A DNA stretch of 64,000 nucleotides, taken from positions 132,616 to 196,615 of the forward strand of contig NZ_DS022298.1 in NCBI RefSeq assembly GCF_000153805.1, in the 5' to 3' direction. The translations under genes were made by a program, and so were the position numbers. The notes below the pieces were generated by a model, which was given only the letters and a program-made list of their open reading frames with translations, was not told where the DNA came from and searched no databases. Numbering within the stretch: position 1 is the stretch's first letter; every line of letters starts with the position of its first letter. Shown one piece after another: positions 1 through 64,000 of this stretch. This stretch comes from Synechococcus sp. BL107 (GTDB lineage: Bacteria; Cyanobacteriota; Cyanobacteriia; PCC-6307; Cyanobiaceae).

Positions 1-7
1 CGTGTCA

Positions 8-1411
8 TCAACTCTCGCCGTCACCAACACGCCACAGCCGGAGTCCAGCCGCTTGCACTGCCGCTGGTTCGACCACAGCCCGGGCATCAAACACCCAAGC
101 CGGCCGTCGCATCAATGCTGCAAGATCAGACCAGTTCAGATGGCGATAGTCCTGCCATTCCGTGAGAACCAAAACGGCATCAGCACCTCGAACCGCCGCT
201 TCGATCGAGGTGGCTGGTGTCCAACTACCCGTTCCACTCAAAGTATCAGTTTCGGAAGCTGGTTCCAACTGCAAGTCACGGCTGATCTGTGCCTCAACCA
301 CCTTGGGATCGTGAATCGAAAGCTGAGCCCCCTCCTCAAGTAGGTCGCGAGCGATGCGGATCGCCGGCGCTTCGCGGGTGTCGTTGGTGTCTGCCTTAAA
401 GGCAAACCCCAAAATCGCCAACCGTTTGCCCGTCACAGTGCCAAACAGCTGTTGCACCACAAGACGGGCAATGCGGTGTTGTTGCCATGTGTTCAACGTC
501 ACCACACTTTCCCAATAGTCGGCGACTTCGGGAAGGCCGAAATGACGACAGAGATACACCAAGTTGAGGATGTCTTTTTGAAAGCAACTCCCACCAAAAC
601 CTGGGCCAGCATTCAAAAACTTTGGACCAATCCGGCTGTCGAACCCGATCGCCCGAGCAACTTCTCGGACATCAGCGCCGCTGGCCTCGCAAAACGCAGC
701 AATCGAATTGATCGAGCTGATGCGCTGAGCCAAAAAAGCATTGGCCGTGAGCTTGGAGAGTTCACTACTCCAGAGGTTGGTTCGCAGGATTTTTTCCGGA
801 GCAACCCAATGGCCATAAATCTCGGCCAACGCATCGATAGACGCGGTCTCTTCCCCACCAATCAGCACACGGTCCGGGGCTTCCAAATCGCCAATTGCAG
901 TCCCTTCGGCCAAAAACTCAGGATTCGATAACACCGAGAAGCTGCGCGACGAGCCCTCCTCTTGAGCTGCCTCCAAGATCGTTTTGATCGCAGCCGCCGT
1001 ACGCACCGGAAGGGTGCTTTTTTCAACAACAACCGTGTGGCCTGTCGCCGCCGTTGCCACCTGACGAGCACAGGCTTCCACCCAGCGCAAGTCGCTGGCC
1101 TGACCAGCACCAAGCCCTTTGGTCTTGGTGGGCGTGTTCACTGAAATGAACACCATATCGGCGGAGGCAATCGACTCCTCGACAGCCGTCGAGAACTGCA
1201 AGTTCCGACCGCGCGCTCTGGCTACCACCGCATCGAGCCCAGGTTCATACACCGGCAGCTTGGTGAGATCTGAATCATTCCAAGCATCAATCCGAGCCTG
1301 GTTGAGATCCACCACCGTCACTTGAATCGCAGGGCAGCGGTCAGCAATGACCGCCATGGTCGGACCACCGACATAGCCAGCACCAATACAGCAGATGCGT
1401 TGAACCTTCAC
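8..1411 (-). CDS. ugd: UDP-glucose 6-dehydrogenase
   Basis: Cytoplasmic enzyme that oxidises UDP-glucose to UDP-glucuronate with two NAD+. The 467-residue protein opens with a Rossmann fold (GAGYVG at 10-15) and carries the family's catalytic-cysteine motif [10 protein letters not shown] at 271-280, with Cys276 as the presumed nucleophile. The length matches the longer, eukaryote-like UGDH group rather than the roughly 390-residue form. The start is GTG at 1411, which overlaps the stop of the upstream uxs gene by 4 nt (GTGA), so translation is probably coupled. Its product is the substrate of the neighbouring decarboxylase, so the pair makes UDP-GlcA and UDP-xylose for surface glycans. The stop codon lies only 7 nt from the window edge, so the next gene is not visible. 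Confidence 0.95.
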
Positions 1412-2358
1412 GCTGCTGCGTCCCCTGGAAGTGCAAGGAGATTACGGAAGGAGTCGATGGTGGGGCCAAGGCCTTGCTCCAGTGACACAGTCGGCTCCCA
1501 GCCCAAGGCGCCCTTGGCAAAACCAATATCGGGCTGACGTTGACGAGGATCGTCTGAAGGCAAAGGCTTTTCAATCAACGGCAGAGCAGGGTTGATGCGT
1601 TGCCGCACCTGATCGGCCAACTCCCGAATCGTGAATTCGTCGGGATTGCCCAGATTCATCGGACCGGTGTGCTCGCCGCCCATGAGCCGCATCAAGCCGT
1701 CCACCAAATCACTCACATAACAAAACGAGCGACTCTGGGAACCATCGCCATAAATGGTGAGGGGCTCACCGCGGAGGGCCTGAACAATGAAATTGCTCAC
1801 AACCCTGCCGTCATCGATCAACATCCGAGGCCCGTAGGTGTTGAAAATGCGCGCCACACGCACCTCAACAGCATTCATCCGCTGGTAATCGAAGCAAAGG
1901 GTTTCAGCGATGCGCTTCCCCTCGTCGTAGCAGCTGCGAATCCCAATCGGATTCACCGAGCCGCGATAGCTCTCCGGCTGTGGATGAATCTCAGGATCGC
2001 CATACACCTCACTGGTGCTCGCCAGGAGCAAACGCGCCCCAACCCGCCTGGCTAGGCCAAGCATGTTGTAGGTGCCAATAAAGCTGGTTTTTGCGGTTTT
2101 AACCGGATTGAACTGGTAGTGAATCGGGGAGGCGGGGCAAGCTAAATGCCAGATGCGATCCACCTCAATCTTGATTGGCTCGGTGACGTCGTGGCGAATC
2201 AACTCGAAGCGCGGGTGACCGATCCAGCGATCGATGTTGCACTTACGGCCAGTGAAGTAATTGTCGAGACAAATCACCTCTTCACCGGCGTCCATCAACC
2301 GATCAATCAGATGAGAGCCAAGAAAGCCAGCTCCACCGGTGACTAAATGAATCCGCAT
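1408..2358 (-). CDS. uxs: UDP-glucuronate decarboxylase (UDP-xylose synthase)
   Basis: Short-chain dehydrogenase/reductase that converts UDP-glucuronate to UDP-xylose. It has the NAD-binding glycine motif GGAGFLG at 8-14, the STSEVYGD segment around 114-121 and the catalytic YxxxK (YDEGK, Tyr144/Lys148). The 316 residues match soluble bacterial UXS, with no N-terminal membrane segment. It starts at ATG 2358, sharing one base with the hisS stop (TAATG), and ends inside the ugd start, so hisS-uxs-ugd reads as one coupled transcript. Related dTDP-glucose dehydratases share the fold. The adjacent ugd supports the UXS assignment. Confidence 0.92.
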
Positions 2359-3650
2359 TAGCGGCTCTGCAAGACATCTACCATCGCGGAAATGGCATCA
2401 ATTGCCCAGGTAGCTTCGTCTCCTTTCTCAAGAAGAGGTTTGATCAACACCTCACCGCGCCCCGCCTCCTCATCGCCCAGCACGAGGGCAAACCGCGCAC
2501 CGCAACGGTCCGCCCTTTTGAACTGTTTTCCAAAAGCAGCCCCACTGCTGTCGAGCTCCACGGTCAATCCCTGCGATCGCAAGGCGCGTGCCAAAGCAAG
2601 CGCCGCTCCCTCAGCCTGCGCACCCCGATTCACCAGATAGGCATCCGGCTTTGGTGCAGTGACAACCTGGGCAGCCCGACCAACGGGATCGGCTTTTGCA
2701 GCTGCCTCCAGCACCAGCAACAGGCGTTCTAAGCCGAGGGCCCACCCCACAGCAGGGGTGTCCGCACCCCCCAATTGACTCACCAAACCGTCGTAACGGC
2801 CTCCGCCACACACCGTGGCCTGAGCACCGAGCTGATCACTCGTGATCTCAAACGCGGTGTGGCAGTAGTAGTCCAAACCACGCACCAAGCGAGGATTCAG
2901 ACAAAACGGAATCCCAAGGGTGGTCAGCCCCTGCTGCACCAGATCAAATCGAGTTCGACTTTCAGAGCTCAAGGCATCGATCAACGTTGGAGCTGATTCC
3001 AATAACGCTTGAGTCGCCTTGTTTTTGGAATCCAAAATGCGTAATGGGTTCGTGGACAAACGGGCGCGGGAATCCTCATCCAACTGCTCCGCTATCTGCT
3101 CAAGCCAGGCCACAAGAGCCGTGCGATAGCCCTTGCGATCGTCTGCTGATCCAAGGCTATTCAGTTGCAATTCCAAACCACCCACCCCCAACGACGCCAA
3201 AAAATCCCAGGCGAGAGCGATCACCTCCACATCGGAGCGCGCGTTAGAAGCCCCAAGCCACTCCACACCAATTTGATGAAATTGTCGTTGCCGCCCTGCC
3301 TGAGGACGTTCGTAGCGAAACATCGGCCCGGCGTACCAAAGTTTCTGTGGGCCCTGGGTGAGCAAGCCATGTTGCAACGCAGAACGCACCACCGATGCCG
3401 TCCCCTCAGGACGCAATGTGCATGAACGCTCGCCACGATCATTGAAGGTGTACATCTCTTTGCCAACGACGTCGGTGGCCTCACCAATGCCACGGCAAAA
3501 CAGATCCGTGGGTTCCATCAGCGGCGTGCGGATCTCTCCAAAGCCAGAGCGTTGAAAGTGAGCGCGGGCCTCTGCTTCCACGGCCTGCCAGCGCTGCAAC
3601 GCCTGCGGCAGCAAATCCACCATCCCCCTCAGGCTCTGCAGCTGCGTCAC
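2358..3650 (-). CDS. hisS: Histidyl-tRNA synthetase
   Basis: Class II aminoacyl-tRNA synthetase charging tRNA-His. Visible landmarks are the motif 2 region (GPMFRYERP and the following QFHQIGVE), the histidine-specific loops LVRGLDYY and CGGGRYDGL, and motif 3 ([11 protein letters not shown]). A C-terminal anticodon-binding domain follows. At 430 residues it is a normal bacterial length. It is first in the hisS-uxs-ugd run. The gap to the upstream glycosyltransferase is 55 nt, so a promoter could sit there. Linkage of a housekeeping synthetase to sugar-nucleotide genes is unusual but fits the dense gene packing here. Confidence 0.96.
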
Positions 3651-3705
3651 GGTGCTGGGTTCTGCATCAATAAATCAGTCTGCAGGGTGAAGCCTGCGGG
3701 GCCAA

Positions 3706-4956
3706 TCACGCATTCATGCTGCCGCTCGCCACAAGATCCATCAACGCCACCTGGCGTTCGACACAAACATCGAGGTCGTAGGTGTTCTCCACCGTGCGAC
3801 GCGCCTCAACCCCGAAGGCTTTAGCTCGCTGGCGATCTTGGAGCAGCTCAGTCACAGCAGTGGCAAGGTCTCCGGGAGAGAAAAAATCGACCAATAAACC
3901 GTTGTGCCCATGGCGAATCACTTCGCGCACTGGAGCCGTATCAGAGCCGACAACGGCGCAACCACAGGCCATCGCCTCCAACAGGCTCCAACTCATCACA
4001 AAGGGATAGGTGAGATACACATGGCAGGCACTGAGCTGCAGCAGCGGAATGAATTGCTCGTAGGGCAGCTGGCCCGTGAAATGTACACGCGATGGGTCGT
4101 ATTGCCCCTCAATCTCCGCCAGAAAACGATCTTTCCATTCACCCTGGGGGCAAACAGCGCCATAACTAACACCAGTTGTGCCACCAACAATCACAATCCG
4201 TGCTTCTGGACAACGCTTTTGCAGCTCAGGAATAGAGCGTAAAAAAATGTGGCAGCCGCGATAGGGCTCTAATTTCCGATTGACGAAGGTGACAATCGGC
4301 TGACCAGACTCGAGCATGGTGCCATCCAACAATTGAAGCGGAGTGGGAGAGGAATTTGGAACAGCACGATTTACATCCACGCCGTCATGAATCACGCTAA
4401 TGCGATGCCGGTAATACTCCGGAAAACTGCTGGCCTGAAAATGGGTGGGCGACACATTCCAATCCGCCTGATCGAGTGTGAGATGTAAGTAAGCATTTTT
4501 CATATGTAATTTCGCCTGAGACTCCCAACCACATGCTTCAGGAAACTCCGGATCAAAATTAGAATCAAAACCGTATTCCTGATAAAAGAATTCTTGGTAA
4601 CAAAGCAACGGAACATCCGGCCAGATTGACTTAAGAAAGAGGGGCTCTCCCCAGCCTGGATGCGCACAAATAAGATCAGGAATGAAGCCTTGGCCTTTCA
4701 ACTGTTGCGCGGCATTAGTACACGCCTCAGCTCGAATCACCTTACTTTCAGTTTCCATCACAAGCGGATGAACGCCTTCCCCATTCCCCCGGCGGAGTTG
4801 ATATCGAAAATGTTGCAGATTAGACGGTAATCCACGCCTTTTATCCAATTTATTAAGACTTAGAGCTACTAATTGATGCCCCCCTTGACGTTCTAGATGC
4901 TGAATAATATGAATATACTGGCCGGGAAAATTTTGATGGACAAATAAGATTTTCAT
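3706..4956 (-). CDS. GT4-family glycosyltransferase
   Basis: Retaining GT-B glycosyltransferase, 416 residues. The N-terminal half begins with a typical MKILFVHQNFPG strand-loop. The C-terminal half has the nucleotide-sugar segment with SLLEAMACGCAVVGSD and the acidic E of the GT4 signature. The acceptor and donor cannot be read from sequence. It lies 5 nt downstream of the truncated HlyD reading frame, so it is the last gene of the former secretion operon starting at the PpiC gene. Its 5' part (about 4500-4950) is more AT-rich than its 3' part. Involvement in surface or secreted-protein glycosylation is inference. Confidence 0.88.
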   Translation of the reverse strand: MKILFVHQNFPGQYIHIIQHLERQGGHQLVALSLNKLDKRRGLPSNLQHFRYQLRRGNGEGVHPLVMETESKVIRAEACTNAAQQLKGQGFIPDLICAHPGWGEPLFLKSIWPDVPLLCYQEFFYQEYGFDSNFDPEFPEACGWESQAKLHMKNAYLHLTLDQADWNVSPTHFQASSFPEYYRHRISVIHDGVDVNRAVPNSSPTPLQLLDGTMLESGQPIVTFVNRKLEPYRGCHIFLRSIPELQKRCPEARIVIVGGTTGVSYGAVCPQGEWKDRFLAEIEGQYDPSRVHFTGQLPYEQFIPLLQLSACHVYLTYPFVMSWSLLEAMACGCAVVGSDTAPVREVIRHGHNGLLVDFFSPGDLATAVTELLQDRQRAKAFGVEARRTVENTYDLDVCVERQVALMDLVASGSMNA

Positions 4957-4961
4957 AGCCT

Positions 4962-5774
4962 CTAGAGTCGCTGCAAAGACTCAGCTTTATCCTGGAACTC
5001 CCCCAGCAACAACTGCAAATAAGACACCTTCCGCAACTTGATATTAGCCGTAAGACTCATGCCAACTTGCAGCGGAAGCTTCACGCCACTTTTCATTTGC
5101 AATTGTTGCTGTATGAGCTTGACCGTCACTGGATAACTCAACTCCTGACGCTGCTCCTGAGGGTTAGGAGCCAAAGCATCGGATCCAATTCGCGTTACTT
5201 TTCCTGGCAAAATGCCGAAATCAGTAGCCGGATAAGAATCAATACTGATGTCTGCATTCATACAATTAACAAGTTGCTTCGGGCATCCCGCAGGAACCTT
5301 CACGAAACCAATTTTATTGCTCGGCACTTCAACACTAGCTTCCAAAGAACCAAAAGGGACCACCTTCATGACGGTTTCAGTGGACTGGGCTGTATAACCA
5401 GCAGATGTGGGCTGCAAATCAAAGACCACTCCATCTAGTGGTGATTTTAATTGCTGGTAGCGCAACGTCACCCTGGCCTGAGCCAGCCGACTACTAATAT
5501 CTGCAACCTCAGAATTCAGTTGAGCCATCTGCTGATCCAGAAGGGCCAGTTGTCTAAGCCGGTTTGCCCTGGCCTGCATCAAGCGACCACGGGTTTCCTC
5601 AACTGTGTTCTTCTGGGTGAGAAGCTGCACTTCCGAAAAGGCACCAGCAGCCTTTAACTGCACATAACGAGAGAGAATCTCTGCCTGCAAGGCCAAATTA
5701 TTTTCCAACATCTGAACTTCAGCATTATTCATCTGCTCATATCTTTGGCGCTCCAATGACGCTGCCCGGGCCAA
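4962..5774 (-). pseudogene. 3' part of an HlyD-type membrane fusion protein gene
   Basis: The frame encodes about 270 residues of a type I secretion adaptor: long helical coiled-coil segments (about residues 1-130), a lipoyl/barrel hinge recognisable as LKSPLDGVVFDLQP, and the C-terminal beta region through VGMSLTANI. The usual N-terminal cytoplasmic tail, transmembrane helix and first half-lipoyl are missing. HlyD proteins are normally around 400 residues or more. No ATG precedes the homologous part. The frame can only start at TTG 5774 and is closed upstream by an in-frame stop. It overlaps the end of the truncated ABC-transporter frame in a different reading frame. It is most simply a deletion remnant, since without a membrane anchor it should not work as an adaptor. 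Confidence 0.75.
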
Positions 5775-5997
5775 ATTTGCCCACCGTGGTCAGTCGTCCC
5801 ATTTGTTGCCCCACCAATCGGGCTTGGCCACTCAGCAGCACAAGCACCCGTGCGGGGATCACCTCGGCATCGCACATTTGCTGGCCGAGTTCAAACTTCA
5901 ACAGGCGCGTCGCCTTTTGAAGGTCGTTGGCCCCCGTTTCACTCAGCCCTTTAAAGGCTGGATGGGTCAGCAATGGGAAGGATGAAGCCTGGGTCAT
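5737..5997 (-). pseudogene. 5' fragment of a cyclic-nucleotide-domain ABC exporter gene
   Basis: This 86-codon frame starts at a good ATG that overlaps the PpiC stop by 4 nt (ATGA). It reads as the beginning of a cNMP-binding-type domain: the RVLVLLSGQARLVG strand pair, then GKFGPGSVIGA. After GSVIGA the similarity pattern stops, and three further codons lead to a stop inside HlyD-derived sequence. Cyanobacterial exporters of this kind normally continue with a C39 peptidase domain, membrane domain and ATPase for roughly 900 more residues, none of which is present. The remnant fixes the 5' side of a deletion. The full-length form is from knowledge of the family. The truncation is seen directly. 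Confidence 0.7.
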
Positions 5998-6797
5998 TGA
6001 GAAATACTGAAGTCACTGAACGCCGCCCTCGGCTCCAAATCGTGGGATTCGCCTGGCTCATGCGATGCGATCTGCAGTTGGTCGAGGCACCAATCGGTCT
6101 GCTCGCTCACCCAGTCATCAAATATTTCCCGACACATTTGGTCTGAGATGTCATCTATGAAGGTGGCCGGCGAGTAGCGCTCCAACCGAACCACTAACCA
6201 CCAATCAGAAATTTTGAAGGGCTCAAGAAGAACCCCCGGCTGAGAAACCCGCAATTTCTCGACTAGGTCAGGATGAGCCTGCGTGAGGGACACGGGGCCA
6301 ACAATGCCGTTGGTGTTGCGCTCCGGCCCCTCGGCATAGCGTTTAGCCAAATCGGCGAAGTTGGATTCCCCCGATTCAATTTGCAGATACAACTCTCGCG
6401 CAAGAAAACTATTCTCAAGTCGCAGCAGGCTGTACACCACCTGATCAAGCTCGTGTTTGCGGTCTAAAAACCGCGCTTCCGCCTTCGCGGAAAATTGTTG
6501 ACGCATCAAGGACTGGCGCCGGATCACACCGGCCAATCGATCCACAACCTCTTGATTGGAACGCCCGATCTCATTCAAGAGCTCAGACCATTGCTCAAGC
6601 CGCCCATACCCCCGTTGTTCCAAGAGCTCCAAACGGGCCTGATCGAGCTCTTCATCAGAGACCTCAACATCGGCAAGAACGCTCTGCGTCAGCATTTGCT
6701 CCACCAGAGGACGGAGCAAATCAAAGCGTTGCAAAAGAGCACGGCCTTCCTCCCCAATCACTCGCTTCAAATCAAGCAAGACCTGAGGGCAATCCAC
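5994..6797 (-). CDS. PpiC/SurA-type peptidyl-prolyl isomerase
   Basis: The 267-residue protein has an N-terminal helical, SurA-like chaperone part (about 1-120) and a parvulin domain around 130-225, seen in FADLAKRYAEGP and the later GPVSLTQAHPDL segment. No signal peptide is visible, so it may be cytoplasmic or act at the inner face of the membrane. Genes of this type often precede type I or peptide exporters in cyanobacteria and probably keep the cargo competent for export. Here it is translationally coupled (ATGA) to a transporter reduced to a stub. It is intact and may be retained by inertia or have another role. The start at 6797 leaves 56 nt to the divergent galE frame. Confidence 0.82.
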   Translation of the reverse strand: MDCPQVLLDLKRVIGEEGRALLQRFDLLRPLVEQMLTQSVLADVEVSDEELDQARLELLEQRGYGRLEQWSELLNEIGRSNQEVVDRLAGVIRRQSLMRQQFSAKAEARFLDRKHELDQVVYSLLRLENSFLARELYLQIESGESNFADLAKRYAEGPERNTNGIVGPVSLTQAHPDLVEKLRVSQPGVLLEPFKISDWWLVVRLERYSPATFIDDISDQMCREIFDDWVSEQTDWCLDQLQIASHEPGESHDLEPRAAFSDFSISQ

Positions 6798-6898
6798 GCA
6801 TCAGAACTCAGTGCGCGAAAGGTAGGGGCGAAAACGCGTTTTGACCTGGGTTATTGATGCGTACTTCAGAATCAAACTCGATATGGACCCTCTTCGCC

Positions 6899-7933
6899 AT
6901 GCCTCGCCGCGTCCTAATTACTGGTGGCGCTGGCTTCATCGGGAGCCACACCGCTCTTGTCCTCCTGGAGCAGGGCTATGAGCTGGTGGTTCTCGACAAC
7001 TTCGACAACAGCAGCCCAGAAGCTCTAGAGCGCGTGAAGGAGCTCACAGGCTCCAATTCGTTGGATTTTGTCGAAGGTGATGTCCGAGATCTAGACGCGG
7101 TGAATCGCGCCTTTGATTGTGGGGGACCGATTGATGGGGTGATTCATTTCGCCGGGCTCAAGGCCGTGGGTGAATCCGTGGCCGACCCACTGCGTTACTG
7201 GGATGTAAATCTCAACGGCAGCAGGGTTCTGGCCGCCGCCATGGAGCAGCACCAGTGCCGCACCCTCGTTTTCAGCAGCACATCCACCGTGTATGGGGAG
7301 CCCGAAGTGTTTCCACTCCACGAGCAGATGCCAACAGCACCCGTGCATCCCTACGCCCAAACCAAGTGTGCGGTTGAGCAGATGCTGGGTGCCCTATGTC
7401 GTTCTAGGGACTGGCGGGTGGCCTGTTTGCGCTACTTCAACCCCGTCGGAGCCCACCCGAGTGGCCGGATTGGGGAAGACCCCCTCGGCATTCCCAATAA
7501 CTTGTTCCCATTTATCACCCAAGTTGCCTCAGGGCGACGCGACAAACTGCGGATCTTCGGGCAGGACTACCCAACGCACGATGGCACCGGCATCCGGGAC
7601 TACTTGCACGTAATGGACCTCGCCGAAGCCCACAGCGTCACCTTGGGTCACCTCTTTCAAGCAACAGCCCCCCACCAACTCACGCTGAACATTGGTACGG
7701 GTTACGGACTCAGCGTTCTCGACGTTGTGCACGGCTTTGAACAAGCAACAGGACTGCCGATTGCCTACGAGTTCGTGGAACGACGACCAGGAGATGTGCC
7801 CAAGCTTGAGGGGTGTCCTCAAAAAGCGAAAGACATTTTGGGCTGGAGTGCACAACGCGATCTTGCCCAGATGTGTCGCGACGGCTGGGCTTGGCAACAG
7901 GCCAATCCCATGGGGTATCGCACCAACCCATGA
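6899..7933 (+). CDS. galE: UDP-glucose 4-epimerase
   Basis: Interconverts UDP-glucose and UDP-galactose. The extended SDR has the NAD motif GGAGFIGSH immediately after the start, FSSTSTVYG with the catalytic Ser/Thr, and YAQTK with the Tyr and Lys. Start ATG 6899 (MPRRVLIT) was chosen because it puts the first beta strand at the N-terminus. The longer frame from 6854 adds 15 unconserved-looking residues. The product has 344 residues, normal for GalE. The stop overlaps the next ATG by 4 nt (ATGA), coupling it to the SelD fusion gene, although no metabolic link is obvious. Confidence 0.95.
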   Translation: MPRRVLITGGAGFIGSHTALVLLEQGYELVVLDNFDNSSPEALERVKELTGSNSLDFVEGDVRDLDAVNRAFDCGGPIDGVIHFAGLKAVGESVADPLRYWDVNLNGSRVLAAAMEQHQCRTLVFSSTSTVYGEPEVFPLHEQMPTAPVHPYAQTKCAVEQMLGALCRSRDWRVACLRYFNPVGAHPSGRIGEDPLGIPNNLFPFITQVASGRRDKLRIFGQDYPTHDGTGIRDYLHVMDLAEAHSVTLGHLFQATAPHQLTLNIGTGYGLSVLDVVHGFEQATGLPIAYEFVERRPGDVPKLEGCPQKAKDILGWSAQRDLAQMCRDGWAWQQANPMGYRTNP

Positions 7934-9957
7934 CCCCATCGGGACCTCTCCTCCTGGCGGGAGGTGGGCACAGCCATGCGCTTCTGCTCAAACGCTGGGC
8001 GATGAATCCGCAGTTGCGGCCAAAACGCGGGGTTGTCTTGGTGAATCGGCATCCCACGGCCTTGTATTCAGGCATGGTCCCAGGCCTGATCGCTGGGATC
8101 TATCGACGGGACGAGCTGAGTCTCAACCTGCCGCATCTCTGCGATCGAGCTGGTGTGGCCTTTGTACAGGCCGAAGTCCTAGGTGTTGATTCCCAACGCC
8201 AACATCTCCTCCTGCAAGAGCGTCCATCATTGCGCTTCGGTTTGCTCAGCCTCGATGTGGGGGCAGAGACGCGCAACGCTGACGACCTGGCTGGCGTTCC
8301 AATCAAACCGCTGGAAACAGCCCTTCAGTTTTTGTCGCAGCAAGACCCTCACGATCCAGAACCGTTTCGCATCGTTGGTGCAGGGCCAGCTGGGATCGAA
8401 GTGGCCTTAGCCCTACGCCGGCGCTGGCCCAATCGCGCACTGGAGTTGCAAGCCCGTACAGGCCAACTCAACGCCACCACAAGAGCCATCCTCCATCGCG
8501 CTGAGATTCAATGCGTCACCGACCCCATTGATCAGCCCACCCTCCTCTGCACCGGGAGTCGCGCCCCGTCTTGGCTGGCTGACAGTGGATTCGCGGTGGA
8601 TCACGACGGACGGGTGTTGACCAACCCCTTCCTCCAACTCGAGGGATACCCCCATCTGTTTGCAAGCGGCGATTGCGCCGTGATGGAGTCCCAGCCGCGG
8701 CCCGCTTCAGGGGTATGGGCGGTACGGTCTGCCCTGCCCTTGGCCAAGAATCTTGAGGCGGCCTGCAACGGCCAAAGACTGAAGCGGTGGAAGCCACAAC
8801 GCCATGCCCTGCAATTGGTTGGAACCGGGAACAACACGGCCTGGATGCAGCGAGGCCGTGCTCGCACGCAAGCGTTCACTCTGCTTTGGACCCTGAAACA
8901 ACAAATTGATCGGGCGTTTATGGCCGGTTTCAGCCAAGAATCGTCGATGGTCGCAGCCCAACCGATGGCTTGCCGGGGCTGTGCCGCCAAGCTTCCCGCA
9001 GCCCCCCTCACCGCAGCACTTTTACAAGCGGGTCTTCAAGGACAAGCGGAAGATGCCGCCAACCTCGGCGGGACACCAGCACTGCTGCAAAGCGTGGATG
9101 GCTTTCCAGCACTGGTGAGTGATCCCTGGCTCAATGGTCGACTCACCAGCCTGCATGCCTGCTCAGACCTCTGGGCTTGTGGAGCCAAGGTCACCAGTGC
9201 GATGGCAGTCATCACCCTGCCAGCCAGCCACCCCACCGAACAGCAAGAGCTGCTCCATCAGACCTTGGCAGGTGTTCAATCGGTCTTGGTTGAACAGGGA
9301 GCGTCGCTGATCGGGGGGCACACCTTGGAGTCGCGCAGTTCCACACCATCCCCGACCACCCTTGGATTACAGGTCGCCCTCAGCGTGAATGGTCAAAGTT
9401 CCGCACCTTGGGCCAAGGGGGGGATTCAGCCTGGAGATGCGCTCCTGCTGAGCCGTCCGCTTGGAGTCGGCGTAATTTTTGCCGCCGCCATGGCAGGGGT
9501 CGCCAAGCCCAAAGATGTCGAAGCGACCCTGCGCACGATGAACCAAAGCCAACATCACTTGGTGGCGGCATTGCAGAAGCATGGAGCCGACATCCATGCC
9601 TGTACCGACGTGACGGGCTTTGGATTGCTGGGACATCTCGGGGAGATGCTTCAGGGCAGCAAGTCCATCACCATTCAACTTTGGACGGATCGCATTCCCG
9701 CTCACCCGGGTGCGATGGATCTACTCGCACAAGGGCTAGCCAGCAGCCTGGCCCCCGCCAACCGGGACGCTTGGAGCTGGCTCGAGGGGCCAGTTCAGCT
9801 CAACCAATCTCCATCCCAGGCCTGTCTCGAACTACTGGTAGACCCACAAACCTGTGGGCCACTGATTGTGGCCTGCACTGCAACAGCTGCCGAAAGCCTT
9901 ACGGCACAGGATTCAGCTTGGATCCAAGTTGGCACTGCAGGATCCGGCCATGGCTAA
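7930..9957 (+). CDS. selD: FAD-dependent oxidoreductase / selenide, water dikinase fusion
   Basis: Two-domain protein of 675 residues. Residues 1-330 form a pyridine-nucleotide-disulfide-type oxidoreductase with a glycine motif at the N-terminus (LLAGGGHSHALLL), a second dinucleotide site (IVGAGPAGIEVAL) and a terminal FAD motif (LFASGDCAVM). Residues about 340-675 are SelD, which makes selenophosphate from selenide and ATP. Its active-site loop reads CRGCAAKL, matching the catalytic Cys17/Lys20 spacing of E. coli SelD with Cys, not Sec. This fusion is known in cyanobacteria and other bacteria, where selenophosphate probably supplies tRNA 2-selenouridine. The start at 7930 is set by the ATGA overlap with galE. 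The last 59 nt overlap the convergent membrane-protein gene. Confidence 0.93.
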   Translation: MTPSGPLLLAGGGHSHALLLKRWAMNPQLRPKRGVVLVNRHPTALYSGMVPGLIAGIYRRDELSLNLPHLCDRAGVAFVQAEVLGVDSQRQHLLLQERPSLRFGLLSLDVGAETRNADDLAGVPIKPLETALQFLSQQDPHDPEPFRIVGAGPAGIEVALALRRRWPNRALELQARTGQLNATTRAILHRAEIQCVTDPIDQPTLLCTGSRAPSWLADSGFAVDHDGRVLTNPFLQLEGYPHLFASGDCAVMESQPRPASGVWAVRSALPLAKNLEAACNGQRLKRWKPQRHALQLVGTGNNTAWMQRGRARTQAFTLLWTLKQQIDRAFMAGFSQESSMVAAQPMACRGCAAKLPAAPLTAALLQAGLQGQAEDAANLGGTPALLQSVDGFPALVSDPWLNGRLTSLHACSDLWACGAKVTSAMAVITLPASHPTEQQELLHQTLAGVQSVLVEQGASLIGGHTLESRSSTPSPTTLGLQVALSVNGQSSAPWAKGGIQPGDALLLSRPLGVGVIFAAAMAGVAKPKDVEATLRTMNQSQHHLVAALQKHGADIHACTDVTGFGLLGHLGEMLQGSKSITIQLWTDRIPAHPGAMDLLAQGLASSLAPANRDAWSWLEGPVQLNQSPSQACLELLVDPQTCGPLIVACTATAAESLTAQDSAWIQVGTAGSGHG

Positions 9958-11338
9958 GCCCTTCTGACCGGTCGACACAGCGATAGCCCACCTGCTCAAC
10001 CTCCTGCTGCAATGGGTTGAGTTTGCGCCGAAGCGCCTGTTCAGGCCCACTACTGGCCAACCAAATCTCGGAAGGGTGTGGGGTGATCGACAACCGTTGG
10101 CGCAGGGCGCTGCGATCACCCCATGCAGCCACGGGAGGTGCCATTCGACCCATCTGCTGTTCCATCCGATCACTGAGGTTGAGCAGACGTGCCCGAGGGC
10201 TGTATCGCTCAGGGAATCCATCCGTGTGCCGACTCACCATCCGAAACTGATCCTGTTCACGCACCCCGCCCAATCCCGGATCGAGTTCAACAAACCCTGG
10301 CCCCCACCAGCTGCCAATCACGATCACCAAAACAACACCGGCGAACAAACGCCCCCCCCGATTCAACCGAGCCTCACCAAACAAAACCGCCAAGACAGGC
10401 ACAAGGGCCGGAATCAGCACGACGAAATAACGACTGAAGGCAAGGGGCTTGAAGAAGGAGATCAGCACCACCCCAACCACCATCAAGGCAGAAGGGATCA
10501 GACCACTGCGATCCAACAGATCCATATCGAGCCAGCGCACTGGCTTGAGACCACCCCAACGACGCAGGATCACCAGCGTGAGCAGCAGCAGGGCCAACTT
10601 GGGCAGGGGCCAAACGCCAAGCCCACGGGCCAAGGTGTCCTCCAGCAAGGCAAAGCTCGGACCGCCAATCCAGCTGCCGGCCTTGGAACTGAAGAGATAG
10701 TCGGAGGCGTAGGCCATCCAAGCGAGGGCAGGGATCGCCCCCAGGCCAGCAGCCACTGATAAACCCAAACGACGGCGCCAGCCATCCCAGGCCCCAGCAG
10801 CCAACATCAAAAACAGACCATAAAAATGAGTTAGGGAAGCCAGAGCCACAGCTAGGGAATAGGGCACAACACGGCCTTGGTTGCGCCACCACCAAGCCAA
10901 GGCCACAAACAACACCAAGAGCGCATAGCTCTTGCCTTCAATCGAAAAACGAATGGGATAGGGGCTGCAAAGCGCCATCAGCGCCGCCAAGGGCACGGTC
11001 CCGCCCAAACGCTGATTTGCAGCCAAAGCCCGTGACTGGGCCACCATCAGAAGTCCTCCGGCCCCGTAGGCAAGCCAAGACAACAACCGCAAGGTGATCG
11101 GGCTTTGGCCCACCAGCTGGCCCCACCCCCAAAGCAAGCCGTAATAGAGAGGGGGATGGGTGTCGTGGCGGAGCATCGCAAGCAAAGCCGCCGGACTGGC
11201 TTGAAAACTCTTGCCCACGCTGTACAGCTCGTCGCTCCAGAGCGCCGTGGCATCAATCAGCAAGAGCGCCTTCAAGGCAAACCCTGCACACACCACAACG
11301 ACGACCAGGCGGATCAAAGCAGAACGGGAAAAACTCAT
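9899..11338 (-). CDS. GT39-like polytopic glycosyltransferase
   Basis: Integral membrane protein of 479 residues with many hydrophobic helices. The N-terminal LWSDELYSV and the downstream THPPLYYGLLWGW are the loop motifs of the GT39/ArnT-like superfamily, where the acidic residue after the first helix is essential. Such enzymes move sugars from polyprenyl-phosphate carriers to proteins or lipids at the outer face of the inner membrane. The acceptor is unknown. The start at 11338 overlaps the cca stop by 4 nt. The 3' end runs 59 nt into selD on the other strand, an unusual tail-to-tail coding overlap. The last ~100 residues are soluble. Confidence 0.82.
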   Translation of the reverse strand: MSFSRSALIRLVVVVVCAGFALKALLLIDATALWSDELYSVGKSFQASPAALLAMLRHDTHPPLYYGLLWGWGQLVGQSPITLRLLSWLAYGAGGLLMVAQSRALAANQRLGGTVPLAALMALCSPYPIRFSIEGKSYALLVLFVALAWWWRNQGRVVPYSLAVALASLTHFYGLFLMLAAGAWDGWRRRLGLSVAAGLGAIPALAWMAYASDYLFSSKAGSWIGGPSFALLEDTLARGLGVWPLPKLALLLLTLVILRRWGGLKPVRWLDMDLLDRSGLIPSALMVVGVVLISFFKPLAFSRYFVVLIPALVPVLAVLFGEARLNRGGRLFAGVVLVIVIGSWWGPGFVELDPGLGGVREQDQFRMVSRHTDGFPERYSPRARLLNLSDRMEQQMGRMAPPVAAWGDRSALRQRLSITPHPSEIWLASSGPEQALRRKLNPLQQEVEQVGYRCVDRSEGLSHGRILQCQLGSKLNPVP

Positions 11339-12549
11339 CGGCTTTGCTTCAACGCCTCCAGGCGTAAACGCTTCAACTCATTGCCTAATGCGGGGCCAGA
11401 CGACCAACCATCGGCGATCAGATCCCGAGCGCTTCTCGGTGATTTCAGATGTCGCCAACGCCCCCACCAGCGCAACAACGGTTTCCATTGCGGGGGTTGC
11501 AGGCACACCATGAAGGCCACTGTTTCTGGCATCCAGCCCTGGGATTCCAGGGCCGCAGTCCAGACATCAGGGGCCGCATGAACATCAGGTGCATCTGCGG
11601 ACAACAACCAATCCCGAAGTCGCACGAGCTGCTGGAGCCACCGCTGCTGTTGACCAGGAACACCCAAGCGACGGGCAACCGCCTCAGGATCCGGAGCAGC
11701 CGCTAACCAGGCCGGTAGCAAGGGAAGTGCAAGCCGTTGCGCCCAAGCAATCCGACGGTTTCGACCCCGATCGTTCTGCAAGGACGGATCCAACAACGCC
11801 ATCGCCTTCCACTCCTCTAGACAATCGAGTGCGACAGCCCAAGGCTCAACCTCAAACAACCGATCAAGCTCCATCCGCAGGCGATTCGCCAATGCCGGTG
11901 GAGCCTTATCCGGTGCGTCATACCAATGCCACGACCATGGCCAACGCCGCACCGTGGCGGTCACTTGCTGCTTCGCCTCCGGCGACAGAACAAATCCCAA
12001 GCGAGCCGCATAACGGCATGCACGAATTACACGGGTGGGGTCATCAGACACGCTCTCGTCGTGGAGAAACAACAAACGACCGGCGGCCAAATCCTGCTGA
12101 CCTCGGTGCGGATCGATGAGCTGCCCAGACAGCAGATCCTGAGCCATCGCGTTAATCGTGAAATCGCGACGCACCAGATCAGAATCCAACGAGCCTGGTT
12201 CAACCACGGGGTTCTCAGCTGGCATGGGGTAGCTCTCCCGTCGAGCCATGGCGAAATCCAAGGCCACACCATCGAGTTTCAAAGCCACAGTGCCAAAGGC
12301 TCCATAGCTCTGAAGTGCCATCACCCGCTGCTCACCACAACGCCTCAACAACTCAGCAGCAAGGCGCATGGGATCACCTTCGAGAACCCAATCCAAATCA
12401 GGCACACCTGACCAAGCCCGGCCATAGCGCTCATGGAGCAGCCCATCCCGCACGGCGCCCCCAACCATGGCCAACCGTTTAACGCCCGCACCAATTGCCG
12501 CCGCTCGTAAGTCAGCCAGCAAAGAGGACGGCACACCGGTCAGGTTCAT
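11335..12549 (-). CDS. cca: tRNA nucleotidyltransferase (CCA- or CC/A-adding)
   Basis: Class II tRNA nucleotidyltransferase/poly(A) polymerase head. It shows GGAVRD at 26-31, the catalytic DLDW, RRDFTINAMA and DDPTRVIRACRYAARLGF. The 404 residues lack an HD domain. Cyanobacteria can use either one CCA enzyme or separate CC- and A-adding enzymes. Sequence inspection alone does not separate these. The tRNA-Arg gene in this window has no encoded CCA, so the activity is needed. The start codon lies 3 nt from the longest possible start of the divergent kdsD gene. Confidence 0.92.
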   Translation of the reverse strand: MNLTGVPSSLLADLRAAAIGAGVKRLAMVGGAVRDGLLHERYGRAWSGVPDLDWVLEGDPMRLAAELLRRCGEQRVMALQSYGAFGTVALKLDGVALDFAMARRESYPMPAENPVVEPGSLDSDLVRRDFTINAMAQDLLSGQLIDPHRGQQDLAAGRLLFLHDESVSDDPTRVIRACRYAARLGFVLSPEAKQQVTATVRRWPWSWHWYDAPDKAPPALANRLRMELDRLFEVEPWAVALDCLEEWKAMALLDPSLQNDRGRNRRIAWAQRLALPLLPAWLAAAPDPEAVARRLGVPGQQQRWLQQLVRLRDWLLSADAPDVHAAPDVWTAALESQGWMPETVAFMVCLQPPQWKPLLRWWGRWRHLKSPRSARDLIADGWSSGPALGNELKRLRLEALKQSR

Positions 12550-12552
12550 CGC

Positions 12553-13581
12553 ATGGTGTGCATGACAATGGGCCGATCATCGTGGATATCGGTCTTGTCT
12601 GCTCTGACCCGTTGCCTAGAAGAGGAAGCCTCAGCAATCGCCACTGCAGCACAACGACTCAGCAGTGATCAAGTAGAGGCTGCGATTCAACTGCTCGAAC
12701 GTTGCGCCGATCGAAAAGCCAAGCTTGTGATCACTGGGGTCGGCAAAAGCGGAATCGTGGCTCGAAAAATCGCCGCCACTTTTTCATCCATCGGCTTGAT
12801 GGCGTTGTACCTCAACCCCCTCGATGCCCTCCATGGAGATCTGGGCGTCGTAGCACCAGAAGATGTGTGCTTGATGCTCTCCAACAGTGGCGAGACAACT
12901 GAACTGCTCGAGGTTCTTCCCCATCTCAAACGTCGGGGCACCGGACGCATCGCCATCGTTGGCCGAGCCGAGTCGTCCCTTGGTCGTGGAAGCGATGTGG
13001 TGCTGGAGGCCAGCGTCGACCGCGAAGTCTGTCCGCTCAATCTGGCACCAACCGCCAGTACAGCTGTTGCCATGGCGATTGGCGACGCACTCGCAGCGGT
13101 CTGGATGGAGCGTCGAGGCATCTCGCCCGCCGATTTCGCCCTGAATCACCCAGCGGGCTCCCTGGGCAAACAACTCACGATGACTGCTGCAGACCTGATG
13201 GTTCCGGCGAGCAAATTGCACCCCCTTCAACCAGACACATCTCTTCCCGACGTGATCGGTGGATTAACCCGAGACGGAATCGGCAGCGGCTGGGTGGAAG
13301 ACCCCAATTCTCCAGGCTCTTTGTTGGGAATCCTCACGGATGGCGACCTACGACGGGCCCTGCAAGACCACAGCGCCAACAACTGGAGCACCCTTCAAGC
13401 CGCCGACCTCATGACAGCCGACCCCATCACAGTGCGTTCCGATGTGTTGGTGGTGAAAGCCTTGGAGCAGATGGAGAACAACCGACGCAAACCGATCTCT
13501 GTGCTTCCGGTGGTTGGTGACAACAAGCAGCTGATCGGTCTGTTGCGTCTCCACGATCTCGTACAAGCAGGCCTGGCATGA
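12553..13581 (+). CDS. kdsD: D-arabinose-5-phosphate isomerase (KdsD/KpsF type)
   Basis: First step of Kdo synthesis: ribulose-5-phosphate to arabinose-5-phosphate. A SIS domain occupies about 45-190, with VGKSGIVARKIAATFSS and SNSGETTELL. Two CBS domains follow (about 215-340) with ILTDGDLRRAL. The conserved His of AlHGDLGVV is present. Three ATGs at the 5' end (12553, 12562, 12568) are possible. The first is reported, and the later ones leave more room for the divergent cca promoter. It overlaps kdsC by 4 nt (ATGA). With kdsC, kdsB and kdsA nearby, the Kdo role is more likely than a gutQ-like role. Confidence 0.93.
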   Translation: MVCMTMGRSSWISVLSALTRCLEEEASAIATAAQRLSSDQVEAAIQLLERCADRKAKLVITGVGKSGIVARKIAATFSSIGLMALYLNPLDALHGDLGVVAPEDVCLMLSNSGETTELLEVLPHLKRRGTGRIAIVGRAESSLGRGSDVVLEASVDREVCPLNLAPTASTAVAMAIGDALAAVWMERRGISPADFALNHPAGSLGKQLTMTAADLMVPASKLHPLQPDTSLPDVIGGLTRDGIGSGWVEDPNSPGSLLGILTDGDLRRALQDHSANNWSTLQAADLMTADPITVRSDVLVVKALEQMENNRRKPISVLPVVGDNKQLIGLLRLHDLVQAGLA

Positions 13582-14129
13582 GGAGATGGCGCTGGTGGCG
13601 AATCGGGAAGCGGCTGAGACAGATCAAGTTGCTTGTGCTCGATGTCGATGGCGTGCTCACGGATGGAGGGCTTTGGTTTGATGCGAGCGGGCATCTAACC
13701 AAACGGTTTGATGTGCGGGACGGTCTTGGGATTCGTTTGCTGCAACAGGCAGGAGTCGAAATCGCCTTCCTGAGTGGCGGGCAAGGAGGCGCCACTGAGG
13801 TGAGGGCACGCCAACTGGGAATTCAACACTGTCTCGTGGGCATCAAAGACAAACCAGAGGCGCTGCTCAAACTCCAACAACAACTTGGGATCGACATTGC
13901 CGAAACGGCCTTTGTCGGCGACGACCTCAATGACCTTGCCGTGCGGCCCGTTGTTGAACTTCTGATCGCTCCAGCCGATGCCTGCACGCCGGTGCGGCAG
14001 GGAGCCCATGCTGTTTTACGGAAACAAGGAGGCCACGGCGCTATCCGAGAACTCGCAGAAACGATCCTTCAAGCACGCGGGCGCTGGCAAACCCTGAAGC
14101 GCGATGGTTGGCGCGATCGAAATGACTGA
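13578..14129 (+). CDS. kdsC: 3-deoxy-D-manno-octulosonate 8-phosphate phosphatase
   Basis: HAD-superfamily C0-type phosphatase that releases Kdo from Kdo-8-phosphate. The nucleophile motif DVDGVLTDG sits at 22-30, with Asp22 and Asp24. FVGDDLNDLA supplies the metal-binding acidic pair. The 183 residues and the absence of a cap domain match KdsC tetramers. The start overlaps kdsD by 4 nt. The stop overlaps the following sulfotransferase start by 8 nt, so all three genes are probably co-translated. Confidence 0.93.
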   Translation: MRRWRWWRIGKRLRQIKLLVLDVDGVLTDGGLWFDASGHLTKRFDVRDGLGIRLLQQAGVEIAFLSGGQGGATEVRARQLGIQHCLVGIKDKPEALLKLQQQLGIDIAETAFVGDDLNDLAVRPVVELLIAPADACTPVRQGAHAVLRKQGGHGAIRELAETILQARGRWQTLKRDGWRDRND

Positions 14130-14961
14130 ACGCAACGGGACATTCGTCCTGGGGCTTGGGGCCCAAAAAGCAGGCTCTTCATGGCTTCACGCCCAACTCA
14201 ACCGTCGTCGAGATGCGGACTTTGGTTTCCTGAAGGAATATCACATTCACGATGCACGCACCCTGCCGGAGGCGGGCTTCAGCAATCGACGCATGCGTTC
14301 TCTGATCAAACCGCGCACCTGGCGTCGCCAGCGATTCATCGCTCAACCCCAGCGGTATTACGACTACTTCTCCAGCCTGTTGCGCCGACCGGGCATCAAG
14401 CTCACCGGTGACATCACGCCGTCGTACAGCGCCCTAAGCATTGGCACATTGACGGAGATCAAGGCCAACTTTGAGCAGCGAAAGATTTGCCTGCGCCCGG
14501 TTTTTCTAATGCGCGATCCGATCGAACGCATCATCTCCAGCCAGCGCATGAAGCTGCGCAAGCAAAACCAGCTCAACCACGAAGCCGAGGTAGAAGCGCT
14601 GCGACAACTCTGCGTTGAGCAGCCAGAGATGGTGAAGCTTCGCAGCGATTACGGCCACACCCTGAGGGCTCTCACCCAGGTGTTTGACCCAAGTGAGTGC
14701 TTTATCGACCTCTACGAACGCCTGTTCACCCCAGCAAGCTGGCAACGCCTTTGCGACGTTTTAACCGTTCCCTATGAAGAACCCGAATGGGAACAACAGG
14801 TGAACGTCAGCCGTACCAATACGCCGATTCCTGACGAGGTGCTGGCCGAACTGGGGGCGTGGCAGGCCCCCACCCTTGCTGCTGTGCGCCAAACCATGGG
14901 GCATCTTGATCTAGCTCAGCTCTGGCCTCTCGCCCATCGCTGGTGCGAAGACCTCAGCTGA
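14122..14961 (+). CDS. Sulfotransferase family protein
   Basis: Probable PAPS-dependent sulfotransferase of 279 residues. The 5'-phosphosulfate loop is seen as GLGAQKAGSSWLH near the N-terminus, and the 3'-phosphate-binding segment as FLMRDPIERIISSQ around residue 130. Start 14122 was preferred over 14104 because it places the PSB loop close to the N-terminus and gives a short overlap with kdsC. Coupling to kdsD-kdsC suggests that a Kdo-containing or neighbouring glycan is sulfated, which is inference. The stop is separated by one base from the stop of the convergent kdsB. Confidence 0.82.
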   Translation: MTERNGTFVLGLGAQKAGSSWLHAQLNRRRDADFGFLKEYHIHDARTLPEAGFSNRRMRSLIKPRTWRRQRFIAQPQRYYDYFSSLLRRPGIKLTGDITPSYSALSIGTLTEIKANFEQRKICLRPVFLMRDPIERIISSQRMKLRKQNQLNHEAEVEALRQLCVEQPEMVKLRSDYGHTLRALTQVFDPSECFIDLYERLFTPASWQRLCDVLTVPYEEPEWEQQVNVSRTNTPIPDEVLAELGAWQAPTLAAVRQTMGHLDLAQLWPLAHRWCEDLS

Positions 14962-14962
14962 A

Positions 14963-15742
14963 TCAAACCATCGCGCGTGCCTGTTCGAGCTGTTCAGCGG
15001 TGTCGACCGATAGGGAGGTTCCCTGCACTTCAAACGTGGCGATGGTGAGGCCAGCTTCGATCAAACGGAGCTGCTCAAGACGTTCCAAGTCTTCGAGGGG
15101 TGACGCTGGGAGTTGATTCCAAGCCGCCAACACATCCCCACGAAAGCCATACATCCCCACATGTCCCCAGAAGGTGGTGTGGCGATGCCATTCCGATGGA
15201 TCCACGTCACGCACATGGGGAATCGCAGACCGCGAGAAATACAACGCCCGGCCATCGTGGGCCAACAACGTTTTCACCACGTTGGGGTTGTGAACCGTCT
15301 CTGGCTTCAAGCCATAAACGGGAGTCACGACCGCTGGGACGGGATCAAGGCGGCGAAACTCAGCAGCCATCGCATCTATCACCTGGGGATCGATAAACGG
15401 CTGGTCCCCCTGAACATTGATCACAGCGGTTTGGTCTGCCGCAGGTGTTGCATCACCCCAGGCGAGAGCCATCAGCGCATTGGCCACTGAAGCGATCCTT
15501 TCACTGCCGGAGCTGCAGGATTCAGCCGTCATCAAAACGGGAAAGCCCCAAGCCTCGGCCCGCTGCTGAAGCTCCTGGCTGTCAGTGCAAAGCACAACAG
15601 TGTCTACAGCCGTGGATTCACGACAGCGCTCGAGAACCCGCTGAATCATCGGTTTACCACCGATCTCGGCCAGCACCTTGTTGGGCAGCCGCGACGATTG
15701 CAAACGGGCTGGAACAGCAACGACACATTTTTGAATTGCCAT
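14963..15742 (-). CDS. kdsB: CMP-Kdo synthetase (3-deoxy-manno-octulosonate cytidylyltransferase)
   Basis: Activates Kdo with CTP to CMP-Kdo. The nucleotidyltransferase fold begins with VAVPARLQSSRLPNKVL and continues with VNVQGDQPFIDP and YFSRSAIPHVRD, all typical KdsB segments. The length of 259 residues is normal. It shares one base with the upstream GT8-like gene stop (TAATG). Its presence with kdsA, kdsC and kdsD means that activated Kdo can be made. No Kdo transferase (waaA or KpsC/KpsS type) was recognised with confidence in the window. Confidence 0.94.
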   Translation of the reverse strand: MAIQKCVVAVPARLQSSRLPNKVLAEIGGKPMIQRVLERCRESTAVDTVVLCTDSQELQQRAEAWGFPVLMTAESCSSGSERIASVANALMALAWGDATPAADQTAVINVQGDQPFIDPQVIDAMAAEFRRLDPVPAVVTPVYGLKPETVHNPNVVKTLLAHDGRALYFSRSAIPHVRDVDPSEWHRHTTFWGHVGMYGFRGDVLAAWNQLPASPLEDLERLEQLRLIEAGLTIATFEVQGTSLSVDTAEQLEQARAMV

Positions 15743-16452
15743 TAATCCCAGAGCTTGATTGCTTCATCACGGGCAGCGAACCATTGAGCAGCCAAAGGTC
15801 CTCCCATCGTTCGTTGTTCGCGAAACCAAGGGCCACCGAGAGTCCAGTGCAACATCGGCGCCGGCTCCTCCTGTTCTGGAGGTCGCTGCACATCCACTAG
15901 ATGGTTCCATCCCCCCTGAATCGCTCCGATCTCGTGATCACCCTTTAACCAATGGAAACGATGCAGCTCCAAACCCGAAGCCGTATTGACGTAATCCACG
16001 GTGAGATTCGTGCAGCGGCTGCAGTTCAGCAGCATCAATGAGCTCCAATTTTTCTTCGGATATGGGCTCTGCACTTCACCCAGGAACTTCACCGTCTCTC
16101 CAGGAACATGTTCGTGCTGGACACACATCGCGCCATAGCGATCATCGCGCTGATCCCACAACGCTTTGATGTCGGCCTGGCAGAGCATGTCGCAATCCAT
16201 GAACAGCGCCCAGCCCTGATACCCCATCAAATACGGCACCAAAAACCGCGTAAAAGAAAACGCGGTGCTCTGTTTGGGATCCCGTTCACGGTGGAACAAC
16301 CCCTGGTTTTCCAACTGAGGCGTCACCAGGGGTGTAATCGCCAAAGGCACACTGCTGTGCTGATACAAGCTGTCGATCAGAACGTTGGTGGCAGCACGCT
16401 CACGCGGGTCGTAGCCGATGAAAATCGGAATCGGCGGGTGGGCGGTTGACAC
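15742..16452 (-). CDS. GT8-like glycosyltransferase
   Basis: GT-A fold transferase of 236 residues. It starts with IPIFIGYDPRER, has the metal-binding DCD at 86-88 (FMDCDML) and ends with the HWTLGGPWF segment, which resembles the terminal H-x-x-G-x-x-K/PW motif of GT8-like proteins. Sugar and acceptor cannot be deduced. It is directly upstream of kdsB with a 1-nt overlap, so it probably works on the same Kdo-linked glycan. The gap to the upstream sulfotransferase-like gene is 24 nt, consistent with one transcript. Confidence 0.78.
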   Translation of the reverse strand: MSTAHPPIPIFIGYDPRERAATNVLIDSLYQHSSVPLAITPLVTPQLENQGLFHRERDPKQSTAFSFTRFLVPYLMGYQGWALFMDCDMLCQADIKALWDQRDDRYGAMCVQHEHVPGETVKFLGEVQSPYPKKNWSSLMLLNCSRCTNLTVDYVNTASGLELHRFHWLKGDHEIGAIQGGWNHLVDVQRPPEQEEPAPMLHWTLGGPWFREQRTMGGPLAAQWFAARDEAIKLWD

Positions 16453-16476
16453 GGGCCGTTGGTTGCTGAGGGGAGA

Positions 16477-17358
16477 TTAAGCCGCTGGCCAGGTTGAGCC
16501 GAGCAAACCATGGCTGTAAACAAGACGACGATTCATCGCTGCCACCGATGGGAGCAGCGGCGCCACCCGTAAGGACAGGGCTGGGGAGGTGAGCCAAGCG
16601 GCGTCATAGCGAATGGCATGGCTCTGACCAGGCTCAAACCGCAAGCGATTCCCGGAAACGATATGGCTGCCGGAATGCAGTCCGGGTTGAAGCATCGCCC
16701 GCTCAAATGGCAGCTCAAGCCAATCGCATAAGCGCCGCAACGCTGCCTCTGGTGCCAAGGCCAATTCCTCATAGCCCAGCTGAAATACCGCACAGTCAGA
16801 CCGCCGTAGCCGCTGCTCAAGCCGGCGGTTTACCCGCCACCAGCGCACCAACGACCGCCAGCCCACGGACATGCCGCGGCCATGCCGCTCAACACCACGG
16901 CGGGCCTCCGAATGCACCCAAGAACGAACATCCCGCACCAGATGAATCACCCGCACCGGTCGGCCGAGAGCTCTGGCATCCAGCAGCTGTTCATCCGCTT
17001 GAAAGGACTCAACCAACCAACGGGCTGAGCCGGACGTGAATGGTGTGATCAGACGATCGACCTTTTCGAGGAGGGGACGATCGTCATGCTCTGGCAGCCA
17101 GGTGAGCACCGGTCCCCAAACAGGACACGTTCCGGCAGTCGCACCACACGTGCATCGGCGTTCGAAGCGCAAGGCACCCCGTAGCTGCTGCGGGCCCTTA
17201 TGGGATTCACCCAACCGCGGCTTCTCGAGCACGCGAACCGCTTCCCCCAGGCCAACAATGCTGGAGTGAGCACCGAGGGCCAAATCCAAAATGGTGCTTC
17301 CGCTGTGGCCGAGGCCTCGGATCAGCAGCAAACCTGGCAGAGCAGACGACTTAGGCAT
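16477..17358 (-). CDS. Sulfotransferase-like protein
   Basis: The 293-residue protein has a P-loop-like PSB motif RGLGHSGSTIL near residues 14-24 and a 3'-phosphate segment HLVRDVRSWVHSE around 140. A Cys-containing patch (RRCTCGATAGTCP, about 67-80) is typical of a subgroup of bacterial sulfotransferases and may bind metal. The target is unknown. It overlaps the pcrA gene by 8 nt on the same strand and precedes the GT8-like/kdsB pair. It is the second sulfotransferase within 3 kb of Kdo genes, which favours modification of a secreted or surface polysaccharide. Confidence 0.77.
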   Translation of the reverse strand: MPKSSALPGLLLIRGLGHSGSTILDLALGAHSSIVGLGEAVRVLEKPRLGESHKGPQQLRGALRFERRCTCGATAGTCPVWGPVLTWLPEHDDRPLLEKVDRLITPFTSGSARWLVESFQADEQLLDARALGRPVRVIHLVRDVRSWVHSEARRGVERHGRGMSVGWRSLVRWWRVNRRLEQRLRRSDCAVFQLGYEELALAPEAALRRLCDWLELPFERAMLQPGLHSGSHIVSGNRLRFEPGQSHAIRYDAAWLTSPALSLRVAPLLPSVAAMNRRLVYSHGLLGSTWPAA

Positions 17359-19747
17359 CGCGATTGGTGACCGGTTCGATCGGCGCTAAGCGGGGATCCA
17401 AAATTTTCGGCCCCATCCCCACAAATTTGACCGCGATCGAGATTTTTTCCCCACTACCGAAGGTGTGGGTGATCTCTCCCACACCAAAGCTTGAATGGGT
17501 GACCTTGTCCCCCACAGTCCAACTGCGGCCAGGGGCTGGCCCGGCCTGACGACGACGTACAGCGTTCGCTGGGGCCGAGGAGGGTTGATCACGATCGACC
17601 CGGGTGAGCCGATCCAAACGGCGCTCGCGCCGGAGAGCTGCTCCGCCAGTTTGCGGGAGGTCACCCTGCACCAAAGCCTCGGGCAATTCCGAGAGGAACA
17701 CGGAGGGCACGGCCGCCTCGCGCATACCACCCCAAAGACGACGCTCGCTGGCGTGGGACAGGAAGAGACGCTCCTTGGCGCGGGTAATTCCGACATAACA
17801 AAGACGCCGTTCCTCCTCCAGAGACGCAGGGTCGTCCAAGGAGCGGTAGCTGGGGAAAAGACCCTGCTCCAAACCCACCAGACACACGACCGGAAATTCC
17901 AGACCTTTGCTGCTGTGCAGGGTCATCAAGGTGACACGATCCGCTGCGGTGTCTTTGTTATCGGCATCGCTCGACAACGCAGCCGACGCCAAAAACCCCT
18001 CCAAATTCCCGTCGTCGTTTTCCTCCTGGTACTGCAAGGCCGCATTCACCAATTCCTGAAGATTGCGGCGGCGTTCTTCGGCTTCATCGGTTCCCTCGGC
18101 GATCAACTCACTCACATATCCACTTTTTTCCATCACCTGCTGAAGCAGCTCGGATGGCGCCACCGCTTGCACCTGGGTTTTTAGATCATTCACGAGCTCG
18201 CAAAATTGCAGCAATCCTTTGGCCGAACGTCCACCAAGCGAGCGCACCGCCTCGGGATCACTCACCACATCCCAAAGGGGAATGCCGAGCTGATTGGCCG
18301 CATCGGTGAGGCGCTGGATCGTGGTTTTACCAATTCCACGCTTGGGCACATTGATCACCCGAAGCAGGCTGACGGTGTCGGCTGGATTGACGAGGAGACG
18401 TAAGTACGCCAACAAATCCTTGATCTCACGGCGGTCATAAAAGCGAAGCCCGCCCACCACGATGTAAGGAATGCCCCAGCGCACCAACGATTCCTCCATC
18501 GCCCGCGACTGGGCATTCGTGCGGTAGAGCACCGCCATGTCGCCCCAGCTCAGGTCTGGGTTTGCTGCTTCCATCATGCGGAGGCGATGAACCACCGCCT
18601 CCGCCTCAGCAATTTCGTCGTCACAGCGCGTCAGGGTGATCAGCTCCCCCTCGCCACGGGTGGGGCGGAGCACCTTGTCGATCCGTTCACTGTTGTTCGA
18701 AATCAGCGCATTTGCAGCAGCCAAGATCGTGGCGGTGGAGCGGTAATTCTCCTCCAGCTTCACCATCGTCCGGGTGGCATCGTCCGGCGCTTGATCACCG
18801 AAGTCGTCCTGAAAGCCCATCAAGATCGTGAAGTCAGCAGCACGGAAGCTGTAGATGCTCTGATCGGCATCCCCCACAACAAACACGGAACGGCCAGACC
18901 AGTCGTCGTAGGCCTGCGGCTCCTTGCCATCGGTCACCAGCAACTTGATCAGGTCGTACTGGGTGCGGTTGGTGTCTTGATATTCATCCACCAGCACGTG
19001 ACAAAAACGCCGATGCCAATAGCGACGTACCTGTTCGTTCTGTTGCAGCAACTGAACCGGGAGTAGCAGGAGGTCGTCAAAGTCGAGAGCATTATTCGCC
19101 GCCAAAGCTTTGCGGTAGCGGCGATACACATCGGCCGTGAGCTTGCCGCGCTGACCTTCGGCATTGGCTTCGAGCTGATCCGGCAACCAACCCTGATTCT
19201 TGGCATTGCTGATCGCCCAGCGCACCTTTTTGGGCTCAAACCGCTTCGGATCCATCTGAAGCTCCTGTGTGACGATCTCCTTCACCAGGCTTTGGGCGTC
19301 GGCTTCGTCGTAGATCGAAAACTGCTTAGTCCAGGTGAGTCCATCTGGATCCCGGAATTTGTCGATGTCGAAGCGAAGCATCCGGGCGAACAACGCATGG
19401 AATGTTCCGATCCACAGCTCCTTAGTGATCTCCCGATAAATCCGAGATCGCAGCTGCCGTTGTTCCACCGGCGGCAACGTGCTCCAAGGCTGACCGAACT
19501 GACTCTGGGCCAAACGTTGGGCCAGCAGCAGCTCGAGCCGTTCCTTCATCTCCCGAGCCGCCTTGTTCGTAAAGGTGACTGCCAAGATTTGGCCGGGATC
19601 GGCTCCGTGCTCTCCAATTAGATGGGCGATGCGATGGGTGAGAGCACGCGTCTTTCCGCTCCCAGCACCAGCTACCACCAGCAGAGGCCCTTGGTGGTGG
19701 TCCACCGCCCGGCGTTGGGCGTCGTTGAGGCCTGCCAAAAAGCTCAT
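17351..19747 (-). CDS. pcrA: ATP-dependent DNA helicase PcrA/UvrD
   Basis: Superfamily 1A 3'-5' helicase for repair and replication restart. Q-motif region LNDAQRRAV, Walker A GAGSGKT at 27-33, motif II DEYQDTN, and motif VI region VGITRAKERL are visible. The C-terminal tail (GDKVTHSSFGVGEI) is the UvrD/PcrA tudor-like domain that contacts RNA polymerase. The 798 residues are normal. The ATG at 19747 follows a 725-nt gene-poor stretch. It is the probable first gene of the run down to kdsB. Confidence 0.96.
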   Translation of the reverse strand: MSFLAGLNDAQRRAVDHHQGPLLVVAGAGSGKTRALTHRIAHLIGEHGADPGQILAVTFTNKAAREMKERLELLLAQRLAQSQFGQPWSTLPPVEQRQLRSRIYREITKELWIGTFHALFARMLRFDIDKFRDPDGLTWTKQFSIYDEADAQSLVKEIVTQELQMDPKRFEPKKVRWAISNAKNQGWLPDQLEANAEGQRGKLTADVYRRYRKALAANNALDFDDLLLLPVQLLQQNEQVRRYWHRRFCHVLVDEYQDTNRTQYDLIKLLVTDGKEPQAYDDWSGRSVFVVGDADQSIYSFRAADFTILMGFQDDFGDQAPDDATRTMVKLEENYRSTATILAAANALISNNSERIDKVLRPTRGEGELITLTRCDDEIAEAEAVVHRLRMMEAANPDLSWGDMAVLYRTNAQSRAMEESLVRWGIPYIVVGGLRFYDRREIKDLLAYLRLLVNPADTVSLLRVINVPKRGIGKTTIQRLTDAANQLGIPLWDVVSDPEAVRSLGGRSAKGLLQFCELVNDLKTQVQAVAPSELLQQVMEKSGYVSELIAEGTDEAEERRRNLQELVNAALQYQEENDDGNLEGFLASAALSSDADNKDTAADRVTLMTLHSSKGLEFPVVCLVGLEQGLFPSYRSLDDPASLEEERRLCYVGITRAKERLFLSHASERRLWGGMREAAVPSVFLSELPEALVQGDLPQTGGAALRRERRLDRLTRVDRDQPSSAPANAVRRRQAGPAPGRSWTVGDKVTHSSFGVGEITHTFGSGEKISIAVKFVGMGPKILDPRLAPIEPVTNRDA

Positions 19748-19806
19748 GGACAGAACGTTAGAGCGAGGAAACCAGAGGCGATACGTCGAGGCATCTAGAA
19801 ACCATC

Positions 19807-20087
19807 AAGTGGACTGAGCTCAAGGTCAAACCCCTCAGCCAAACCACACACGAAAGCGAACGCCTATATATCAAAACAACCAGAAAAATGGCGATCAAAG
19901 AAGGGCTTGAACTGATGTTCACGGTTCTGCCTGCTTGCAGCGCCAACGCCTAACACTTAACAAAAAAGAAATACGCGCTAATTATTCAACAATAGCCCTG
20001 GAACTAGTCACAAAGATACTTGATACTCGACGCCAAAATCTCAGTCGCATTGAGTTTGATGCAGACACAAAACTCGCCTACAGCTGA
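19807..20087 (+). pseudogene. Possible decayed reading frame upstream of kdsA
   Basis: Within the gap between pcrA and kdsA, two successive stretches read like protein in different frames. One ends at the stop at 19951 (includes RLYIKTTRKMAIKEGLEL). The other runs to the stop at 20085 (includes LELVTKILDTRRQNLSRIEF). Neither has a convincing start or ribosome site. A third weak stretch follows to about 20233. This could be a small gene broken by frameshifts, or chance. I do not recognise a family. Confidence 0.25.
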
Positions 20088-22348
<2,261 letters not shown>

Positions 22349-22352
<4 letters not shown>

Positions 22353-23542
22353 CTGATGTGCAGATCCTGATGAGCTTTCCAACGGAAGCCCCCTATCGGA
22401 TTGATCAAGTCACCAACAACCCCGGTCTCATGCTGAGCCTGGCCATCGGGCAAATTCTTTTAGCTGGCCTTTTGAGCCGCGTCACAGCAGCTCGCCTTTG
22501 GTGGACCACAGCCGGACTCCAGCTGATCACCATCGCCGTGTTCTTCACGCTCGCCTCTTGGGGGACCAGCGACATTGCCCGCTTTAGCCACCACTTAGCG
22601 ATCAACCCCAACGAGGTTCTGCAGGAACCCGCTTGGATCGCTGTGGCACCGCTGATCACGATGCTTCCCTACCGGCTCGCGTTCGTGCAAGGGCTCGTGA
22701 GTGCAGGATTCGCCCTAATCCCACTGCTATTGGCCCGTCAATGGCGCCGTCCCCACTGGGGCGGTTGGTGGGCGCTCCTGCTGGTGTGGTCGCCCCTACT
22801 GCGCAATTTCCTCCAAAACGGAGTCACCCGTCAGGCCCTCGCCACGCTGCTGATCACACCGTTGCTACTTCGCAGTGCGGGGTGGAGCCACCCCACCTGG
22901 CTATGGGTCGGCATCGCCATTGCGGGGTCTGGGCTGTCCCACAACAGTCTGGCGGTGACAGCAGCGCTTGCCGTGGTGCCATTGCTCACCAGGCCGGCAC
23001 TCCTTACCTCAAACAACAACAGGAAAGCCCTGCTGTTTTCGGCCGTGTTGGTGGTGGGGACAGCGCTTATCGCCTTCAGCCATCCGGCAATTCAACAAAA
23101 ACTGAACCACTACCTATTTGAAACCGGGTACTACAACACCTATGGCTTGCGCAATGAAGTGCTGGGATTGGAGCTCACTGCACTCATGGCTGTTCTACTT
23201 ACGGTTTGGCGAGCCAAGCTCAACCTGCGCTCGATGGCCTCTTGCCATGACTGCCGCACCCTGCTCGCTTACACCCTGATGCTGGGTCTCGTGCAGTTAT
23301 CCATGGCCACGGGGTTTTTGGCACCCATTGTGAGCCGCTGTCTCGACCCGATTGGACTGTTTTGGCTGCTCGCGCTTCTGGCCTGGACCTCTCGGCATCA
23401 CTGCGCGTGGACCTTGATCCCAGTCCTGGCCGTCGTCGGGGAATCATTTATCGACGATCGGATTTTGAGCCTCGAAGATTGCATCGGGGGGGATCAATTC
23501 ATGTGTCCCCCCGATCGTTGGCCTTGGCAGATCAACTACTGA
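22349..23542 (+). CDS. EpsG/Wzy-like polysaccharide polymerase
   Basis: Polytopic membrane protein of 397 residues with about ten hydrophobic helices. The segment LRNFLQNGVTRQALA resembles the R-Q-A/G-(I/L)-A loop of EpsG-family exopolysaccharide proteins, and the hydropathy fits Wzy-type polymerases. It would join lipid-linked repeat units at the periplasmic face. ATGA overlap with the upstream unknown gene places it in the kdsA unit. A strong GC-rich inverted repeat lies in its last 60 nt. The stop is 6 nt from the end of the convergent glycosyltransferase operon. Confidence 0.7.
23483..23515. repeat. GC-rich inverted repeat at the end of the EpsG-like gene
   Basis: Left arm ATCGGGGGG and right arm CCCCCCGAT form a perfect 9-bp stem with a loop of about 14 nt, inside the coding sequence 27 nt before the stop. 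There is no T-tract. It could slow or end transcripts arriving from either side of the convergent junction. Confidence 0.5.
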
Positions 23543-23548
23543 AGGCAC

Positions 23549-25294
23549 TTAAAAACGCTGAATGGCCTGGAGCAATTCAGGGGTCTTGAGGCCAAGGGAA
23601 TGCTCCAACACTTGACCTCCCGATGGCCCAGCGATGTGTGCCTGCAAGTCAGCAACGAAACGTCGGTGATCTTCATCCGGAAGGCTGATCCCACAACGCT
23701 CATGCCGCACAGCCCGGTACAGGTGATCGAGATCAGCTTTCAGACGGTCTGGTGAAGTCGGCCACTGCCAAACCAGACATCGAGCCCAATTACTGCTCAT
23801 CCGCAGCAAAACATCAGCTGGAATGCGGTTGAGATCCGTGCGCTCTAGCAAGTGATGGGCGGCAGCAGCAATGTCTCCAATCAGCTCATCCCGACCCGTC
23901 AGCAGAGCGAGATGCATCACCACGGTCCACGTGGACACCAAACGCTTCAGCCGATTGTCACGGTTCCGCCCCTGACATTGCCGGGTCGAAGGATCGGCCT
24001 CCAGCCGCCTTGCCTCAAGCATTAATTGATCAATCAGCGGAAGCGCTGCTTGGGTATCAGCGATGCGAATCAAACTCCATCCCAACGCAATGCCGGCGTA
24101 AAAGCGCTGATCCGAATCCAGCACATCAGCATTCAAAAGAGAAGCAAATAAGTCCTTTTGCTGTGTGGTGTCTTGTGGTCGCAGTCCTCGCTGAAACAAC
24201 AAGCGTTCGATCAGATCTCGCCGTTGTCTGCGGCGCAGTCGCTGGAGTGCTTCTAAAAGGGCAGGCCAATCGACCATCTCCAGCGCTAGCCAAACCGCCT
24301 GTTCGGCTCGAGCACTCTGGGAGGGACGCTGCAGCGCCTGGACCACTAGCAACGGCCAGGCCCAAAACGGACGAATCAGATACCAAGACCATCGATGGAT
24401 GGGCTTGAGCAGAAAGCGGCCGCGCACATCATTGGGCAGAAGGCGCACGGGCATGCGCACCACCAATTCCTCCGGCAGGCTGAAGAACAAGCCCCAATAA
24501 ATCCGACGACGCAACCGCTGGGCTTCGTCATCCACTTGAAGCGATGGACGGGGAATGGTTGGACGTTGCACTCTCAATGCACCGTTGGTGGGATCGGTGT
24601 CGTACACACTGCTGAGACGCTGGGCGCTCCAAGGATGACCAGCGGCCAAGAGCCGATTGGTGATCGCAGTAGCCCGTTTAAGCGATTGTGCAGACACCCG
24701 TTGCATTGCAGTGGGGGATGAAACCTCCCCAGAGCGACTGACCCGCAGGCTGGCTGAATGGGCAATCACACCAAGGGCACTCGCTGGCAACCGCTGCACC
24801 ACCACACCCTGGGCCTCAACACGGGAGCGAAAGTCCTTGTCGTCAAAGCCATAGCCCAAGAGCACTTCGTTAAATCCACCCACCTGATCAACCAATCGAC
24901 GCTCAAGTAACCATTGGCCGGCGCGACCATCGGGCCCAGTACAAAAGGCAGCCACCGGTCCAGCCGCAGCTAGTTGATCAGGCGAGGGCATGGCCTCGGG
25001 CCAACAATCGGCATCCAACTTGAACAGCCGATCACCCTGGGCCAATCGCAACGCCAAGTTGTAGGCACGGCAGAGGTGCCATTGACGCTCGCCATCGACC
25101 CGCACCAAGCGAATCCGCGAATCCGCTGGCAACTCAGCCCGGGTTAGCGGGTGCTCGCTACTCCAATCGAGGATCAAATGCTCCTGGTGATGGGGCCACC
25201 GCGCAACATGGTCGGCTGATACCAAAAGGTGAGCTCTTCGGTTCATGCATACCGTCACGATGCTGACCGTCTCAAGGCTGGGGGAATCGGTCAT
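23549..25294 (-). CDS. GT2-family glycosyltransferase with C-terminal repeat-like module
   Basis: Residues 1-190 are a GT-A domain: VSIVTVCMNRR strand, KLDADC with DAD at 94-96, then GGFNEVLLGYGFDDKDF (139-155), as in chondroitin-polymerase-like or galactosyltransferase C-terminal domains. Residues about 330-555 are helical and align with the C-terminus of the 28863-31106 gene product: LLFQRG, the QGRNRDNRLKRL stretch and EDHRRFVADL all recur. I do not know a name for this module. The gene is the last of the minus-strand glycosyltransferase operon and starts in an ATGA overlap. The sugar specificity is unknown. Confidence 0.82.
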   Translation of the reverse strand: MTDSPSLETVSIVTVCMNRRAHLLVSADHVARWPHHQEHLILDWSSEHPLTRAELPADSRIRLVRVDGERQWHLCRAYNLALRLAQGDRLFKLDADCWPEAMPSPDQLAAAGPVAAFCTGPDGRAGQWLLERRLVDQVGGFNEVLLGYGFDDKDFRSRVEAQGVVVQRLPASALGVIAHSASLRVSRSGEVSSPTAMQRVSAQSLKRATAITNRLLAAGHPWSAQRLSSVYDTDPTNGALRVQRPTIPRPSLQVDDEAQRLRRRIYWGLFFSLPEELVVRMPVRLLPNDVRGRFLLKPIHRWSWYLIRPFWAWPLLVVQALQRPSQSARAEQAVWLALEMVDWPALLEALQRLRRRQRRDLIERLLFQRGLRPQDTTQQKDLFASLLNADVLDSDQRFYAGIALGWSLIRIADTQAALPLIDQLMLEARRLEADPSTRQCQGRNRDNRLKRLVSTWTVVMHLALLTGRDELIGDIAAAAHHLLERTDLNRIPADVLLRMSSNWARCLVWQWPTSPDRLKADLDHLYRAVRHERCGISLPDEDHRRFVADLQAHIAGPSGGQVLEHSLGLKTPELLQAIQRF

Positions 25295-26445
25295 GGCAAC
25301 GAGGACCGGGCTCCTTGCTGAGCAACGCGATGGAGCAAGGCGCTCACCGCAGCCAAGTGATGCTCAACGGTGAAATTGAGGCTCATCCGCTCGTGTCCAG
25401 CCGCACCAAGCCTGGCCGCCAGCTGTGGATCACGCACCAACTGAGCCATCGCATTGGCCATGGCCTGCACGTCACCCTCCTCCACCAAAAGGCCGGTGCT
25501 GCCGTCCATCACCACCTCTGGGATCCCCGCATGCCGTGTGGCCACCACAGGCAGTCCGCTCAGCTGAGCTTCCATCACCGCCACAGGGCTTCCTTCACTA
25601 TCTCCGTCGGGTGCCACCAGGGAGTGCTGCACAAAACCACGCACTTGGCGCATCAACGCTGCAATCTCAGCAGGAGACAACACCCCAGCGAAACGCACTT
25701 GCGTCGTCAAAGACTGTTGATGCACAAGCCGTTTGGCCTCCTCCAGCATCGGACCATCCCCCACCATCACCAACCGACACGCGGATGCCAAGAACTCAGG
25801 GAGCTGATGCTGTAGACGCTCAAATGCGGCGAGGGTGAGCAACGGACCTTTCTTCGGGACAAACCGACCGACCGCCAAAAACGTCGGCGGTGCCGTTTCC
25901 GGCGAGGCGCCTTGAAATAAAGCGGCATCCGCGCCAGAAGGACTAATCAACACCCGATCGGTCTGTGCACCAAGGCTTTGCAGGGTGGAGCGCATCGGGA
26001 TGCTCTTCACAATGAACCCCGATGCCACCTGCATCAGTTGGCGATAACGCTGTTCCAAACGACGAAATTTCGATTCAGACGAGGCATCCGATCCACGGAA
26101 ATGCACCACCAACGGCACGCCACTCCAACGGGCAACATGCATCACACGAATGGCGTGGAAACCAAACTCCGCCAACACCACATCCGGTTGATGGCACCGC
26201 ACGATCAACCTCGCCACAAGAGCCGCCGGCCACGACGCAAGCCGCAACCAACCCAGCCTCGTGAAGGCTTTGCTGATCAACACCCCAACTCCATAGAGAC
26301 AACGCAGGGGCTGCATGGGAGGCCGCTCATCTCCGAAATAGGCATGCACCCGAAAGGGCAAACCCCGCAAATTGGCCCGAATGAATGTTTCCGACGCCGC
26401 ACGACGGGTGGGAGCAAACACCAGCAGGGTTGGTGGATCCATCAT
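25291..26445 (-). CDS. GT4-family glycosyltransferase
   Basis: GT-B enzyme of 384 residues. The N-terminal domain contains LVVHFRGSDAS. The C-terminal domain begins at FLAVGRFVPKKGPLLTL and has GSPVAVMEAQLSGLPVVAT with the GT4 E-x7-E type signature. The start at ATG 26445 was chosen for its ATGA overlap with the upstream gene. An extension to 26469 is possible. It is central in the operon of six glycosyltransferases and an ABC exporter, so it likely adds one sugar of a surface glycan. Confidence 0.87.
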   Translation of the reverse strand: MMDPPTLLVFAPTRRAASETFIRANLRGLPFRVHAYFGDERPPMQPLRCLYGVGVLISKAFTRLGWLRLASWPAALVARLIVRCHQPDVVLAEFGFHAIRVMHVARWSGVPLVVHFRGSDASSESKFRRLEQRYRQLMQVASGFIVKSIPMRSTLQSLGAQTDRVLISPSGADAALFQGASPETAPPTFLAVGRFVPKKGPLLTLAAFERLQHQLPEFLASACRLVMVGDGPMLEEAKRLVHQQSLTTQVRFAGVLSPAEIAALMRQVRGFVQHSLVAPDGDSEGSPVAVMEAQLSGLPVVATRHAGIPEVVMDGSTGLLVEEGDVQAMANAMAQLVRDPQLAARLGAAGHERMSLNFTVEHHLAAVSALLHRVAQQGARSSLP

Positions 26446-27680
26446 TCCATCGCCAATACCGCTTTCCAAATGGGCTCCAGGACTGGCCAGTCTTGGCTTT
26501 TCAAGCGGTCCTGAGCCGCCAAACCCAAGCGAATGCGCAACTGTGGATCGGTTTGAAGACGAAGCATGGCTCTTGCTAGTGCAGCCGCATCGTCATGGGG
26601 CACCACGAGGCCGTTCTGGCCATGGGTGACGAACTCCAATGGGCCAGGGGACGCATCATTCACGATTACGGCCAAACCAGCTGCCATGGCTTCCAGCAAG
26701 GCATTCGGCATGCCTTCCTTTCTGGATGGCAGCACGAACACGGCCGCTGCAGCCAACTCAGCATGCACGTCATGGCAATGACCGAGAAAACGAACCCGAT
26801 GCCGTACCCCACAACGCTCCGCCAACGCCTCCAAACCGACCCGCTCCGGACCATCCCCCACAAGCGTTAACGACCAACTATCCATCGACTCCGACCCATC
26901 CAACACAACGGCAAATGCCTCGATCAGAAGGTCCAATCCCTTTTGTTGGACGGCGCGGGCGATGGTCAAAAAGCCGTAGTTCTGCCCAACCTTTGACGGA
27001 CCCACAGCAACCCGGGGCAATGGATTGGGCAGCAGCATGAGGTGCTTTAAGGACGTTATGGCGCGCAAGCTATCGAGGGTGCCCTGGGCATTCGCCGTCA
27101 CCACATCAGCCCTTTGGAAAAGCAACGGCCGCAATGCTCGCCATTCGGCCGGCAAAGCATCCCGGCGAAGATCATTGCGCTCCGACACCACCAAATGAGC
27201 CTCTTTGGACCAAAGGGCCAGACAAGCCACAAGATTGGTTTTGCTTAAAAACGACAACACCCGACGGGGCGGATGATCTCGCCAATGGGCCATCAGTAGA
27301 TCTGCCCTTGGACCGACAATGCCGCGACAGCACCAAAGCATCCAACGCTGGATCCAGTCCGCATCAATTCGGGGGGTAATTCTCCCAACCATGGACGATC
27401 CAGCCACGGACACACAGAGGCGTGCCAGCCAACGATGCAGGACGCGGCTCCAACGGGATTGCTGCGTGATGGCCCGATGCAAGGAAGCACCTAAATCAAT
27501 GTGGTTAACCCCCAGAGGCAAGACGTGAAGGACCTCCTGATCGGGCAGCAAGGTAATCAGCTCCACTCGATATCCAACCTGCTGAAAATGCTCTGCCGCC
27601 AACACAGCGACTTTCTGAGCTCCGCCGGCCCCCAAGTGCGGAAGAACTAAACACAAATCAGAGCCAGCAGACCCACTCAA
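26442..27680 (-). CDS. GT4-family glycosyltransferase
   Basis: 412-residue GT-B transferase. It opens with LCLVLPHLGAGGAQKVA, the pattern of GT4 enzymes with a glycine-rich first loop. The donor half has FLTIARAVQQKGLDLLIEAF and FVLPSRKEGMPNALLEAMAAG with the catalytic-region glutamates. The start is TTG at 27680 in a TTGA overlap with the upstream gene. No ATG lies near. It resembles its upstream neighbour (27677-28870) in both opening and donor motif, so the two may be tandem paralogues. Confidence 0.87.
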   Translation of the reverse strand: MSGSAGSDLCLVLPHLGAGGAQKVAVLAAEHFQQVGYRVELITLLPDQEVLHVLPLGVNHIDLGASLHRAITQQSRWSRVLHRWLARLCVSVAGSSMVGRITPRIDADWIQRWMLWCCRGIVGPRADLLMAHWRDHPPRRVLSFLSKTNLVACLALWSKEAHLVVSERNDLRRDALPAEWRALRPLLFQRADVVTANAQGTLDSLRAITSLKHLMLLPNPLPRVAVGPSKVGQNYGFLTIARAVQQKGLDLLIEAFAVVLDGSESMDSWSLTLVGDGPERVGLEALAERCGVRHRVRFLGHCHDVHAELAAAAVFVLPSRKEGMPNALLEAMAAGLAVIVNDASPGPLEFVTHGQNGLVVPHDDAAALARAMLRLQTDPQLRIRLGLAAQDRLKSQDWPVLEPIWKAVLAME

Positions 27681-28870
27681 AGAGCCGACCTCTTGCCCCG
27701 CAGCAGTTGTTCCAAGGCATTCACAAAACGGCTACGTAATTGCGGCTCTGAATAACGGTTGCGGACCTCAAGGGCTCGATCGGCCAACCCGCGGCAGCGG
27801 TTCGGATCCATCAGCAAATCCGCCAAAGCATCGCGCCATTGATCTGGCCGAGCCCGGCGTGGCAGCAGCATGCCGTTGCGACCGTGCTGAATCAAATCCG
27901 CCGGCCCATGCGGACAATCAGAAGCAAGGCAAACACATCCATTCGCCATCGCTTCCAACAACACATTGGGGAAGCCTTCATAGCGAGATGGCAACACAAA
28001 AAAACTGCAGCGTGCGTACCAATCAGCCATGTTTCCCACCCGGCCCGGGAAATGAAGACGCTCGGCCACATCGGGTGCTTGACGCAACAGGCGGCGTAAA
28101 GCCTGCTGCTGGTTCACCCCGTGATACGGCTCAGCATCCAACCCCAAAATCACCAGCTGCAGATGAGGGAATCGACGGGCTAGGGGGATCAAAGCCCGCA
28201 CGATGACATCGAACCCTTTTTGGTGCGATTTAGTTCCTGCCCCCAAAAGAACGGGTGCGTTTTGGGGAACACCTTGATCGGCAAGCCAAACATTGGGGTC
28301 AACTTCGGGCGTGAACCTGTGCAGTGGCCACTGCACAGGATTGGGCATCAACAGCTGCGGACGCGCCGCCAACCGTTGATCTAACCATTCCCCGGTGGCG
28401 CGGGTCTGAACGAGATGCAAAGACGCCCAAGCGTAGGTAAACCGTCTCAAAATTCCCCAGGGCAAGGTCATCCGTTTCAGGGGCGGGTAGTTGCGCTCCG
28501 ACACCACGCAGGGCACGTTTAACGGCCGTGCTGCCAACAGCAGCTTCACCGATGGCTTGGTGGTCATTCCCACTGCCAGATCAATCGCTTCAGAGCGCAA
28601 CCAACGGCGCAAACGCACCACCCGCCAAGGAAAGCCCCAGCGACCAAAACGCATCAACCAAGAAGGCTCTTGGGGCTCGACGGCCCGCTGAACGCCGCTT
28701 GGGATCGGATAAAAATCAGAATCGAGGCCCTGACGCGTCAGAACAATGGGAGTCCAGCCCGACTCAGCACACCAGCGAGCGAAGGTGAGAGTTATACGTT
28801 CAGCACCACCAATCTTCAAAGAATCCACATACAAAGCGACTCTTTTTTTTGCAGGATTTTTATCAATCAT
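27677..28870 (-). CDS. GT4-family glycosyltransferase
   Basis: 397-residue GT-B transferase with VALYVDSLKIGGAERI at the N-terminus, LLGAGTKSHQKGFDVIV opening the donor domain, and FVLPSRYEGFPNVLLEAMANG as the donor signature. The closing NGMLLPRR segment is also typical. It overlaps the 747-residue gene's stop by 8 nt upstream and couples to the next GT4 downstream by 4 nt. The N-acetylhexosamine or hexose specificity cannot be told. Confidence 0.88.
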   Translation of the reverse strand: MIDKNPAKKRVALYVDSLKIGGAERITLTFARWCAESGWTPIVLTRQGLDSDFYPIPSGVQRAVEPQEPSWLMRFGRWGFPWRVVRLRRWLRSEAIDLAVGMTTKPSVKLLLAARPLNVPCVVSERNYPPLKRMTLPWGILRRFTYAWASLHLVQTRATGEWLDQRLAARPQLLMPNPVQWPLHRFTPEVDPNVWLADQGVPQNAPVLLGAGTKSHQKGFDVIVRALIPLARRFPHLQLVILGLDAEPYHGVNQQQALRRLLRQAPDVAERLHFPGRVGNMADWYARCSFFVLPSRYEGFPNVLLEAMANGCVCLASDCPHGPADLIQHGRNGMLLPRRARPDQWRDALADLLMDPNRCRGLADRALEVRNRYSEPQLRSRFVNALEQLLRGKRSAL

Positions 28871-31106
28871 TCAAACTCAAATCTTGATCAATCTGATCGA
28901 AAGAATACCAGGGGAATAAACTGAGATATTCGGCCACTTCAGACCTGCCTGGCGGTTTATTAGACAACAACAAAATGATAAATTTAGAGAAACTACTTGA
29001 CCGAAGAGTGCCCGCTTTCATATCGGCCTCAATCTCTGCCACAACCTTGATCAAATCGGCAGCAAAAACACGATGATTCTCCTGGGCAGGATTGGCCTCA
29101 TGACGTGGATCTTGGCAATAGGTGGATTGACGATCAAGTCGTATTTTTGCAGCAGAGAGAAGATCCAAATTTTGAATTTTATGGGCAAAAATAATGTCAA
29201 TCGACAGAGCACGGCACAAATTTCGCGTCATCCGATAGGACGTTTCCTGATCAATCTGGGCCGGATCAAATCGATCCATGAACCTGGCAACTCGTTGCCC
29301 AAGCATTGCCAAAGAATCCCAGTCTCCCTGCCACAAATGCAATCTCAACAAGGTGGAATAACAAGAAATCAACTGCTTGGCACGATTAGCGCGATTGGGC
29401 CGTTGACAAACCCAAGTACCCGAATCTTGCTCCAAATCGATCACGATTTGATCCAAGCTGAGAATCGCTCGAACCATTCCTGCCCTATCTCGAGATTGCA
29501 AGGCGCGATGCGCCAAAACGATCTGGCCATAGCGCCGATCCACCAAGGGCAGTGCATCCGTCCGACAGATGGCCTCAAACAGAGCAATTTGGTCGTCCAC
29601 ATCGACGGGGCGCGCACCCCGACGGAACAAAAGACGATGCAACACGGTGACCGTGCCGTGATCACACCAAAGCTCAGCAAACAAGGCCATCGCCTGATCC
29701 CAACGCCGCAAGGCCACCGCGCGTCGCGCCAAACGTTCAAGCAAACGGGTGTTCCAGGGAACGATCCGTCGTCCGAAGCGGAGCACAGCCGTCGACCAAC
29801 GACGGCAATTCAACGCCATGAACGCCTGATCCAACATCGCAAAGGGCAGGACGGTTAGACGCTGCAAAATGCTGTTGAGCAGCCCCACCCAAGGGGCATG
29901 CGATCGAAGCGGAGCAACGCGGCAACGCATCTGGTCGGGGAGCAAACCAAGCTGTTGCAACATCTCCAACATGTGTTGGGTGCGCTGGTGATACGTGTGC
30001 TGAGAGGCGCGTTCCAATCGAAGCGCCAGCGGTGGACCTGCTCCCGCCAATGCCTGTTGAATCGCAACTTCGAACTCCGCGGCGGACGGAGCACACAGCA
30101 AGGCGACATCCCGATGGGACTGCAACGAAGGGATCGCGGTTGCCACCGTGGGGCAGCCAGATGCCAAATACTCGAAGAATTTCATCGGAAACATCTGGCG
30201 TGTGTAGTCGTTCAAGCGAAGAGGGAGCAATGCCACATCGCTATGGGCCAGCCACGCAGGCAACTCTCGGTACGGCCTCACCCCCATGCCGTGCACATTC
30301 GAGAGGGCCAAAACAGAGGACAAATCCGTGGATGGATCACATTCAGCAATCGGCCCCACCAACACATAGGACCACTGAGGTGTACGGCGAATTAAGTCCT
30401 CCAACATCTCGAGATCAAGCTTGTAGGCATCGAGGGCACCCACGAACAACACCCTGGGACTCGAGACCGTGGCCAAGTCATCCGGGCAGGGCAAGTCCGA
30501 CTCCAAGGCCTGATGGAAATGGCTGGCATCCGCCACATTTCCGAAAAAATAGGTGTGCGGATTCAACGGCTTTAACCGCCGTTGCAGCTCCGGCGCCGTC
30601 GTCAACACCACATTCACTGAAGCGCAGAGATCTCGCTCACCCCTCTCAATCAAGGCCGATGGCATTCCCGGCTGATCCTGAATGCTGTCCACGCAGTGAT
30701 ACACGGACCCACTGAAATTATTGAGGGCCAAATACAACCGAGTGAGCGGGTTGTAGCTCCAAAGCAGCGGCTTGTGAAAACGCAGCAACCTGAGCACGAA
30801 GGCCAAGCCAGCGCGAAACAAACCTCGATTGAGTGTTAACGCACGGCCCTTGGTTCCTCCTGGCAATACGGCCGGGGACCAAACCCATAGGTTTTGTCGC
30901 ACCTGACGCGGTGGCCGCAACATTCTTTGAAGCCGCCGCACAATCCTCAACCCATCGGATGTGCTGGCCCGAGGAGGACGCAAGCCAAGGGATTCGACGT
31001 AGAGAACTCGGTGTCCGTTTTCCACCAAACTCAGAGCCGTGTGCTGCTTGTTGGTCCAGAGCGGATGATCCCAATCAGCCGTTGCAAGAACAACAAAATC
31101 AGCCAT
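28863..31106 (-). CDS. GT-B glycosyltransferase with C-terminal repeat-like module
   Basis: 747 residues in two parts. Residues 1-390 are a GT-B transferase: LATADWDHPLWTNKQH start, LWSYNPLTRLYL, VLFVGALDAYKLDLEML and PMKFFEYLASGCPTVAT. This is the pattern of GT1/GT4-like capsule enzymes. Residues about 455-690 carry the same helical module found at the end of the 23549-25294 product. The shared pieces are LLFRRG at 492-497, CQRPNRANRAKQL near 567-579, and ENHRVFAADL. It starts 5 nt after the ABC exporter stop. The 3' third is a little more AT-rich than the 5' part. Confidence 0.82.
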   Translation of the reverse strand: MADFVVLATADWDHPLWTNKQHTALSLVENGHRVLYVESLGLRPPRASTSDGLRIVRRLQRMLRPPRQVRQNLWVWSPAVLPGGTKGRALTLNRGLFRAGLAFVLRLLRFHKPLLWSYNPLTRLYLALNNFSGSVYHCVDSIQDQPGMPSALIERGERDLCASVNVVLTTAPELQRRLKPLNPHTYFFGNVADASHFHQALESDLPCPDDLATVSSPRVLFVGALDAYKLDLEMLEDLIRRTPQWSYVLVGPIAECDPSTDLSSVLALSNVHGMGVRPYRELPAWLAHSDVALLPLRLNDYTRQMFPMKFFEYLASGCPTVATAIPSLQSHRDVALLCAPSAAEFEVAIQQALAGAGPPLALRLERASQHTYHQRTQHMLEMLQQLGLLPDQMRCRVAPLRSHAPWVGLLNSILQRLTVLPFAMLDQAFMALNCRRWSTAVLRFGRRIVPWNTRLLERLARRAVALRRWDQAMALFAELWCDHGTVTVLHRLLFRRGARPVDVDDQIALFEAICRTDALPLVDRRYGQIVLAHRALQSRDRAGMVRAILSLDQIVIDLEQDSGTWVCQRPNRANRAKQLISCYSTLLRLHLWQGDWDSLAMLGQRVARFMDRFDPAQIDQETSYRMTRNLCRALSIDIIFAHKIQNLDLLSAAKIRLDRQSTYCQDPRHEANPAQENHRVFAADLIKVVAEIEADMKAGTLRSSSFSKFIILLLSNKPPGRSEVAEYLSLFPWYSFDQIDQDLSLND

Positions 31107-31111
31107 AGCGA

Positions 31112-32929
31112 TCAGGTGGCTTCAAACTGCGTCATTTCACGGAACGATTCCGACTGCGCGCACAAGGCATCGAAATCGCCAGCGGCTTTAATCACACCAT
31201 TTTCAATCTCATAAATACGATCGCATTTGCGAACAGTCGATAAACGATGCGCAATCACAATGGTCGTACAACGTCGTCCGACTAAATCCAGAGCTTGCAT
31301 CACATCGTTCTCAGTTTTATTATCCAAAGCACTCGTCGCTTCATCTAGGACTAATACTTTGGCACCACGATAAAAAGCACGAGCTAATGACAATCTCTGT
31401 CGCTGACCTCCAGAGAGTTTGATTCCATTCTCACCAATCATGGTAAATAAGCCATAGGGCATATCAGAGACGACATCATCAAATTGGGCATTCTCTAAAG
31501 CAGACCAGATTTGGTCATCATCAATATTTTCAGGGTCGATACCAAAGGCCACATTTTCACGAATACTCGTGTCAAGCAAACGAATATCTTGTGGAACCAA
31601 AGCGCAATTAGCCTGCCAAGCCGGCAACTCCTCTGGCATCAAGGGAACACCATCCAAACGCAGTCCTCCCTCACTGGGGTGATACAAACCCAAAAGCAGA
31701 TGGGCCAACGTTGTTTTTCCACTTCCCGTTCGACCGACCAAAGCGATGCGTGATCCCACAGGAATCGTGAGATCAATCTGAGATAGAACATCCCGGTCGC
31801 TTCCGGCATAGCGGAAACTGACCTGCCGGAGCTGAATCGACTGACGTGGCCTCACCCCAGATGCCGTCGGGATGCTGGGCGACGTCGACTCCATCCGCAC
31901 AGGTCGAAGTGCCAAGAGCTCAAGAGCGTCTTGAATTTCTGGCAATCCACCCCGCAATTTGTTGATATTACGGAAGGTGTTCTGCATCGGCGCAGAAATT
32001 CTCAAAAGTGTGCCAAGAACTGCCGCAAGGGTAGGAATCGCCTGGCGTACATCTCCAACATCTCCATTAAAAACAGCTGGCCCTAAACCAAGAACAAATA
32101 AAATTGTGATTCCAGCTGGCTCGATGACATAGCGGGGAACATCAGGAAGCAGTTTTGTGATTCGGTCATAGCGCTTTGCAATCAGACCATCACGGGAAAA
32201 GCGGCCAATAAAAAATTGATCAGCGGAATACAACTGAACATCACGCATGGAACGCAACGATTCCATCAGCAGCAAATTAATCCTGCGGGAATAACGTACC
32301 CGTTGCTTCGTCGCGAAGCGCAGGTAGGGAATGATTAACTTCGACGCCAAGCCATAGGCCAATAACATCAAGCTAAACATTGCCAACGCAGGCAAACCAA
32401 GAACAAGAACAACACCAACCAACAAGACCACCACAGACAATGCATTACCTGCGATGGTGATCATTGGACTCACCACAGATGTGGATACTTTATTGAGGAT
32501 TCGATTGAAGGTTTCCGAAAGATTAGCTGTTCGATGTTGAGTGAAAAATTCATAATTTTGCAACATCAAATTGCGATAAACCTTATTAACGAGATCATTC
32601 CAAATTTCAGCACTCAGCATGCTTTGGAGATAAGCCACGCCAAAGCGAATGGCCGAGGTGACCCAAAAAGCAACAATCAATAATCCCAGCAACCACCCTG
32701 CTTGATCGAGGATTCCACCACCAAACACCCGAATTCCAGGAATCTGGTCGGTGAGCTTTACGCCTGCCATTAAGCCCACCAGCCGCGCCAGCAAACCGAC
32801 AAGCAAGATGTCCATCAGGCCCTGAAGAAACGAGGCCAGAAGAACGACAATTAAAAATCGAACACGACTCGCCGGCAGCTCCTTGAGCAGGCGGCTGAGA
32901 TCTCTCCAAGTCTGACTTCGAACAGGCAT
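31112..32929 (-). CDS. ABC exporter, MsbA/lipid-linked glycan type
   Basis: Half-size ABC transporter of 605 residues: a six-helix membrane domain in about 1-330 and an ATPase domain in about 365-600. Walker A is GRTGSGKTT, the signature is LSGGQRQRL, and Walker B is VLVLDEATSALD. There is no peptidase or cNMP domain, so this is not the type I secretion kind lost at 5.7 kb. Its position at the head of the glycosyltransferase run suggests export of a lipid-linked oligosaccharide, as with PglK or MsbA. The substrate assignment is inference. Confidence 0.88.
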   Translation of the reverse strand: MPVRSQTWRDLSRLLKELPASRVRFLIVVLLASFLQGLMDILLVGLLARLVGLMAGVKLTDQIPGIRVFGGGILDQAGWLLGLLIVAFWVTSAIRFGVAYLQSMLSAEIWNDLVNKVYRNLMLQNYEFFTQHRTANLSETFNRILNKVSTSVVSPMITIAGNALSVVVLLVGVVLVLGLPALAMFSLMLLAYGLASKLIIPYLRFATKQRVRYSRRINLLLMESLRSMRDVQLYSADQFFIGRFSRDGLIAKRYDRITKLLPDVPRYVIEPAGITILFVLGLGPAVFNGDVGDVRQAIPTLAAVLGTLLRISAPMQNTFRNINKLRGGLPEIQDALELLALRPVRMESTSPSIPTASGVRPRQSIQLRQVSFRYAGSDRDVLSQIDLTIPVGSRIALVGRTGSGKTTLAHLLLGLYHPSEGGLRLDGVPLMPEELPAWQANCALVPQDIRLLDTSIRENVAFGIDPENIDDDQIWSALENAQFDDVVSDMPYGLFTMIGENGIKLSGGQRQRLSLARAFYRGAKVLVLDEATSALDNKTENDVMQALDLVGRRCTTIVIAHRLSTVRKCDRIYEIENGVIKAAGDFDALCAQSESFREMTQFEAT

Positions 32930-33011
32930 GAAAGCAGCGGGTCCGTACGCGGTGCCGACACAACGCCAGCCTGCTGTGAGCGAACCTAGGTCGATTCAGG
33001 TGGGGGACCCA

Positions 33012-34049
33012 TCAGGTTGCAGGCCAGCCGGGCAACCGATCGACCACTCGACGTAACCGCTCCAGGCGTTGCCGCCAGCGCAGTTGCCACGTAGCCGGAT
33101 TGATCAACGCAGGGCCAGGTAAAACATCCAAGGCATCGAGGTGCTTCAGAGCTGCCCGCCAACTCTCACGTAAACATGTCTCTGTGTAGGGGGCTAAGTC
33201 CGTCTCCAGCTGATCAACCTGGGGACGCCATTGCGATGGGTTCCGCACCGCACGCTGAATTCGATCAAGATCAAACTCAAGTCTCCCGCAGCCAATTTGA
33301 TGGACAGTGCGGCAGGGATCACCGTGATCAGCAAGGGCATGGTTCAAGCTGCTGAACACCACACACCCGCAAGCCAGAGCCTCTAAAGGCGGCAAACCAA
33401 ATCCCTCGGTCACCCCCCTGCCCCGCCAGTAGTCCGCTGAGTCGTAGAGATACACCGTGGACTGATTAAACAGCTCTACGAGATCGTCGACCCAACCGCT
33501 CTGAACCTCCACCCTCAACCCAGCCCGCTGCAGTGCGGGCACCAGGTGATCCAGCACATACGGACTGCTTTTTCGGGCTTGAACGAAAACATCAATCGGA
33601 CGCGCTCCTTGCTTCCCACGCGCACCTCGCGTGAACCAGGGATCCGCAAGGGCATTAGGGACCAAACAAAGAGGGTTACGCGGAGCCCGTGCTCCCCAAT
33701 ACCCCAACGTGTTTCTGCTCACTGCAAGCACAGGAACACCAGCAGGGAGATCAAATCCGTATCCACTGCTATGGGCGTGGTAGGCAACGCGATGGCCCCG
33801 CAAGCGTCGAATCAGTCGAGGGACATCGAAGCCCCAGCTAACAATCCAGAGGATGCTGCGATCAGGTTGTTCGCGTTGAAGGCAGTCGTCCAAAAAGTTG
33901 AGATCATCTTGGCGCTGGCGGTACGTGACCACTTCGGTAGCGCAAAGGCCCGCCATCAGGCGGGCCGTCTGCAATTCAACGCTGAGTCCGCCACATCGAA
34001 AACGACGACCGGTGCCAGGGACCAGAAAACGAATCAGCCTGGTGGACAC
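33012..34049 (-). CDS. GT-B glycosyltransferase
   Basis: 345 residues. The sequence shows VAYHAHSSGYGFDLP, VPVLAVSRNTLGYWG and a donor-side segment VTEGFGLPPLEALACGCVVFS, as in GT4/GT1 transferases. The start is GTG at 34049, 3 nt past the heme oxygenase stop on the same strand. It may be transcribed with ho1 although function points to the glycosyltransferase operon 82 nt downstream. Specificity is unknown. Confidence 0.8.
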   Translation of the reverse strand: MSTRLIRFLVPGTGRRFRCGGLSVELQTARLMAGLCATEVVTYRQRQDDLNFLDDCLQREQPDRSILWIVSWGFDVPRLIRRLRGHRVAYHAHSSGYGFDLPAGVPVLAVSRNTLGYWGARAPRNPLCLVPNALADPWFTRGARGKQGARPIDVFVQARKSSPYVLDHLVPALQRAGLRVEVQSGWVDDLVELFNQSTVYLYDSADYWRGRGVTEGFGLPPLEALACGCVVFSSLNHALADHGDPCRTVHQIGCGRLEFDLDRIQRAVRNPSQWRPQVDQLETDLAPYTETCLRESWRAALKHLDALDVLPGPALINPATWQLRWRQRLERLRRVVDRLPGWPAT

Positions 34050-34052
34050 AGA

Positions 34053-34766
34053 TCAGGCGGTGGCTGCCTCGGTGCTACCAGTCCGCTGACGACGGGTCAA
34101 GAAACCAAACAGAACCTTACCGATCGCCGCCACCAGGTTCCCCTCCAGCTCCTGGAACATTTTCATGTTGAGGTGGAAAGCATTGTTGGCTTCCTCAACG
34201 ATCCGATCCGCCATCGCTTGATCGATGGGCAACGCATCCATGGTTGAGCGGTACATCGTTTTGAACCCTTTCTCGTCAGCAATATCGTCGAAAATATAAA
34301 AACGAAGACCATCGTCTCCATCCATATTCATTGCTTTCTGAGCAATATTTTTCAGAATCTGACCACCGGAGAGATCTCCCATATAGCGGGTGTAATGGTG
34401 CCCAACCAATAATTCAGGAGACTCTTTCGCAAGGGCATGAATCCGCTCTACATAGAGTGCAGCAGATGGAGATGGCTGGATTTCTTCCTTCCAGTTCTCG
34501 CCGAAGTAATAGGAAAGGTCTTGTGAAAGGGATTCAACCCGATTCAGTTCTTTCTTCCCCACAGGACCAACCACTGGATGCTCTGATAACTGGTCGATTT
34601 CCTCCTCCATCGCCTCATAGACGAAATACAGATCTGCAACGAGTTTGCGGTAGCTGGACTTATCAACAACACCCTTGAGGAAGCAGCTCACAAAACCGGT
34701 GTTTTCGGCCATCGTGTGGGCCTTTTTCGTGCCTTCCCTGAGTTGAGCAGCAAGTGCGACGGACAT
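34053..34766 (-). CDS. ho1: Heme oxygenase
   Basis: Ferredoxin-dependent heme oxygenase that opens heme to biliverdin IX-alpha for phycobilin chromophores. The proximal-His segment REGTKKAHTMAENTGF lies at the N-terminus and the distal-helix signature HYTRYMGDLSGGQIL is complete. The start at 34766 (MSVALAAQLREG) was chosen over the frame's upstream ATG because it matches the usual N-terminus, giving 237 residues. A photosynthetic role is near certain. The gene is isolated here from phycobilisome genes. Confidence 0.96.
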   Translation of the reverse strand: MSVALAAQLREGTKKAHTMAENTGFVSCFLKGVVDKSSYRKLVADLYFVYEAMEEEIDQLSEHPVVGPVGKKELNRVESLSQDLSYYFGENWKEEIQPSPSAALYVERIHALAKESPELLVGHHYTRYMGDLSGGQILKNIAQKAMNMDGDDGLRFYIFDDIADEKGFKTMYRSTMDALPIDQAMADRIVEEANNAFHLNMKMFQELEGNLVAAIGKVLFGFLTRRQRTGSTEAATA

Positions 34767-34840
34767 GAATGCTATCGAGATCACCAATTCCAAGACCCTA
34801 TAAGGAGTTTTGGCGCAGTAGTCACGAGCGTTGCGAAGGG

Positions 34841-35248
34841 TTACGGCTCTTCAAGCCGATGAACCTTTGGAACGAACAAAAGAAACAGATCACGACACAT
34901 CTGACGCAGTTGTGCTGCCTGCTCCGCTTGCGGTAAGTGAGAACCCTCTGGAGACCAATCCCCCACCGTGGCCAACCGCCAGCGTTCGCCGTCGTAGGTC
35001 ATCCCGCGAATCAAAACGCCAAGCAGTTTCAGTCCCTGATCACCGTCATTGTTCTGGAAGCGAAGTTGGAAAAGCAGGCTGCGGCATTGCAAACGCGGAC
35101 TCCAACCAGGAAAGTGAAACGAGAGGTCGAGCGATTCGGGTTCATCCCACTGGCGGGTTTGGGCGTCATCCCGCCAAGGTTGCAGGTTCGGCTTTGCAGC
35201 AGGGAACTGCTCTCGCACCAAAGTGACGATGGAGGCCACCGCCCGCAT
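34841..35248 (-). CDS. Conserved-looking hypothetical protein
   Basis: Start at 35248 (MRAVASIVTLVREQFP) gives 135 residues. The frame extends further upstream, but that part overlaps the promoter area of the divergent nucleosidase and looks non-coding. The protein is soluble, alpha/beta-like, with a Trp-rich middle (FHFPGWSPRLQC) and no motif that I recognise. It has the GC and codon character of its neighbours. Function unknown. Confidence 0.6.
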   Translation of the reverse strand: MRAVASIVTLVREQFPAAKPNLQPWRDDAQTRQWDEPESLDLSFHFPGWSPRLQCRSLLFQLRFQNNDGDQGLKLLGVLIRGMTYDGERWRLATVGDWSPEGSHLPQAEQAAQLRQMCRDLFLLFVPKVHRLEEP

Positions 35249-35361
35249 TTGCGCAACGCTTCGCACTGACTCGCCCGCGTTCACACCACGCTTCCGACTC
35301 CTCTCATCCTGCAGGGGTCGGCAAGGGGCCGCCGTTACGGTTGCGCCAGGTTCACAAATCC

Positions 35362-36111
35362 ATGGCACGCGCATTGCATATCGGTGTTCTGGGTGCCATG
35401 CCCGAAGAAATCGGCTCTGACCTGGGCCATCTCCAACAGCTAAAGAGTGAACAGCATGGTGACCTCACCATCCATCACGGGACCTGGGGAGAAGGCATCC
35501 GCCTCAGCCTCGCCTGGAGCGGATGGGGCAAGGTGAGCTCCGCTCGAGCGGCAACCCGACTGCTGAGTTCTGCGCCCGACATTGATCTCTTGCTGTTTAC
35601 GGGCGTGGCCGGCGGCGCCGATCCATCGCTCAAGCAATGGGATGTGGTGCTTGCCCATGCCGTGGTGCAACACGACATGGATTCCAGACCCCTCTTCCCG
35701 CGGTTCACCTTGCCAGCGCTGAATCGGGCCCAACTGGACCCCGACTCCAGCTGGTTGACCTGGGCCTCCACAGCCTTGGCGGAGGCTGATGACGCCGGAG
35801 AACTCGACGGCTTTGGAACACCAAGCACCGGACTGATCGCCACCGGAGACCGCTTCATTGGCGATGCCGACGTGCTGGATGCCCTCCGCGAAGCATTACC
35901 TGGACTTAGGGCCGTGGAAATGGAAGGTGCTGCCGTTGCACAGGTCGCCGAACAGGAGGGCATTCCATGGCTCGTGCTGCGGGTGATTTCTGATGGAGCC
36001 GACGCCAGTGCAGCCCAAAGCTTCGGGAACTTCATCAAGTTGTACGACCGCCGAGCTTGGTCTCTTCTTCAGGCACTGTTGTCACGGGTCGACCAAGCAC
36101 CTGAACGATGA
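35362..36111 (+). CDS. mtnN: 5'-methylthioadenosine/S-adenosylhomocysteine nucleosidase
   Basis: Cleaves MTA and SAH to adenine plus a ribose derivative, recycling methyl-donor by-products. PNP-like fold: GVLGAMPEEI at the start, LLFTGVAGGAD, VEMEGAAVAQVA with the substrate-binding Glu, and VISDGAD with the catalytic Asp. Start 35362 (MARALHIG) was chosen because the frame's longer TTG version adds seven unusual residues. The product has 249 residues. It overlaps the GtrA-YdjC gene by 4 nt (ATGA). Confidence 0.88.
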   Translation: MARALHIGVLGAMPEEIGSDLGHLQQLKSEQHGDLTIHHGTWGEGIRLSLAWSGWGKVSSARAATRLLSSAPDIDLLLFTGVAGGADPSLKQWDVVLAHAVVQHDMDSRPLFPRFTLPALNRAQLDPDSSWLTWASTALAEADDAGELDGFGTPSTGLIATGDRFIGDADVLDALREALPGLRAVEMEGAAVAQVAEQEGIPWLVLRVISDGADASAAQSFGNFIKLYDRRAWSLLQALLSRVDQAPER

Positions 36112-37466
36112 ACAAAACAAGGTTGTTGCAGCGGTTGGGTCGCTATGGAGCCGTGGGGATTATTGCCGCGGCCGTTCACGCCGGAATTCTTCTGCTGCTC
36201 AGCCAGTGGATCTCCCTCAGCCTGGCCAACCCGGTTGCCTTTCTAGCGGCCTCTCTCGCTGGTTATGTGGGCCATGCCTTGGTGACCTTCCGGGAGGATA
36301 CCGGTGGCAAACACTTTGCCCGCCGCTGGCTAGTGCTCCAATACGCGGTGAATCTGAGTGTTTGCGCCCTGCTGCCCTTGATCCTTGGGCCATGGGTGCA
36401 CCCGATGCTGCGCACCGTCGTATTGGTGTTCACGCCGACGGTGCTCAATGCCCTTATTTGGAGCCGCGCAGCGCAGTTCAGCGCCCGACAACGGACACAA
36501 GCCGGAACGCCACCGTTGCTCCATGCCGATGACCTCGGCCTCGGCGCTGGCGTGGACCACGCCATTTTCGATCTCGTCCAATCCGGCCGGCTTGATGGGG
36601 CCAGCTTGTTGGTGAATGGGCCCACCGCCAAGACAGCGATTGATACCTGGCGTCAACTGCCGCACCCTCCAGCGCTTTGCCTCCATCTCTGCCTCACGGA
36701 AGGCCCAGGGGACTCCACTACTGCCGACTTACCAACCAGCTTTGGACGCTTGCTCCTGGCCTCATGGTTGCCGTGGCAACGCCGCAGACTGAAACCACAA
36801 ATTCGGCGCAGCCTCCGCCAACAGATCGGTCGCTACAAGCAACTCACTGGAGCAAACGAGATTCATCTGGATGGCCATCAGCATGTCCATCTGATCCCAA
36901 TAGTGCTGGACACCGTGCTGGGTCTGGCCCAGACCGAACAGGTGACCTGGATTCGAACAACAGCGGAGCCTCTACCAACCGACTTGCCGCTCAAGCTGTG
37001 GTGGGCCTGCGTCCGCCAAGGGGGATTCTTGAAATGGTTTGTGCTGCAGTGCCTCACCAAGCTCGCCAAACCGAAAATACGGGCCGCGAACGTGGGGACA
37101 AACGGAAGCTTTGCCGGGGTTCTGTTCACCGGTCGCATGACTGGGAAGGCTCTGGAGTGCTGTTGGCATACCAACCATCGCCAACAGACCTCCGGGACCA
37201 GGTCAAGAGCGATGCTGCTGATCCACCCCGCTCAACCGGGAAACATTGATGCCATGCAGGAGCAGCAATTCACTGAATCGTTCGTCTTCTTCTCATCGCC
37301 CCAGAGACAACACGAATGGCAAGCCATAAAAGACCTATCGATAAACACCCCGCACGAAATAATGAGGCCTTCGCTTGACGTCGACATAAATCCGACCGAT
37401 GTATTCACCCAGTACCCCAATGCCAATCAGCTGAATTCCACCAAGGAACAAGATCGCCACAATTAA
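36108..37466 (+). CDS. GtrA-like membrane domain fused to a YdjC/ChbG-type deacetylase
   Basis: Residues 1-125 are a GtrA-like four-helix membrane domain (RYGAVGIIAAAVHAG, LAGYVGHALVTFR), the class proposed to flip polyprenyl-phosphate sugars. Residues 135-410 are a YdjC-like carbohydrate deacetylase: HADDLG at 139-144, HLCLTEG at 193-199 and DGHQHVH at 255-261 supply the metal ligands. The fusion suggests that a lipid-linked or newly transferred N-acetyl sugar is deacetylated. The last ~43 codons (from 37335) lie opposite the 3' end of the GtrB-like gene and look like read-through rather than domain. Start ATG overlaps the nucleosidase stop. Confidence 0.82.
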   Translation: MNKTRLLQRLGRYGAVGIIAAAVHAGILLLLSQWISLSLANPVAFLAASLAGYVGHALVTFREDTGGKHFARRWLVLQYAVNLSVCALLPLILGPWVHPMLRTVVLVFTPTVLNALIWSRAAQFSARQRTQAGTPPLLHADDLGLGAGVDHAIFDLVQSGRLDGASLLVNGPTAKTAIDTWRQLPHPPALCLHLCLTEGPGDSTTADLPTSFGRLLLASWLPWQRRRLKPQIRRSLRQQIGRYKQLTGANEIHLDGHQHVHLIPIVLDTVLGLAQTEQVTWIRTTAEPLPTDLPLKLWWACVRQGGFLKWFVLQCLTKLAKPKIRAANVGTNGSFAGVLFTGRMTGKALECCWHTNHRQQTSGTRSRAMLLIHPAQPGNIDAMQEQQFTESFVFFSSPQRQHEWQAIKDLSINTPHEIMRPSLDVDINPTDVFTQYPNANQLNSTKEQDRHN

Positions 37467-38267
37467 TGAGGCATAGCCCGGCAAATCGGCACCCAACACC
37501 AAGGTGCGCAACACAATCAGGGCCGCATAGACAAAGCTCAAAAGAGAAATCAACGCACCGATCACCCCCCACACTTTTAGGGGTCGCACCGAAAACGAAA
37601 AGATGCCATCCAAGGCATAGCGCCAGAGCTTGATCGAATTCCAGGAGGTCTGGCCCCCAGCACGGGCAACCCGGCTGTATGGAATCTCCACGCTGCGATA
37701 CCCCGTCCAGGGCATCAAACCCTTGGAAAAGCGTGTGGCCTCACGCATTTGCGTGATGGCGGCCACCACTGGAGCGGACAGCAAGCGGAAATCACCCGCT
37801 CCTTCCTGCAACTGAATGGAATCCACCAGTCGATTGAACACCCGATAAAACCAAGAGGCCGTTGCCACCTTCAGGCGGGATTCTTCGTCACGATCGTCAC
37901 GAACAGCAGTGACCACCTCAGCCCCTTCACGCCAGGCCGCCACCATTGCCGGAATGCGTTCTGGCGGGTGTTGCAAGTCTGAATCAATCAGCACTGCTGC
38001 TGCACACTCACCATCAACGTGGTCCAGACCGGCCAACATCGCTGCCTCCTTTCCGAAATTCCTTGTGAGCTCGAGGAGCACTACCCCAGCATCTGGATGC
38101 TGCGCTTGCCACTGACGAATGACGGCCACCGTGGCGTCGGACGAACCGTCATCAATCAACAGCAAACGATCCACCTCTGGCAGTGCGATCACCCGCTCGA
38201 TAAAGCGAGGAATCACCGTTTCTTCGTTGAAGCAGGCCGCTACGACCCAGAGAGCATTGCCAGCCAT
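37335..38267 (-). CDS. GtrB/DPM1-like polyprenyl-phosphate glycosyltransferase
   Basis: GT2 domain in residues 1-210: VVAACFNEE, DDGSSDATV and AAVLIDSDLQHPPE with the DSD metal site. Two C-terminal helices follow (about 225-290), then LGEYIGRIYVDVKRRP, the usual end of ArnC/GtrB proteins. It charges undecaprenyl phosphate with a sugar that a GtrA partner flips. Start 38267 (MAGNALWVV) gives 310 residues. An upstream ATG at 38303 is less likely. It faces the GtrA-YdjC gene and overlaps it by 132 nt, so the two probably form a functional pair. Confidence 0.87.
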   Translation of the reverse strand: MAGNALWVVAACFNEETVIPRFIERVIALPEVDRLLLIDDGSSDATVAVIRQWQAQHPDAGVVLLELTRNFGKEAAMLAGLDHVDGECAAAVLIDSDLQHPPERIPAMVAAWREGAEVVTAVRDDRDEESRLKVATASWFYRVFNRLVDSIQLQEGAGDFRLLSAPVVAAITQMREATRFSKGLMPWTGYRSVEIPYSRVARAGGQTSWNSIKLWRYALDGIFSFSVRPLKVWGVIGALISLLSFVYAALIVLRTLVLGADLPGYASLIVAILFLGGIQLIGIGVLGEYIGRIYVDVKRRPHYFVRGVYR

Positions 38268-38348
38268 CACACGCCTCCGGTTGGGGCTGAACCGTAAAGC
38301 CACCCCGCTCAGTCATAGGCTCCAAGGGCTGAAGCGCGATCACCCGCC

Positions 38349-39773
38349 ATGGTCAAGTTCGAGAAGCTCACTGCCCCCAGCACAGGCACTGCGATCCGCT
38401 TCGAGAACGGTGCACCCGTGGTTGCCGACAATCCGATCATTCCATTTATCCGAGGTGATGGAACGGGGGTGGACATTTGGCCCGCCACCCAAAAAGTGCT
38501 CGATGCAGCTGTCGCGAAGGCTTATGGCGGGACCAAATCCATTGAGTGGTTCAAGGTGTATGCCGGCGACGAGGCCTGTGACTTATACGGCACGTACCAG
38601 TACCTCCCTGAAGACACCCTGGATGCGATCCGCACCTATGGGGTCGCAATCAAGGGTCCCCTCACCACCCCCGTGGGAGGCGGCATCCGCTCCCTGAACG
38701 TGGCCCTGCGACAAATTTTTGATCTCTATTGCTGCGTGCGGCCTTGCCGCTACTACGAAGGCACCCCTAGCCCCCATAAGCGTCCCCAAGACTTGGACGT
38801 GATCGTTTACCGGGAAAACACCGAAGACATTTACATGGGGATCGAGTGGGAAGCGGACGATGCCGTTGGCCAAGAACTGCGCCAATACCTCAACGACGTC
38901 GTGATCCCAGCGAACGGAAAGTTAGGAAAACGACAGATCCCCGAGGGATCTGGCATCGGGATCAAACCCGTGAGCAAGAACGGCAGCCAGCGCCACATTC
39001 GCAAGGCGATTCAACATGCGTTGCGGCTTGAGGGCAACAAGCGTCACGTCACCCTGGTGCATAAGGGCAACATCATGAAATTCACGGAAGGTGCCTTTCG
39101 TGACTGGGGCTACGAACTCGCCACAACGGAGTTCCGTGATGTTTGTATCACTGAACGCGAGAGCTGGATCTTGGGCAATCTGGAGAAGGATTCAACGCTG
39201 AGCGTGCAAAACAACGCCCGCATGATCGAGCCGGGATACGACAGCCTCACTCCCGAGAAACAATCCGTTCTTGATGCCGAAGTTCAGGCCGTGATCGATG
39301 CGATTGGAAGCAGCCATGGCCAGGGGAAGTGGAAGGACATGGTGCTCGTTGACGACCGCATCGCCGACAGCATTTTTCAACAAATTCAGACCCGACCCCA
39401 GGAGTATTCGATCCTGGCCACCCTCAATTTGAACGGCGATTACATCTCGGATGCCGCTGCAGCGATGGTGGGTGGTTTGGGTATGGCCCCCGGGGCCAAC
39501 ATCGGCGAGAACGCCGCCATTTTTGAGGCGACGCATGGCACGGCACCAAAGCATGCGGGCCTTGATCGAATCAATCCGGGTTCAGTGATTCTCAGCGGCG
39601 TGATGATGCTCGAATTTTTGGGTTGGCAAGAAGCAGCCGATCTAATCACCAAAGGGCTGAGCGCCGCCATTGCCAATCGTGAAGTCACCTACGACCTGGC
39701 ACGTTTGATGGAGCCTCAAGTGGATCCCGTGAGCTGCAGCGGCTTCGCGGATGCCGTGATTCGTCACTTCTAA
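38349..39773 (+). CDS. icd: Isocitrate dehydrogenase (NADP)
   Basis: Oxidative decarboxylation of isocitrate to 2-oxoglutarate, the ammonium-assimilation carbon skeleton in cyanobacteria. The 474-residue length with the insertion after position 60 matches cyanobacterial Icd. Visible are [39 protein letters not shown] and [14 protein letters not shown] with the metal-site aspartates. A 6-bp hairpin follows the stop. Confidence 0.96.
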
Positions 39774-39783
39774 TCAGGCCAGA

Positions 39784-39799
39784 GGAGCGTCCTCGCTCC
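39784..39799 (+). terminator. Weak hairpin after icd
   Basis: Arms GGAGCG and CGCTCC separated by TCCT, 10 nt after the icd stop. No T-tract follows, so termination is uncertain and some read-through into the next gene is likely. Confidence 0.35.
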
Positions 39800-39853
39800 G
39801 CAAGAATGCCGACTCGCAGAACAAAAACCAGTCATATCGATCGTCAACGCGCC

Positions 39854-41695
39854 ATGAGCGATCAACCGAACGCTGTCGAAGGATTAAGCGGCGATATAGC
39901 CCTGCGGCGACTGTTGATCGCGCTTTTCACCATCAGCAGCTTGGGCATGGGCTGTTGGCTCTGGATGCAACACAACAGGGCGTTTCTTCCCCTACCAGAC
40001 TCAAAATCCGGAAGAGCCCTTCTTCGCCAGTACCAGGAGCTCACCCATGACATCTGGTTGATTCTGCTGCTGCTTGCAGTGGGATATCTGATCAACAGGA
40101 TTTACGTCAGCAGACAACGAGAGGCATATAAAAGCGACCGCACTTTTCCACATCCGGTGAAATCCTGTCTGCGATTTTTTCGCAACAACCCCATCACAAC
40201 AGTCCTTCTCATCGCTTACATCATGGCGATGATTTCAGGCACAACCTATCTCTACAAAGATATGTTTGGCTGGTATCCAGACCTGGTGAAAGGATATTTT
40301 CTCGACAACTTCTCTGTGCGAGACAGCTTCATTTCAGAGACGATGCGTCGTACGGACTATCGCTTCTTTCCCCTCGCCCATCAGGATCTTCACATTCTGA
40401 GTTGGTTCAGCATTCATATCAAAACCTGGATGCTCTTCAGCGGAGCGGAGCTCATCGGCATCATTCTTTTGAGCGTTAAATTCCTCAACAACCTAGAAGA
40501 ACGGTCATCGGCGAAAGCATCAACCATACTGTTAATGACATCACTACTACTCATTCACCCCTCAACGGGAACAGCTTTTTTTCACGTTATTTACTGTGAA
40601 AGACTACTGTGCCTGATATTCGTGCTCTACATCAATGCATACCTAATCCATATCAAGACAGGAAGCGATTCATCGTTCTATACGACACTCCTATGGGCCC
40701 TAATTGGGATCTATATTAAAGACATTGCTATTCTACTATTCATCATACCGCCCGCAAGTATTTGGGCCAGAGAGATATTCAGAATTCAGCCTAAAGACGA
40801 GCAGCGCGAGCCCATTCGTGCACCAATTGAGCGAAACAAAAAACTCGAATATTGGCTCTGCAGTCTTTCACTACTGTTCATCACAAGCTACATCGTTTTA
40901 GCCTTGATTCCCAGCAGTTATGCATCCGAAGGGGCCTACAATGAAAATGCTGCATACAACATTTTTCTTGACCTACGCTTTTACATTTTTGCACTAATTG
41001 CAATATACCGAGCAATCGGAATCACCAACAAAAAGACCCAATTCCATCTCCTCGATGCTATCAATCTCTCGGGCTTTGCATACGCATTCGCCCTTGCCGC
41101 TACATATGAATTCGACGCGAGCAGCTACCTTGCACTCCCTTTTCAACTGATTGCAGCCATCAATATCGCCTGGGCATGGACCTTACTGATAGAGAGATAT
41201 AGAGACCAGAGCGCCAGGGAAAGGGAAAAAATTATTGGAGCCATTCTTACATCTATAGCTGTTATCCTCGCTGATCATCGGATAGCTAGAGACACATTTA
41301 TCAATAACACCATAGAACAAAAATTCGAACAGTCTTACATTCAATTGACCTACGAAAAACTGGATAAAACCAGTCGAGAAATCCGCGAATCTGGCGATGA
41401 CGTAAACATCATCGTCAATAAAAAATCAAGATTTTCAGTCAAGCGTCACTTAAATCGAATCCCCTACAGCTCTTTAATTGAATACATGCCAAATGAAAAT
41501 CAATTTATTATCAAAGACGGCGCCCACAAAGGCTCCATCTACATACCGAAGGTCGGCGATCTAATTGCGAACCTTGACAAAAACATCAGCCTGATTGAGC
41601 CAATCCTGAAAAATCTCGAGACGGACCTGATCTACCAGCACAATCCCAGCGAACGAACCGGGATTATCCGCAGAGTCACGGCTATTCGGAATTGA
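39854..41695 (+). CDS. Polytopic membrane protein of unknown function
   Basis: 613 residues from the preferred start at 39854 (MSDQPNAVEGL). An ATG at 39806 is also in frame. About ten hydrophobic helices lie in the first 450 residues and a soluble tail of about 140 residues follows. The layout resembles membrane glycosyltransferases or polymerases, but I see no decisive motif. From about 40100 on, the base composition is clearly lower in GC than icd before it and glcF after it, which suggests acquisition by transfer. Function unknown. Confidence 0.65.
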   Translation: MSDQPNAVEGLSGDIALRRLLIALFTISSLGMGCWLWMQHNRAFLPLPDSKSGRALLRQYQELTHDIWLILLLLAVGYLINRIYVSRQREAYKSDRTFPHPVKSCLRFFRNNPITTVLLIAYIMAMISGTTYLYKDMFGWYPDLVKGYFLDNFSVRDSFISETMRRTDYRFFPLAHQDLHILSWFSIHIKTWMLFSGAELIGIILLSVKFLNNLEERSSAKASTILLMTSLLLIHPSTGTAFFHVIYCERLLCLIFVLYINAYLIHIKTGSDSSFYTTLLWALIGIYIKDIAILLFIIPPASIWAREIFRIQPKDEQREPIRAPIERNKKLEYWLCSLSLLFITSYIVLALIPSSYASEGAYNENAAYNIFLDLRFYIFALIAIYRAIGITNKKTQFHLLDAINLSGFAYAFALAATYEFDASSYLALPFQLIAAINIAWAWTLLIERYRDQSAREREKIIGAILTSIAVILADHRIARDTFINNTIEQKFEQSYIQLTYEKLDKTSREIRESGDDVNIIVNKKSRFSVKRHLNRIPYSSLIEYMPNENQFIIKDGAHKGSIYIPKVGDLIANLDKNISLIEPILKNLETDLIYQHNPSERTGIIRRVTAIRN

Positions 41696-41774
41696 AGTTC
41701 TCGCAACGGGTCAATCAAGAACATTTCCTTGTCCTGGACAGCCGTTCACTGGCCGAGGAAGCCAGACTCCCTCA

Positions 41775-43136
41775 ATGAGCGAGCCACTCAGCGCCGACCC
41801 CACGTCAACCACATCTCTCCCGGGCTTACCCGCAGGAGCCGCCGATCCCTGTGTGCACTGCGGATTTTGCCTGCCCACCTGCGCCAGCTATCGCGTTCTG
41901 GCCAGTGAGATGGACTCCCCCCGTGGCCGCATCCATGCCCTGCGGGCGATCGAAGCCGGTGAGCTGGAACTCGACGCCACCGTTGCAAGCCACTTCGACA
42001 CTTGCTTGGGCTGTTATGCCTGCGTCACGGCATGTCCTTCTGGCGTCCGTTACGACCAACTGATCGAAGCCACGCGACCGAAACTCAACAACGCCAAATT
42101 GCGCAGCAGCTGGCAAATCAGTTTTCGTCAGTTGCTCCTGCAGGTCTTGCCCTACCCACGCCGGCTTCGGGCTTTGCTCCAGCCGCTGCGGCTTTACGCC
42201 GGCACCCCCATCCAGACCCTCGCCCGCCGCAGTGGCCTAACCCGCTTGTTTGGCCCAGGGATCGAAGCGATGGAACAGCTGCTGCCCTCCCTGGCAGCCA
42301 ATGCCTTCGACGACGCGATGCCAACGGTGAACCCTGCCATCGGCCCTCGCCGCGGCCGAGTGGCGCTGCTGTTGGGCTGCGTCCAACGCTGCTTCGATCC
42401 GTCGGTGAACACGGCCACGGTGAGCGTGCTTCAAGCCAATGGGTTTGAGGTGGTTCTCCCCCCCGAACAGGGCTGCTGCGGTGCCGTGAGTCACCACCAA
42501 GGGGAGATGGAGCTCACCCGCCAGCTGGCTTCAGCGCTTGTTGACAGCATGAATGCAATCGAAGGAGAGCTAGACGCCGTGCTGGTGGCAGCCTCCGGTT
42601 GCGGCCACACGATGAAGGCCTATGGCGAAATTCTGCACAACAACAACGGCTTCCGGGCACCGGTTTTGGACGTGCATGAATTTCTCACCAACGTGGGATT
42701 GAGCGACAGCTTTTCGGCCCAACTGAAGCCCATCGCCAAGGCAGTGGCCATGCATGACGCCTGCCACATGATCCACGGCCAAGGCATTCAGCAACAGCCA
42801 CGCGCCCTTCTCGCCGCCATCCCCGGACTAGAGCTCAAGGAACCCATGGAAGCAGGCGTCTGTTGCGGAAGCGCCGGCATCTACAACCTGGTGCAACCGG
42901 AGGAAGCCGCAGAGCTGGGAACAATCAAGGCAGACGACCTCAGCAACACCGGGGCAGCGCTTGTGGCCAGCGCCAATATCGGTTGCACCATGCAACTTCG
43001 CCGGCATCTGCAGGGACGGCAGCCGGTTCACCACCCAATGGAACTGTTAGCGGCATCAGCCGGCTTGCATCCGCTGCCAAGCCTCACACAGGCTGCTGTC
43101 GGTGCCGAGATTGCCGGGGAAGGTGACGATCGGTAG
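41775..43136 (+). CDS. glcF: Glycolate oxidase iron-sulfur subunit
   Basis: Transfers electrons from glycolate oxidation in photorespiration. Two [4Fe-4S] motifs are seen at Cys26/29/32/36 (CVHCGFCLPTC) and Cys77/80/83/87 (CLGCYACVTACP). Two CCG domains follow, with QGCCGAVSHH and HDACHMIHG...GVCCGSAG. 453 residues, normal for GlcF. Its last 81 nt overlap the convergent kinase gene. The FAD subunit gene glcE follows 1.3 kb downstream on the same strand, beyond that kinase. Confidence 0.93.
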   Translation: MSEPLSADPTSTTSLPGLPAGAADPCVHCGFCLPTCASYRVLASEMDSPRGRIHALRAIEAGELELDATVASHFDTCLGCYACVTACPSGVRYDQLIEATRPKLNNAKLRSSWQISFRQLLLQVLPYPRRLRALLQPLRLYAGTPIQTLARRSGLTRLFGPGIEAMEQLLPSLAANAFDDAMPTVNPAIGPRRGRVALLLGCVQRCFDPSVNTATVSVLQANGFEVVLPPEQGCCGAVSHHQGEMELTRQLASALVDSMNAIEGELDAVLVAASGCGHTMKAYGEILHNNNGFRAPVLDVHEFLTNVGLSDSFSAQLKPIAKAVAMHDACHMIHGQGIQQQPRALLAAIPGLELKEPMEAGVCCGSAGIYNLVQPEEAAELGTIKADDLSNTGAALVASANIGCTMQLRRHLQGRQPVHHPMELLAASAGLHPLPSLTQAAVGAEIAGEGDDR

Positions 43137-44402
43137 CGCCTGCGCGACACCCGCTGAAGGGCGCACAACCGATAACCCCGGCATCAACTGACCTTCCAGC
43201 TCCACCGCCTCCAAATCCAACCCATCTGCCAACAAGGTTTGGGTGGTGATCCCACCCTTGCTAATCAGGTAGCCCAATCCCGGTGCCAAGGCCCTAGCGA
43301 GACGCCCCATCAGACGCGCGATGGTTTGACACATCAAGCGCCCCGCCGACGCGCTCGCCAATCTGATCTCACCGCGGCTGGTGAACAACACCGGCGTTCG
43401 GCCCGACTGGAGCAGGGCTTGAAGTTGCTCGCACCATTCCCGCTCCAAATCCGGCAACAGCAGGTCGGGCGATCCACCGTCCAACACCCGAGCAATGCGG
43501 CGCACAGGCAGTTCAAGGCCAATGCAGCGAGGATCCTCCAGCAACCGCATGAGCTGCTGATCAGCCAGGGGAACATGGGATCCCACCATCACCAACCCAG
43601 GCAGCCCCTCCCCGTTGGGGCCGCGTCGTCGCAACCGAGCTAAGCCATTCGGATCCAACGGCTGGGGACCAGGGTCGGCCAGAGCCTTCACCACACTGGC
43701 CGCTGAACGGAAAAGAAACCGCCGTTCGCCTTTCAAGGCCAGCACAGCCGCCGCCAGGGCAGCCAGCTGCGATTGATGCTCCGCATCCACCACCACGGCG
43801 GTATTCCCTTGCAGGGCCGCTAAGCGTTGGATCAAGTGGGGCATCTCCCCTGCTGAAGCCTGATCCAGGTCTTCGAGGCTGACTTTCACCACATCAGCTG
43901 CACAGATGGCACCAGCACTCTTCTGCTCCAGCCACTGAGGGAGATCACTCGTGCTGAAGCCGAACAAACGATCCTTGGCAAACGGCGTGGTGTGGACGGG
44001 CTCCCCATAGAGCAAGTGCACACCGTTCACCGTGGTGCGCCCCCCCTCAATGAATGCCGGCACGTGCAAGGTGGCCGCAAACGGACCAAAACAACGCTCC
44101 AAAACAGCTGGCTCCACCACCCCATGGCCACGCAGGGTGGAATCGCCCCGGCTCACGAGCTGAATCTCCGAGCGGTCGAGGCCTTCCTCCGTCAGAGCCA
44201 CTTCTAGGTTGGTGACGATCTCCCGGTTGCGTTGCGCTGCGGCCTCTGGTGTCAGGGAGCGCGTGTCGGCCAACACAAACAGCAACGGCGAGCCATGGCG
44301 CAAACCACGGCGCAGTGCTTGAACATCCCAGCGCAGCAGCAGCAGACAGCTATGCACCGCCTGCGAACCGGTGGGGTCGTCGTCGATCACCACAACCTTC
44401 AT
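43056..44402 (-). CDS. Four-carbon acid sugar kinase family protein (DUF1537/OtnK type)
   Basis: 448 residues from ATG 44402 (MKVVVIDDDPTGSQ). The DDDPTGS opening is the signature of the DUF1537/PdxA2-associated kinases that phosphorylate 3-oxo-tetronates or erythronate. RGDSTLRGH and a C-terminal nucleotide-binding half with YLISKGGITT also fit. The usual partners (an aldolase or a PdxA2-like dehydrogenase) are not in the window. Instead it sits between glcF and glcE on the opposite strand, 14 nt from the glcE start and 81 nt into the glcF tail. A role in clearing a toxic or side-product sugar acid linked to photorespiration is speculation. Confidence 0.82.
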   Translation of the reverse strand: MKVVVIDDDPTGSQAVHSCLLLLRWDVQALRRGLRHGSPLLFVLADTRSLTPEAAAQRNREIVTNLEVALTEEGLDRSEIQLVSRGDSTLRGHGVVEPAVLERCFGPFAATLHVPAFIEGGRTTVNGVHLLYGEPVHTTPFAKDRLFGFSTSDLPQWLEQKSAGAICAADVVKVSLEDLDQASAGEMPHLIQRLAALQGNTAVVVDAEHQSQLAALAAAVLALKGERRFLFRSAASVVKALADPGPQPLDPNGLARLRRRGPNGEGLPGLVMVGSHVPLADQQLMRLLEDPRCIGLELPVRRIARVLDGGSPDLLLPDLEREWCEQLQALLQSGRTPVLFTSRGEIRLASASAGRLMCQTIARLMGRLARALAPGLGYLISKGGITTQTLLADGLDLEAVELEGQLMPGLSVVRPSAGVAQALPIVTFPGNLGTDSSLCEAWQRMQAG

Positions 44403-44416
44403 GGCACCATCGTGCC

Positions 44417-45607
44417 GTGAGCCATACCCCTGCAACCCGAGCGGAGCTGATCAACCTGGTGCGCCAGTGGCATCAAGACTCCACCCCCTGGATCCCCAGT
44501 GGACACGGAACCCGCTTGGACTGGGGACCCGCACTGGATCCCGACCATTCGGTACTCAGCTGCCAACAGCTCAATCAGGTGATCGACCATGCCGTGGACG
44601 ATCTCACCATCACCGTGGAGGCGGGACTCCCCCTTGTGGACCTGCAACGTTTACTCGCGGCGCAGGATCAGTGGCTGCCGGTGGACTGGCCCCGCGGCGG
44701 TGAACCGATGACAACAGATCGTTTGGACAATGGATCTGCAGGAAGTATTGGCGGGCTCATCGCCCGCGGGATCTCCGGTGGCCTGCGCCAACGGCACCTC
44801 GGCATCCGCGACCAAATCATCGGGATTGGGCTGCTGCGCAGTGATGGAACAGCCGCCAAAGCCGGCGGTCGCGTTGTCAAAAACGTGGCTGGTTATGACC
44901 TGATGCGCCTGCTCTGCGGAAGCTGGGGAAGCCTGGCGCTGATTACGGAGGTCACCCTGCGGGTTCAACCGATCCGCCCCGCCCATGCGGGCCTCCTGGT
45001 GACCGGTGTGCTTGCCAATCTGGAAGGCTTTCGAGCTGCGCTACTGCTCTCGACCCTGACGCCAGAGCGCTGTGATTGGCAGTGCCCTGGGGATGGCAGC
45101 TGGGCACTGCGACTGGTGCTGAGCAGCGTGTCGGACCAAGCCGTGCTGGATCAGCTCACCCGGATTCAGGCCCTCGCCACAGAGCATGGCTTGCAGGCCG
45201 AAGCCAAGCCATGCAGCTCGCCGCTGGATGTGGCGATGCTGTGCCATAAGCCAGACCAGATACTGCGTCTGGTGCTCCCCGCCGCAAGCTTGCATCAATT
45301 AATCGCCAGTGAGGCCATGACCTCCCTCAAAGGTTGGTCTTGGGAGCTGGCAGCCGGAGCCGGCTGCGGCGATGGCTGGTGCAGCAGCGCCGCACCGGCC
45401 TTCCAAATCGAAGCCCTACGCCGCCAAGTGGCATCCCTTGGCGGACAGTTGATGGTGCTGGTGCAGCCAGGAGATCAACAGGTATCTGCTTGGACGGATA
45501 CACCGGCACGGCCGGTGATTGAAGCTGTCAAACGGCAGTTTGATCCACGACAACAACTCAGCCGAGGACGGCTACCCGGGGTTGATCAGTTTCAGACCAG
45601 GGCATAG
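44417..45607 (+). CDS. glcE: Glycolate oxidase FAD-binding subunit
   Basis: FAD-linked oxidase domain of the VAO/GlcD-E type: LTITVEAGLPLVDLQ for the first FAD loop, GSAGSIGGLIARG and GGRVVKNVAGYDLMRL, then the C-terminal cap domain. Start GTG 44417 (VSHTPATRAEL) was chosen because upstream codons lie inside the divergent kinase gene. It gives 396 residues, close to GlcE. Works with GlcF and GlcD. GlcD is not in the window. The last 16 nt overlap the convergent aldose-epimerase-like gene. Confidence 0.88.
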   Translation: MSHTPATRAELINLVRQWHQDSTPWIPSGHGTRLDWGPALDPDHSVLSCQQLNQVIDHAVDDLTITVEAGLPLVDLQRLLAAQDQWLPVDWPRGGEPMTTDRLDNGSAGSIGGLIARGISGGLRQRHLGIRDQIIGIGLLRSDGTAAKAGGRVVKNVAGYDLMRLLCGSWGSLALITEVTLRVQPIRPAHAGLLVTGVLANLEGFRAALLLSTLTPERCDWQCPGDGSWALRLVLSSVSDQAVLDQLTRIQALATEHGLQAEAKPCSSPLDVAMLCHKPDQILRLVLPAASLHQLIASEAMTSLKGWSWELAAGAGCGDGWCSSAAPAFQIEALRRQVASLGGQLMVLVQPGDQQVSAWTDTPARPVIEAVKRQFDPRQQLSRGRLPGVDQFQTRA

Positions 45608-46440
45608 CGACAGGAGAGGGTCTGCTCACCCCCAGGCTGCAAGACCAATTTGCGATCACCGCTCACCAGGGACTGACGCGGGCCGGTCCAGGGTTCCAGG
45701 CACACCATTTTGCGAGGAGGCTCCGTCCACACCACGGTGAGGTCCATCGGGTCTTGATGCTGAAGCTGGAGCTCCGCCCCTGTTGCATCGTCGATCAAAG
45801 TGACAGGTCCAGCCGGACGGCACAAAAAGTCCACGCCCTCTGGAAGCCGAGTCAGCTGAGCGGCGGTCTCCGCATCGGCCATCTCCAAGTGATTCAGGCA
45901 GCGGGCTGCCAAGCCTGTCAAACGGGTTTGGGAGAGGTCGCTGATGTTGAAATACGGATGCAACCCAAAGCTGAAGGGCATCTCCGCAGAGCTGCGGTTC
46001 TGAATGGTGGTTGTGATCTCCAACGCCCCCGGCGTTGGACGCACATCCATGGCGACCTCAAACGCAAATGGATAAGCCTTCAACGTGTCCTCCGTACTGG
46101 TCAGGCTGACCCGCACCCCTTGCTGGTCGTCGAGAACCTGCAACTGCCAAGGCAAATTGCGGGCAAAACCATGCTGCTGCAGCGTGTGGTCTTGACCATC
46201 AACCCGGAGCAGATCCCCAGGCAAATTCCCACAAATCGGAAACAGCACAGGGATACCGCCGCGAATGCTGTTCGCTGGATTGGCGTAACGCTCTTGATCG
46301 AAATAAACGACTTCGCGCCCCTGGCAGCGCCACTCGCTCACGATGCCGCCGCGTTCGGGAATGATCCGGAGGCGATCACCTGTTTCAGGATGCACAAACT
46401 CCCAGTGCGCATAGGGCGCGGATTGCTGCGTGAGAGTCAT
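45592..46440 (-). CDS. Aldose 1-epimerase-like protein
   Basis: Galactose-mutarotase-like beta-sandwich of 282 residues. GGIPVLFPICGN, QQHGFARNLPWQL with the catalytic His region, GLHPYFNIS and CLEPWTGP match the D-hexose-6-phosphate epimerase-like (YeaD) branch more than GalM. It would interconvert anomers of a hexose or hexose phosphate. No signal peptide. It is separated from the alpha/beta hydrolase by 73 nt and could share its transcript. Confidence 0.85.
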   Translation of the reverse strand: MTLTQQSAPYAHWEFVHPETGDRLRIIPERGGIVSEWRCQGREVVYFDQERYANPANSIRGGIPVLFPICGNLPGDLLRVDGQDHTLQQHGFARNLPWQLQVLDDQQGVRVSLTSTEDTLKAYPFAFEVAMDVRPTPGALEITTTIQNRSSAEMPFSFGLHPYFNISDLSQTRLTGLAARCLNHLEMADAETAAQLTRLPEGVDFLCRPAGPVTLIDDATGAELQLQHQDPMDLTVVWTEPPRKMVCLEPWTGPRQSLVSGDRKLVLQPGGEQTLSCRYALV

Positions 46441-46513
46441 CGGCGTCGGCCAAAACAGAGAGGGGTTGCACTAAACGGCCTAGCGCCGGGATGAACCTTT
46501 GGCAGCAGATCTC

Positions 46514-47425
46514 TCAATTGAGTTCAGCCAGCCACTCCTGCAAAGCCGCGTTCACTTGCTCCGGAACCTCATCGTGGGGGCAGTGTCCGGCATCCAACAC
46601 CACCTCCTTGGTGGCTTCTGGGGCATGGCGTTGGAAGGTGGAACGACGCCCCGGAGCATTGATCCAGGGGTCACGGATGCCCCACAGCAGCAGCAAGGGA
46701 GCCGTGAGCTCGGCAAACAATTCATCCAAGGGCTGACCACTGGGAATATCGAACACGGTGCGAAACACCCCGAAGGCACCAGGGTCCATGGACGGGCGTC
46801 GGATCGCCTCCACCAGCCAGTCGTCCACATTGGTTTTATCCACATACACCTGGTTCAAGGTGCGACGGATTGTGGCCGGACGGCGCAGGTTCTCGAACAG
46901 GATTCGTTGAACCACTGGGCTCTTCAACAAGGCTGTCCCAATGCTTTGCCGAGCGATGGCACCCCATCCCTTGGGAGGTCTTTGTTCGTCACTGAACGGG
47001 CCAGCTGCATTGAGCAACACAACACCAGCGCAGTCCTGACCAAGGGCCGCACCCGCTGCGAGGGCTGCAAACCCCCCAAGGGAATTACCGGCGATCACCG
47101 TTGGTCGCCCAATCCGTTCGTGCACATAGGCCACAAGCTGATCACGCCAGAGGGCGCCGCCATACGAAAGGCTGGCCGGCTTGGCACTGCGGCCAAAGCC
47201 GAGCAAATCGATGGCATGGACTGGATGGCTGCGGGACAACACAGGGATGTTGTACCGCCAATGGTCCGTTGACGCTCCAAAGCCATGGACCAGCAAAAGA
47301 GCAGGACGATCGGATGGGATCGGCTGATCCGGTTCCTGACACACCGTATGGACGGCATGGCCGAGATGGCTCCAGGGACTGATCTCCACAACAACAGGCA
47401 AGTGGCGCGATGCTAGGAAGCTCAC
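46514..47425 (-). CDS. Alpha/beta hydrolase
   Basis: 303 residues with a standard alpha/beta-hydrolase fold: LLLVHGFGAS oxyanion region, GNSLGG nucleophile elbow (Ser), and GHCPHDE with the terminal catalytic His. The acid is likely in LLWGIRDPWI. It resembles the haloalkane dehalogenase/epoxide hydrolase-like proteins common in cyanobacteria, but the substrate is unknown. It starts 12 nt from the divergent small membrane protein gene, so their promoters overlap the coding starts. Confidence 0.84.
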   Translation of the reverse strand: MSFLASRHLPVVVEISPWSHLGHAVHTVCQEPDQPIPSDRPALLLVHGFGASTDHWRYNIPVLSRSHPVHAIDLLGFGRSAKPASLSYGGALWRDQLVAYVHERIGRPTVIAGNSLGGFAALAAGAALGQDCAGVVLLNAAGPFSDEQRPPKGWGAIARQSIGTALLKSPVVQRILFENLRRPATIRRTLNQVYVDKTNVDDWLVEAIRRPSMDPGAFGVFRTVFDIPSGQPLDELFAELTAPLLLLWGIRDPWINAPGRRSTFQRHAPEATKEVVLDAGHCPHDEVPEQVNAALQEWLAELN

Positions 47426-47437
47426 GCCAAAGTTCGA

Positions 47438-47755
47438 ATGCAGGACTACATCGCCTTTGGTGGACCACTCGCCGATCCATCGGTGTGGCGCGGTGCTCTG
47501 CTCTGGGCCATCGCTCTCTACGTCCCCTTAAGCGGACCCTTGTCTGCCTTTGAGGCCAGTCTCACGGACAGTCCGCTCTCAGAGAAGTGGCGTCAAATCA
47601 CCTTGGTGATCAGCAGCCTGCTGTTGGCCCTCGGTGTTGGCGTAGTGACCCAGCTCATCGCCAGCTGGGCCCTTGGTCCAGGCTGGGCCTCCAGCCTGGG
47701 ATTCATCGCGATTGGCTGGAGTTTGTTAATCATCGCCGCCTCTCGAGCGGAATAA
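47438..47755 (+). CDS. Small conserved-looking membrane protein
   Basis: 105 residues with three predicted helices (about 18-38, 53-75, 82-102). Normal GC content and tight spacing to both neighbours support a real gene. I do not recognise a family by name. It is probably cytoplasmic- or thylakoid-membrane localised. The stop lies 20 nt from the stop of the convergent antiporter. Confidence 0.65.
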   Translation: MQDYIAFGGPLADPSVWRGALLWAIALYVPLSGPLSAFEASLTDSPLSEKWRQITLVISSLLLALGVGVVTQLIASWALGPGWASSLGFIAIGWSLLIIAASRAE

Positions 47756-47775
47756 TCAAAACCCCAACGGGTTGG

Positions 47776-49164
47776 TCATGACGACCCACCAAGCGGATCT
47801 GCCGCAAACTCCTCGGGCACCTGATTGCCATCCTCTGGCGGCTTGTCTTTGAGAACCAACCGCAACAGCACCGGTGCCAAGAATGTGGTACCAATCACCA
47901 TCAACAGAATCGCTGCTTCCAACCCTGGACTCAGCAATCCAGACGCCGTGCCGAGGCCAAGGAAAATTAAGCCCACCTCGCCGCGGGGCATCATTCCAAG
48001 ACCCACCACCAGATGATTGGTGGGCTCTTTGCCAAACACGGCCCACCCGGCGACCACCTTGCCGATGACGGCAACAACAAATAAGAAAGCCGCAATCACC
48101 AAGGCCGATCGAGCCTCTGGATCAGAAGGGTTGATCACCGAAAGATCCATTCCGGCTCCCACCAACACGAAAAATACGGTGGCAAACAAGCCAACAATGG
48201 GCGTTACCGCCGCTTGAATCTCATGCCGGTGCTTCGAAGTGCTGGCGATCAAACCAGCGGCGAAGGCGCCGAGGGCCGCCTCTAAACCAATGGCTGTAGC
48301 TGCAAAGCAACTAGCGCCCAACAACAAATAGGAACCCACCAATTTGCCGCCGGGGGCATTGAGCTGATCAATCACCCAATCAAAGGCTGGGGCTGCCTTA
48401 CGGCTGAGCACCAACGCCACCACCACGAACAAAACAGCCGCAACGACCAACTGAATAATCGGAGCGATATCGAGGCTGCCACCAGCACCCAACGACACCA
48501 CCACCGCCAGAATCACGATGCCGAGGATGTCATCCAGAACAGCGGCGCCGATCACAATCTGACCCTCGCGGGTGCGCAGATAGCCCAGTTCTCCAAACAC
48601 GCTGGCCGTAATACCAATGCTGGTGGCCGTCATCGATGCCCCCGCAAAGATGGCCGGAATGGCATCGACGTGGAAAATGCTCATCAGGCCAAGCGTGCCC
48701 AGGGCAAAGGGCAGCACAACGCCGACGACCGCTACCGAGAAGGCCTGCTTCCCGACAGCCATCAACTCATCCAGCTCACTTTCCAGACCCGTTAGGAACA
48801 ACAGGGAGTAGAGGCCAAGAGTGGCCACAGATTGGAGCGCCCCAAAACTCTCGTTGTACAAAACCGATACTTCCGCAGCGGGAATGTGCGCCATGCCGGC
48901 AATCACATCGGCAAACGCTCCGCTGAGTTGAACTTGCGTTTCAGGGGGAACCAACAAGTGGAGCCCTGAGGCGCCAATGATCACACCAGCAAGCAGTTCA
49001 CCAAGAATGGTGGGCAGCTCGAGCCGCACCAAAATTTCCGAAAGAGTGCGGGCTCCAACGAAAATCAGAACAAAACGCAGAATGCCGATCAGCGTTTCGG
49101 CGACCTCCAGGTCATGACTGCTGATTTCGCTCAGCAGTGAGGGGAGCAGCATCGTGGCTGGCAA
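47776..49164 (-). CDS. CPA2-family Na+(K+)/H+ antiporter
   Basis: 462 residues with about 12 membrane helices. ASMTATSIGITASVFGELG and GAAVLDDILGIVI carry the conserved Thr/Asp region and the Asp pair (DD) of the NapA/NhaA-like ion site. MMPRGEVGLIFLGLG near the C-terminus is the CPA2 signature. No RCK or TrkA domain is attached. In cyanobacteria such carriers set sodium and pH balance. It is divergent from glgP, with a 275-nt spacer holding both promoters. Confidence 0.9.
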   Translation of the reverse strand: MPATMLLPSLLSEISSHDLEVAETLIGILRFVLIFVGARTLSEILVRLELPTILGELLAGVIIGASGLHLLVPPETQVQLSGAFADVIAGMAHIPAAEVSVLYNESFGALQSVATLGLYSLLFLTGLESELDELMAVGKQAFSVAVVGVVLPFALGTLGLMSIFHVDAIPAIFAGASMTATSIGITASVFGELGYLRTREGQIVIGAAVLDDILGIVILAVVVSLGAGGSLDIAPIIQLVVAAVLFVVVALVLSRKAAPAFDWVIDQLNAPGGKLVGSYLLLGASCFAATAIGLEAALGAFAAGLIASTSKHRHEIQAAVTPIVGLFATVFFVLVGAGMDLSVINPSDPEARSALVIAAFLFVVAVIGKVVAGWAVFGKEPTNHLVVGLGMMPRGEVGLIFLGLGTASGLLSPGLEAAILLMVIGTTFLAPVLLRLVLKDKPPEDGNQVPEEFAADPLGGSS

Positions 49165-49439
49165 ATCTGAGCCGACCTTAATGGTGAATCTTCCATTGGA
49201 CTGTCCATCGAGTGGTCCGTTTGGAACGGAAACAACCGGAACAGGGAGATGGCTGCAATGCGACTCAACCTTGGTGCGTGATGTCTTTGATCCCCTTCAT
49301 GGAGGGCTTAGACGGCTAGCAACGATGGTCTCGATGCTTCGCATATCAACAATTACTGATGCACATTTGGCCTTAGCTCATCAGCATCAGTGCAATCAGC
49401 TGCCCGTGGGAGCTGCCGCTCTCTCAGATATTCGTCGTC

Positions 49440-51962
49440 ATGACTGCGTCCAAACCCTTCGATCTACGCCTGCCAACCCCTGGTTGTCACAACGATCCTG
49501 AACGTGTGGGCCTCGACGCAAAGGGCGTGTTCGATGGCATGACAGAACATTTGTTCTTCACCCTCGGCAAACTCGCATCGACCGCCAGTCGTCACGATTT
49601 GTACATGGCCTTGAGTTATGCCGTGCGAGATCGCTTGATGGTGCGGTATCTGGCCACCACCGAAGCGATGCGCGCGAAACCGCAGAAATCTGTGGCCTAT
49701 CTCTCCGCTGAATTCTTGATCGGCCCCCAGCTGAATAGCAATTTGCTCAACTTGGGGATTCAAGAAGAAGCCGAAGAGGCGCTTCGCAACTTCGGCATCG
49801 AATCGCTGCAGCAAATTTTGGATGTGGAAGAAGAGCCTGGTCTTGGCAATGGTGGCCTCGGGCGGCTGGCAGCCTGCTACATGGACTCCTTGGCAAGCCT
49901 GAAGATTCCAGCCACGGGATATGGCATTCGCTATGAATTTGGAATTTTTGACCAGCTCATTCGTGACGGCTGGCAGGTAGAAATCACCGACAAATGGCTC
50001 AAGGGGGGTTGGCCCTGGGAGCTGCCCCAACCCGATGAATCGTGCTTTGTGGGCTTTGGCGGCCGCACCGAGAGTTACGTCGATGAAAAGGGCAACTACC
50101 GATCCCGCTGGATTCCTGCGGAGCACGCCATTGGCATCCCCCATGACGTACCAGTCCTTGGTTACAAGGTGAACATCTGCGATCGCCTGCGTTTATGGCG
50201 GGCTGATGCCGCCGAAAGCTTCGATTTTTATGCCTTCAACATCGGCGATTACTCCGGTGCCGTTGAAGAAAAGGTGGGAAGCGAAACCCTCTCGAAAGTT
50301 CTCTATCCGAACGATGGAACGGATGAAGGGCGTCGCCTTCGTCTGAAGCAGCAGCACTTCTTTGTGAGCTGTTCGCTCCAAGACATGCTGCGCAGCCTCG
50401 ACCATCGCGGCCTGAGCGTCGAAGACTTTCCGGAGTATTGGACCGTTCAGCTGAACGACACGCACCCAGCGATCGCCGTCGCGGAACTGATGCGTTTGCT
50501 AATCGATGATCGCCATCTGGAATGGGATCGGGCTTGGGACATCACCTCCCGCTCAGTCGCGTACACCAACCACACCCTGCTGCCTGAAGCCCTGGAGAAA
50601 TGGGATCTGAACATGTTCAGAAGCCTGTTGCCCCGCCATCTCGAGCTCATCTACGAGATCAACCGCCGCTTCCTGCAACAGGTGCGCCTGCGCTACCCCG
50701 GCAATGAAGCCATTTTGAGCCGGCTTTCGATCATCGATGAAGATGGAAACAAGGCCGTCAGGATGGCCCACCTCGCCACCATTGGTGCCCACCATGTAAA
50801 CGGCGTGGCCGCGCTCCACTCCGATCTTGTGAAGAGCGATTTGCTGCCGCAATTTGCTGCCCTGTGGCCAGACAAGTTCACCAACGTCACCAACGGCGTT
50901 ACCCCCCGGCGTTGGATGGCCCTCGCCAACCCTGAGCTCAGCACCTTGCTCGACGAGCACGTGGGCAGCGATTGGATCTCCAACATGGAGAACCTACGCA
51001 AGTTGGAAGAACGCCAAAACGATCACGCCTTTCTTGAGCATTGGGCCAGTACCAAGCTCTCGGTAAAACGCAAACTAGCCAGCTACATCCACCGCAACAC
51101 TGGTGTTTTGGTGGATCCTTCCTCCCTGTTCGATGTGCAGGTGAAGCGCATTCATGAATACAAGCGCCAACACCTGAATGCTCTGCAAATCATCACCCAA
51201 TATCTGCGCATCAAAAATGGGCAAGCTGGCGACATGGCACCGCGAACCATTTTGTTTGGCGGAAAAGCCGCTCCCGGCTATTACATGGCGAAGCTGATTA
51301 TTCGCTTCATCAATGGCATCGCTGAAACAGTGAATTCCGATCCGGATATGGACGGTCGACTGCGGGTGGTGTTCCTACCGGATTACAGCGTGAAGTTGGG
51401 TGAGCAGGTCTATCCAGGATCCGATCTCTCGGAGCAAATCTCCACAGCGGGTAAAGAAGCCTCCGGCACCGGCAACATGAAATTTGCCATGAACGGCGCC
51501 CTCACCATCGGAACCCTTGATGGCGCCAATGTTGAAATCCGAGAGTTAGTGGGTGCAGACAATTTCTTCCTCTTCGGCAAGACCGTCGAAGAGATCAGCG
51601 CGCTGCGGCAGAGCGGCTATCGCCCTCGGGATTTCATCGACGCCATGCCCGAATTGCAGGAAGCCCTCCACCTCGTGGAAATGGGTCACTTCAGCAACGG
51701 CGACGGAGAACTGTTCCGCCCACTCCTGGATAACCTCATGGGCCACGACCCCTTCTACGTGATGGCCGACTTTGCCGATTACGTGCGAGCCCAAGACGCG
51801 GTGAGTCTGGCCTGGAGTGATCAGATGCATTGGCAACGCATGTCTGTGCTGAACACCGCCCGTTCAGGCTTCTTCTCATCCGACCGGTCGATTAGGGAGT
51901 ACTGCCAAAACATTTGGAACGTTGATCCGCTCAACCTGGAAATCACCTGCGACGCGCGTTGA
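49440..51962 (+). CDS. glgP: Glycogen phosphorylase
   Basis: Phosphorolysis of alpha-1,4-glucan to glucose-1-phosphate. GT35 fold of 840 residues. The motif EASGTGNMKFAMNGALTIGT contains the PLP-binding lysine. EEPGLGNGGLGRLAACYMDS and the NDTHPAIAVAELM segment are also diagnostic. It uses ATG 49440. A strong terminator follows. The downstream genes are on the other strand, so it is a single-gene transcript. Confidence 0.97.
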   Translation: MTASKPFDLRLPTPGCHNDPERVGLDAKGVFDGMTEHLFFTLGKLASTASRHDLYMALSYAVRDRLMVRYLATTEAMRAKPQKSVAYLSAEFLIGPQLNSNLLNLGIQEEAEEALRNFGIESLQQILDVEEEPGLGNGGLGRLAACYMDSLASLKIPATGYGIRYEFGIFDQLIRDGWQVEITDKWLKGGWPWELPQPDESCFVGFGGRTESYVDEKGNYRSRWIPAEHAIGIPHDVPVLGYKVNICDRLRLWRADAAESFDFYAFNIGDYSGAVEEKVGSETLSKVLYPNDGTDEGRRLRLKQQHFFVSCSLQDMLRSLDHRGLSVEDFPEYWTVQLNDTHPAIAVAELMRLLIDDRHLEWDRAWDITSRSVAYTNHTLLPEALEKWDLNMFRSLLPRHLELIYEINRRFLQQVRLRYPGNEAILSRLSIIDEDGNKAVRMAHLATIGAHHVNGVAALHSDLVKSDLLPQFAALWPDKFTNVTNGVTPRRWMALANPELSTLLDEHVGSDWISNMENLRKLEERQNDHAFLEHWASTKLSVKRKLASYIHRNTGVLVDPSSLFDVQVKRIHEYKRQHLNALQIITQYLRIKNGQAGDMAPRTILFGGKAAPGYYMAKLIIRFINGIAETVNSDPDMDGRLRVVFLPDYSVKLGEQVYPGSDLSEQISTAGKEASGTGNMKFAMNGALTIGTLDGANVEIRELVGADNFFLFGKTVEEISALRQSGYRPRDFIDAMPELQEALHLVEMGHFSNGDGELFRPLLDNLMGHDPFYVMADFADYVRAQDAVSLAWSDQMHWQRMSVLNTARSGFFSSDRSIREYCQNIWNVDPLNLEITCDAR

Positions 51963-51968
51963 TCCATT

Positions 51969-52002
51969 TAAAAAGCCCTGGTTCAACACCAGGGCTTTTT
52001 TA
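51969..52002 (+). terminator. Rho-independent terminator of glgP
   Basis: Stem GCCCTGG / CCAGGGC with a 7-nt loop, preceded by a run of A and followed by six T. It begins 7 nt after the stop. The A-run on the other side makes it potentially bidirectional, also serving the convergent gene ending at 52036. Confidence 0.9.
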
Positions 52003-52035
52003 AGAGTCGAACAGCTTCAAAACAGAATCGACTTA

Positions 52036-52497
52036 TCAACGATCAGGAAAATCCGTGGTTTGGTGCAGCAGACGATTGAGGCGTAAACGATCCACATTCA
52101 GCGGATCTGGTGCCAATTCGCCGGCCAATTCGCGGAATTTTTGCTCGATCTCCTCCGGGACTCGCACATCGAACACGCGCTCCATCAAGGCCTCAATAGA
52201 GAACAGGTGAGCGTTGATGTTCTCCAAATCAGCGATGGCCTGCTGGATCGTGTCAGTGGCTTCCTCCGGTACCGCCGAAGAACTCAGCGGTGTGGGTGCC
52301 GCTGATTCAGCGGGCTGCCGGGGAGCATGCTGCTTTTGGAGTTCTTCCAGAACACGACCGGACAACGTGCGGAACGACTGCAGCGCCGCCCAATTCAATT
52401 CTTGCTGCTGACGCAAGGTGGGAGATTCACGGATGAGCCGATCGTGCTCCCTGTAGAACCTCTGGCAGTCCGGGCATTGGCAGGGCTCGTCCGGCAC
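52036..52497 (-). CDS. Conserved-looking hypothetical protein
   Basis: 153 residues from GTG 52497 (VPDEPCQCPDCQRF). The longer frame from 52569 would run into the upstream gene. A short cysteine pair (CQCPDC) at the N-terminus could bind metal. The rest is mainly helical, with a Pro/Ala/Ser-rich linker and an acidic helix (QAIADLENINAHLF). The pattern suggests a small cyanobacterial protein without known function. Confidence 0.6.
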   Translation of the reverse strand: MPDEPCQCPDCQRFYREHDRLIRESPTLRQQQELNWAALQSFRTLSGRVLEELQKQHAPRQPAESAAPTPLSSSAVPEEATDTIQQAIADLENINAHLFSIEALMERVFDVRVPEEIEQKFRELAGELAPDPLNVDRLRLNRLLHQTTDFPDR

Positions 52498-52534
52498 CGC
52501 AGTCCCTCTTAGTCGACCTCCACTATGACACCCG

Positions 52535-52861
52535 TTAAGCCGCCTCAGCGCCGCGGTTGTCGCCAGCATCAGATTGACCCGCGTCGATCACCCCTGGGAG
52601 AGGGATCTCAATCGACGACACCACTCCAATCACATCCCTGAGTCGCATGGAATCGGCGAACCAGCCCATGGCCTGCTCCGTATCACCACGCCCTTCCGCA
52701 TCGCTGGCCTGGTCTTCATGAGCTTCAGCCAGTAACGCCAACCAACAAAGGCAACGCGCTTGGACAACCGACAAATCAAGATCTGCAGGCTGAGAATCTG
52801 AGATCTGTTCGCTTTCCTGCTGAACAAGAAGTCGCAAACGAAGGTCGTGAAGCTGGGTCAT
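52535..52861 (-). CDS. Hypothetical protein
   Basis: 108 residues, Leu- and Glu-rich in the first two thirds (helical), with a Pro- and Gly-containing C-terminus. GC and codon use match the flanks. No motif recognised. It precedes the 52036-52497 gene by 37 nt on the same strand and may be co-transcribed. Confidence 0.55.
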   Translation of the reverse strand: MTQLHDLRLRLLVQQESEQISDSQPADLDLSVVQARCLCWLALLAEAHEDQASDAEGRGDTEQAMGWFADSMRLRDVIGVVSSIEIPLPGVIDAGQSDAGDNRGAEAA

Positions 52862-52954
52862 GGCACCCGCCTGAGTGCGCTAACACTAGCGGTGGTGAAC
52901 GATCTAGCCACCCCACCAGATGTAGCGTTGGCTACCGGCAGAAAAGCTCGTGAC

Positions 52955-53027
<73 letters not shown>

Positions 53028-53059
53028 AGATTCCTTAATTATGCCAACGAGGCATGATG

Positions 53060-53457
53060 AGGGCTGAAAGCAGGCGAGGTGGTTGCAATTGAATTGTTCG
53101 CGATTCGATTGAGGAAAGTCCGGGCTCCCCGATGGCCAGGCTTGCTGGGTAACGCCCAGTGCGGGTGACCGTGAGGAGAGTGCCACAGAAACACACCGCC
53201 GATGGCCGGTTCGCCGGCACAGGCAAGGGTGCAAAGGTGCGGTAAGAGCGCACCAGCAGCATCGAGAGGTGCTGGCTCGGTAAACCCCGGCTGGGAGCAA
53301 GGCCAAGGAACGATGGCTGGCCATCTGCCCCGTTCCGCTCGTAAGCGCCGCTCGAGGCCGTCGGTAACGGCGGTCCCAGATAGATAACCACCCACCCTCT
53401 GCAGACCAACCTCTGTGGAGGCGTGAACAGAACCCGGCTTATGCCCTGCTTTCACCC
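53060..53457 (+). ncRNA. rnpB: RNase P RNA (type A)
   Basis: About 398 nt. The universally conserved 5' segment GAGGAAAGTCCGGGCTCCC (near 53112-53130) and the 3' ACAGAACCCGGCTTAT segment (near 53427-53442) are present. The ends pair to form P1 (GGGCTGAAAGCAGG with CCTGCTTTCACC). Ends are estimated from that pairing. The RNase III gene starts about 17 nt after the 3' end. Confidence 0.94.
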
Positions 53458-53473
53458 CTAATCCAGTTGAGCG

Positions 53474-54229
53474 TTGGACAGCACACGAACAAAAAACCTG
53501 CTGGAGCTACTGCGGGCGATTGGCCTGCAAGAGCTCAACTCGTCCAAGCTGATGAACCTGGTGGACGAAGCGCTCACCCACATCTCGGCTGGCCGAGGCA
53601 AAAACTTTGAGCGATTGGAATTCCTAGGCGATGCCGTGCTGCGTCTAGCCGCAACGGAATTCATCGACCATCACTACCCCAACCTCCCTGTGGGAAGCTG
53701 CTCAAGCTTGCGGGCCCAGCTCGTAAGTGACCGCTGGCTCACACAACTGGGAGAGAAACTTCAGCTCGAGTCATTTCTGGTAATTGGACCCAAAGCTCTG
53801 GGGGATGAAGCGGCCAGAGCAACTCTGCATGCCGATGCCACCGAGGCGCTGATCGGTGCGATCTATAGCGGTAGCGACAACAACTTGGAGCCCATCCACC
53901 AATGGCTGACGCCCCAGTGGCAACAAACCACAGCCGACGTGTTTGCTACGCCCCATCTATTTAACGGCAAAAGCATTCTTCAGGAATGGAGCCAGGCCGA
54001 AGGCCTCGGCTTACCGAACTACATAACCACTGAGCAAAGCTGTCGCCATGGCGATCCAGAACGGTTTAAAAGCCACGTACAGGTGGGAACACGACTAGGC
54101 GCAGATGGCTTCGGCCGTTCTCGAAAATATGCTGAGCAAAATGCCGCGTCTAATGCGGTGCAAAGTCTTCATAACAACGCAAAAATTCTTTCTAAAGACA
54201 GGACAAGTCAAGGAGCAGATGAGTCTTAA
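53474..54229 (+). CDS. rnc: Ribonuclease III
   Basis: Double-stranded RNA endonuclease for rRNA and mRNA processing. The RNase III signature RLEFLGDAVL sits at 47-56 with the Glu/Asp metal ligands, and ADATEALIGAIY holds the second pair. A dsRNA-binding domain occupies about 160-235 (GKSILQEWSQ, AEQNAASNAV). The start is TTG at 53474, the only in-frame choice after rnpB. The length is 251 residues. The basic tail (ILSKDRTSQG) is already AT-rich and marks the edge of the following island. Confidence 0.92.
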   Translation: MDSTRTKNLLELLRAIGLQELNSSKLMNLVDEALTHISAGRGKNFERLEFLGDAVLRLAATEFIDHHYPNLPVGSCSSLRAQLVSDRWLTQLGEKLQLESFLVIGPKALGDEAARATLHADATEALIGAIYSGSDNNLEPIHQWLTPQWQQTTADVFATPHLFNGKSILQEWSQAEGLGLPNYITTEQSCRHGDPERFKSHVQVGTRLGADGFGRSRKYAEQNAASNAVQSLHNNAKILSKDRTSQGADES

Positions 54230-54441
54230 CGGGCCAGGCAGGAGAAAAATCAACGAGAACATAACCTGAGGGACCCACATCTAAATGTCAACCTGAAATT
54301 ATATTCATTGACTTCTACAAGAGATGGAAGCGCAATAGCAAGACAATATTAATGCACACATACACTTAACTAATGCTACTATAGAAGATTGACTTAAACC
54401 AATTAGTCAGAATCGACAGAACTGCTAAGTATATCAATAGA
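54230..54441. other. AT-rich spacer at the start of the island
   Basis: No gene on either strand. Composition drops sharply in GC right after rnc. No direct repeat of the tRNA-Arg 3' end was found by eye, so no attachment site is called. Confidence 0.5.
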
Positions 54442-54678
54442 CTAGAACTTCAGAAGGCTGATTAGACGATTTAACAAATTTAGGCATCTTGATGATGAGG
54501 TCTTCGAGAGCTTTCTTCTATGGAAATCATCAAGATTCAGATTAAAACCAAGCTCTCTGGCCGTATCAATTATTTCATTTGGCTTTGCCCCAGAAAGCCT
54601 ATAACGTAGGAAATGATCGTGCCGACGACGAAATCTAAAAGCTTTGAATTCCCGCCTTCGCCTGGCAAATTTAGGCAT
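54442..54678 (-). CDS. Small Nif11-like protein
   Basis: 78 residues, very basic at the N-terminus (ARRRREFKAFRFRRR). The central LSGAKPNEIIDTARELGFNL resembles the Nif11 domain core (aks-eE-ii-iA-e-Gf), the leader type of cyanobacterial nitrile-hydratase/Nif11-like peptides. No GG cleavage motif or Cys/Ser/Thr-rich core follows, although SSSRC is present. No good ribosome site precedes the ATG. It may be a leader relic, a regulator or chance similarity. There is no modification enzyme or transporter gene beside it. Confidence 0.4.
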   Translation of the reverse strand: MPKFARRRREFKAFRFRRRHDHFLRYRLSGAKPNEIIDTARELGFNLNLDDFHRRKLSKTSSSRCLNLLNRLISLLKF

Positions 54679-55166
54679 AGTCGGCTGGTTAAAGCGTGAT
54701 GATCTGACTATAATAGATCAACAATACAAAAACTATAAATTATAAACCCTAGGATCGCCAGACTGAGCAAGAGCGAATATTACATTGAGCATACAATAAA
54801 GCAGAGGTAAGTACGCAGGGGGGAGGGCAAATAAAAATTTAAATAGTTGATGAGTTTTCTGCATAGATACTTAACATCACTAGAGATAAATTCGAACAGA
54901 AATATAAATGATTTGCATTAAATGATATATACAGCAGAGTCAGAAGAAGGCTCTTGAACGACGACCAGTAGAAAATGAAACCCGAAGGGGAACCAATAAT
55001 GTTTAGAACCATACGAGAGATTCTTTAAATTTATTGAAATAACAGGTAGAACTTAAAAATATAAATCAAAAATCTAGAATTAATCAGAACAGAACGAATG
55101 AGGAATATGGATTGACTAGCACAAGCACAGCTGTAGCTTAGAGTTGGATTAATTGCGTACTGGCAG
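54679..55166. other. AT-rich intergenic stretch
   Basis: About 490 nt with no supportable gene. Only short frames are open. It presumably holds promoters for the 55167 gene and the Nif11-like ORF. No clear terminator or repeat seen. Confidence 0.5.
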
Positions 55167-56924
55167 ATGCTAGCGGAGATTCTTAAAACTAACCCTGTTG
55201 AACATCTTGGATTCAAAGTTACTCTAAAGAACTTGAGCATCACAATAGATAAATTCTCGTTTAAAGGAGTGGTTGATAAAGTTGAGAATTTATCGCCAAC
55301 AGATCTTTCACTTGTACTAAAGAGTGGCAGTCAGACCTGGACTTTTAAATGTGACAAGCACGAAAATCAATTGACTTTTGGGGGAGATCTATGCACAAAG
55401 GACTTGGATCTAGATGTTTTATTCACGTTGTGCTTTAACAATATTCAGTATCCATGGCTTGAAATGAGGCTTGAGATGACGCAACTTGAAGAAGTTACGC
55501 AGTGGTCAAGCTATTTTAGCGGACATGAAAAACTACTGCCTAACGTAAATCTCGGAAGACTTGCAAAGCACATCTTGAATTCCGCCGAAATTATTTACGC
55601 AGTAAAGCCGACAAATAAGTTTAATATTTTCTGTGAACGTGTAAAAAGTATAGATTTTGTTGTTCGTATGGCTCAACTACGTCGACATGGACATTTCCCA
55701 GCCATCATCAAGGAAGAAGATGGTGTTGTTCTTGCAAGCAGACTTGTTTCGGCCTGGAATGTGCTTTTAATTCAGGACGCTGGCCAACGTCTATTGGTCT
55801 TCCAGGGAGTGAGCAGTTGTGATGCTGTTTTTATTCCAGGAATGAATACATTAATCATTGTTTGCCATATAACACAACAACAAATCTTGCAGTGCTTGAG
55901 AGAACTGGGACGCACACCTGAATTTTTTCAAATTGTAAGGCCCCGTAAGTTTCTCGGTTATCTCGTTGGACATTCGCGTCCATACCACTGTAACTATGAT
56001 TCACTTCTCGCTCTTCAGCATATTCGAGAAGAAGGTGAGCTGCTTCCCGAGGATGCGCTGTACTCCAAGAATGACGAAGCTTTCATCGATTTAGGTTCTG
56101 GATTAGGGCTGAAGCAAAAGCATCAATGCAAATCCAAAGGCTCTATAAATAATATGACCGAGGCCGAGAGTGGATATCTGTTGAAATTAGGGTCATGGTT
56201 TTGGTGCTTTCAAAAGCCCGATGCCCGCTCTTTGGAACATGCAAATAATGTGGATCAATCACTACGTCAATTTGCTAATACTAATTCAATTATTGCGAAT
56301 TCTGGAGCATTAGATTTCATGGAAGAATGCCAACCGCTTCTATGGGTAGGTATCACAGGTCAAAAGCGTTATTGGCTGGAACAAATCGAAGGCACTGTGA
56401 ATATCTTAAACACTCTCTATGAACATTACCCAAAAATTGGAGTTATATTCGACGGTTGGACACCACCACTTAGTAGCTCGAATTACCATCGCTCGGAAGC
56501 ACGCAAAGACAGTGACATTATTAACAAAATAATCAAAAATCTGACATTTCGTAATCATGGACGATTCGGTATTATTGCAGGGCAGCCAATGTTAGAAAAG
56601 ATTCGAGTTGGCATGTCAGTAGACCTTTTTATGGCTAATTACACTACTGGTTCAGTAAATGTTGCGAGAATATGTCAAAAACCAGGAGTCGGCCACATGA
56701 GCCGCAAGATGGCGAATCATAAGTCTCAGCACATCCATCATTATACGAGAGAAATTGACATGCTACTTGTACAAGATCAAGACGATTCGCAGGCTCTTGC
56801 AGGGTACATTAACTACAGCTTGCCATGGCAGGCTATCTACAATCAATTAATCAATATTTTAGATGATTTAGATATTAAATCTTCGATACCGATAGAGCCA
56901 CTGGCTATACCAGTTCAACCTTGA
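55167..56924 (+). CDS. Uncharacterised 585-residue protein of the glycan island
   Basis: Soluble protein with no signal peptide or membrane helix. I do not recognise the family. The C-terminal half (about 340-560) has a GT-B-like rhythm, with KIGVIFDGWTPPLSSSNYH and MANYTTGSVNVARI, as seen in some glycan biosynthesis proteins that sit next to large glycosyltransferases. Low GC like the rest of the island. An in-frame start upstream of 55167 is not apparent. An enzyme of surface-glycan assembly is a guess from context. Confidence 0.6.
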   Translation: MLAEILKTNPVEHLGFKVTLKNLSITIDKFSFKGVVDKVENLSPTDLSLVLKSGSQTWTFKCDKHENQLTFGGDLCTKDLDLDVLFTLCFNNIQYPWLEMRLEMTQLEEVTQWSSYFSGHEKLLPNVNLGRLAKHILNSAEIIYAVKPTNKFNIFCERVKSIDFVVRMAQLRRHGHFPAIIKEEDGVVLASRLVSAWNVLLIQDAGQRLLVFQGVSSCDAVFIPGMNTLIIVCHITQQQILQCLRELGRTPEFFQIVRPRKFLGYLVGHSRPYHCNYDSLLALQHIREEGELLPEDALYSKNDEAFIDLGSGLGLKQKHQCKSKGSINNMTEAESGYLLKLGSWFWCFQKPDARSLEHANNVDQSLRQFANTNSIIANSGALDFMEECQPLLWVGITGQKRYWLEQIEGTVNILNTLYEHYPKIGVIFDGWTPPLSSSNYHRSEARKDSDIINKIIKNLTFRNHGRFGIIAGQPMLEKIRVGMSVDLFMANYTTGSVNVARICQKPGVGHMSRKMANHKSQHIHHYTREIDMLLVQDQDDSQALAGYINYSLPWQAIYNQLINILDDLDIKSSIPIEPLAIPVQP

Positions 56925-57330
56925 CACTTGATATGATGATTGACAGCAAAAAGAATCAAACAAACTTAGTCTCGCAGCTTTCTACTTTAAACAGAAATCT
57001 CACTCTTAATGCCTTTTGGAAAAACACATATAGCTAAAATTATTATCCAGGAGAACAGTAAAGCTAAAGAAGCAAAAGATATCTAATCAATTGTCGCCTA
57101 TAGTGAACAACTCATGAAGGAAATAACTATCAAAAGGATTATTGCCAATTAGTCTACTTCGATTAGATCGATAAAGGTTTTAACTTAGGCTAATGAAAAT
57201 TTTATCAGCCACTGTTAATTAATCTCGCGTACATCGTTGAAGGAATCCTCCAAGCAGGCGAACACCATCTAGCCTGCAGGCAGAAAATGTATTGTGGTGC
57301 ACTTAAAAGGCACGTTTGCTATAGTTAAAT
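56925..57330. other. AT-rich gap before the large glycosyltransferase genes
   Basis: About 400 nt. Short frames at 56932 (34 codons) and 57205 (about 40 codons) look like debris rather than genes. No hairpin with a T-tract was found. Confidence 0.45.
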
Positions 57331-57579
57331 GTGATACAACTCTCTAAGGACTGGCATTTCGTCATGAAGCCAATTCGAGACTGCATAAAGCTGTGGCAAA
57401 CGATCCGCGTAGATGTTTCGGAACCTACGCAAATCAAATTACAAATAATGCTTATTACAACCAACCAAAGAAACGACAAGCCCATAGCAAAAAATTCTTT
57501 ATTTAAAGAAGGAACTTTTCTCACAATAACTGAACGCAGCAACAAACCAGTTATGAATTTTAGAGGCATCACATTATGA
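57331..57579 (+). CDS. Short ORF coupled to the 1036-residue glycosyltransferase
   Basis: 82 codons. The only support is a 4-nt ATGA overlap with the next start and an uninterrupted frame. The product is mixed alpha/beta with no motif I recognise and could be a leader ORF or chance. Confidence 0.3.
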   Translation: MIQLSKDWHFVMKPIRDCIKLWQTIRVDVSEPTQIKLQIMLITTNQRNDKPIAKNSLFKEGTFLTITERSNKPVMNFRGITL

Positions 57580-60500
57580 ACAAATCTCTTAGCAAGCAGT
57601 TCTCTTTACACCTATCAAATAGGGACTTTGTTGCAGCAATTGAAGTTATCAAACAAGCCCGTTCACTTAATTACCCTAATGCGCTTATTAATTACTGGGA
57701 AAATTCACTTTCAAAACTAGAGCCCGGATTCCGTCATCCGTTAGATTATGCACAAGAACCAAACACAAATAATAATAGCTTAAGCTTGAAGTTGGGACCT
57801 AATCTGAGAAACGAATTCCGGAATATTGTATACAAGTATTGCGAAGAAAATAACATTGGCATAGACATAATTAACAGAGTTGTCGATATAACATTTGCAA
57901 ATTTAGATTTAAGTGACGGAAAAATAGTAGTCCCCGATCTGACAGCAAACAAACCAACTGAAAATCTTTTACATTATTCTGCTTATCAATACTCAATTGA
58001 GAATCCCGATGTATCTGAAGCAGTCAAGAAGGGGATAATACCATCCGAAATTGACCACTTTTTAAGGTGCGGCTACATTGAAATTCTCTACGGGAAACGT
58101 TATTGTTCGACTTGCTTTTCACATGAACGAGAAAAATATACCGGAAAACTTCTTTATATTGTAGATGATTACAAAAAATTGGACGAGGAGGAAAGTAATA
58201 TTTTAAAGTCTCCTCAATTAGATAAATTAATGGGAGATATACTTGGCCTAAAAGATAATACTGTCTATACCAGTAGTGGATCAAGCTTGGACATTGAAGC
58301 ATATCTTTTTCAAAATATATCAGAATATCACAACATATGCATACTTTTACCACATAAGACTTTAGCCCCTGCAGCCAATAAATGGATTCTTGATATCAAG
58401 TTAAAAGATCGAACTGCTATTTTTGGCTATTCTACAAGCCAAGGCAAATTTTGCTCTGTATCAGAATACTCATATGCAAATATGCTGGCCTCTGACGTTA
58501 CAAATGGATGCGTAATAGTTAATTCTATTGAGGCATTATCTGTGGTAGCTGAACTTAGAGACTATGAAACTGGATATGGTTTTTATCATGCTTTAGTCCT
58601 TCAAATGCAAAAGAATGGGGTGGAATTTTGTTTAAAAACCGAAATACTAAGTCAAACTAGAAATGATGAGAATATAAAAATAAATTCTGAAAAAAATGAT
58701 TGCTGGTCACCCTTTTTCTGGGCAACATCAGCTAATAATAGAAGCACATGTCCCTTAACTTTAATTCGACGCGATTTTATTAAAACCTGGACTAAAGAGG
58801 TAGCACATAGAAGTAAAAGTAATGGCGTTATAAATACTGAAGATAACCTTTCGATAGATCGAGAAAAATTGGTGATGAAGTTAAAACCAAGTGTAGACAA
58901 TATGGTTGCCATAATTATTCCATTTAAAGACAAGATACATTTGCTTGAGAATTGTGCTGACTCATTAATGGCCAAAAAAGAAGAGGTAGGTTTTAAAATT
59001 TATGCAATTGACAATAACTCTAGCGAGCCAGGAACTTTTGAAGGTTTAGAGCGATTGAAAAACAAATATCAAGATCAGTTCATCTGCATAAACTCTCCTG
59101 GAGAATTTAATTATTCCAAAATCAACAATGGAGCCGTCAGTATTGTTGAAGAAGAATATATTTTATTTTTAAATAATGACATATTGATTGATTCAAGCTT
59201 TGCGATAACTACACTCTTAAACACTCACTACTTTTATAATGCCATCATAACAGGCTCAAAATTACTATACCCAAGTGGTAAAATACAGCATAATGGATTA
59301 GCAATTACGCAAGAAAAACATATTGCAGTTCATAGTCCATTTAGAGGACAAAATACAAATTTGAATCATGAACTGAAAACAGATTTCGATTCACATCCAT
59401 GGGATCGAACCCATGAATGCTCTGCAGTGACAGCCGCATGTATGCTCATGAAGAAGGAAGATTTTCTCAGTATTGGTGGTTTTGATGAAACATTTAAAGT
59501 TGCTTATAATGATGTAGATTTATGCTTTCGAGCAAAGGAAAAATATATAACAAGGCCTATCATATGCTGTACGGATACAAAAATATTACATTTAGAATCT
59601 GAATCAAGAGGCTTGGATAATGACAATGAGAAGGCAGCCCGTCTTTATCATGAAAGAGTCAAACTGGTAAATCGACATGAGAATATATTTAATCATCCCG
59701 ATATATTTACAGGTATCAATAGCACTTTTGATGATATACAAAGGTTTATAAAAACAAGTTTTGATCGTAAATTCATCGATCTGTCGTCATCACGGACATC
59801 AGATATAAATCTTGAAGAGCTCGATATTTATGAATCAAATGACGGTAAGACACAAAAATATGCCTGCATATTTGTGCATTATGACAAAGACTCTCTGATC
59901 TCCGCAGATTGTGTTCATCATGTAGAGAAACTAAGTGAATATTGTGATCTTTTCTTTGTTTCTAGTTCTGAATATCTAAAAAAATTACCAGAGCAAGTTA
60001 AAAAGATTAAACCTTTTTGCAAACAAATTTTAATCCGTAAGAATAGTGGTTATGATTTTGGATGTTGGTCGCATGTAATCAGAAAAAACTATGGTCAACT
60101 TTGTGAATATAAAGGCGTGCTACTGGCCAACGACAGCAATTGGGGTCCATTAGACGATTTTTCTGACACTTTTTTAAAGATCAATAATCTTTTGAATGAC
60201 GTAGATTACATAGGATTAACTTCTTCAACAACACCAACATGGCACCTGCAAAGCTTTTTTGTAATGTACTCCAAGAAAGTGTTTAGCTCATCATACTTTA
60301 AACAGCACTGGTTTAACATCGGTATACTCAACTCAAAGTTTGATATAGTTATGAGGTATGAAGTTGATTGGTGTACTCGGCTCAAAAGATTAGGTTTTAC
60401 CGGTACGTCATTATATGGAAACTCATCCACTGCTAGCAATCCAACACATGTGGATTGGGAAAAATTGATCAAAAATAAATATCCATACCTCAAAAAAGAA

Positions 60501-60686
60501 TTAATCAGGGAAAATCCTTTGAGAATTGATCTAAGCGAATTGCCAACAATTTTGTCATCTTACGATTGGGGTTGGAGAGATGCTTTGTTAGATTACTTAA
60601 AACGTTATGGCAAGGAGAAATCAAATATAGCAGCATCACTTCGGCCTAATGAATCACTATATGAGCAACCCTCAGTGACCGAATGA
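57576..60686 (+). CDS. Multidomain glycosyltransferase (GT2 plus RgpF-like)
   Basis: 1036 residues. Residues ~125-180 contain the NPDV-x(n)-HFL-x-CG-x-E-x(3)-GKR motif (SIENPDVS and EIDHFLRCGYIE), a short unit common at the N-termini of such enzymes. An unusual region follows to ~430. A GT2 domain spans about 440-700: MVAIIIPFKDKI, LFLNNDILI, GGFDETFKVAYNDVDL. A rhamnan-synthesis F-like domain spans about 760-1010: FVHYDKDS, SGYDFGCWSH, LANDSNWGPL. It would add sugars, possibly rhamnose, to a cell-surface polymer. It overlaps the next gene by 4 nt (ATGA). AT-rich, unlike the housekeeping genes. Confidence 0.85.
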   Translation: MNKSLSKQFSLHLSNRDFVAAIEVIKQARSLNYPNALINYWENSLSKLEPGFRHPLDYAQEPNTNNNSLSLKLGPNLRNEFRNIVYKYCEENNIGIDIINRVVDITFANLDLSDGKIVVPDLTANKPTENLLHYSAYQYSIENPDVSEAVKKGIIPSEIDHFLRCGYIEILYGKRYCSTCFSHEREKYTGKLLYIVDDYKKLDEEESNILKSPQLDKLMGDILGLKDNTVYTSSGSSLDIEAYLFQNISEYHNICILLPHKTLAPAANKWILDIKLKDRTAIFGYSTSQGKFCSVSEYSYANMLASDVTNGCVIVNSIEALSVVAELRDYETGYGFYHALVLQMQKNGVEFCLKTEILSQTRNDENIKINSEKNDCWSPFFWATSANNRSTCPLTLIRRDFIKTWTKEVAHRSKSNGVINTEDNLSIDREKLVMKLKPSVDNMVAIIIPFKDKIHLLENCADSLMAKKEEVGFKIYAIDNNSSEPGTFEGLERLKNKYQDQFICINSPGEFNYSKINNGAVSIVEEEYILFLNNDILIDSSFAITTLLNTHYFYNAIITGSKLLYPSGKIQHNGLAITQEKHIAVHSPFRGQNTNLNHELKTDFDSHPWDRTHECSAVTAACMLMKKEDFLSIGGFDETFKVAYNDVDLCFRAKEKYITRPIICCTDTKILHLESESRGLDNDNEKAARLYHERVKLVNRHENIFNHPDIFTGINSTFDDIQRFIKTSFDRKFIDLSSSRTSDINLEELDIYESNDGKTQKYACIFVHYDKDSLISADCVHHVEKLSEYCDLFFVSSSEYLKKLPEQVKKIKPFCKQILIRKNSGYDFGCWSHVIRKNYGQLCEYKGVLLANDSNWGPLDDFSDTFLKINNLLNDVDYIGLTSSTTPTWHLQSFFVMYSKKVFSSSYFKQHWFNIGILNSKFDIVMRYEVDWCTRLKRLGFTGTSLYGNSSTASNPTHVDWEKLIKNKYPYLKKELIRENPLRIDLSELPTILSSYDWGWRDALLDYLKRYGKEKSNIAASLRPNESLYEQPSVTE

Positions 60687-63600
60687 GCACTACTCTTGAA
60701 CCTATTTTGTCTTTCTCTAGGCGAGCATATATATCCAAAGTAAAAGGGGATATATATGCTAATTATGCAATTTCTAGTCAGTGTGAAACCCTAGGGTTCC
60801 CTACTAATTTCGTTGATAGCCTGAGGAGTTTTTATCAAATAAGACAAAATTATATAGATTTAATTAGACCCTACTGTTGTAGCCGTCATTATTTTAGCTC
60901 TTACCTCAATTCTGATCTTTACTACAAAATACATTCGTTAGACCAGTACCCTATCATCGAAAATAGCAGTGATATTCAGGGAACTGAAATCGCTGACATC
61001 AAACAATTTGCGATTCAATCTGGATATTTTGATCCAAATTTCTATAGACTGACTAATCCGGACCTCTACCACTGTTCTAATGCCGAACTAGTTAATCATT
61101 TTTTTGATAATTCAGTAAATGAACCAAATAGGGACCCAAGTCAGTACTTTAGTGTTTCTCAATATTATAATCTGCACCCTGATGTTAAAGATGCTCAGCT
61201 TAATGCGTTAAGGCATTATTTGATGTATGGGAATATTGATGAACGGCAACACGCGCCAAGCAACAAAATATTAGACTCGCTCGTAACACTTAGAGATCAT
61301 ATTGACATATTAGATCATTCAGGGAAATGCAAGACATCAATATTTCAAGAATGTCAGGTTGCCATTTATCTGCATATTTATTATCCAGAATCTTTGCATG
61401 AATTTCTGGAATACCTTACTGTACTGCCATCTCAGATCAGATTAGTAATTACAACAACAACCTCTGAGAAAAAAGAACTCATCATTGAAATATTGGAACG
61501 AGCACTTTTAATAAATCGCCTTGACCTATGTCATGTTTATCACGAAAATAAAGGTAGAGATATTGGTGCTTTTATCAATATCTATGATGAGCTAATTAAG
61601 TATGATGTTGTATGTAAGTTACATGCTAAGAAAAGTCCTCACCTTGGAGAGTTCGGGAAAAGCTGGTTTAGATACCTCATTCGATCTACAATTGGCAACC
61701 AATCTGCAATTGAAAATATAGTTAATATTCTTTATCATAGTAAGGATATTGGCATACTTGCTCCGACAAGTTTTCAGGGAACAAACAACCATGACTGGGC
61801 ATCAAATTTTGACATTTCACAATCCATTTCGGATCACATATTTAATTCTGAATTAGATATTAACAAAGAAAAACTTCGTTATCCTTCAGCCACTGTCTTT
61901 TGGTTTAAACCTGAAGCTTTAAATCAACAACAATTTAGGTCTATTCAACCAGACTTTTTCCCTGAGGAACCAATACCTATTGATGGGACTACTGCACATT
62001 CACTAGAGAGACTTATTCCATATATATCAATTCTTAATGGGCTTAAAACACTATATTATTTTGATCCGTCATTATATTTGAAATCGATTAAAGAGTGGAA
62101 TGTACTTGAAAGTATCAAAGCCTGTGATGATCGTAATACCTTCATAATTGTTGGTCACGATGCAAGTAACAGCGGAGCGCCTCGTACTGCTTTGGCCTTA
62201 CAACGATCACTGATTAATGACTTGAATTTAAACTGTATAGTAATTCTCCTAAATGACGGGCCACTTTTACAAGCATATAAGGATAATGGTCCGACTTTTG
62301 TATTTAAAAATAATCTTGTACATTCATATTTAAACGCTGTATTTAAGTATTCCGATAGACTGCTTAATGTAGTCACTAATACTGTGATTACTGCTGTCGT
62401 CGGTCAATTAGCTCAGGCTTATGGTCATACTCATGTGGCGCTTGTACACGAGAACGCAGATACGGGGTATTGGCCCTCAGAAATGTTTGGTCATGCACTG
62501 AATGGAGATTTGTGTGTTTTCCCAGGAGAAGGAGTCGCTCAAGCTGCATATACAATATGTAATATTGATGCGCCCAAAAATGTTGCTATTCGGCCACAAG
62601 GTATTTATCGACATAATTTTCCTGACTTATTAATTGACGAATGCTATGAATCTGTTCGCACAGAGCTGGGCATTCCCAAAGACTCAAAGATCATACTAGG
62701 TTGTGGCACAATAGAGCCAAGGAAAGGTGTTGATATCTTTATTGAAACGGCAGATTTTTTCTTAAATAATAGTAGTGAGAATATATTTTTTTTATGGATA
62801 GGTGATTTACCTGCATCCAAATGTGATGACAGGAATTGGGCCGAACAGTTACTGGATAAGCTTAAGGATCTACCGAATAGTAATTGTCTTATTCTTGGTG
62901 GTTGCACAAAGGCAGATCGCTATTTTCAAGCATGCGATGTCTTCTATTTAACGTCTCGTAAGGATCCATTTCCTGGAGTAGTTCTTGAAGCAATGGCTTG
63001 CAAAAAGCCAATAATTGCATTTGAAGATGCAACTGATGTAGGAAATGCCTTCAATGATGGTACTGGAGGTTTTTTGTTGAGTCAATTTGATGTGACATTA
63101 GCCGCAGAAAAAATATATTTGTATATAAAAAATCCTCAGCTTGCATATGATGCTGGAATTCATAACGAAAATGTAATCCAACGTGATTATATATTTTCGA
63201 AATATGCAAATTTTTTAATTGAAAGGTCAAACTTGCTTCGCTCTGCAAAGCTTCAGTCCGATTCAGTTATCAGCTTTATCGTTCCTATTTTTAAAACCCC
63301 TCTACTCTACCTTCAGCAATTATTATCTTCAGTCCAATCTCAATCTTATCCCAATTGGGAACTTTGTCTAGGTGGTGGTGATCTTGATCAAGATGTATTG
63401 TCTTATTTAAATTATAAAATGCTAAGTGATCATCGCATTAAATATATTGAAGTAAACTCTTCTGAACAAGGAATATCAGTAAATTCTAATGCTGCAATTT
63501 CTATCTGTACAGGCAAATATATTGCACTTCTGGATCACGATGATTTATTGTCAGCAAACTGTGCTCTTGAGATTATATCTATTCATGAAGAAAATGACTG

Positions 63601-64000
63601 CGACTTTGTTTATACAGCTGAAGACAAAGTTGACGGCACAGGCCTGAATTTTTATGGCCCTGTCTATAAAAATGTGTACTCAGAAGAAAAGCTACTCAAG
63701 AATAATTATATTACACATCTGTCATCATTCTCGCGAGAACTAATTAAGGAGATTGGCGGATTTCGCCCTGAATATGACGGTGCACAAGATTATGACTTGA
63801 TTTTGAGGGCCTCTTCTCATGCAAAAAAAATATTTTATCTTCCTCGGGTTCTTTATCATTGGAGAGTCTTCGAGGATTCAACTTCGGGCGGTTCTCCTGA
63901 ATCTAAACCTTACGCAATTGAAGCTGGTCGAAAAGCCGTGGAAACATTTCTAATAGAGAAAGGAAAAGTCAGATTTACCGTTCAAAATAGTAAAATTCCA
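60683..64000 (+). CDS. Very large glycosyltransferase (RgpF + GT4 + GT2), 3' end beyond window
   Basis: Open frame from ATG 60683 (overlapping the previous stop) to the last base, 1106 codons without a stop, so the gene is incomplete here. Residues ~113-200 hold two copies of the FDPNFYRLTNPDL / HYLMYGNIDERQ motif. RgpF-like domain ~225-480 (VAIYLHIYYPESLHEF, HENKGRDIGAF, KLHAKKSPH). GT4 domain ~485-850 (FIIVGHDASNSGAPRTAL, LGCGTIEPRKGVDIF, GVVLEAMACKKP). GT2 domain from ~860 (SFIVPIFKTPLLYL, LLDHDDLLS, GGFRPEYDGAQDYDL). Three transferase modules in one chain suggest stepwise building of a repeat unit. Confidence 0.85.
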   Translation, partial: MSTTLEPILSFSRRAYISKVKGDIYANYAISSQCETLGFPTNFVDSLRSFYQIRQNYIDLIRPYCCSRHYFSSYLNSDLYYKIHSLDQYPIIENSSDIQGTEIADIKQFAIQSGYFDPNFYRLTNPDLYHCSNAELVNHFFDNSVNEPNRDPSQYFSVSQYYNLHPDVKDAQLNALRHYLMYGNIDERQHAPSNKILDSLVTLRDHIDILDHSGKCKTSIFQECQVAIYLHIYYPESLHEFLEYLTVLPSQIRLVITTTTSEKKELIIEILERALLINRLDLCHVYHENKGRDIGAFINIYDELIKYDVVCKLHAKKSPHLGEFGKSWFRYLIRSTIGNQSAIENIVNILYHSKDIGILAPTSFQGTNNHDWASNFDISQSISDHIFNSELDINKEKLRYPSATVFWFKPEALNQQQFRSIQPDFFPEEPIPIDGTTAHSLERLIPYISILNGLKTLYYFDPSLYLKSIKEWNVLESIKACDDRNTFIIVGHDASNSGAPRTALALQRSLINDLNLNCIVILLNDGPLLQAYKDNGPTFVFKNNLVHSYLNAVFKYSDRLLNVVTNTVITAVVGQLAQAYGHTHVALVHENADTGYWPSEMFGHALNGDLCVFPGEGVAQAAYTICNIDAPKNVAIRPQGIYRHNFPDLLIDECYESVRTELGIPKDSKIILGCGTIEPRKGVDIFIETADFFLNNSSENIFFLWIGDLPASKCDDRNWAEQLLDKLKDLPNSNCLILGGCTKADRYFQACDVFYLTSRKDPFPGVVLEAMACKKPIIAFEDATDVGNAFNDGTGGFLLSQFDVTLAAEKIYLYIKNPQLAYDAGIHNENVIQRDYIFSKYANFLIERSNLLRSAKLQSDSVISFIVPIFKTPLLYLQQLLSSVQSQSYPNWELCLGGGDLDQDVLSYLNYKMLSDHRIKYIEVNSSEQGISVNSNAAISICTGKYIALLDHDDLLSANCALEIISIHEENDCDFVYTAEDKVDGTGLNFYGPVYKNVYSEEKLLKNNYITHLSSFSRELIKEIGGFRPEYDGAQDYDLILRASSHAKKIFYLPRVLYHWRVFEDSTSGGSPESKPYAIEAGRKAVETFLIEKGKVRFTVQNSKIP

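Follow-up and report, generated by a model that had tools for sequence, protein, structure and literature searches.

A predicted TPR-like helical module on GT-A and GT-B glycosyltransferases of a picocyanobacterial gene cluster

Introduction

TPR domains accompany glycan-assembly enzymes in several described systems. OGT joins a TPR solenoid to a GT-B enzyme of family GT41, with the TPRs at the N-terminus, and LapB (YciM), a TPR-type solenoid protein of envelope-glycolipid synthesis, regulates the turnover of LpxC and has a rubredoxin part. Another group is formed by the TagF-like capsule polymerases, which contain a TagF-like transferase domain. In three of these, Cps1B, Cps3D and Cps7D, a helical TPR domain is joined to GT-A- or GT-B-containing polymerases (extracts of PMC5974469 and PMC11666461). 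According to the same extracts, Cps1B stays active without its TPR domain, which mediates oligomerisation (PMC5974469), all CpsD homologues analysed hold TPR and catalytic modules in one enzyme, and in synthase-dependent systems the TPR domain is sometimes made separately (PMC11666461). Klebsiella O4 ORF7, a chain-terminating enzyme of glycan assembly, likewise has by its description a TPR-like helical bundle, which is followed by a coiled coil (extract of PMC11231755).

The locus described here lies in a window of 64,000 nucleotides from Synechococcus sp. BL107 (NZ_DS022298.1, positions 132,616 to 196,615), in which two glycosyltransferases of different fold end in the same module. The plan resembles that of the TagF-like polymerases, in that a TPR-type domain is found on both GT-A and GT-B enzymes; such domains being already known on capsule polymerases, the module is new as a clade-restricted variant. 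It probably serves as a docking piece, because it is found both as a fusion to each of the two enzyme types and as a gene of its own nearby. More precisely, we assign a probability of about 0.5 to its being a lineage-specific, TPR-derived alpha-solenoid docking domain of a surface-glycan assembly line.

The gene cluster and its two module-bearing enzymes

The features of the cluster, in window coordinates, are as follows.

23549-25294, minus strand: GT-A enzyme P0001, 581 aa, ending in the module
24335-25294, minus strand: GT-A catalytic part, P0001 residues 1-320 (Pfam Glyco_transf_7C, E 2.7e-6; Glycos_transf_2, E 4.3e-4)
23633-24328, minus strand: module on P0001, residues 323-554 (BLASTP to P0002, GT-B-only HMM, invariant columns, dN/dS)
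25291-26469, minus strand: GT4-type gene between P0001 and P0002 (Pfam Glycos_transf_1, E 2.7e-33)
26442-27680, minus strand: GT4-type gene between P0001 and P0002 (Pfam Glyco_trans_1_4, E 7e-37)
27677-28870, minus strand: GT4-type gene between P0001 and P0002 (Pfam Glyco_trans_1_4, E 7.3e-30)
28863-31106, minus strand: GT-B enzyme P0002, 747 aa, ending in the module
29931-31106, minus strand: GT-B (GT4-like) catalytic part, P0002 residues 1-392 (Pfam Glyco_trans_1_4, E 2.8e-14)
29886-29930, minus strand: predicted flexible linker, P0002 residues 393-407 (pLDDT <50, full-length model)
29649-29870, minus strand: TPR-like hairpins opening the solenoid, P0002 residues 413-486 (superposition on human OGT TPRs)
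29028-29759, minus strand: module core on P0002, residues 450-693 (BLASTP, profiles, AlphaFold model, conserved columns)
31112-32929, minus strand: full-length ABC exporter (ABC_membrane and ABC_tran, Pfam), cluster c2, directly upstream of the GT-B gene
33012-34049, minus strand: further GT-like gene heading the gene cluster, c3 (Pfam Glycos_transf_1, E 2.9e-6)

The two glycosyltransferase frames lie where the sequence-only reading had placed them, three genes apart, and both are on the minus strand; the three GT4-type genes between them overlap by their ORF coordinates. P0001 contains KLDADCW and GYGFDDKD, which we take to be the GT-A metal and acceptor motifs, and stand-alone homologues of its GT-A part, of about 325 aa, are encoded in other genomes. 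The nearest folds to the catalytic part of P0002 are MshA and PglA (AlphaFold model, Foldseek). Among 57 displayed loci, the exporter c2 was called in 47 and the GT-like gene c3 was present in 42.

Homology of the two modules

Comparison of the two C-termini confirms them as homologous modules of about 230-245 residues on glycosyltransferases of different fold. BLASTP aligns P0001 361-555 with P0002 488-690 at 30% identity (E = 3e-15), and 211 residues of the P0001 module, searched against the 2.285 Mb genome, match only themselves and the P0002 module (E = 2.4e-13) at E <= 10. An HMM of 28 GT-B-linked modules, with the window sequences left out, matches P0001 357-551 at 89.0 bits, and one of five GT-A-linked modules, from which the window and locus L106 were left out, matches P0002 469-690 at 133.1 bits. 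The top score among 1000 proteins with shuffled C-termini is 10.7 bits, which rules out chance similarity. The unnamed helical module proposed by the sequence-only reading is therefore common to both enzymes, and the profile of either class recognises the window copy of the other.

The module extends over about 323-554 in P0001 and 450-693 in P0002, where additional helices flank it on both sides. It is without a Pfam or NCBIfam model; the C-terminal halves of P0001 and P0002 have no Pfam match at E <= 0.1, and no description of the module or cluster was found in literature titles or abstract openings. Unlike the TagF-like polymerases, P0001 and P0002 have no Pfam match to a TagF-like transferase domain at E <= 0.1. 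A search of PDB sequences with the module profile gave no match at E <= 1.

Predicted fold and relation to TPRs

The AlphaFold model of the P0002 module is all-helical (pLDDT 91.7, pTM 0.89) and predicts a TPR-like alpha-solenoid of antiparallel helical hairpins, preceded in the full-length model by the linker of pLDDT <50. In VIA-align the model aligns with many TPR chains, one of them closely: 72 residues of P0002 413-486 fit the TPRs of human OGT at 2.3 A (Z 10.1). By this single close fit, about 75 N-terminal residues of the solenoid match true TPRs; the remainder bears the conserved polar signature described below. Over longer stretches the fit to OGT is only about 9-10 A, and alignments of at least 190 residues run at about 5-15 A with Z up to 12, values that unrelated helical repeats also reach. 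The proteasome-lid, Acl4, APC/C and LGN chains that head the VIA-align results were taken as common helical-repeat likeness only. Foldseek matches to the PDB reach E 7.6e-3 at best, with LapB/YciM at E 2.5e-2 to 6.1e-2, and these matches are a middling helical-repeat likeness from which no function follows. P0002 differs from OGT in the C-terminal position of its module and in its GT4-like catalytic part (Pfam, nearest folds).

TPR sequence models find no match in P0001 or P0002 at E <= 0.1, and against 15 module sequences each model matches at most three (best E 8.1e-4), so that the module is filed as TPR-like or TPR-derived and not as a recognised TPR family. Ordinary TPR helices would have spoken against a distinct module, and the outcome is divided: the solenoid is TPR-like and fits OGT closely at its start, but its core carries family-specific polar motifs and the two window proteins escape the TPR models.

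Conserved residues and selection

In a 15-row alignment the invariant residues of P0001 are L366, F367, R372, P373, Y399, C440, N444, R445, N447, K450, S454, R498, N502, R505, L507, E541 and H543. The corresponding motifs of P0002 are LLFRRG-RP (492-500), C-x3-NRxNRxK (567-577), RxTRNxxR (625-632) and QENH (675-678). Among 34 diverse members, the cores LF, N-R-x-N-x-x-K and E-x-H are kept in at least 90%, and there is no variation in R-x3-N-x2-R, in one Tyr and one Ser, or in the R of the RP behind LF. Of the three shared motifs first noticed, the cores have thus held, but outer letters vary, for instance in F-x-A-D-L. The cores do not differ with the partner of the module. In the model and alignment the near-invariant R, N, K, E and H sit in loops and helix starts, and the order of the helices suggests that the NRxNRxK, RxTRN and QEDH residues share one edge.

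This signature bears on the main rival to docking, namely that the Arg/Asn/Lys/His edge of the solenoid binds the glycan as it grows, or the lipid diphosphate that carries it, and feeds the attached enzyme, with more processivity or acceptor choice as the effect. Strictly conserved residues of this kind are seen more often where a small ligand binds or catalysis takes place than where proteins dock, their placement is what an anion-binding site would show, and motif cores that stay the same whichever enzyme is attached are expected for a pathway-wide ligand. TPR truncations of Cps3D and Cps7D point the same way, having lost processivity and elongation of the poly(Gro3P) linker (extract of PMC11666461). 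Nevertheless, a module made as a free protein, as in 21 genomes, would need to hand over the acceptor in trans, and the module is absent from genomes that keep the GT-B enzyme and the exporter. We regard acceptor handling as possible but on the unlikely side.

The module is under purifying selection, with dN/dS of 0.12-0.22 in four pairs (0.18 for the P0001 module against L106); in two of three pairs it is less constrained than its own catalytic domain. A degenerate TPR tail with little function, retained by chance, could explain the weak TPR similarity, the absence from many relatives and the stop-ridden copy in genome G029. Such a tail would hardly show this constraint and near-invariant cores, nor be kept as a separate gene in so many genomes, and we consider it very improbable.

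Taxonomic range

A search for the module in other picocyanobacteria, as suggested by the sequence-only reading, found it in 57 of 300 sampled genomes of the window's own family, Cyanobiaceae. In a phylum sample, 13 of 319 genomes match, all of them in this family, and a class sample gave a single match outside it, a weak one (E 0.0096). The module is thus clade-restricted, with no clear match beyond the family in the phylum samples. Viral contigs have no match to a GT-B-type query. Three MAG contigs labelled Gammaproteobacteria carry the module and were read as misbinned, since they share the gene order of picocyanobacteria and lie at a short tree distance from them.

Fused, free and lost forms

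Tallied by hand, the 57 module-positive genomes comprise 31 with a GT-B fusion, 21 with a free module, three with a GT-A fusion and no intact GT-B fusion, one with broken copies only and one doubtful match. The GT-A fusion is also present in the window's genome and in G024, both counted among the 31. Fused and free forms occupy one kind of locus, which differs from the CpsD homologues analysed in that both forms occur (extract of PMC11666461).

A plain GT-B gene is present in 18 of the 21 free-module genomes. Of the other three, G183 has GT-B joined to a GT4 and G133 has a partial GT-B, and none was found in G015, which is 79% complete. In 17 of the 21 loci the frame of the free module is open before the stop of the preceding gene or opens at most 3 bases from it; two others have gaps of 64 and 135 bases, and in two the preceding gene was not called. 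The gene ahead encodes a GT-A, TupA-like ATP-grasp, Wzy-like, sulfotransferase-like or GT-B protein.

The module tracks the GT-B locus. GT-B is present in 55 of the 57 module genomes, and among genomes with the GT-A gene the module is found in all 13 that have GT-B and in none of the 21 that lack it. A GT4-type cluster, c0, accompanies the module in 43 of the 44 loci counted and GT-B in 2 of 18 module-free loci, an association confounded by phylogeny and by the different rule under which the module-free loci were labelled.

GT-B occurs without a detectable module in 20 genomes, of which nine are at least 90% complete; the module is therefore dispensable, which counts against docking. Of these loci, 18 were read and all 18 keep the ABC gene, and the exporter, which the sequence-only reading had offered as an example of a common partner, is accordingly not favoured as the sole one. 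One of the 20, G258, keeps three GT4-type genes, and the gap of about 460 bases behind its GT-B gene, searched by tblastn, shows no clear trace of a module (best E 0.09). To detect divergent modules overlooked next to GT-B or GT-A genes without one, a 61-sequence HMM was run over 38 loci; it gave no clear new case, matching three loci of known module genomes and two others at E 0.38 and 0.91. In G184, a long frame around GT-B resolved into a plain GT-B gene with an open frame upstream.

History of the module

In the module tree, midpoint-rooted and with several long branches, the P0001 and P0002 copies fall in different well-supported clades, so that recent copying between them is not supported. 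The proposal that the module was moved needs refining, since it was not simply a move between the enzymes of this operon. Because each clade also includes free modules near the same glycosyltransferase type in other genomes, the partnership may predate fusion. Partner and clade do not always agree: L073 and L076 (free, behind GT-A) and L077 (GT-A fusion) do not fall in the GT-A clade but in a group weakly supported at 79/67, and L081, L084, L103 and L104 (free, behind GT-B) group with TupA-side modules.

A proposed docking domain and its alternatives

In the docking reading, a cytoplasmic assembly line of GT-B, GT-A and GT4-type enzymes, adjoining the full-length ABC exporter, would build a surface glycan, and the module, tied to GT-A or GT-B or encoded in the same cluster as a subunit of its own, would position these enzymes. 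It would bind a common partner through its conserved edge. The partner may be an assembly-line protein rather than a sugar or lipid, the GT4-type enzymes tracking the module best, and the fusion of GT-B and GT4 to each other in G183 argues for docking. The oligomerising TPR domain of Cps1B, not needed for activity, offers a published parallel.

There are two further possibilities. The module could be a swappable acceptor-carrying cassette with an evolved site for the lipid-linked glycan of the pathway, passed among folds or made as a separate shuttle; whichever step needs its acceptor held would then get the module, a reading we find rather improbable. It could also do no more than di- or oligomerise its own enzyme, or let the modules of GT-A and GT-B pair with each other. 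Cps1B elutes as a dimer to trimer when the TPR domain is present and as a monomer when it is missing (extract of PMC5974469), and in the window two enzymes each carry a copy. However, a free-standing module would be pointless for enzyme self-association, and 53 of the 57 module genomes have a single module match, so that GT-A/GT-B pairing is not general; we hold oligomerisation to be improbable.

Biological significance

A 2015 phylum survey described marine Synechococcus and Prochlorococcus as being without most polysaccharide-export genes (extract of PMC4594306). In contrast, the GT-B gene of this cluster is found in 75 of 300 sampled family genomes (60 of 196 high-quality ones), as a rule adjoining an ABC exporter. 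Glycosyltransferases encoded on genomic islands of Synechococcus have been suspected of a part in the avoidance of grazers and phages (extract of PMC2441476). As an unnamed family, the module would flag enzymes that cooperate in the cluster, and the fused, free and lost forms that exist in nature provide ready-made variants for testing the role of a TPR-type domain on a glycosyltransferase.

A C-terminal module common to two glycosyltransferases

Two glycosyltransferases of the window, both with the minus strand as coding strand, end in a related helical module of about 230-245 residues:

23549-25294, minus strand: P0001, GT-A enzyme with C-terminal module (581 aa)
28863-31106, minus strand: P0002, GT-B enzyme with C-terminal module (747 aa)

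Pfam gives GT-A-type matches on P0001 and GT-B-type matches on P0002, with no match at E <= 0.1 on either C-terminal half. The two C-termini match each other by BLASTP (E = 3e-15, 30% identity over about 200 residues), and the rest of the 2.285 Mb genome contains no further module match at E <= 10. In the profile search proposed by the sequence-only reading, P0001 is scored at 89.0 bits by a profile of 28 GT-B-linked modules from which the window sequences were excluded, and P0002 at 133.1 bits by a profile of five GT-A-linked modules excluding the window and the locus L106. The top score among 1000 proteins with shuffled C-termini is 10.7 bits across all four profiles run. Given the direct match, the cross-class scores and this control, the module is real and common to both enzymes, as that reading had claimed.

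Two overlapping genes, at 21318-22352 and 22349-23542 on the plus strand, are convergent with the GT-A gene and have no Pfam match at E <= 0.1; the product of the second looks like a polytopic membrane protein of EpsG type. Flanking genes presumably encode heme oxygenase, KdsA and KdsB, labels based on sequence likeness. Further along, 39806-41695 (plus strand) encodes a 629-aa protein of cluster c7, which recurs near the operon elsewhere; its homologue at L104:1271-3076 has no Pfam match at E <= 0.01.

Predicted fold and conserved residues

The model of P0002 residues 400-747 consists of helices only (pLDDT 91.7, pTM 0.89; 19-row alignment), and the full-length model (pLDDT 86.4; 17 rows) comprises a GT-B enzyme with MshA and PglA as nearest folds, a linker with pLDDT under 50 at 393-407, and a solenoid. 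Foldseek returns no match to the module model at E <= 0.001 (best E 7.6e-3); its first 50 include TPR proteins, LGN, LapB and OGT among them. VIA-align pairs the model with many helical repeats, and the Z scores, 12 at most, lie in the range that helical models may reach by default. The module is in part like ordinary TPR helices, the structure that the sequence-only reading had named as a refutation: model residues 14-87 superpose on the OGT TPRs (72 residues, 2.3 A), whereas TPR sequence models, the best Pfam matches, are weak and hit only 1-3 of 15 members each (best E 8.1e-4). NCBIfam yields two matches over the same members, at chance level, and neither database holds a fitting model for these 15 sequences.

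Near-invariant residues of the module lie in loops and at helix starts of the P0002 model.

Conserved motifs of the module (model numbering)
LLFRRGxRP: end of helix 88-95 and just after
NRxNRxK: ahead of and within helix 176-194
RxTRN: around the break at 226-228
QEDH: ahead of helix 279-299

The last three should lie on one edge of the predicted solenoid, because alternate helices follow them.

Distribution and co-occurrence

The module is found in 57 of 300 sampled genomes of the window's family (12 of 59 genera; 52 of 196 high-quality genomes); a separate count for the window's genus gives 21 of 34. A class sample gives 20 matches in 388 genomes; all but one come from this family, and the remaining one is marginal (E 0.0096). 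In a phylum sample of 319 genomes, searched with a broader profile of 34 rows, all 13 matches belong to the family. Viral contigs contain no match to the GT-B-type query. The hosts that bear a name are strains of Synechococcus and Prochlorococcus sp. MIT 0701, from which the family is taken to be Cyanobiaceae; the sequence-only reading had proposed a look at other marine picocyanobacteria. Three MAG contigs labelled Gammaproteobacteria (L107, L109, L117) bear the picocyanobacterial operon with the module and are probably misbinned.

GT-B orthologues occur in 75 of the 300 family genomes (E <= 1e-30; G130, at 28% identity, is doubtful) and GT-A in 34 (E <= 1e-20). GT-B is present in 55 of the 57 module genomes, the exceptions being one 79%-complete genome and one doubtful match. 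GT-A genomes carry the module in 13/13 cases with GT-B and in 0/21 without it; among the latter type of relatives (L142-L152, L154, L159), several have GT-A tandem pairs, with no detectable module alongside. No module is detectable in twenty GT-B genomes, of which nine reach a completeness of 90% or more. Fisher's test of co-occurrence gives p = 1.55e-40, for genomes that are not independent. Of 44 loci counted (13 of 57 being omitted as duplicates, short contigs or the broken locus), 43 have the GT4-type cluster c0 in the neighbourhood of the module; close to GT-B it occurs in 2 of the 18 loci fetched from the 20 module-free genomes, the two sets having been labelled under different rules.

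Fused, free and broken forms

By hand tally over the 57 genomes, 31 encode GT-B with the module (open frames of 738-772 codons, one of 673), 21 a free module gene and three GT-A with the module in the absence of an intact GT-B fusion; G029 has stop-ridden copies only, and G161 a doubtful match of 61 residues. The window's genome and G024, both counted among the 31, carry the two fusions side by side in one genome. Plain GT-B is present in 18 of the 21 free-module genomes, partial in G133 and not found in G015 (79% complete). In G183, it is joined in frame to the next gene, of GT4 type (L140:7888-10305; 806 aa), with a free module gene about 14 kb beyond.

Immediately upstream of free modules stand plain GT-A genes (about 325 aa in L067 and L073; judged by coordinates in L076, L078 and L080), a TupA-like ATP-grasp gene (PF14305, E 7e-29), a Wzy_C-type membrane protein (E 1.6e-7), a sulfotransferase-type cluster (one member checked in each of these three cases) or the GT-B gene itself. 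The first 44-48 residues of the free modules at L084, L103 and L104 are 52-61% identical to the TupA-like protein start, the scar of a deletion that fused both genes. Both module copies have decayed at L087 (G029:C1:422000-441500): the GT-B domain keeps an open frame (392 aa, 6793-7968), and stop codons interrupt its module and the entire GT-A fusion gene (about 8113-8781 and 11600-13240).

Phylogeny and selection

The module tree has 57 rows, four duplicate loci and the broken L087 being omitted and one genus locus added. A GT-B clade (support 99/99) unites 27 GT-B fusions, two fragments and five free modules, each one gene downstream of GT-B, and a GT-A clade (99/97) unites six GT-A fusions with five free modules that have the GT-A gene zero or one gene upstream. 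Exceptions are L073 and L076 (free, behind GT-A) and L077 (a GT-A fusion on a long branch), which group weakly (79/67) with nine free modules, those of L081, L084, L103 and L104 directly behind GT-B and the others behind the TupA-like gene. Given the starred branches, the GT-A label must have changed at least twice. The window's modules are therefore old paralogues, each in a clade with companions of the same GT type.

The module is under purifying selection, with dN/dS of 0.18 and 0.22 between the window and L106; two further pairs give 0.12 and 0.15. For the catalytic parts, comparable in three pairs, the values are 0.09, 0.15 and 0.10.

Proposed role and relation to known systems

Because the conserved motif cores are the same whatever enzyme is attached, their contact is expected to be a component that the whole pathway shares. 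Docking of the enzymes ranks first among the readings, at a probability of roughly 0.5. Binding of the acceptor by the module comes next and is less likely, and self-association through it is improbable. Published capsule polymerases lend support to all three in turn: the TPR domain of Cps1B is reported to be unnecessary for activity and to mediate oligomerisation (PMC5974469), and the TPR domain of Cps3D and Cps7D is reported to be required for linker elongation and processivity (PMC11666461).

Capsule polymerases already provide examples of glycan enzymes with a GT-A or GT-B domain that bear a TPR domain, and synthase-dependent systems may produce such domains as separate proteins (PMC11666461); the architecture plan is therefore not new. 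New, as far as the literature searches went, is a clade-restricted family that lacks a model, has its own polar signature, and occurs free and on two GT folds in one locus type. That the module is fused to these enzymes or encoded beside them, and follows the GT-B locus, suggests a subunit-like role in one enzyme assembly, with docking as the favoured reading.
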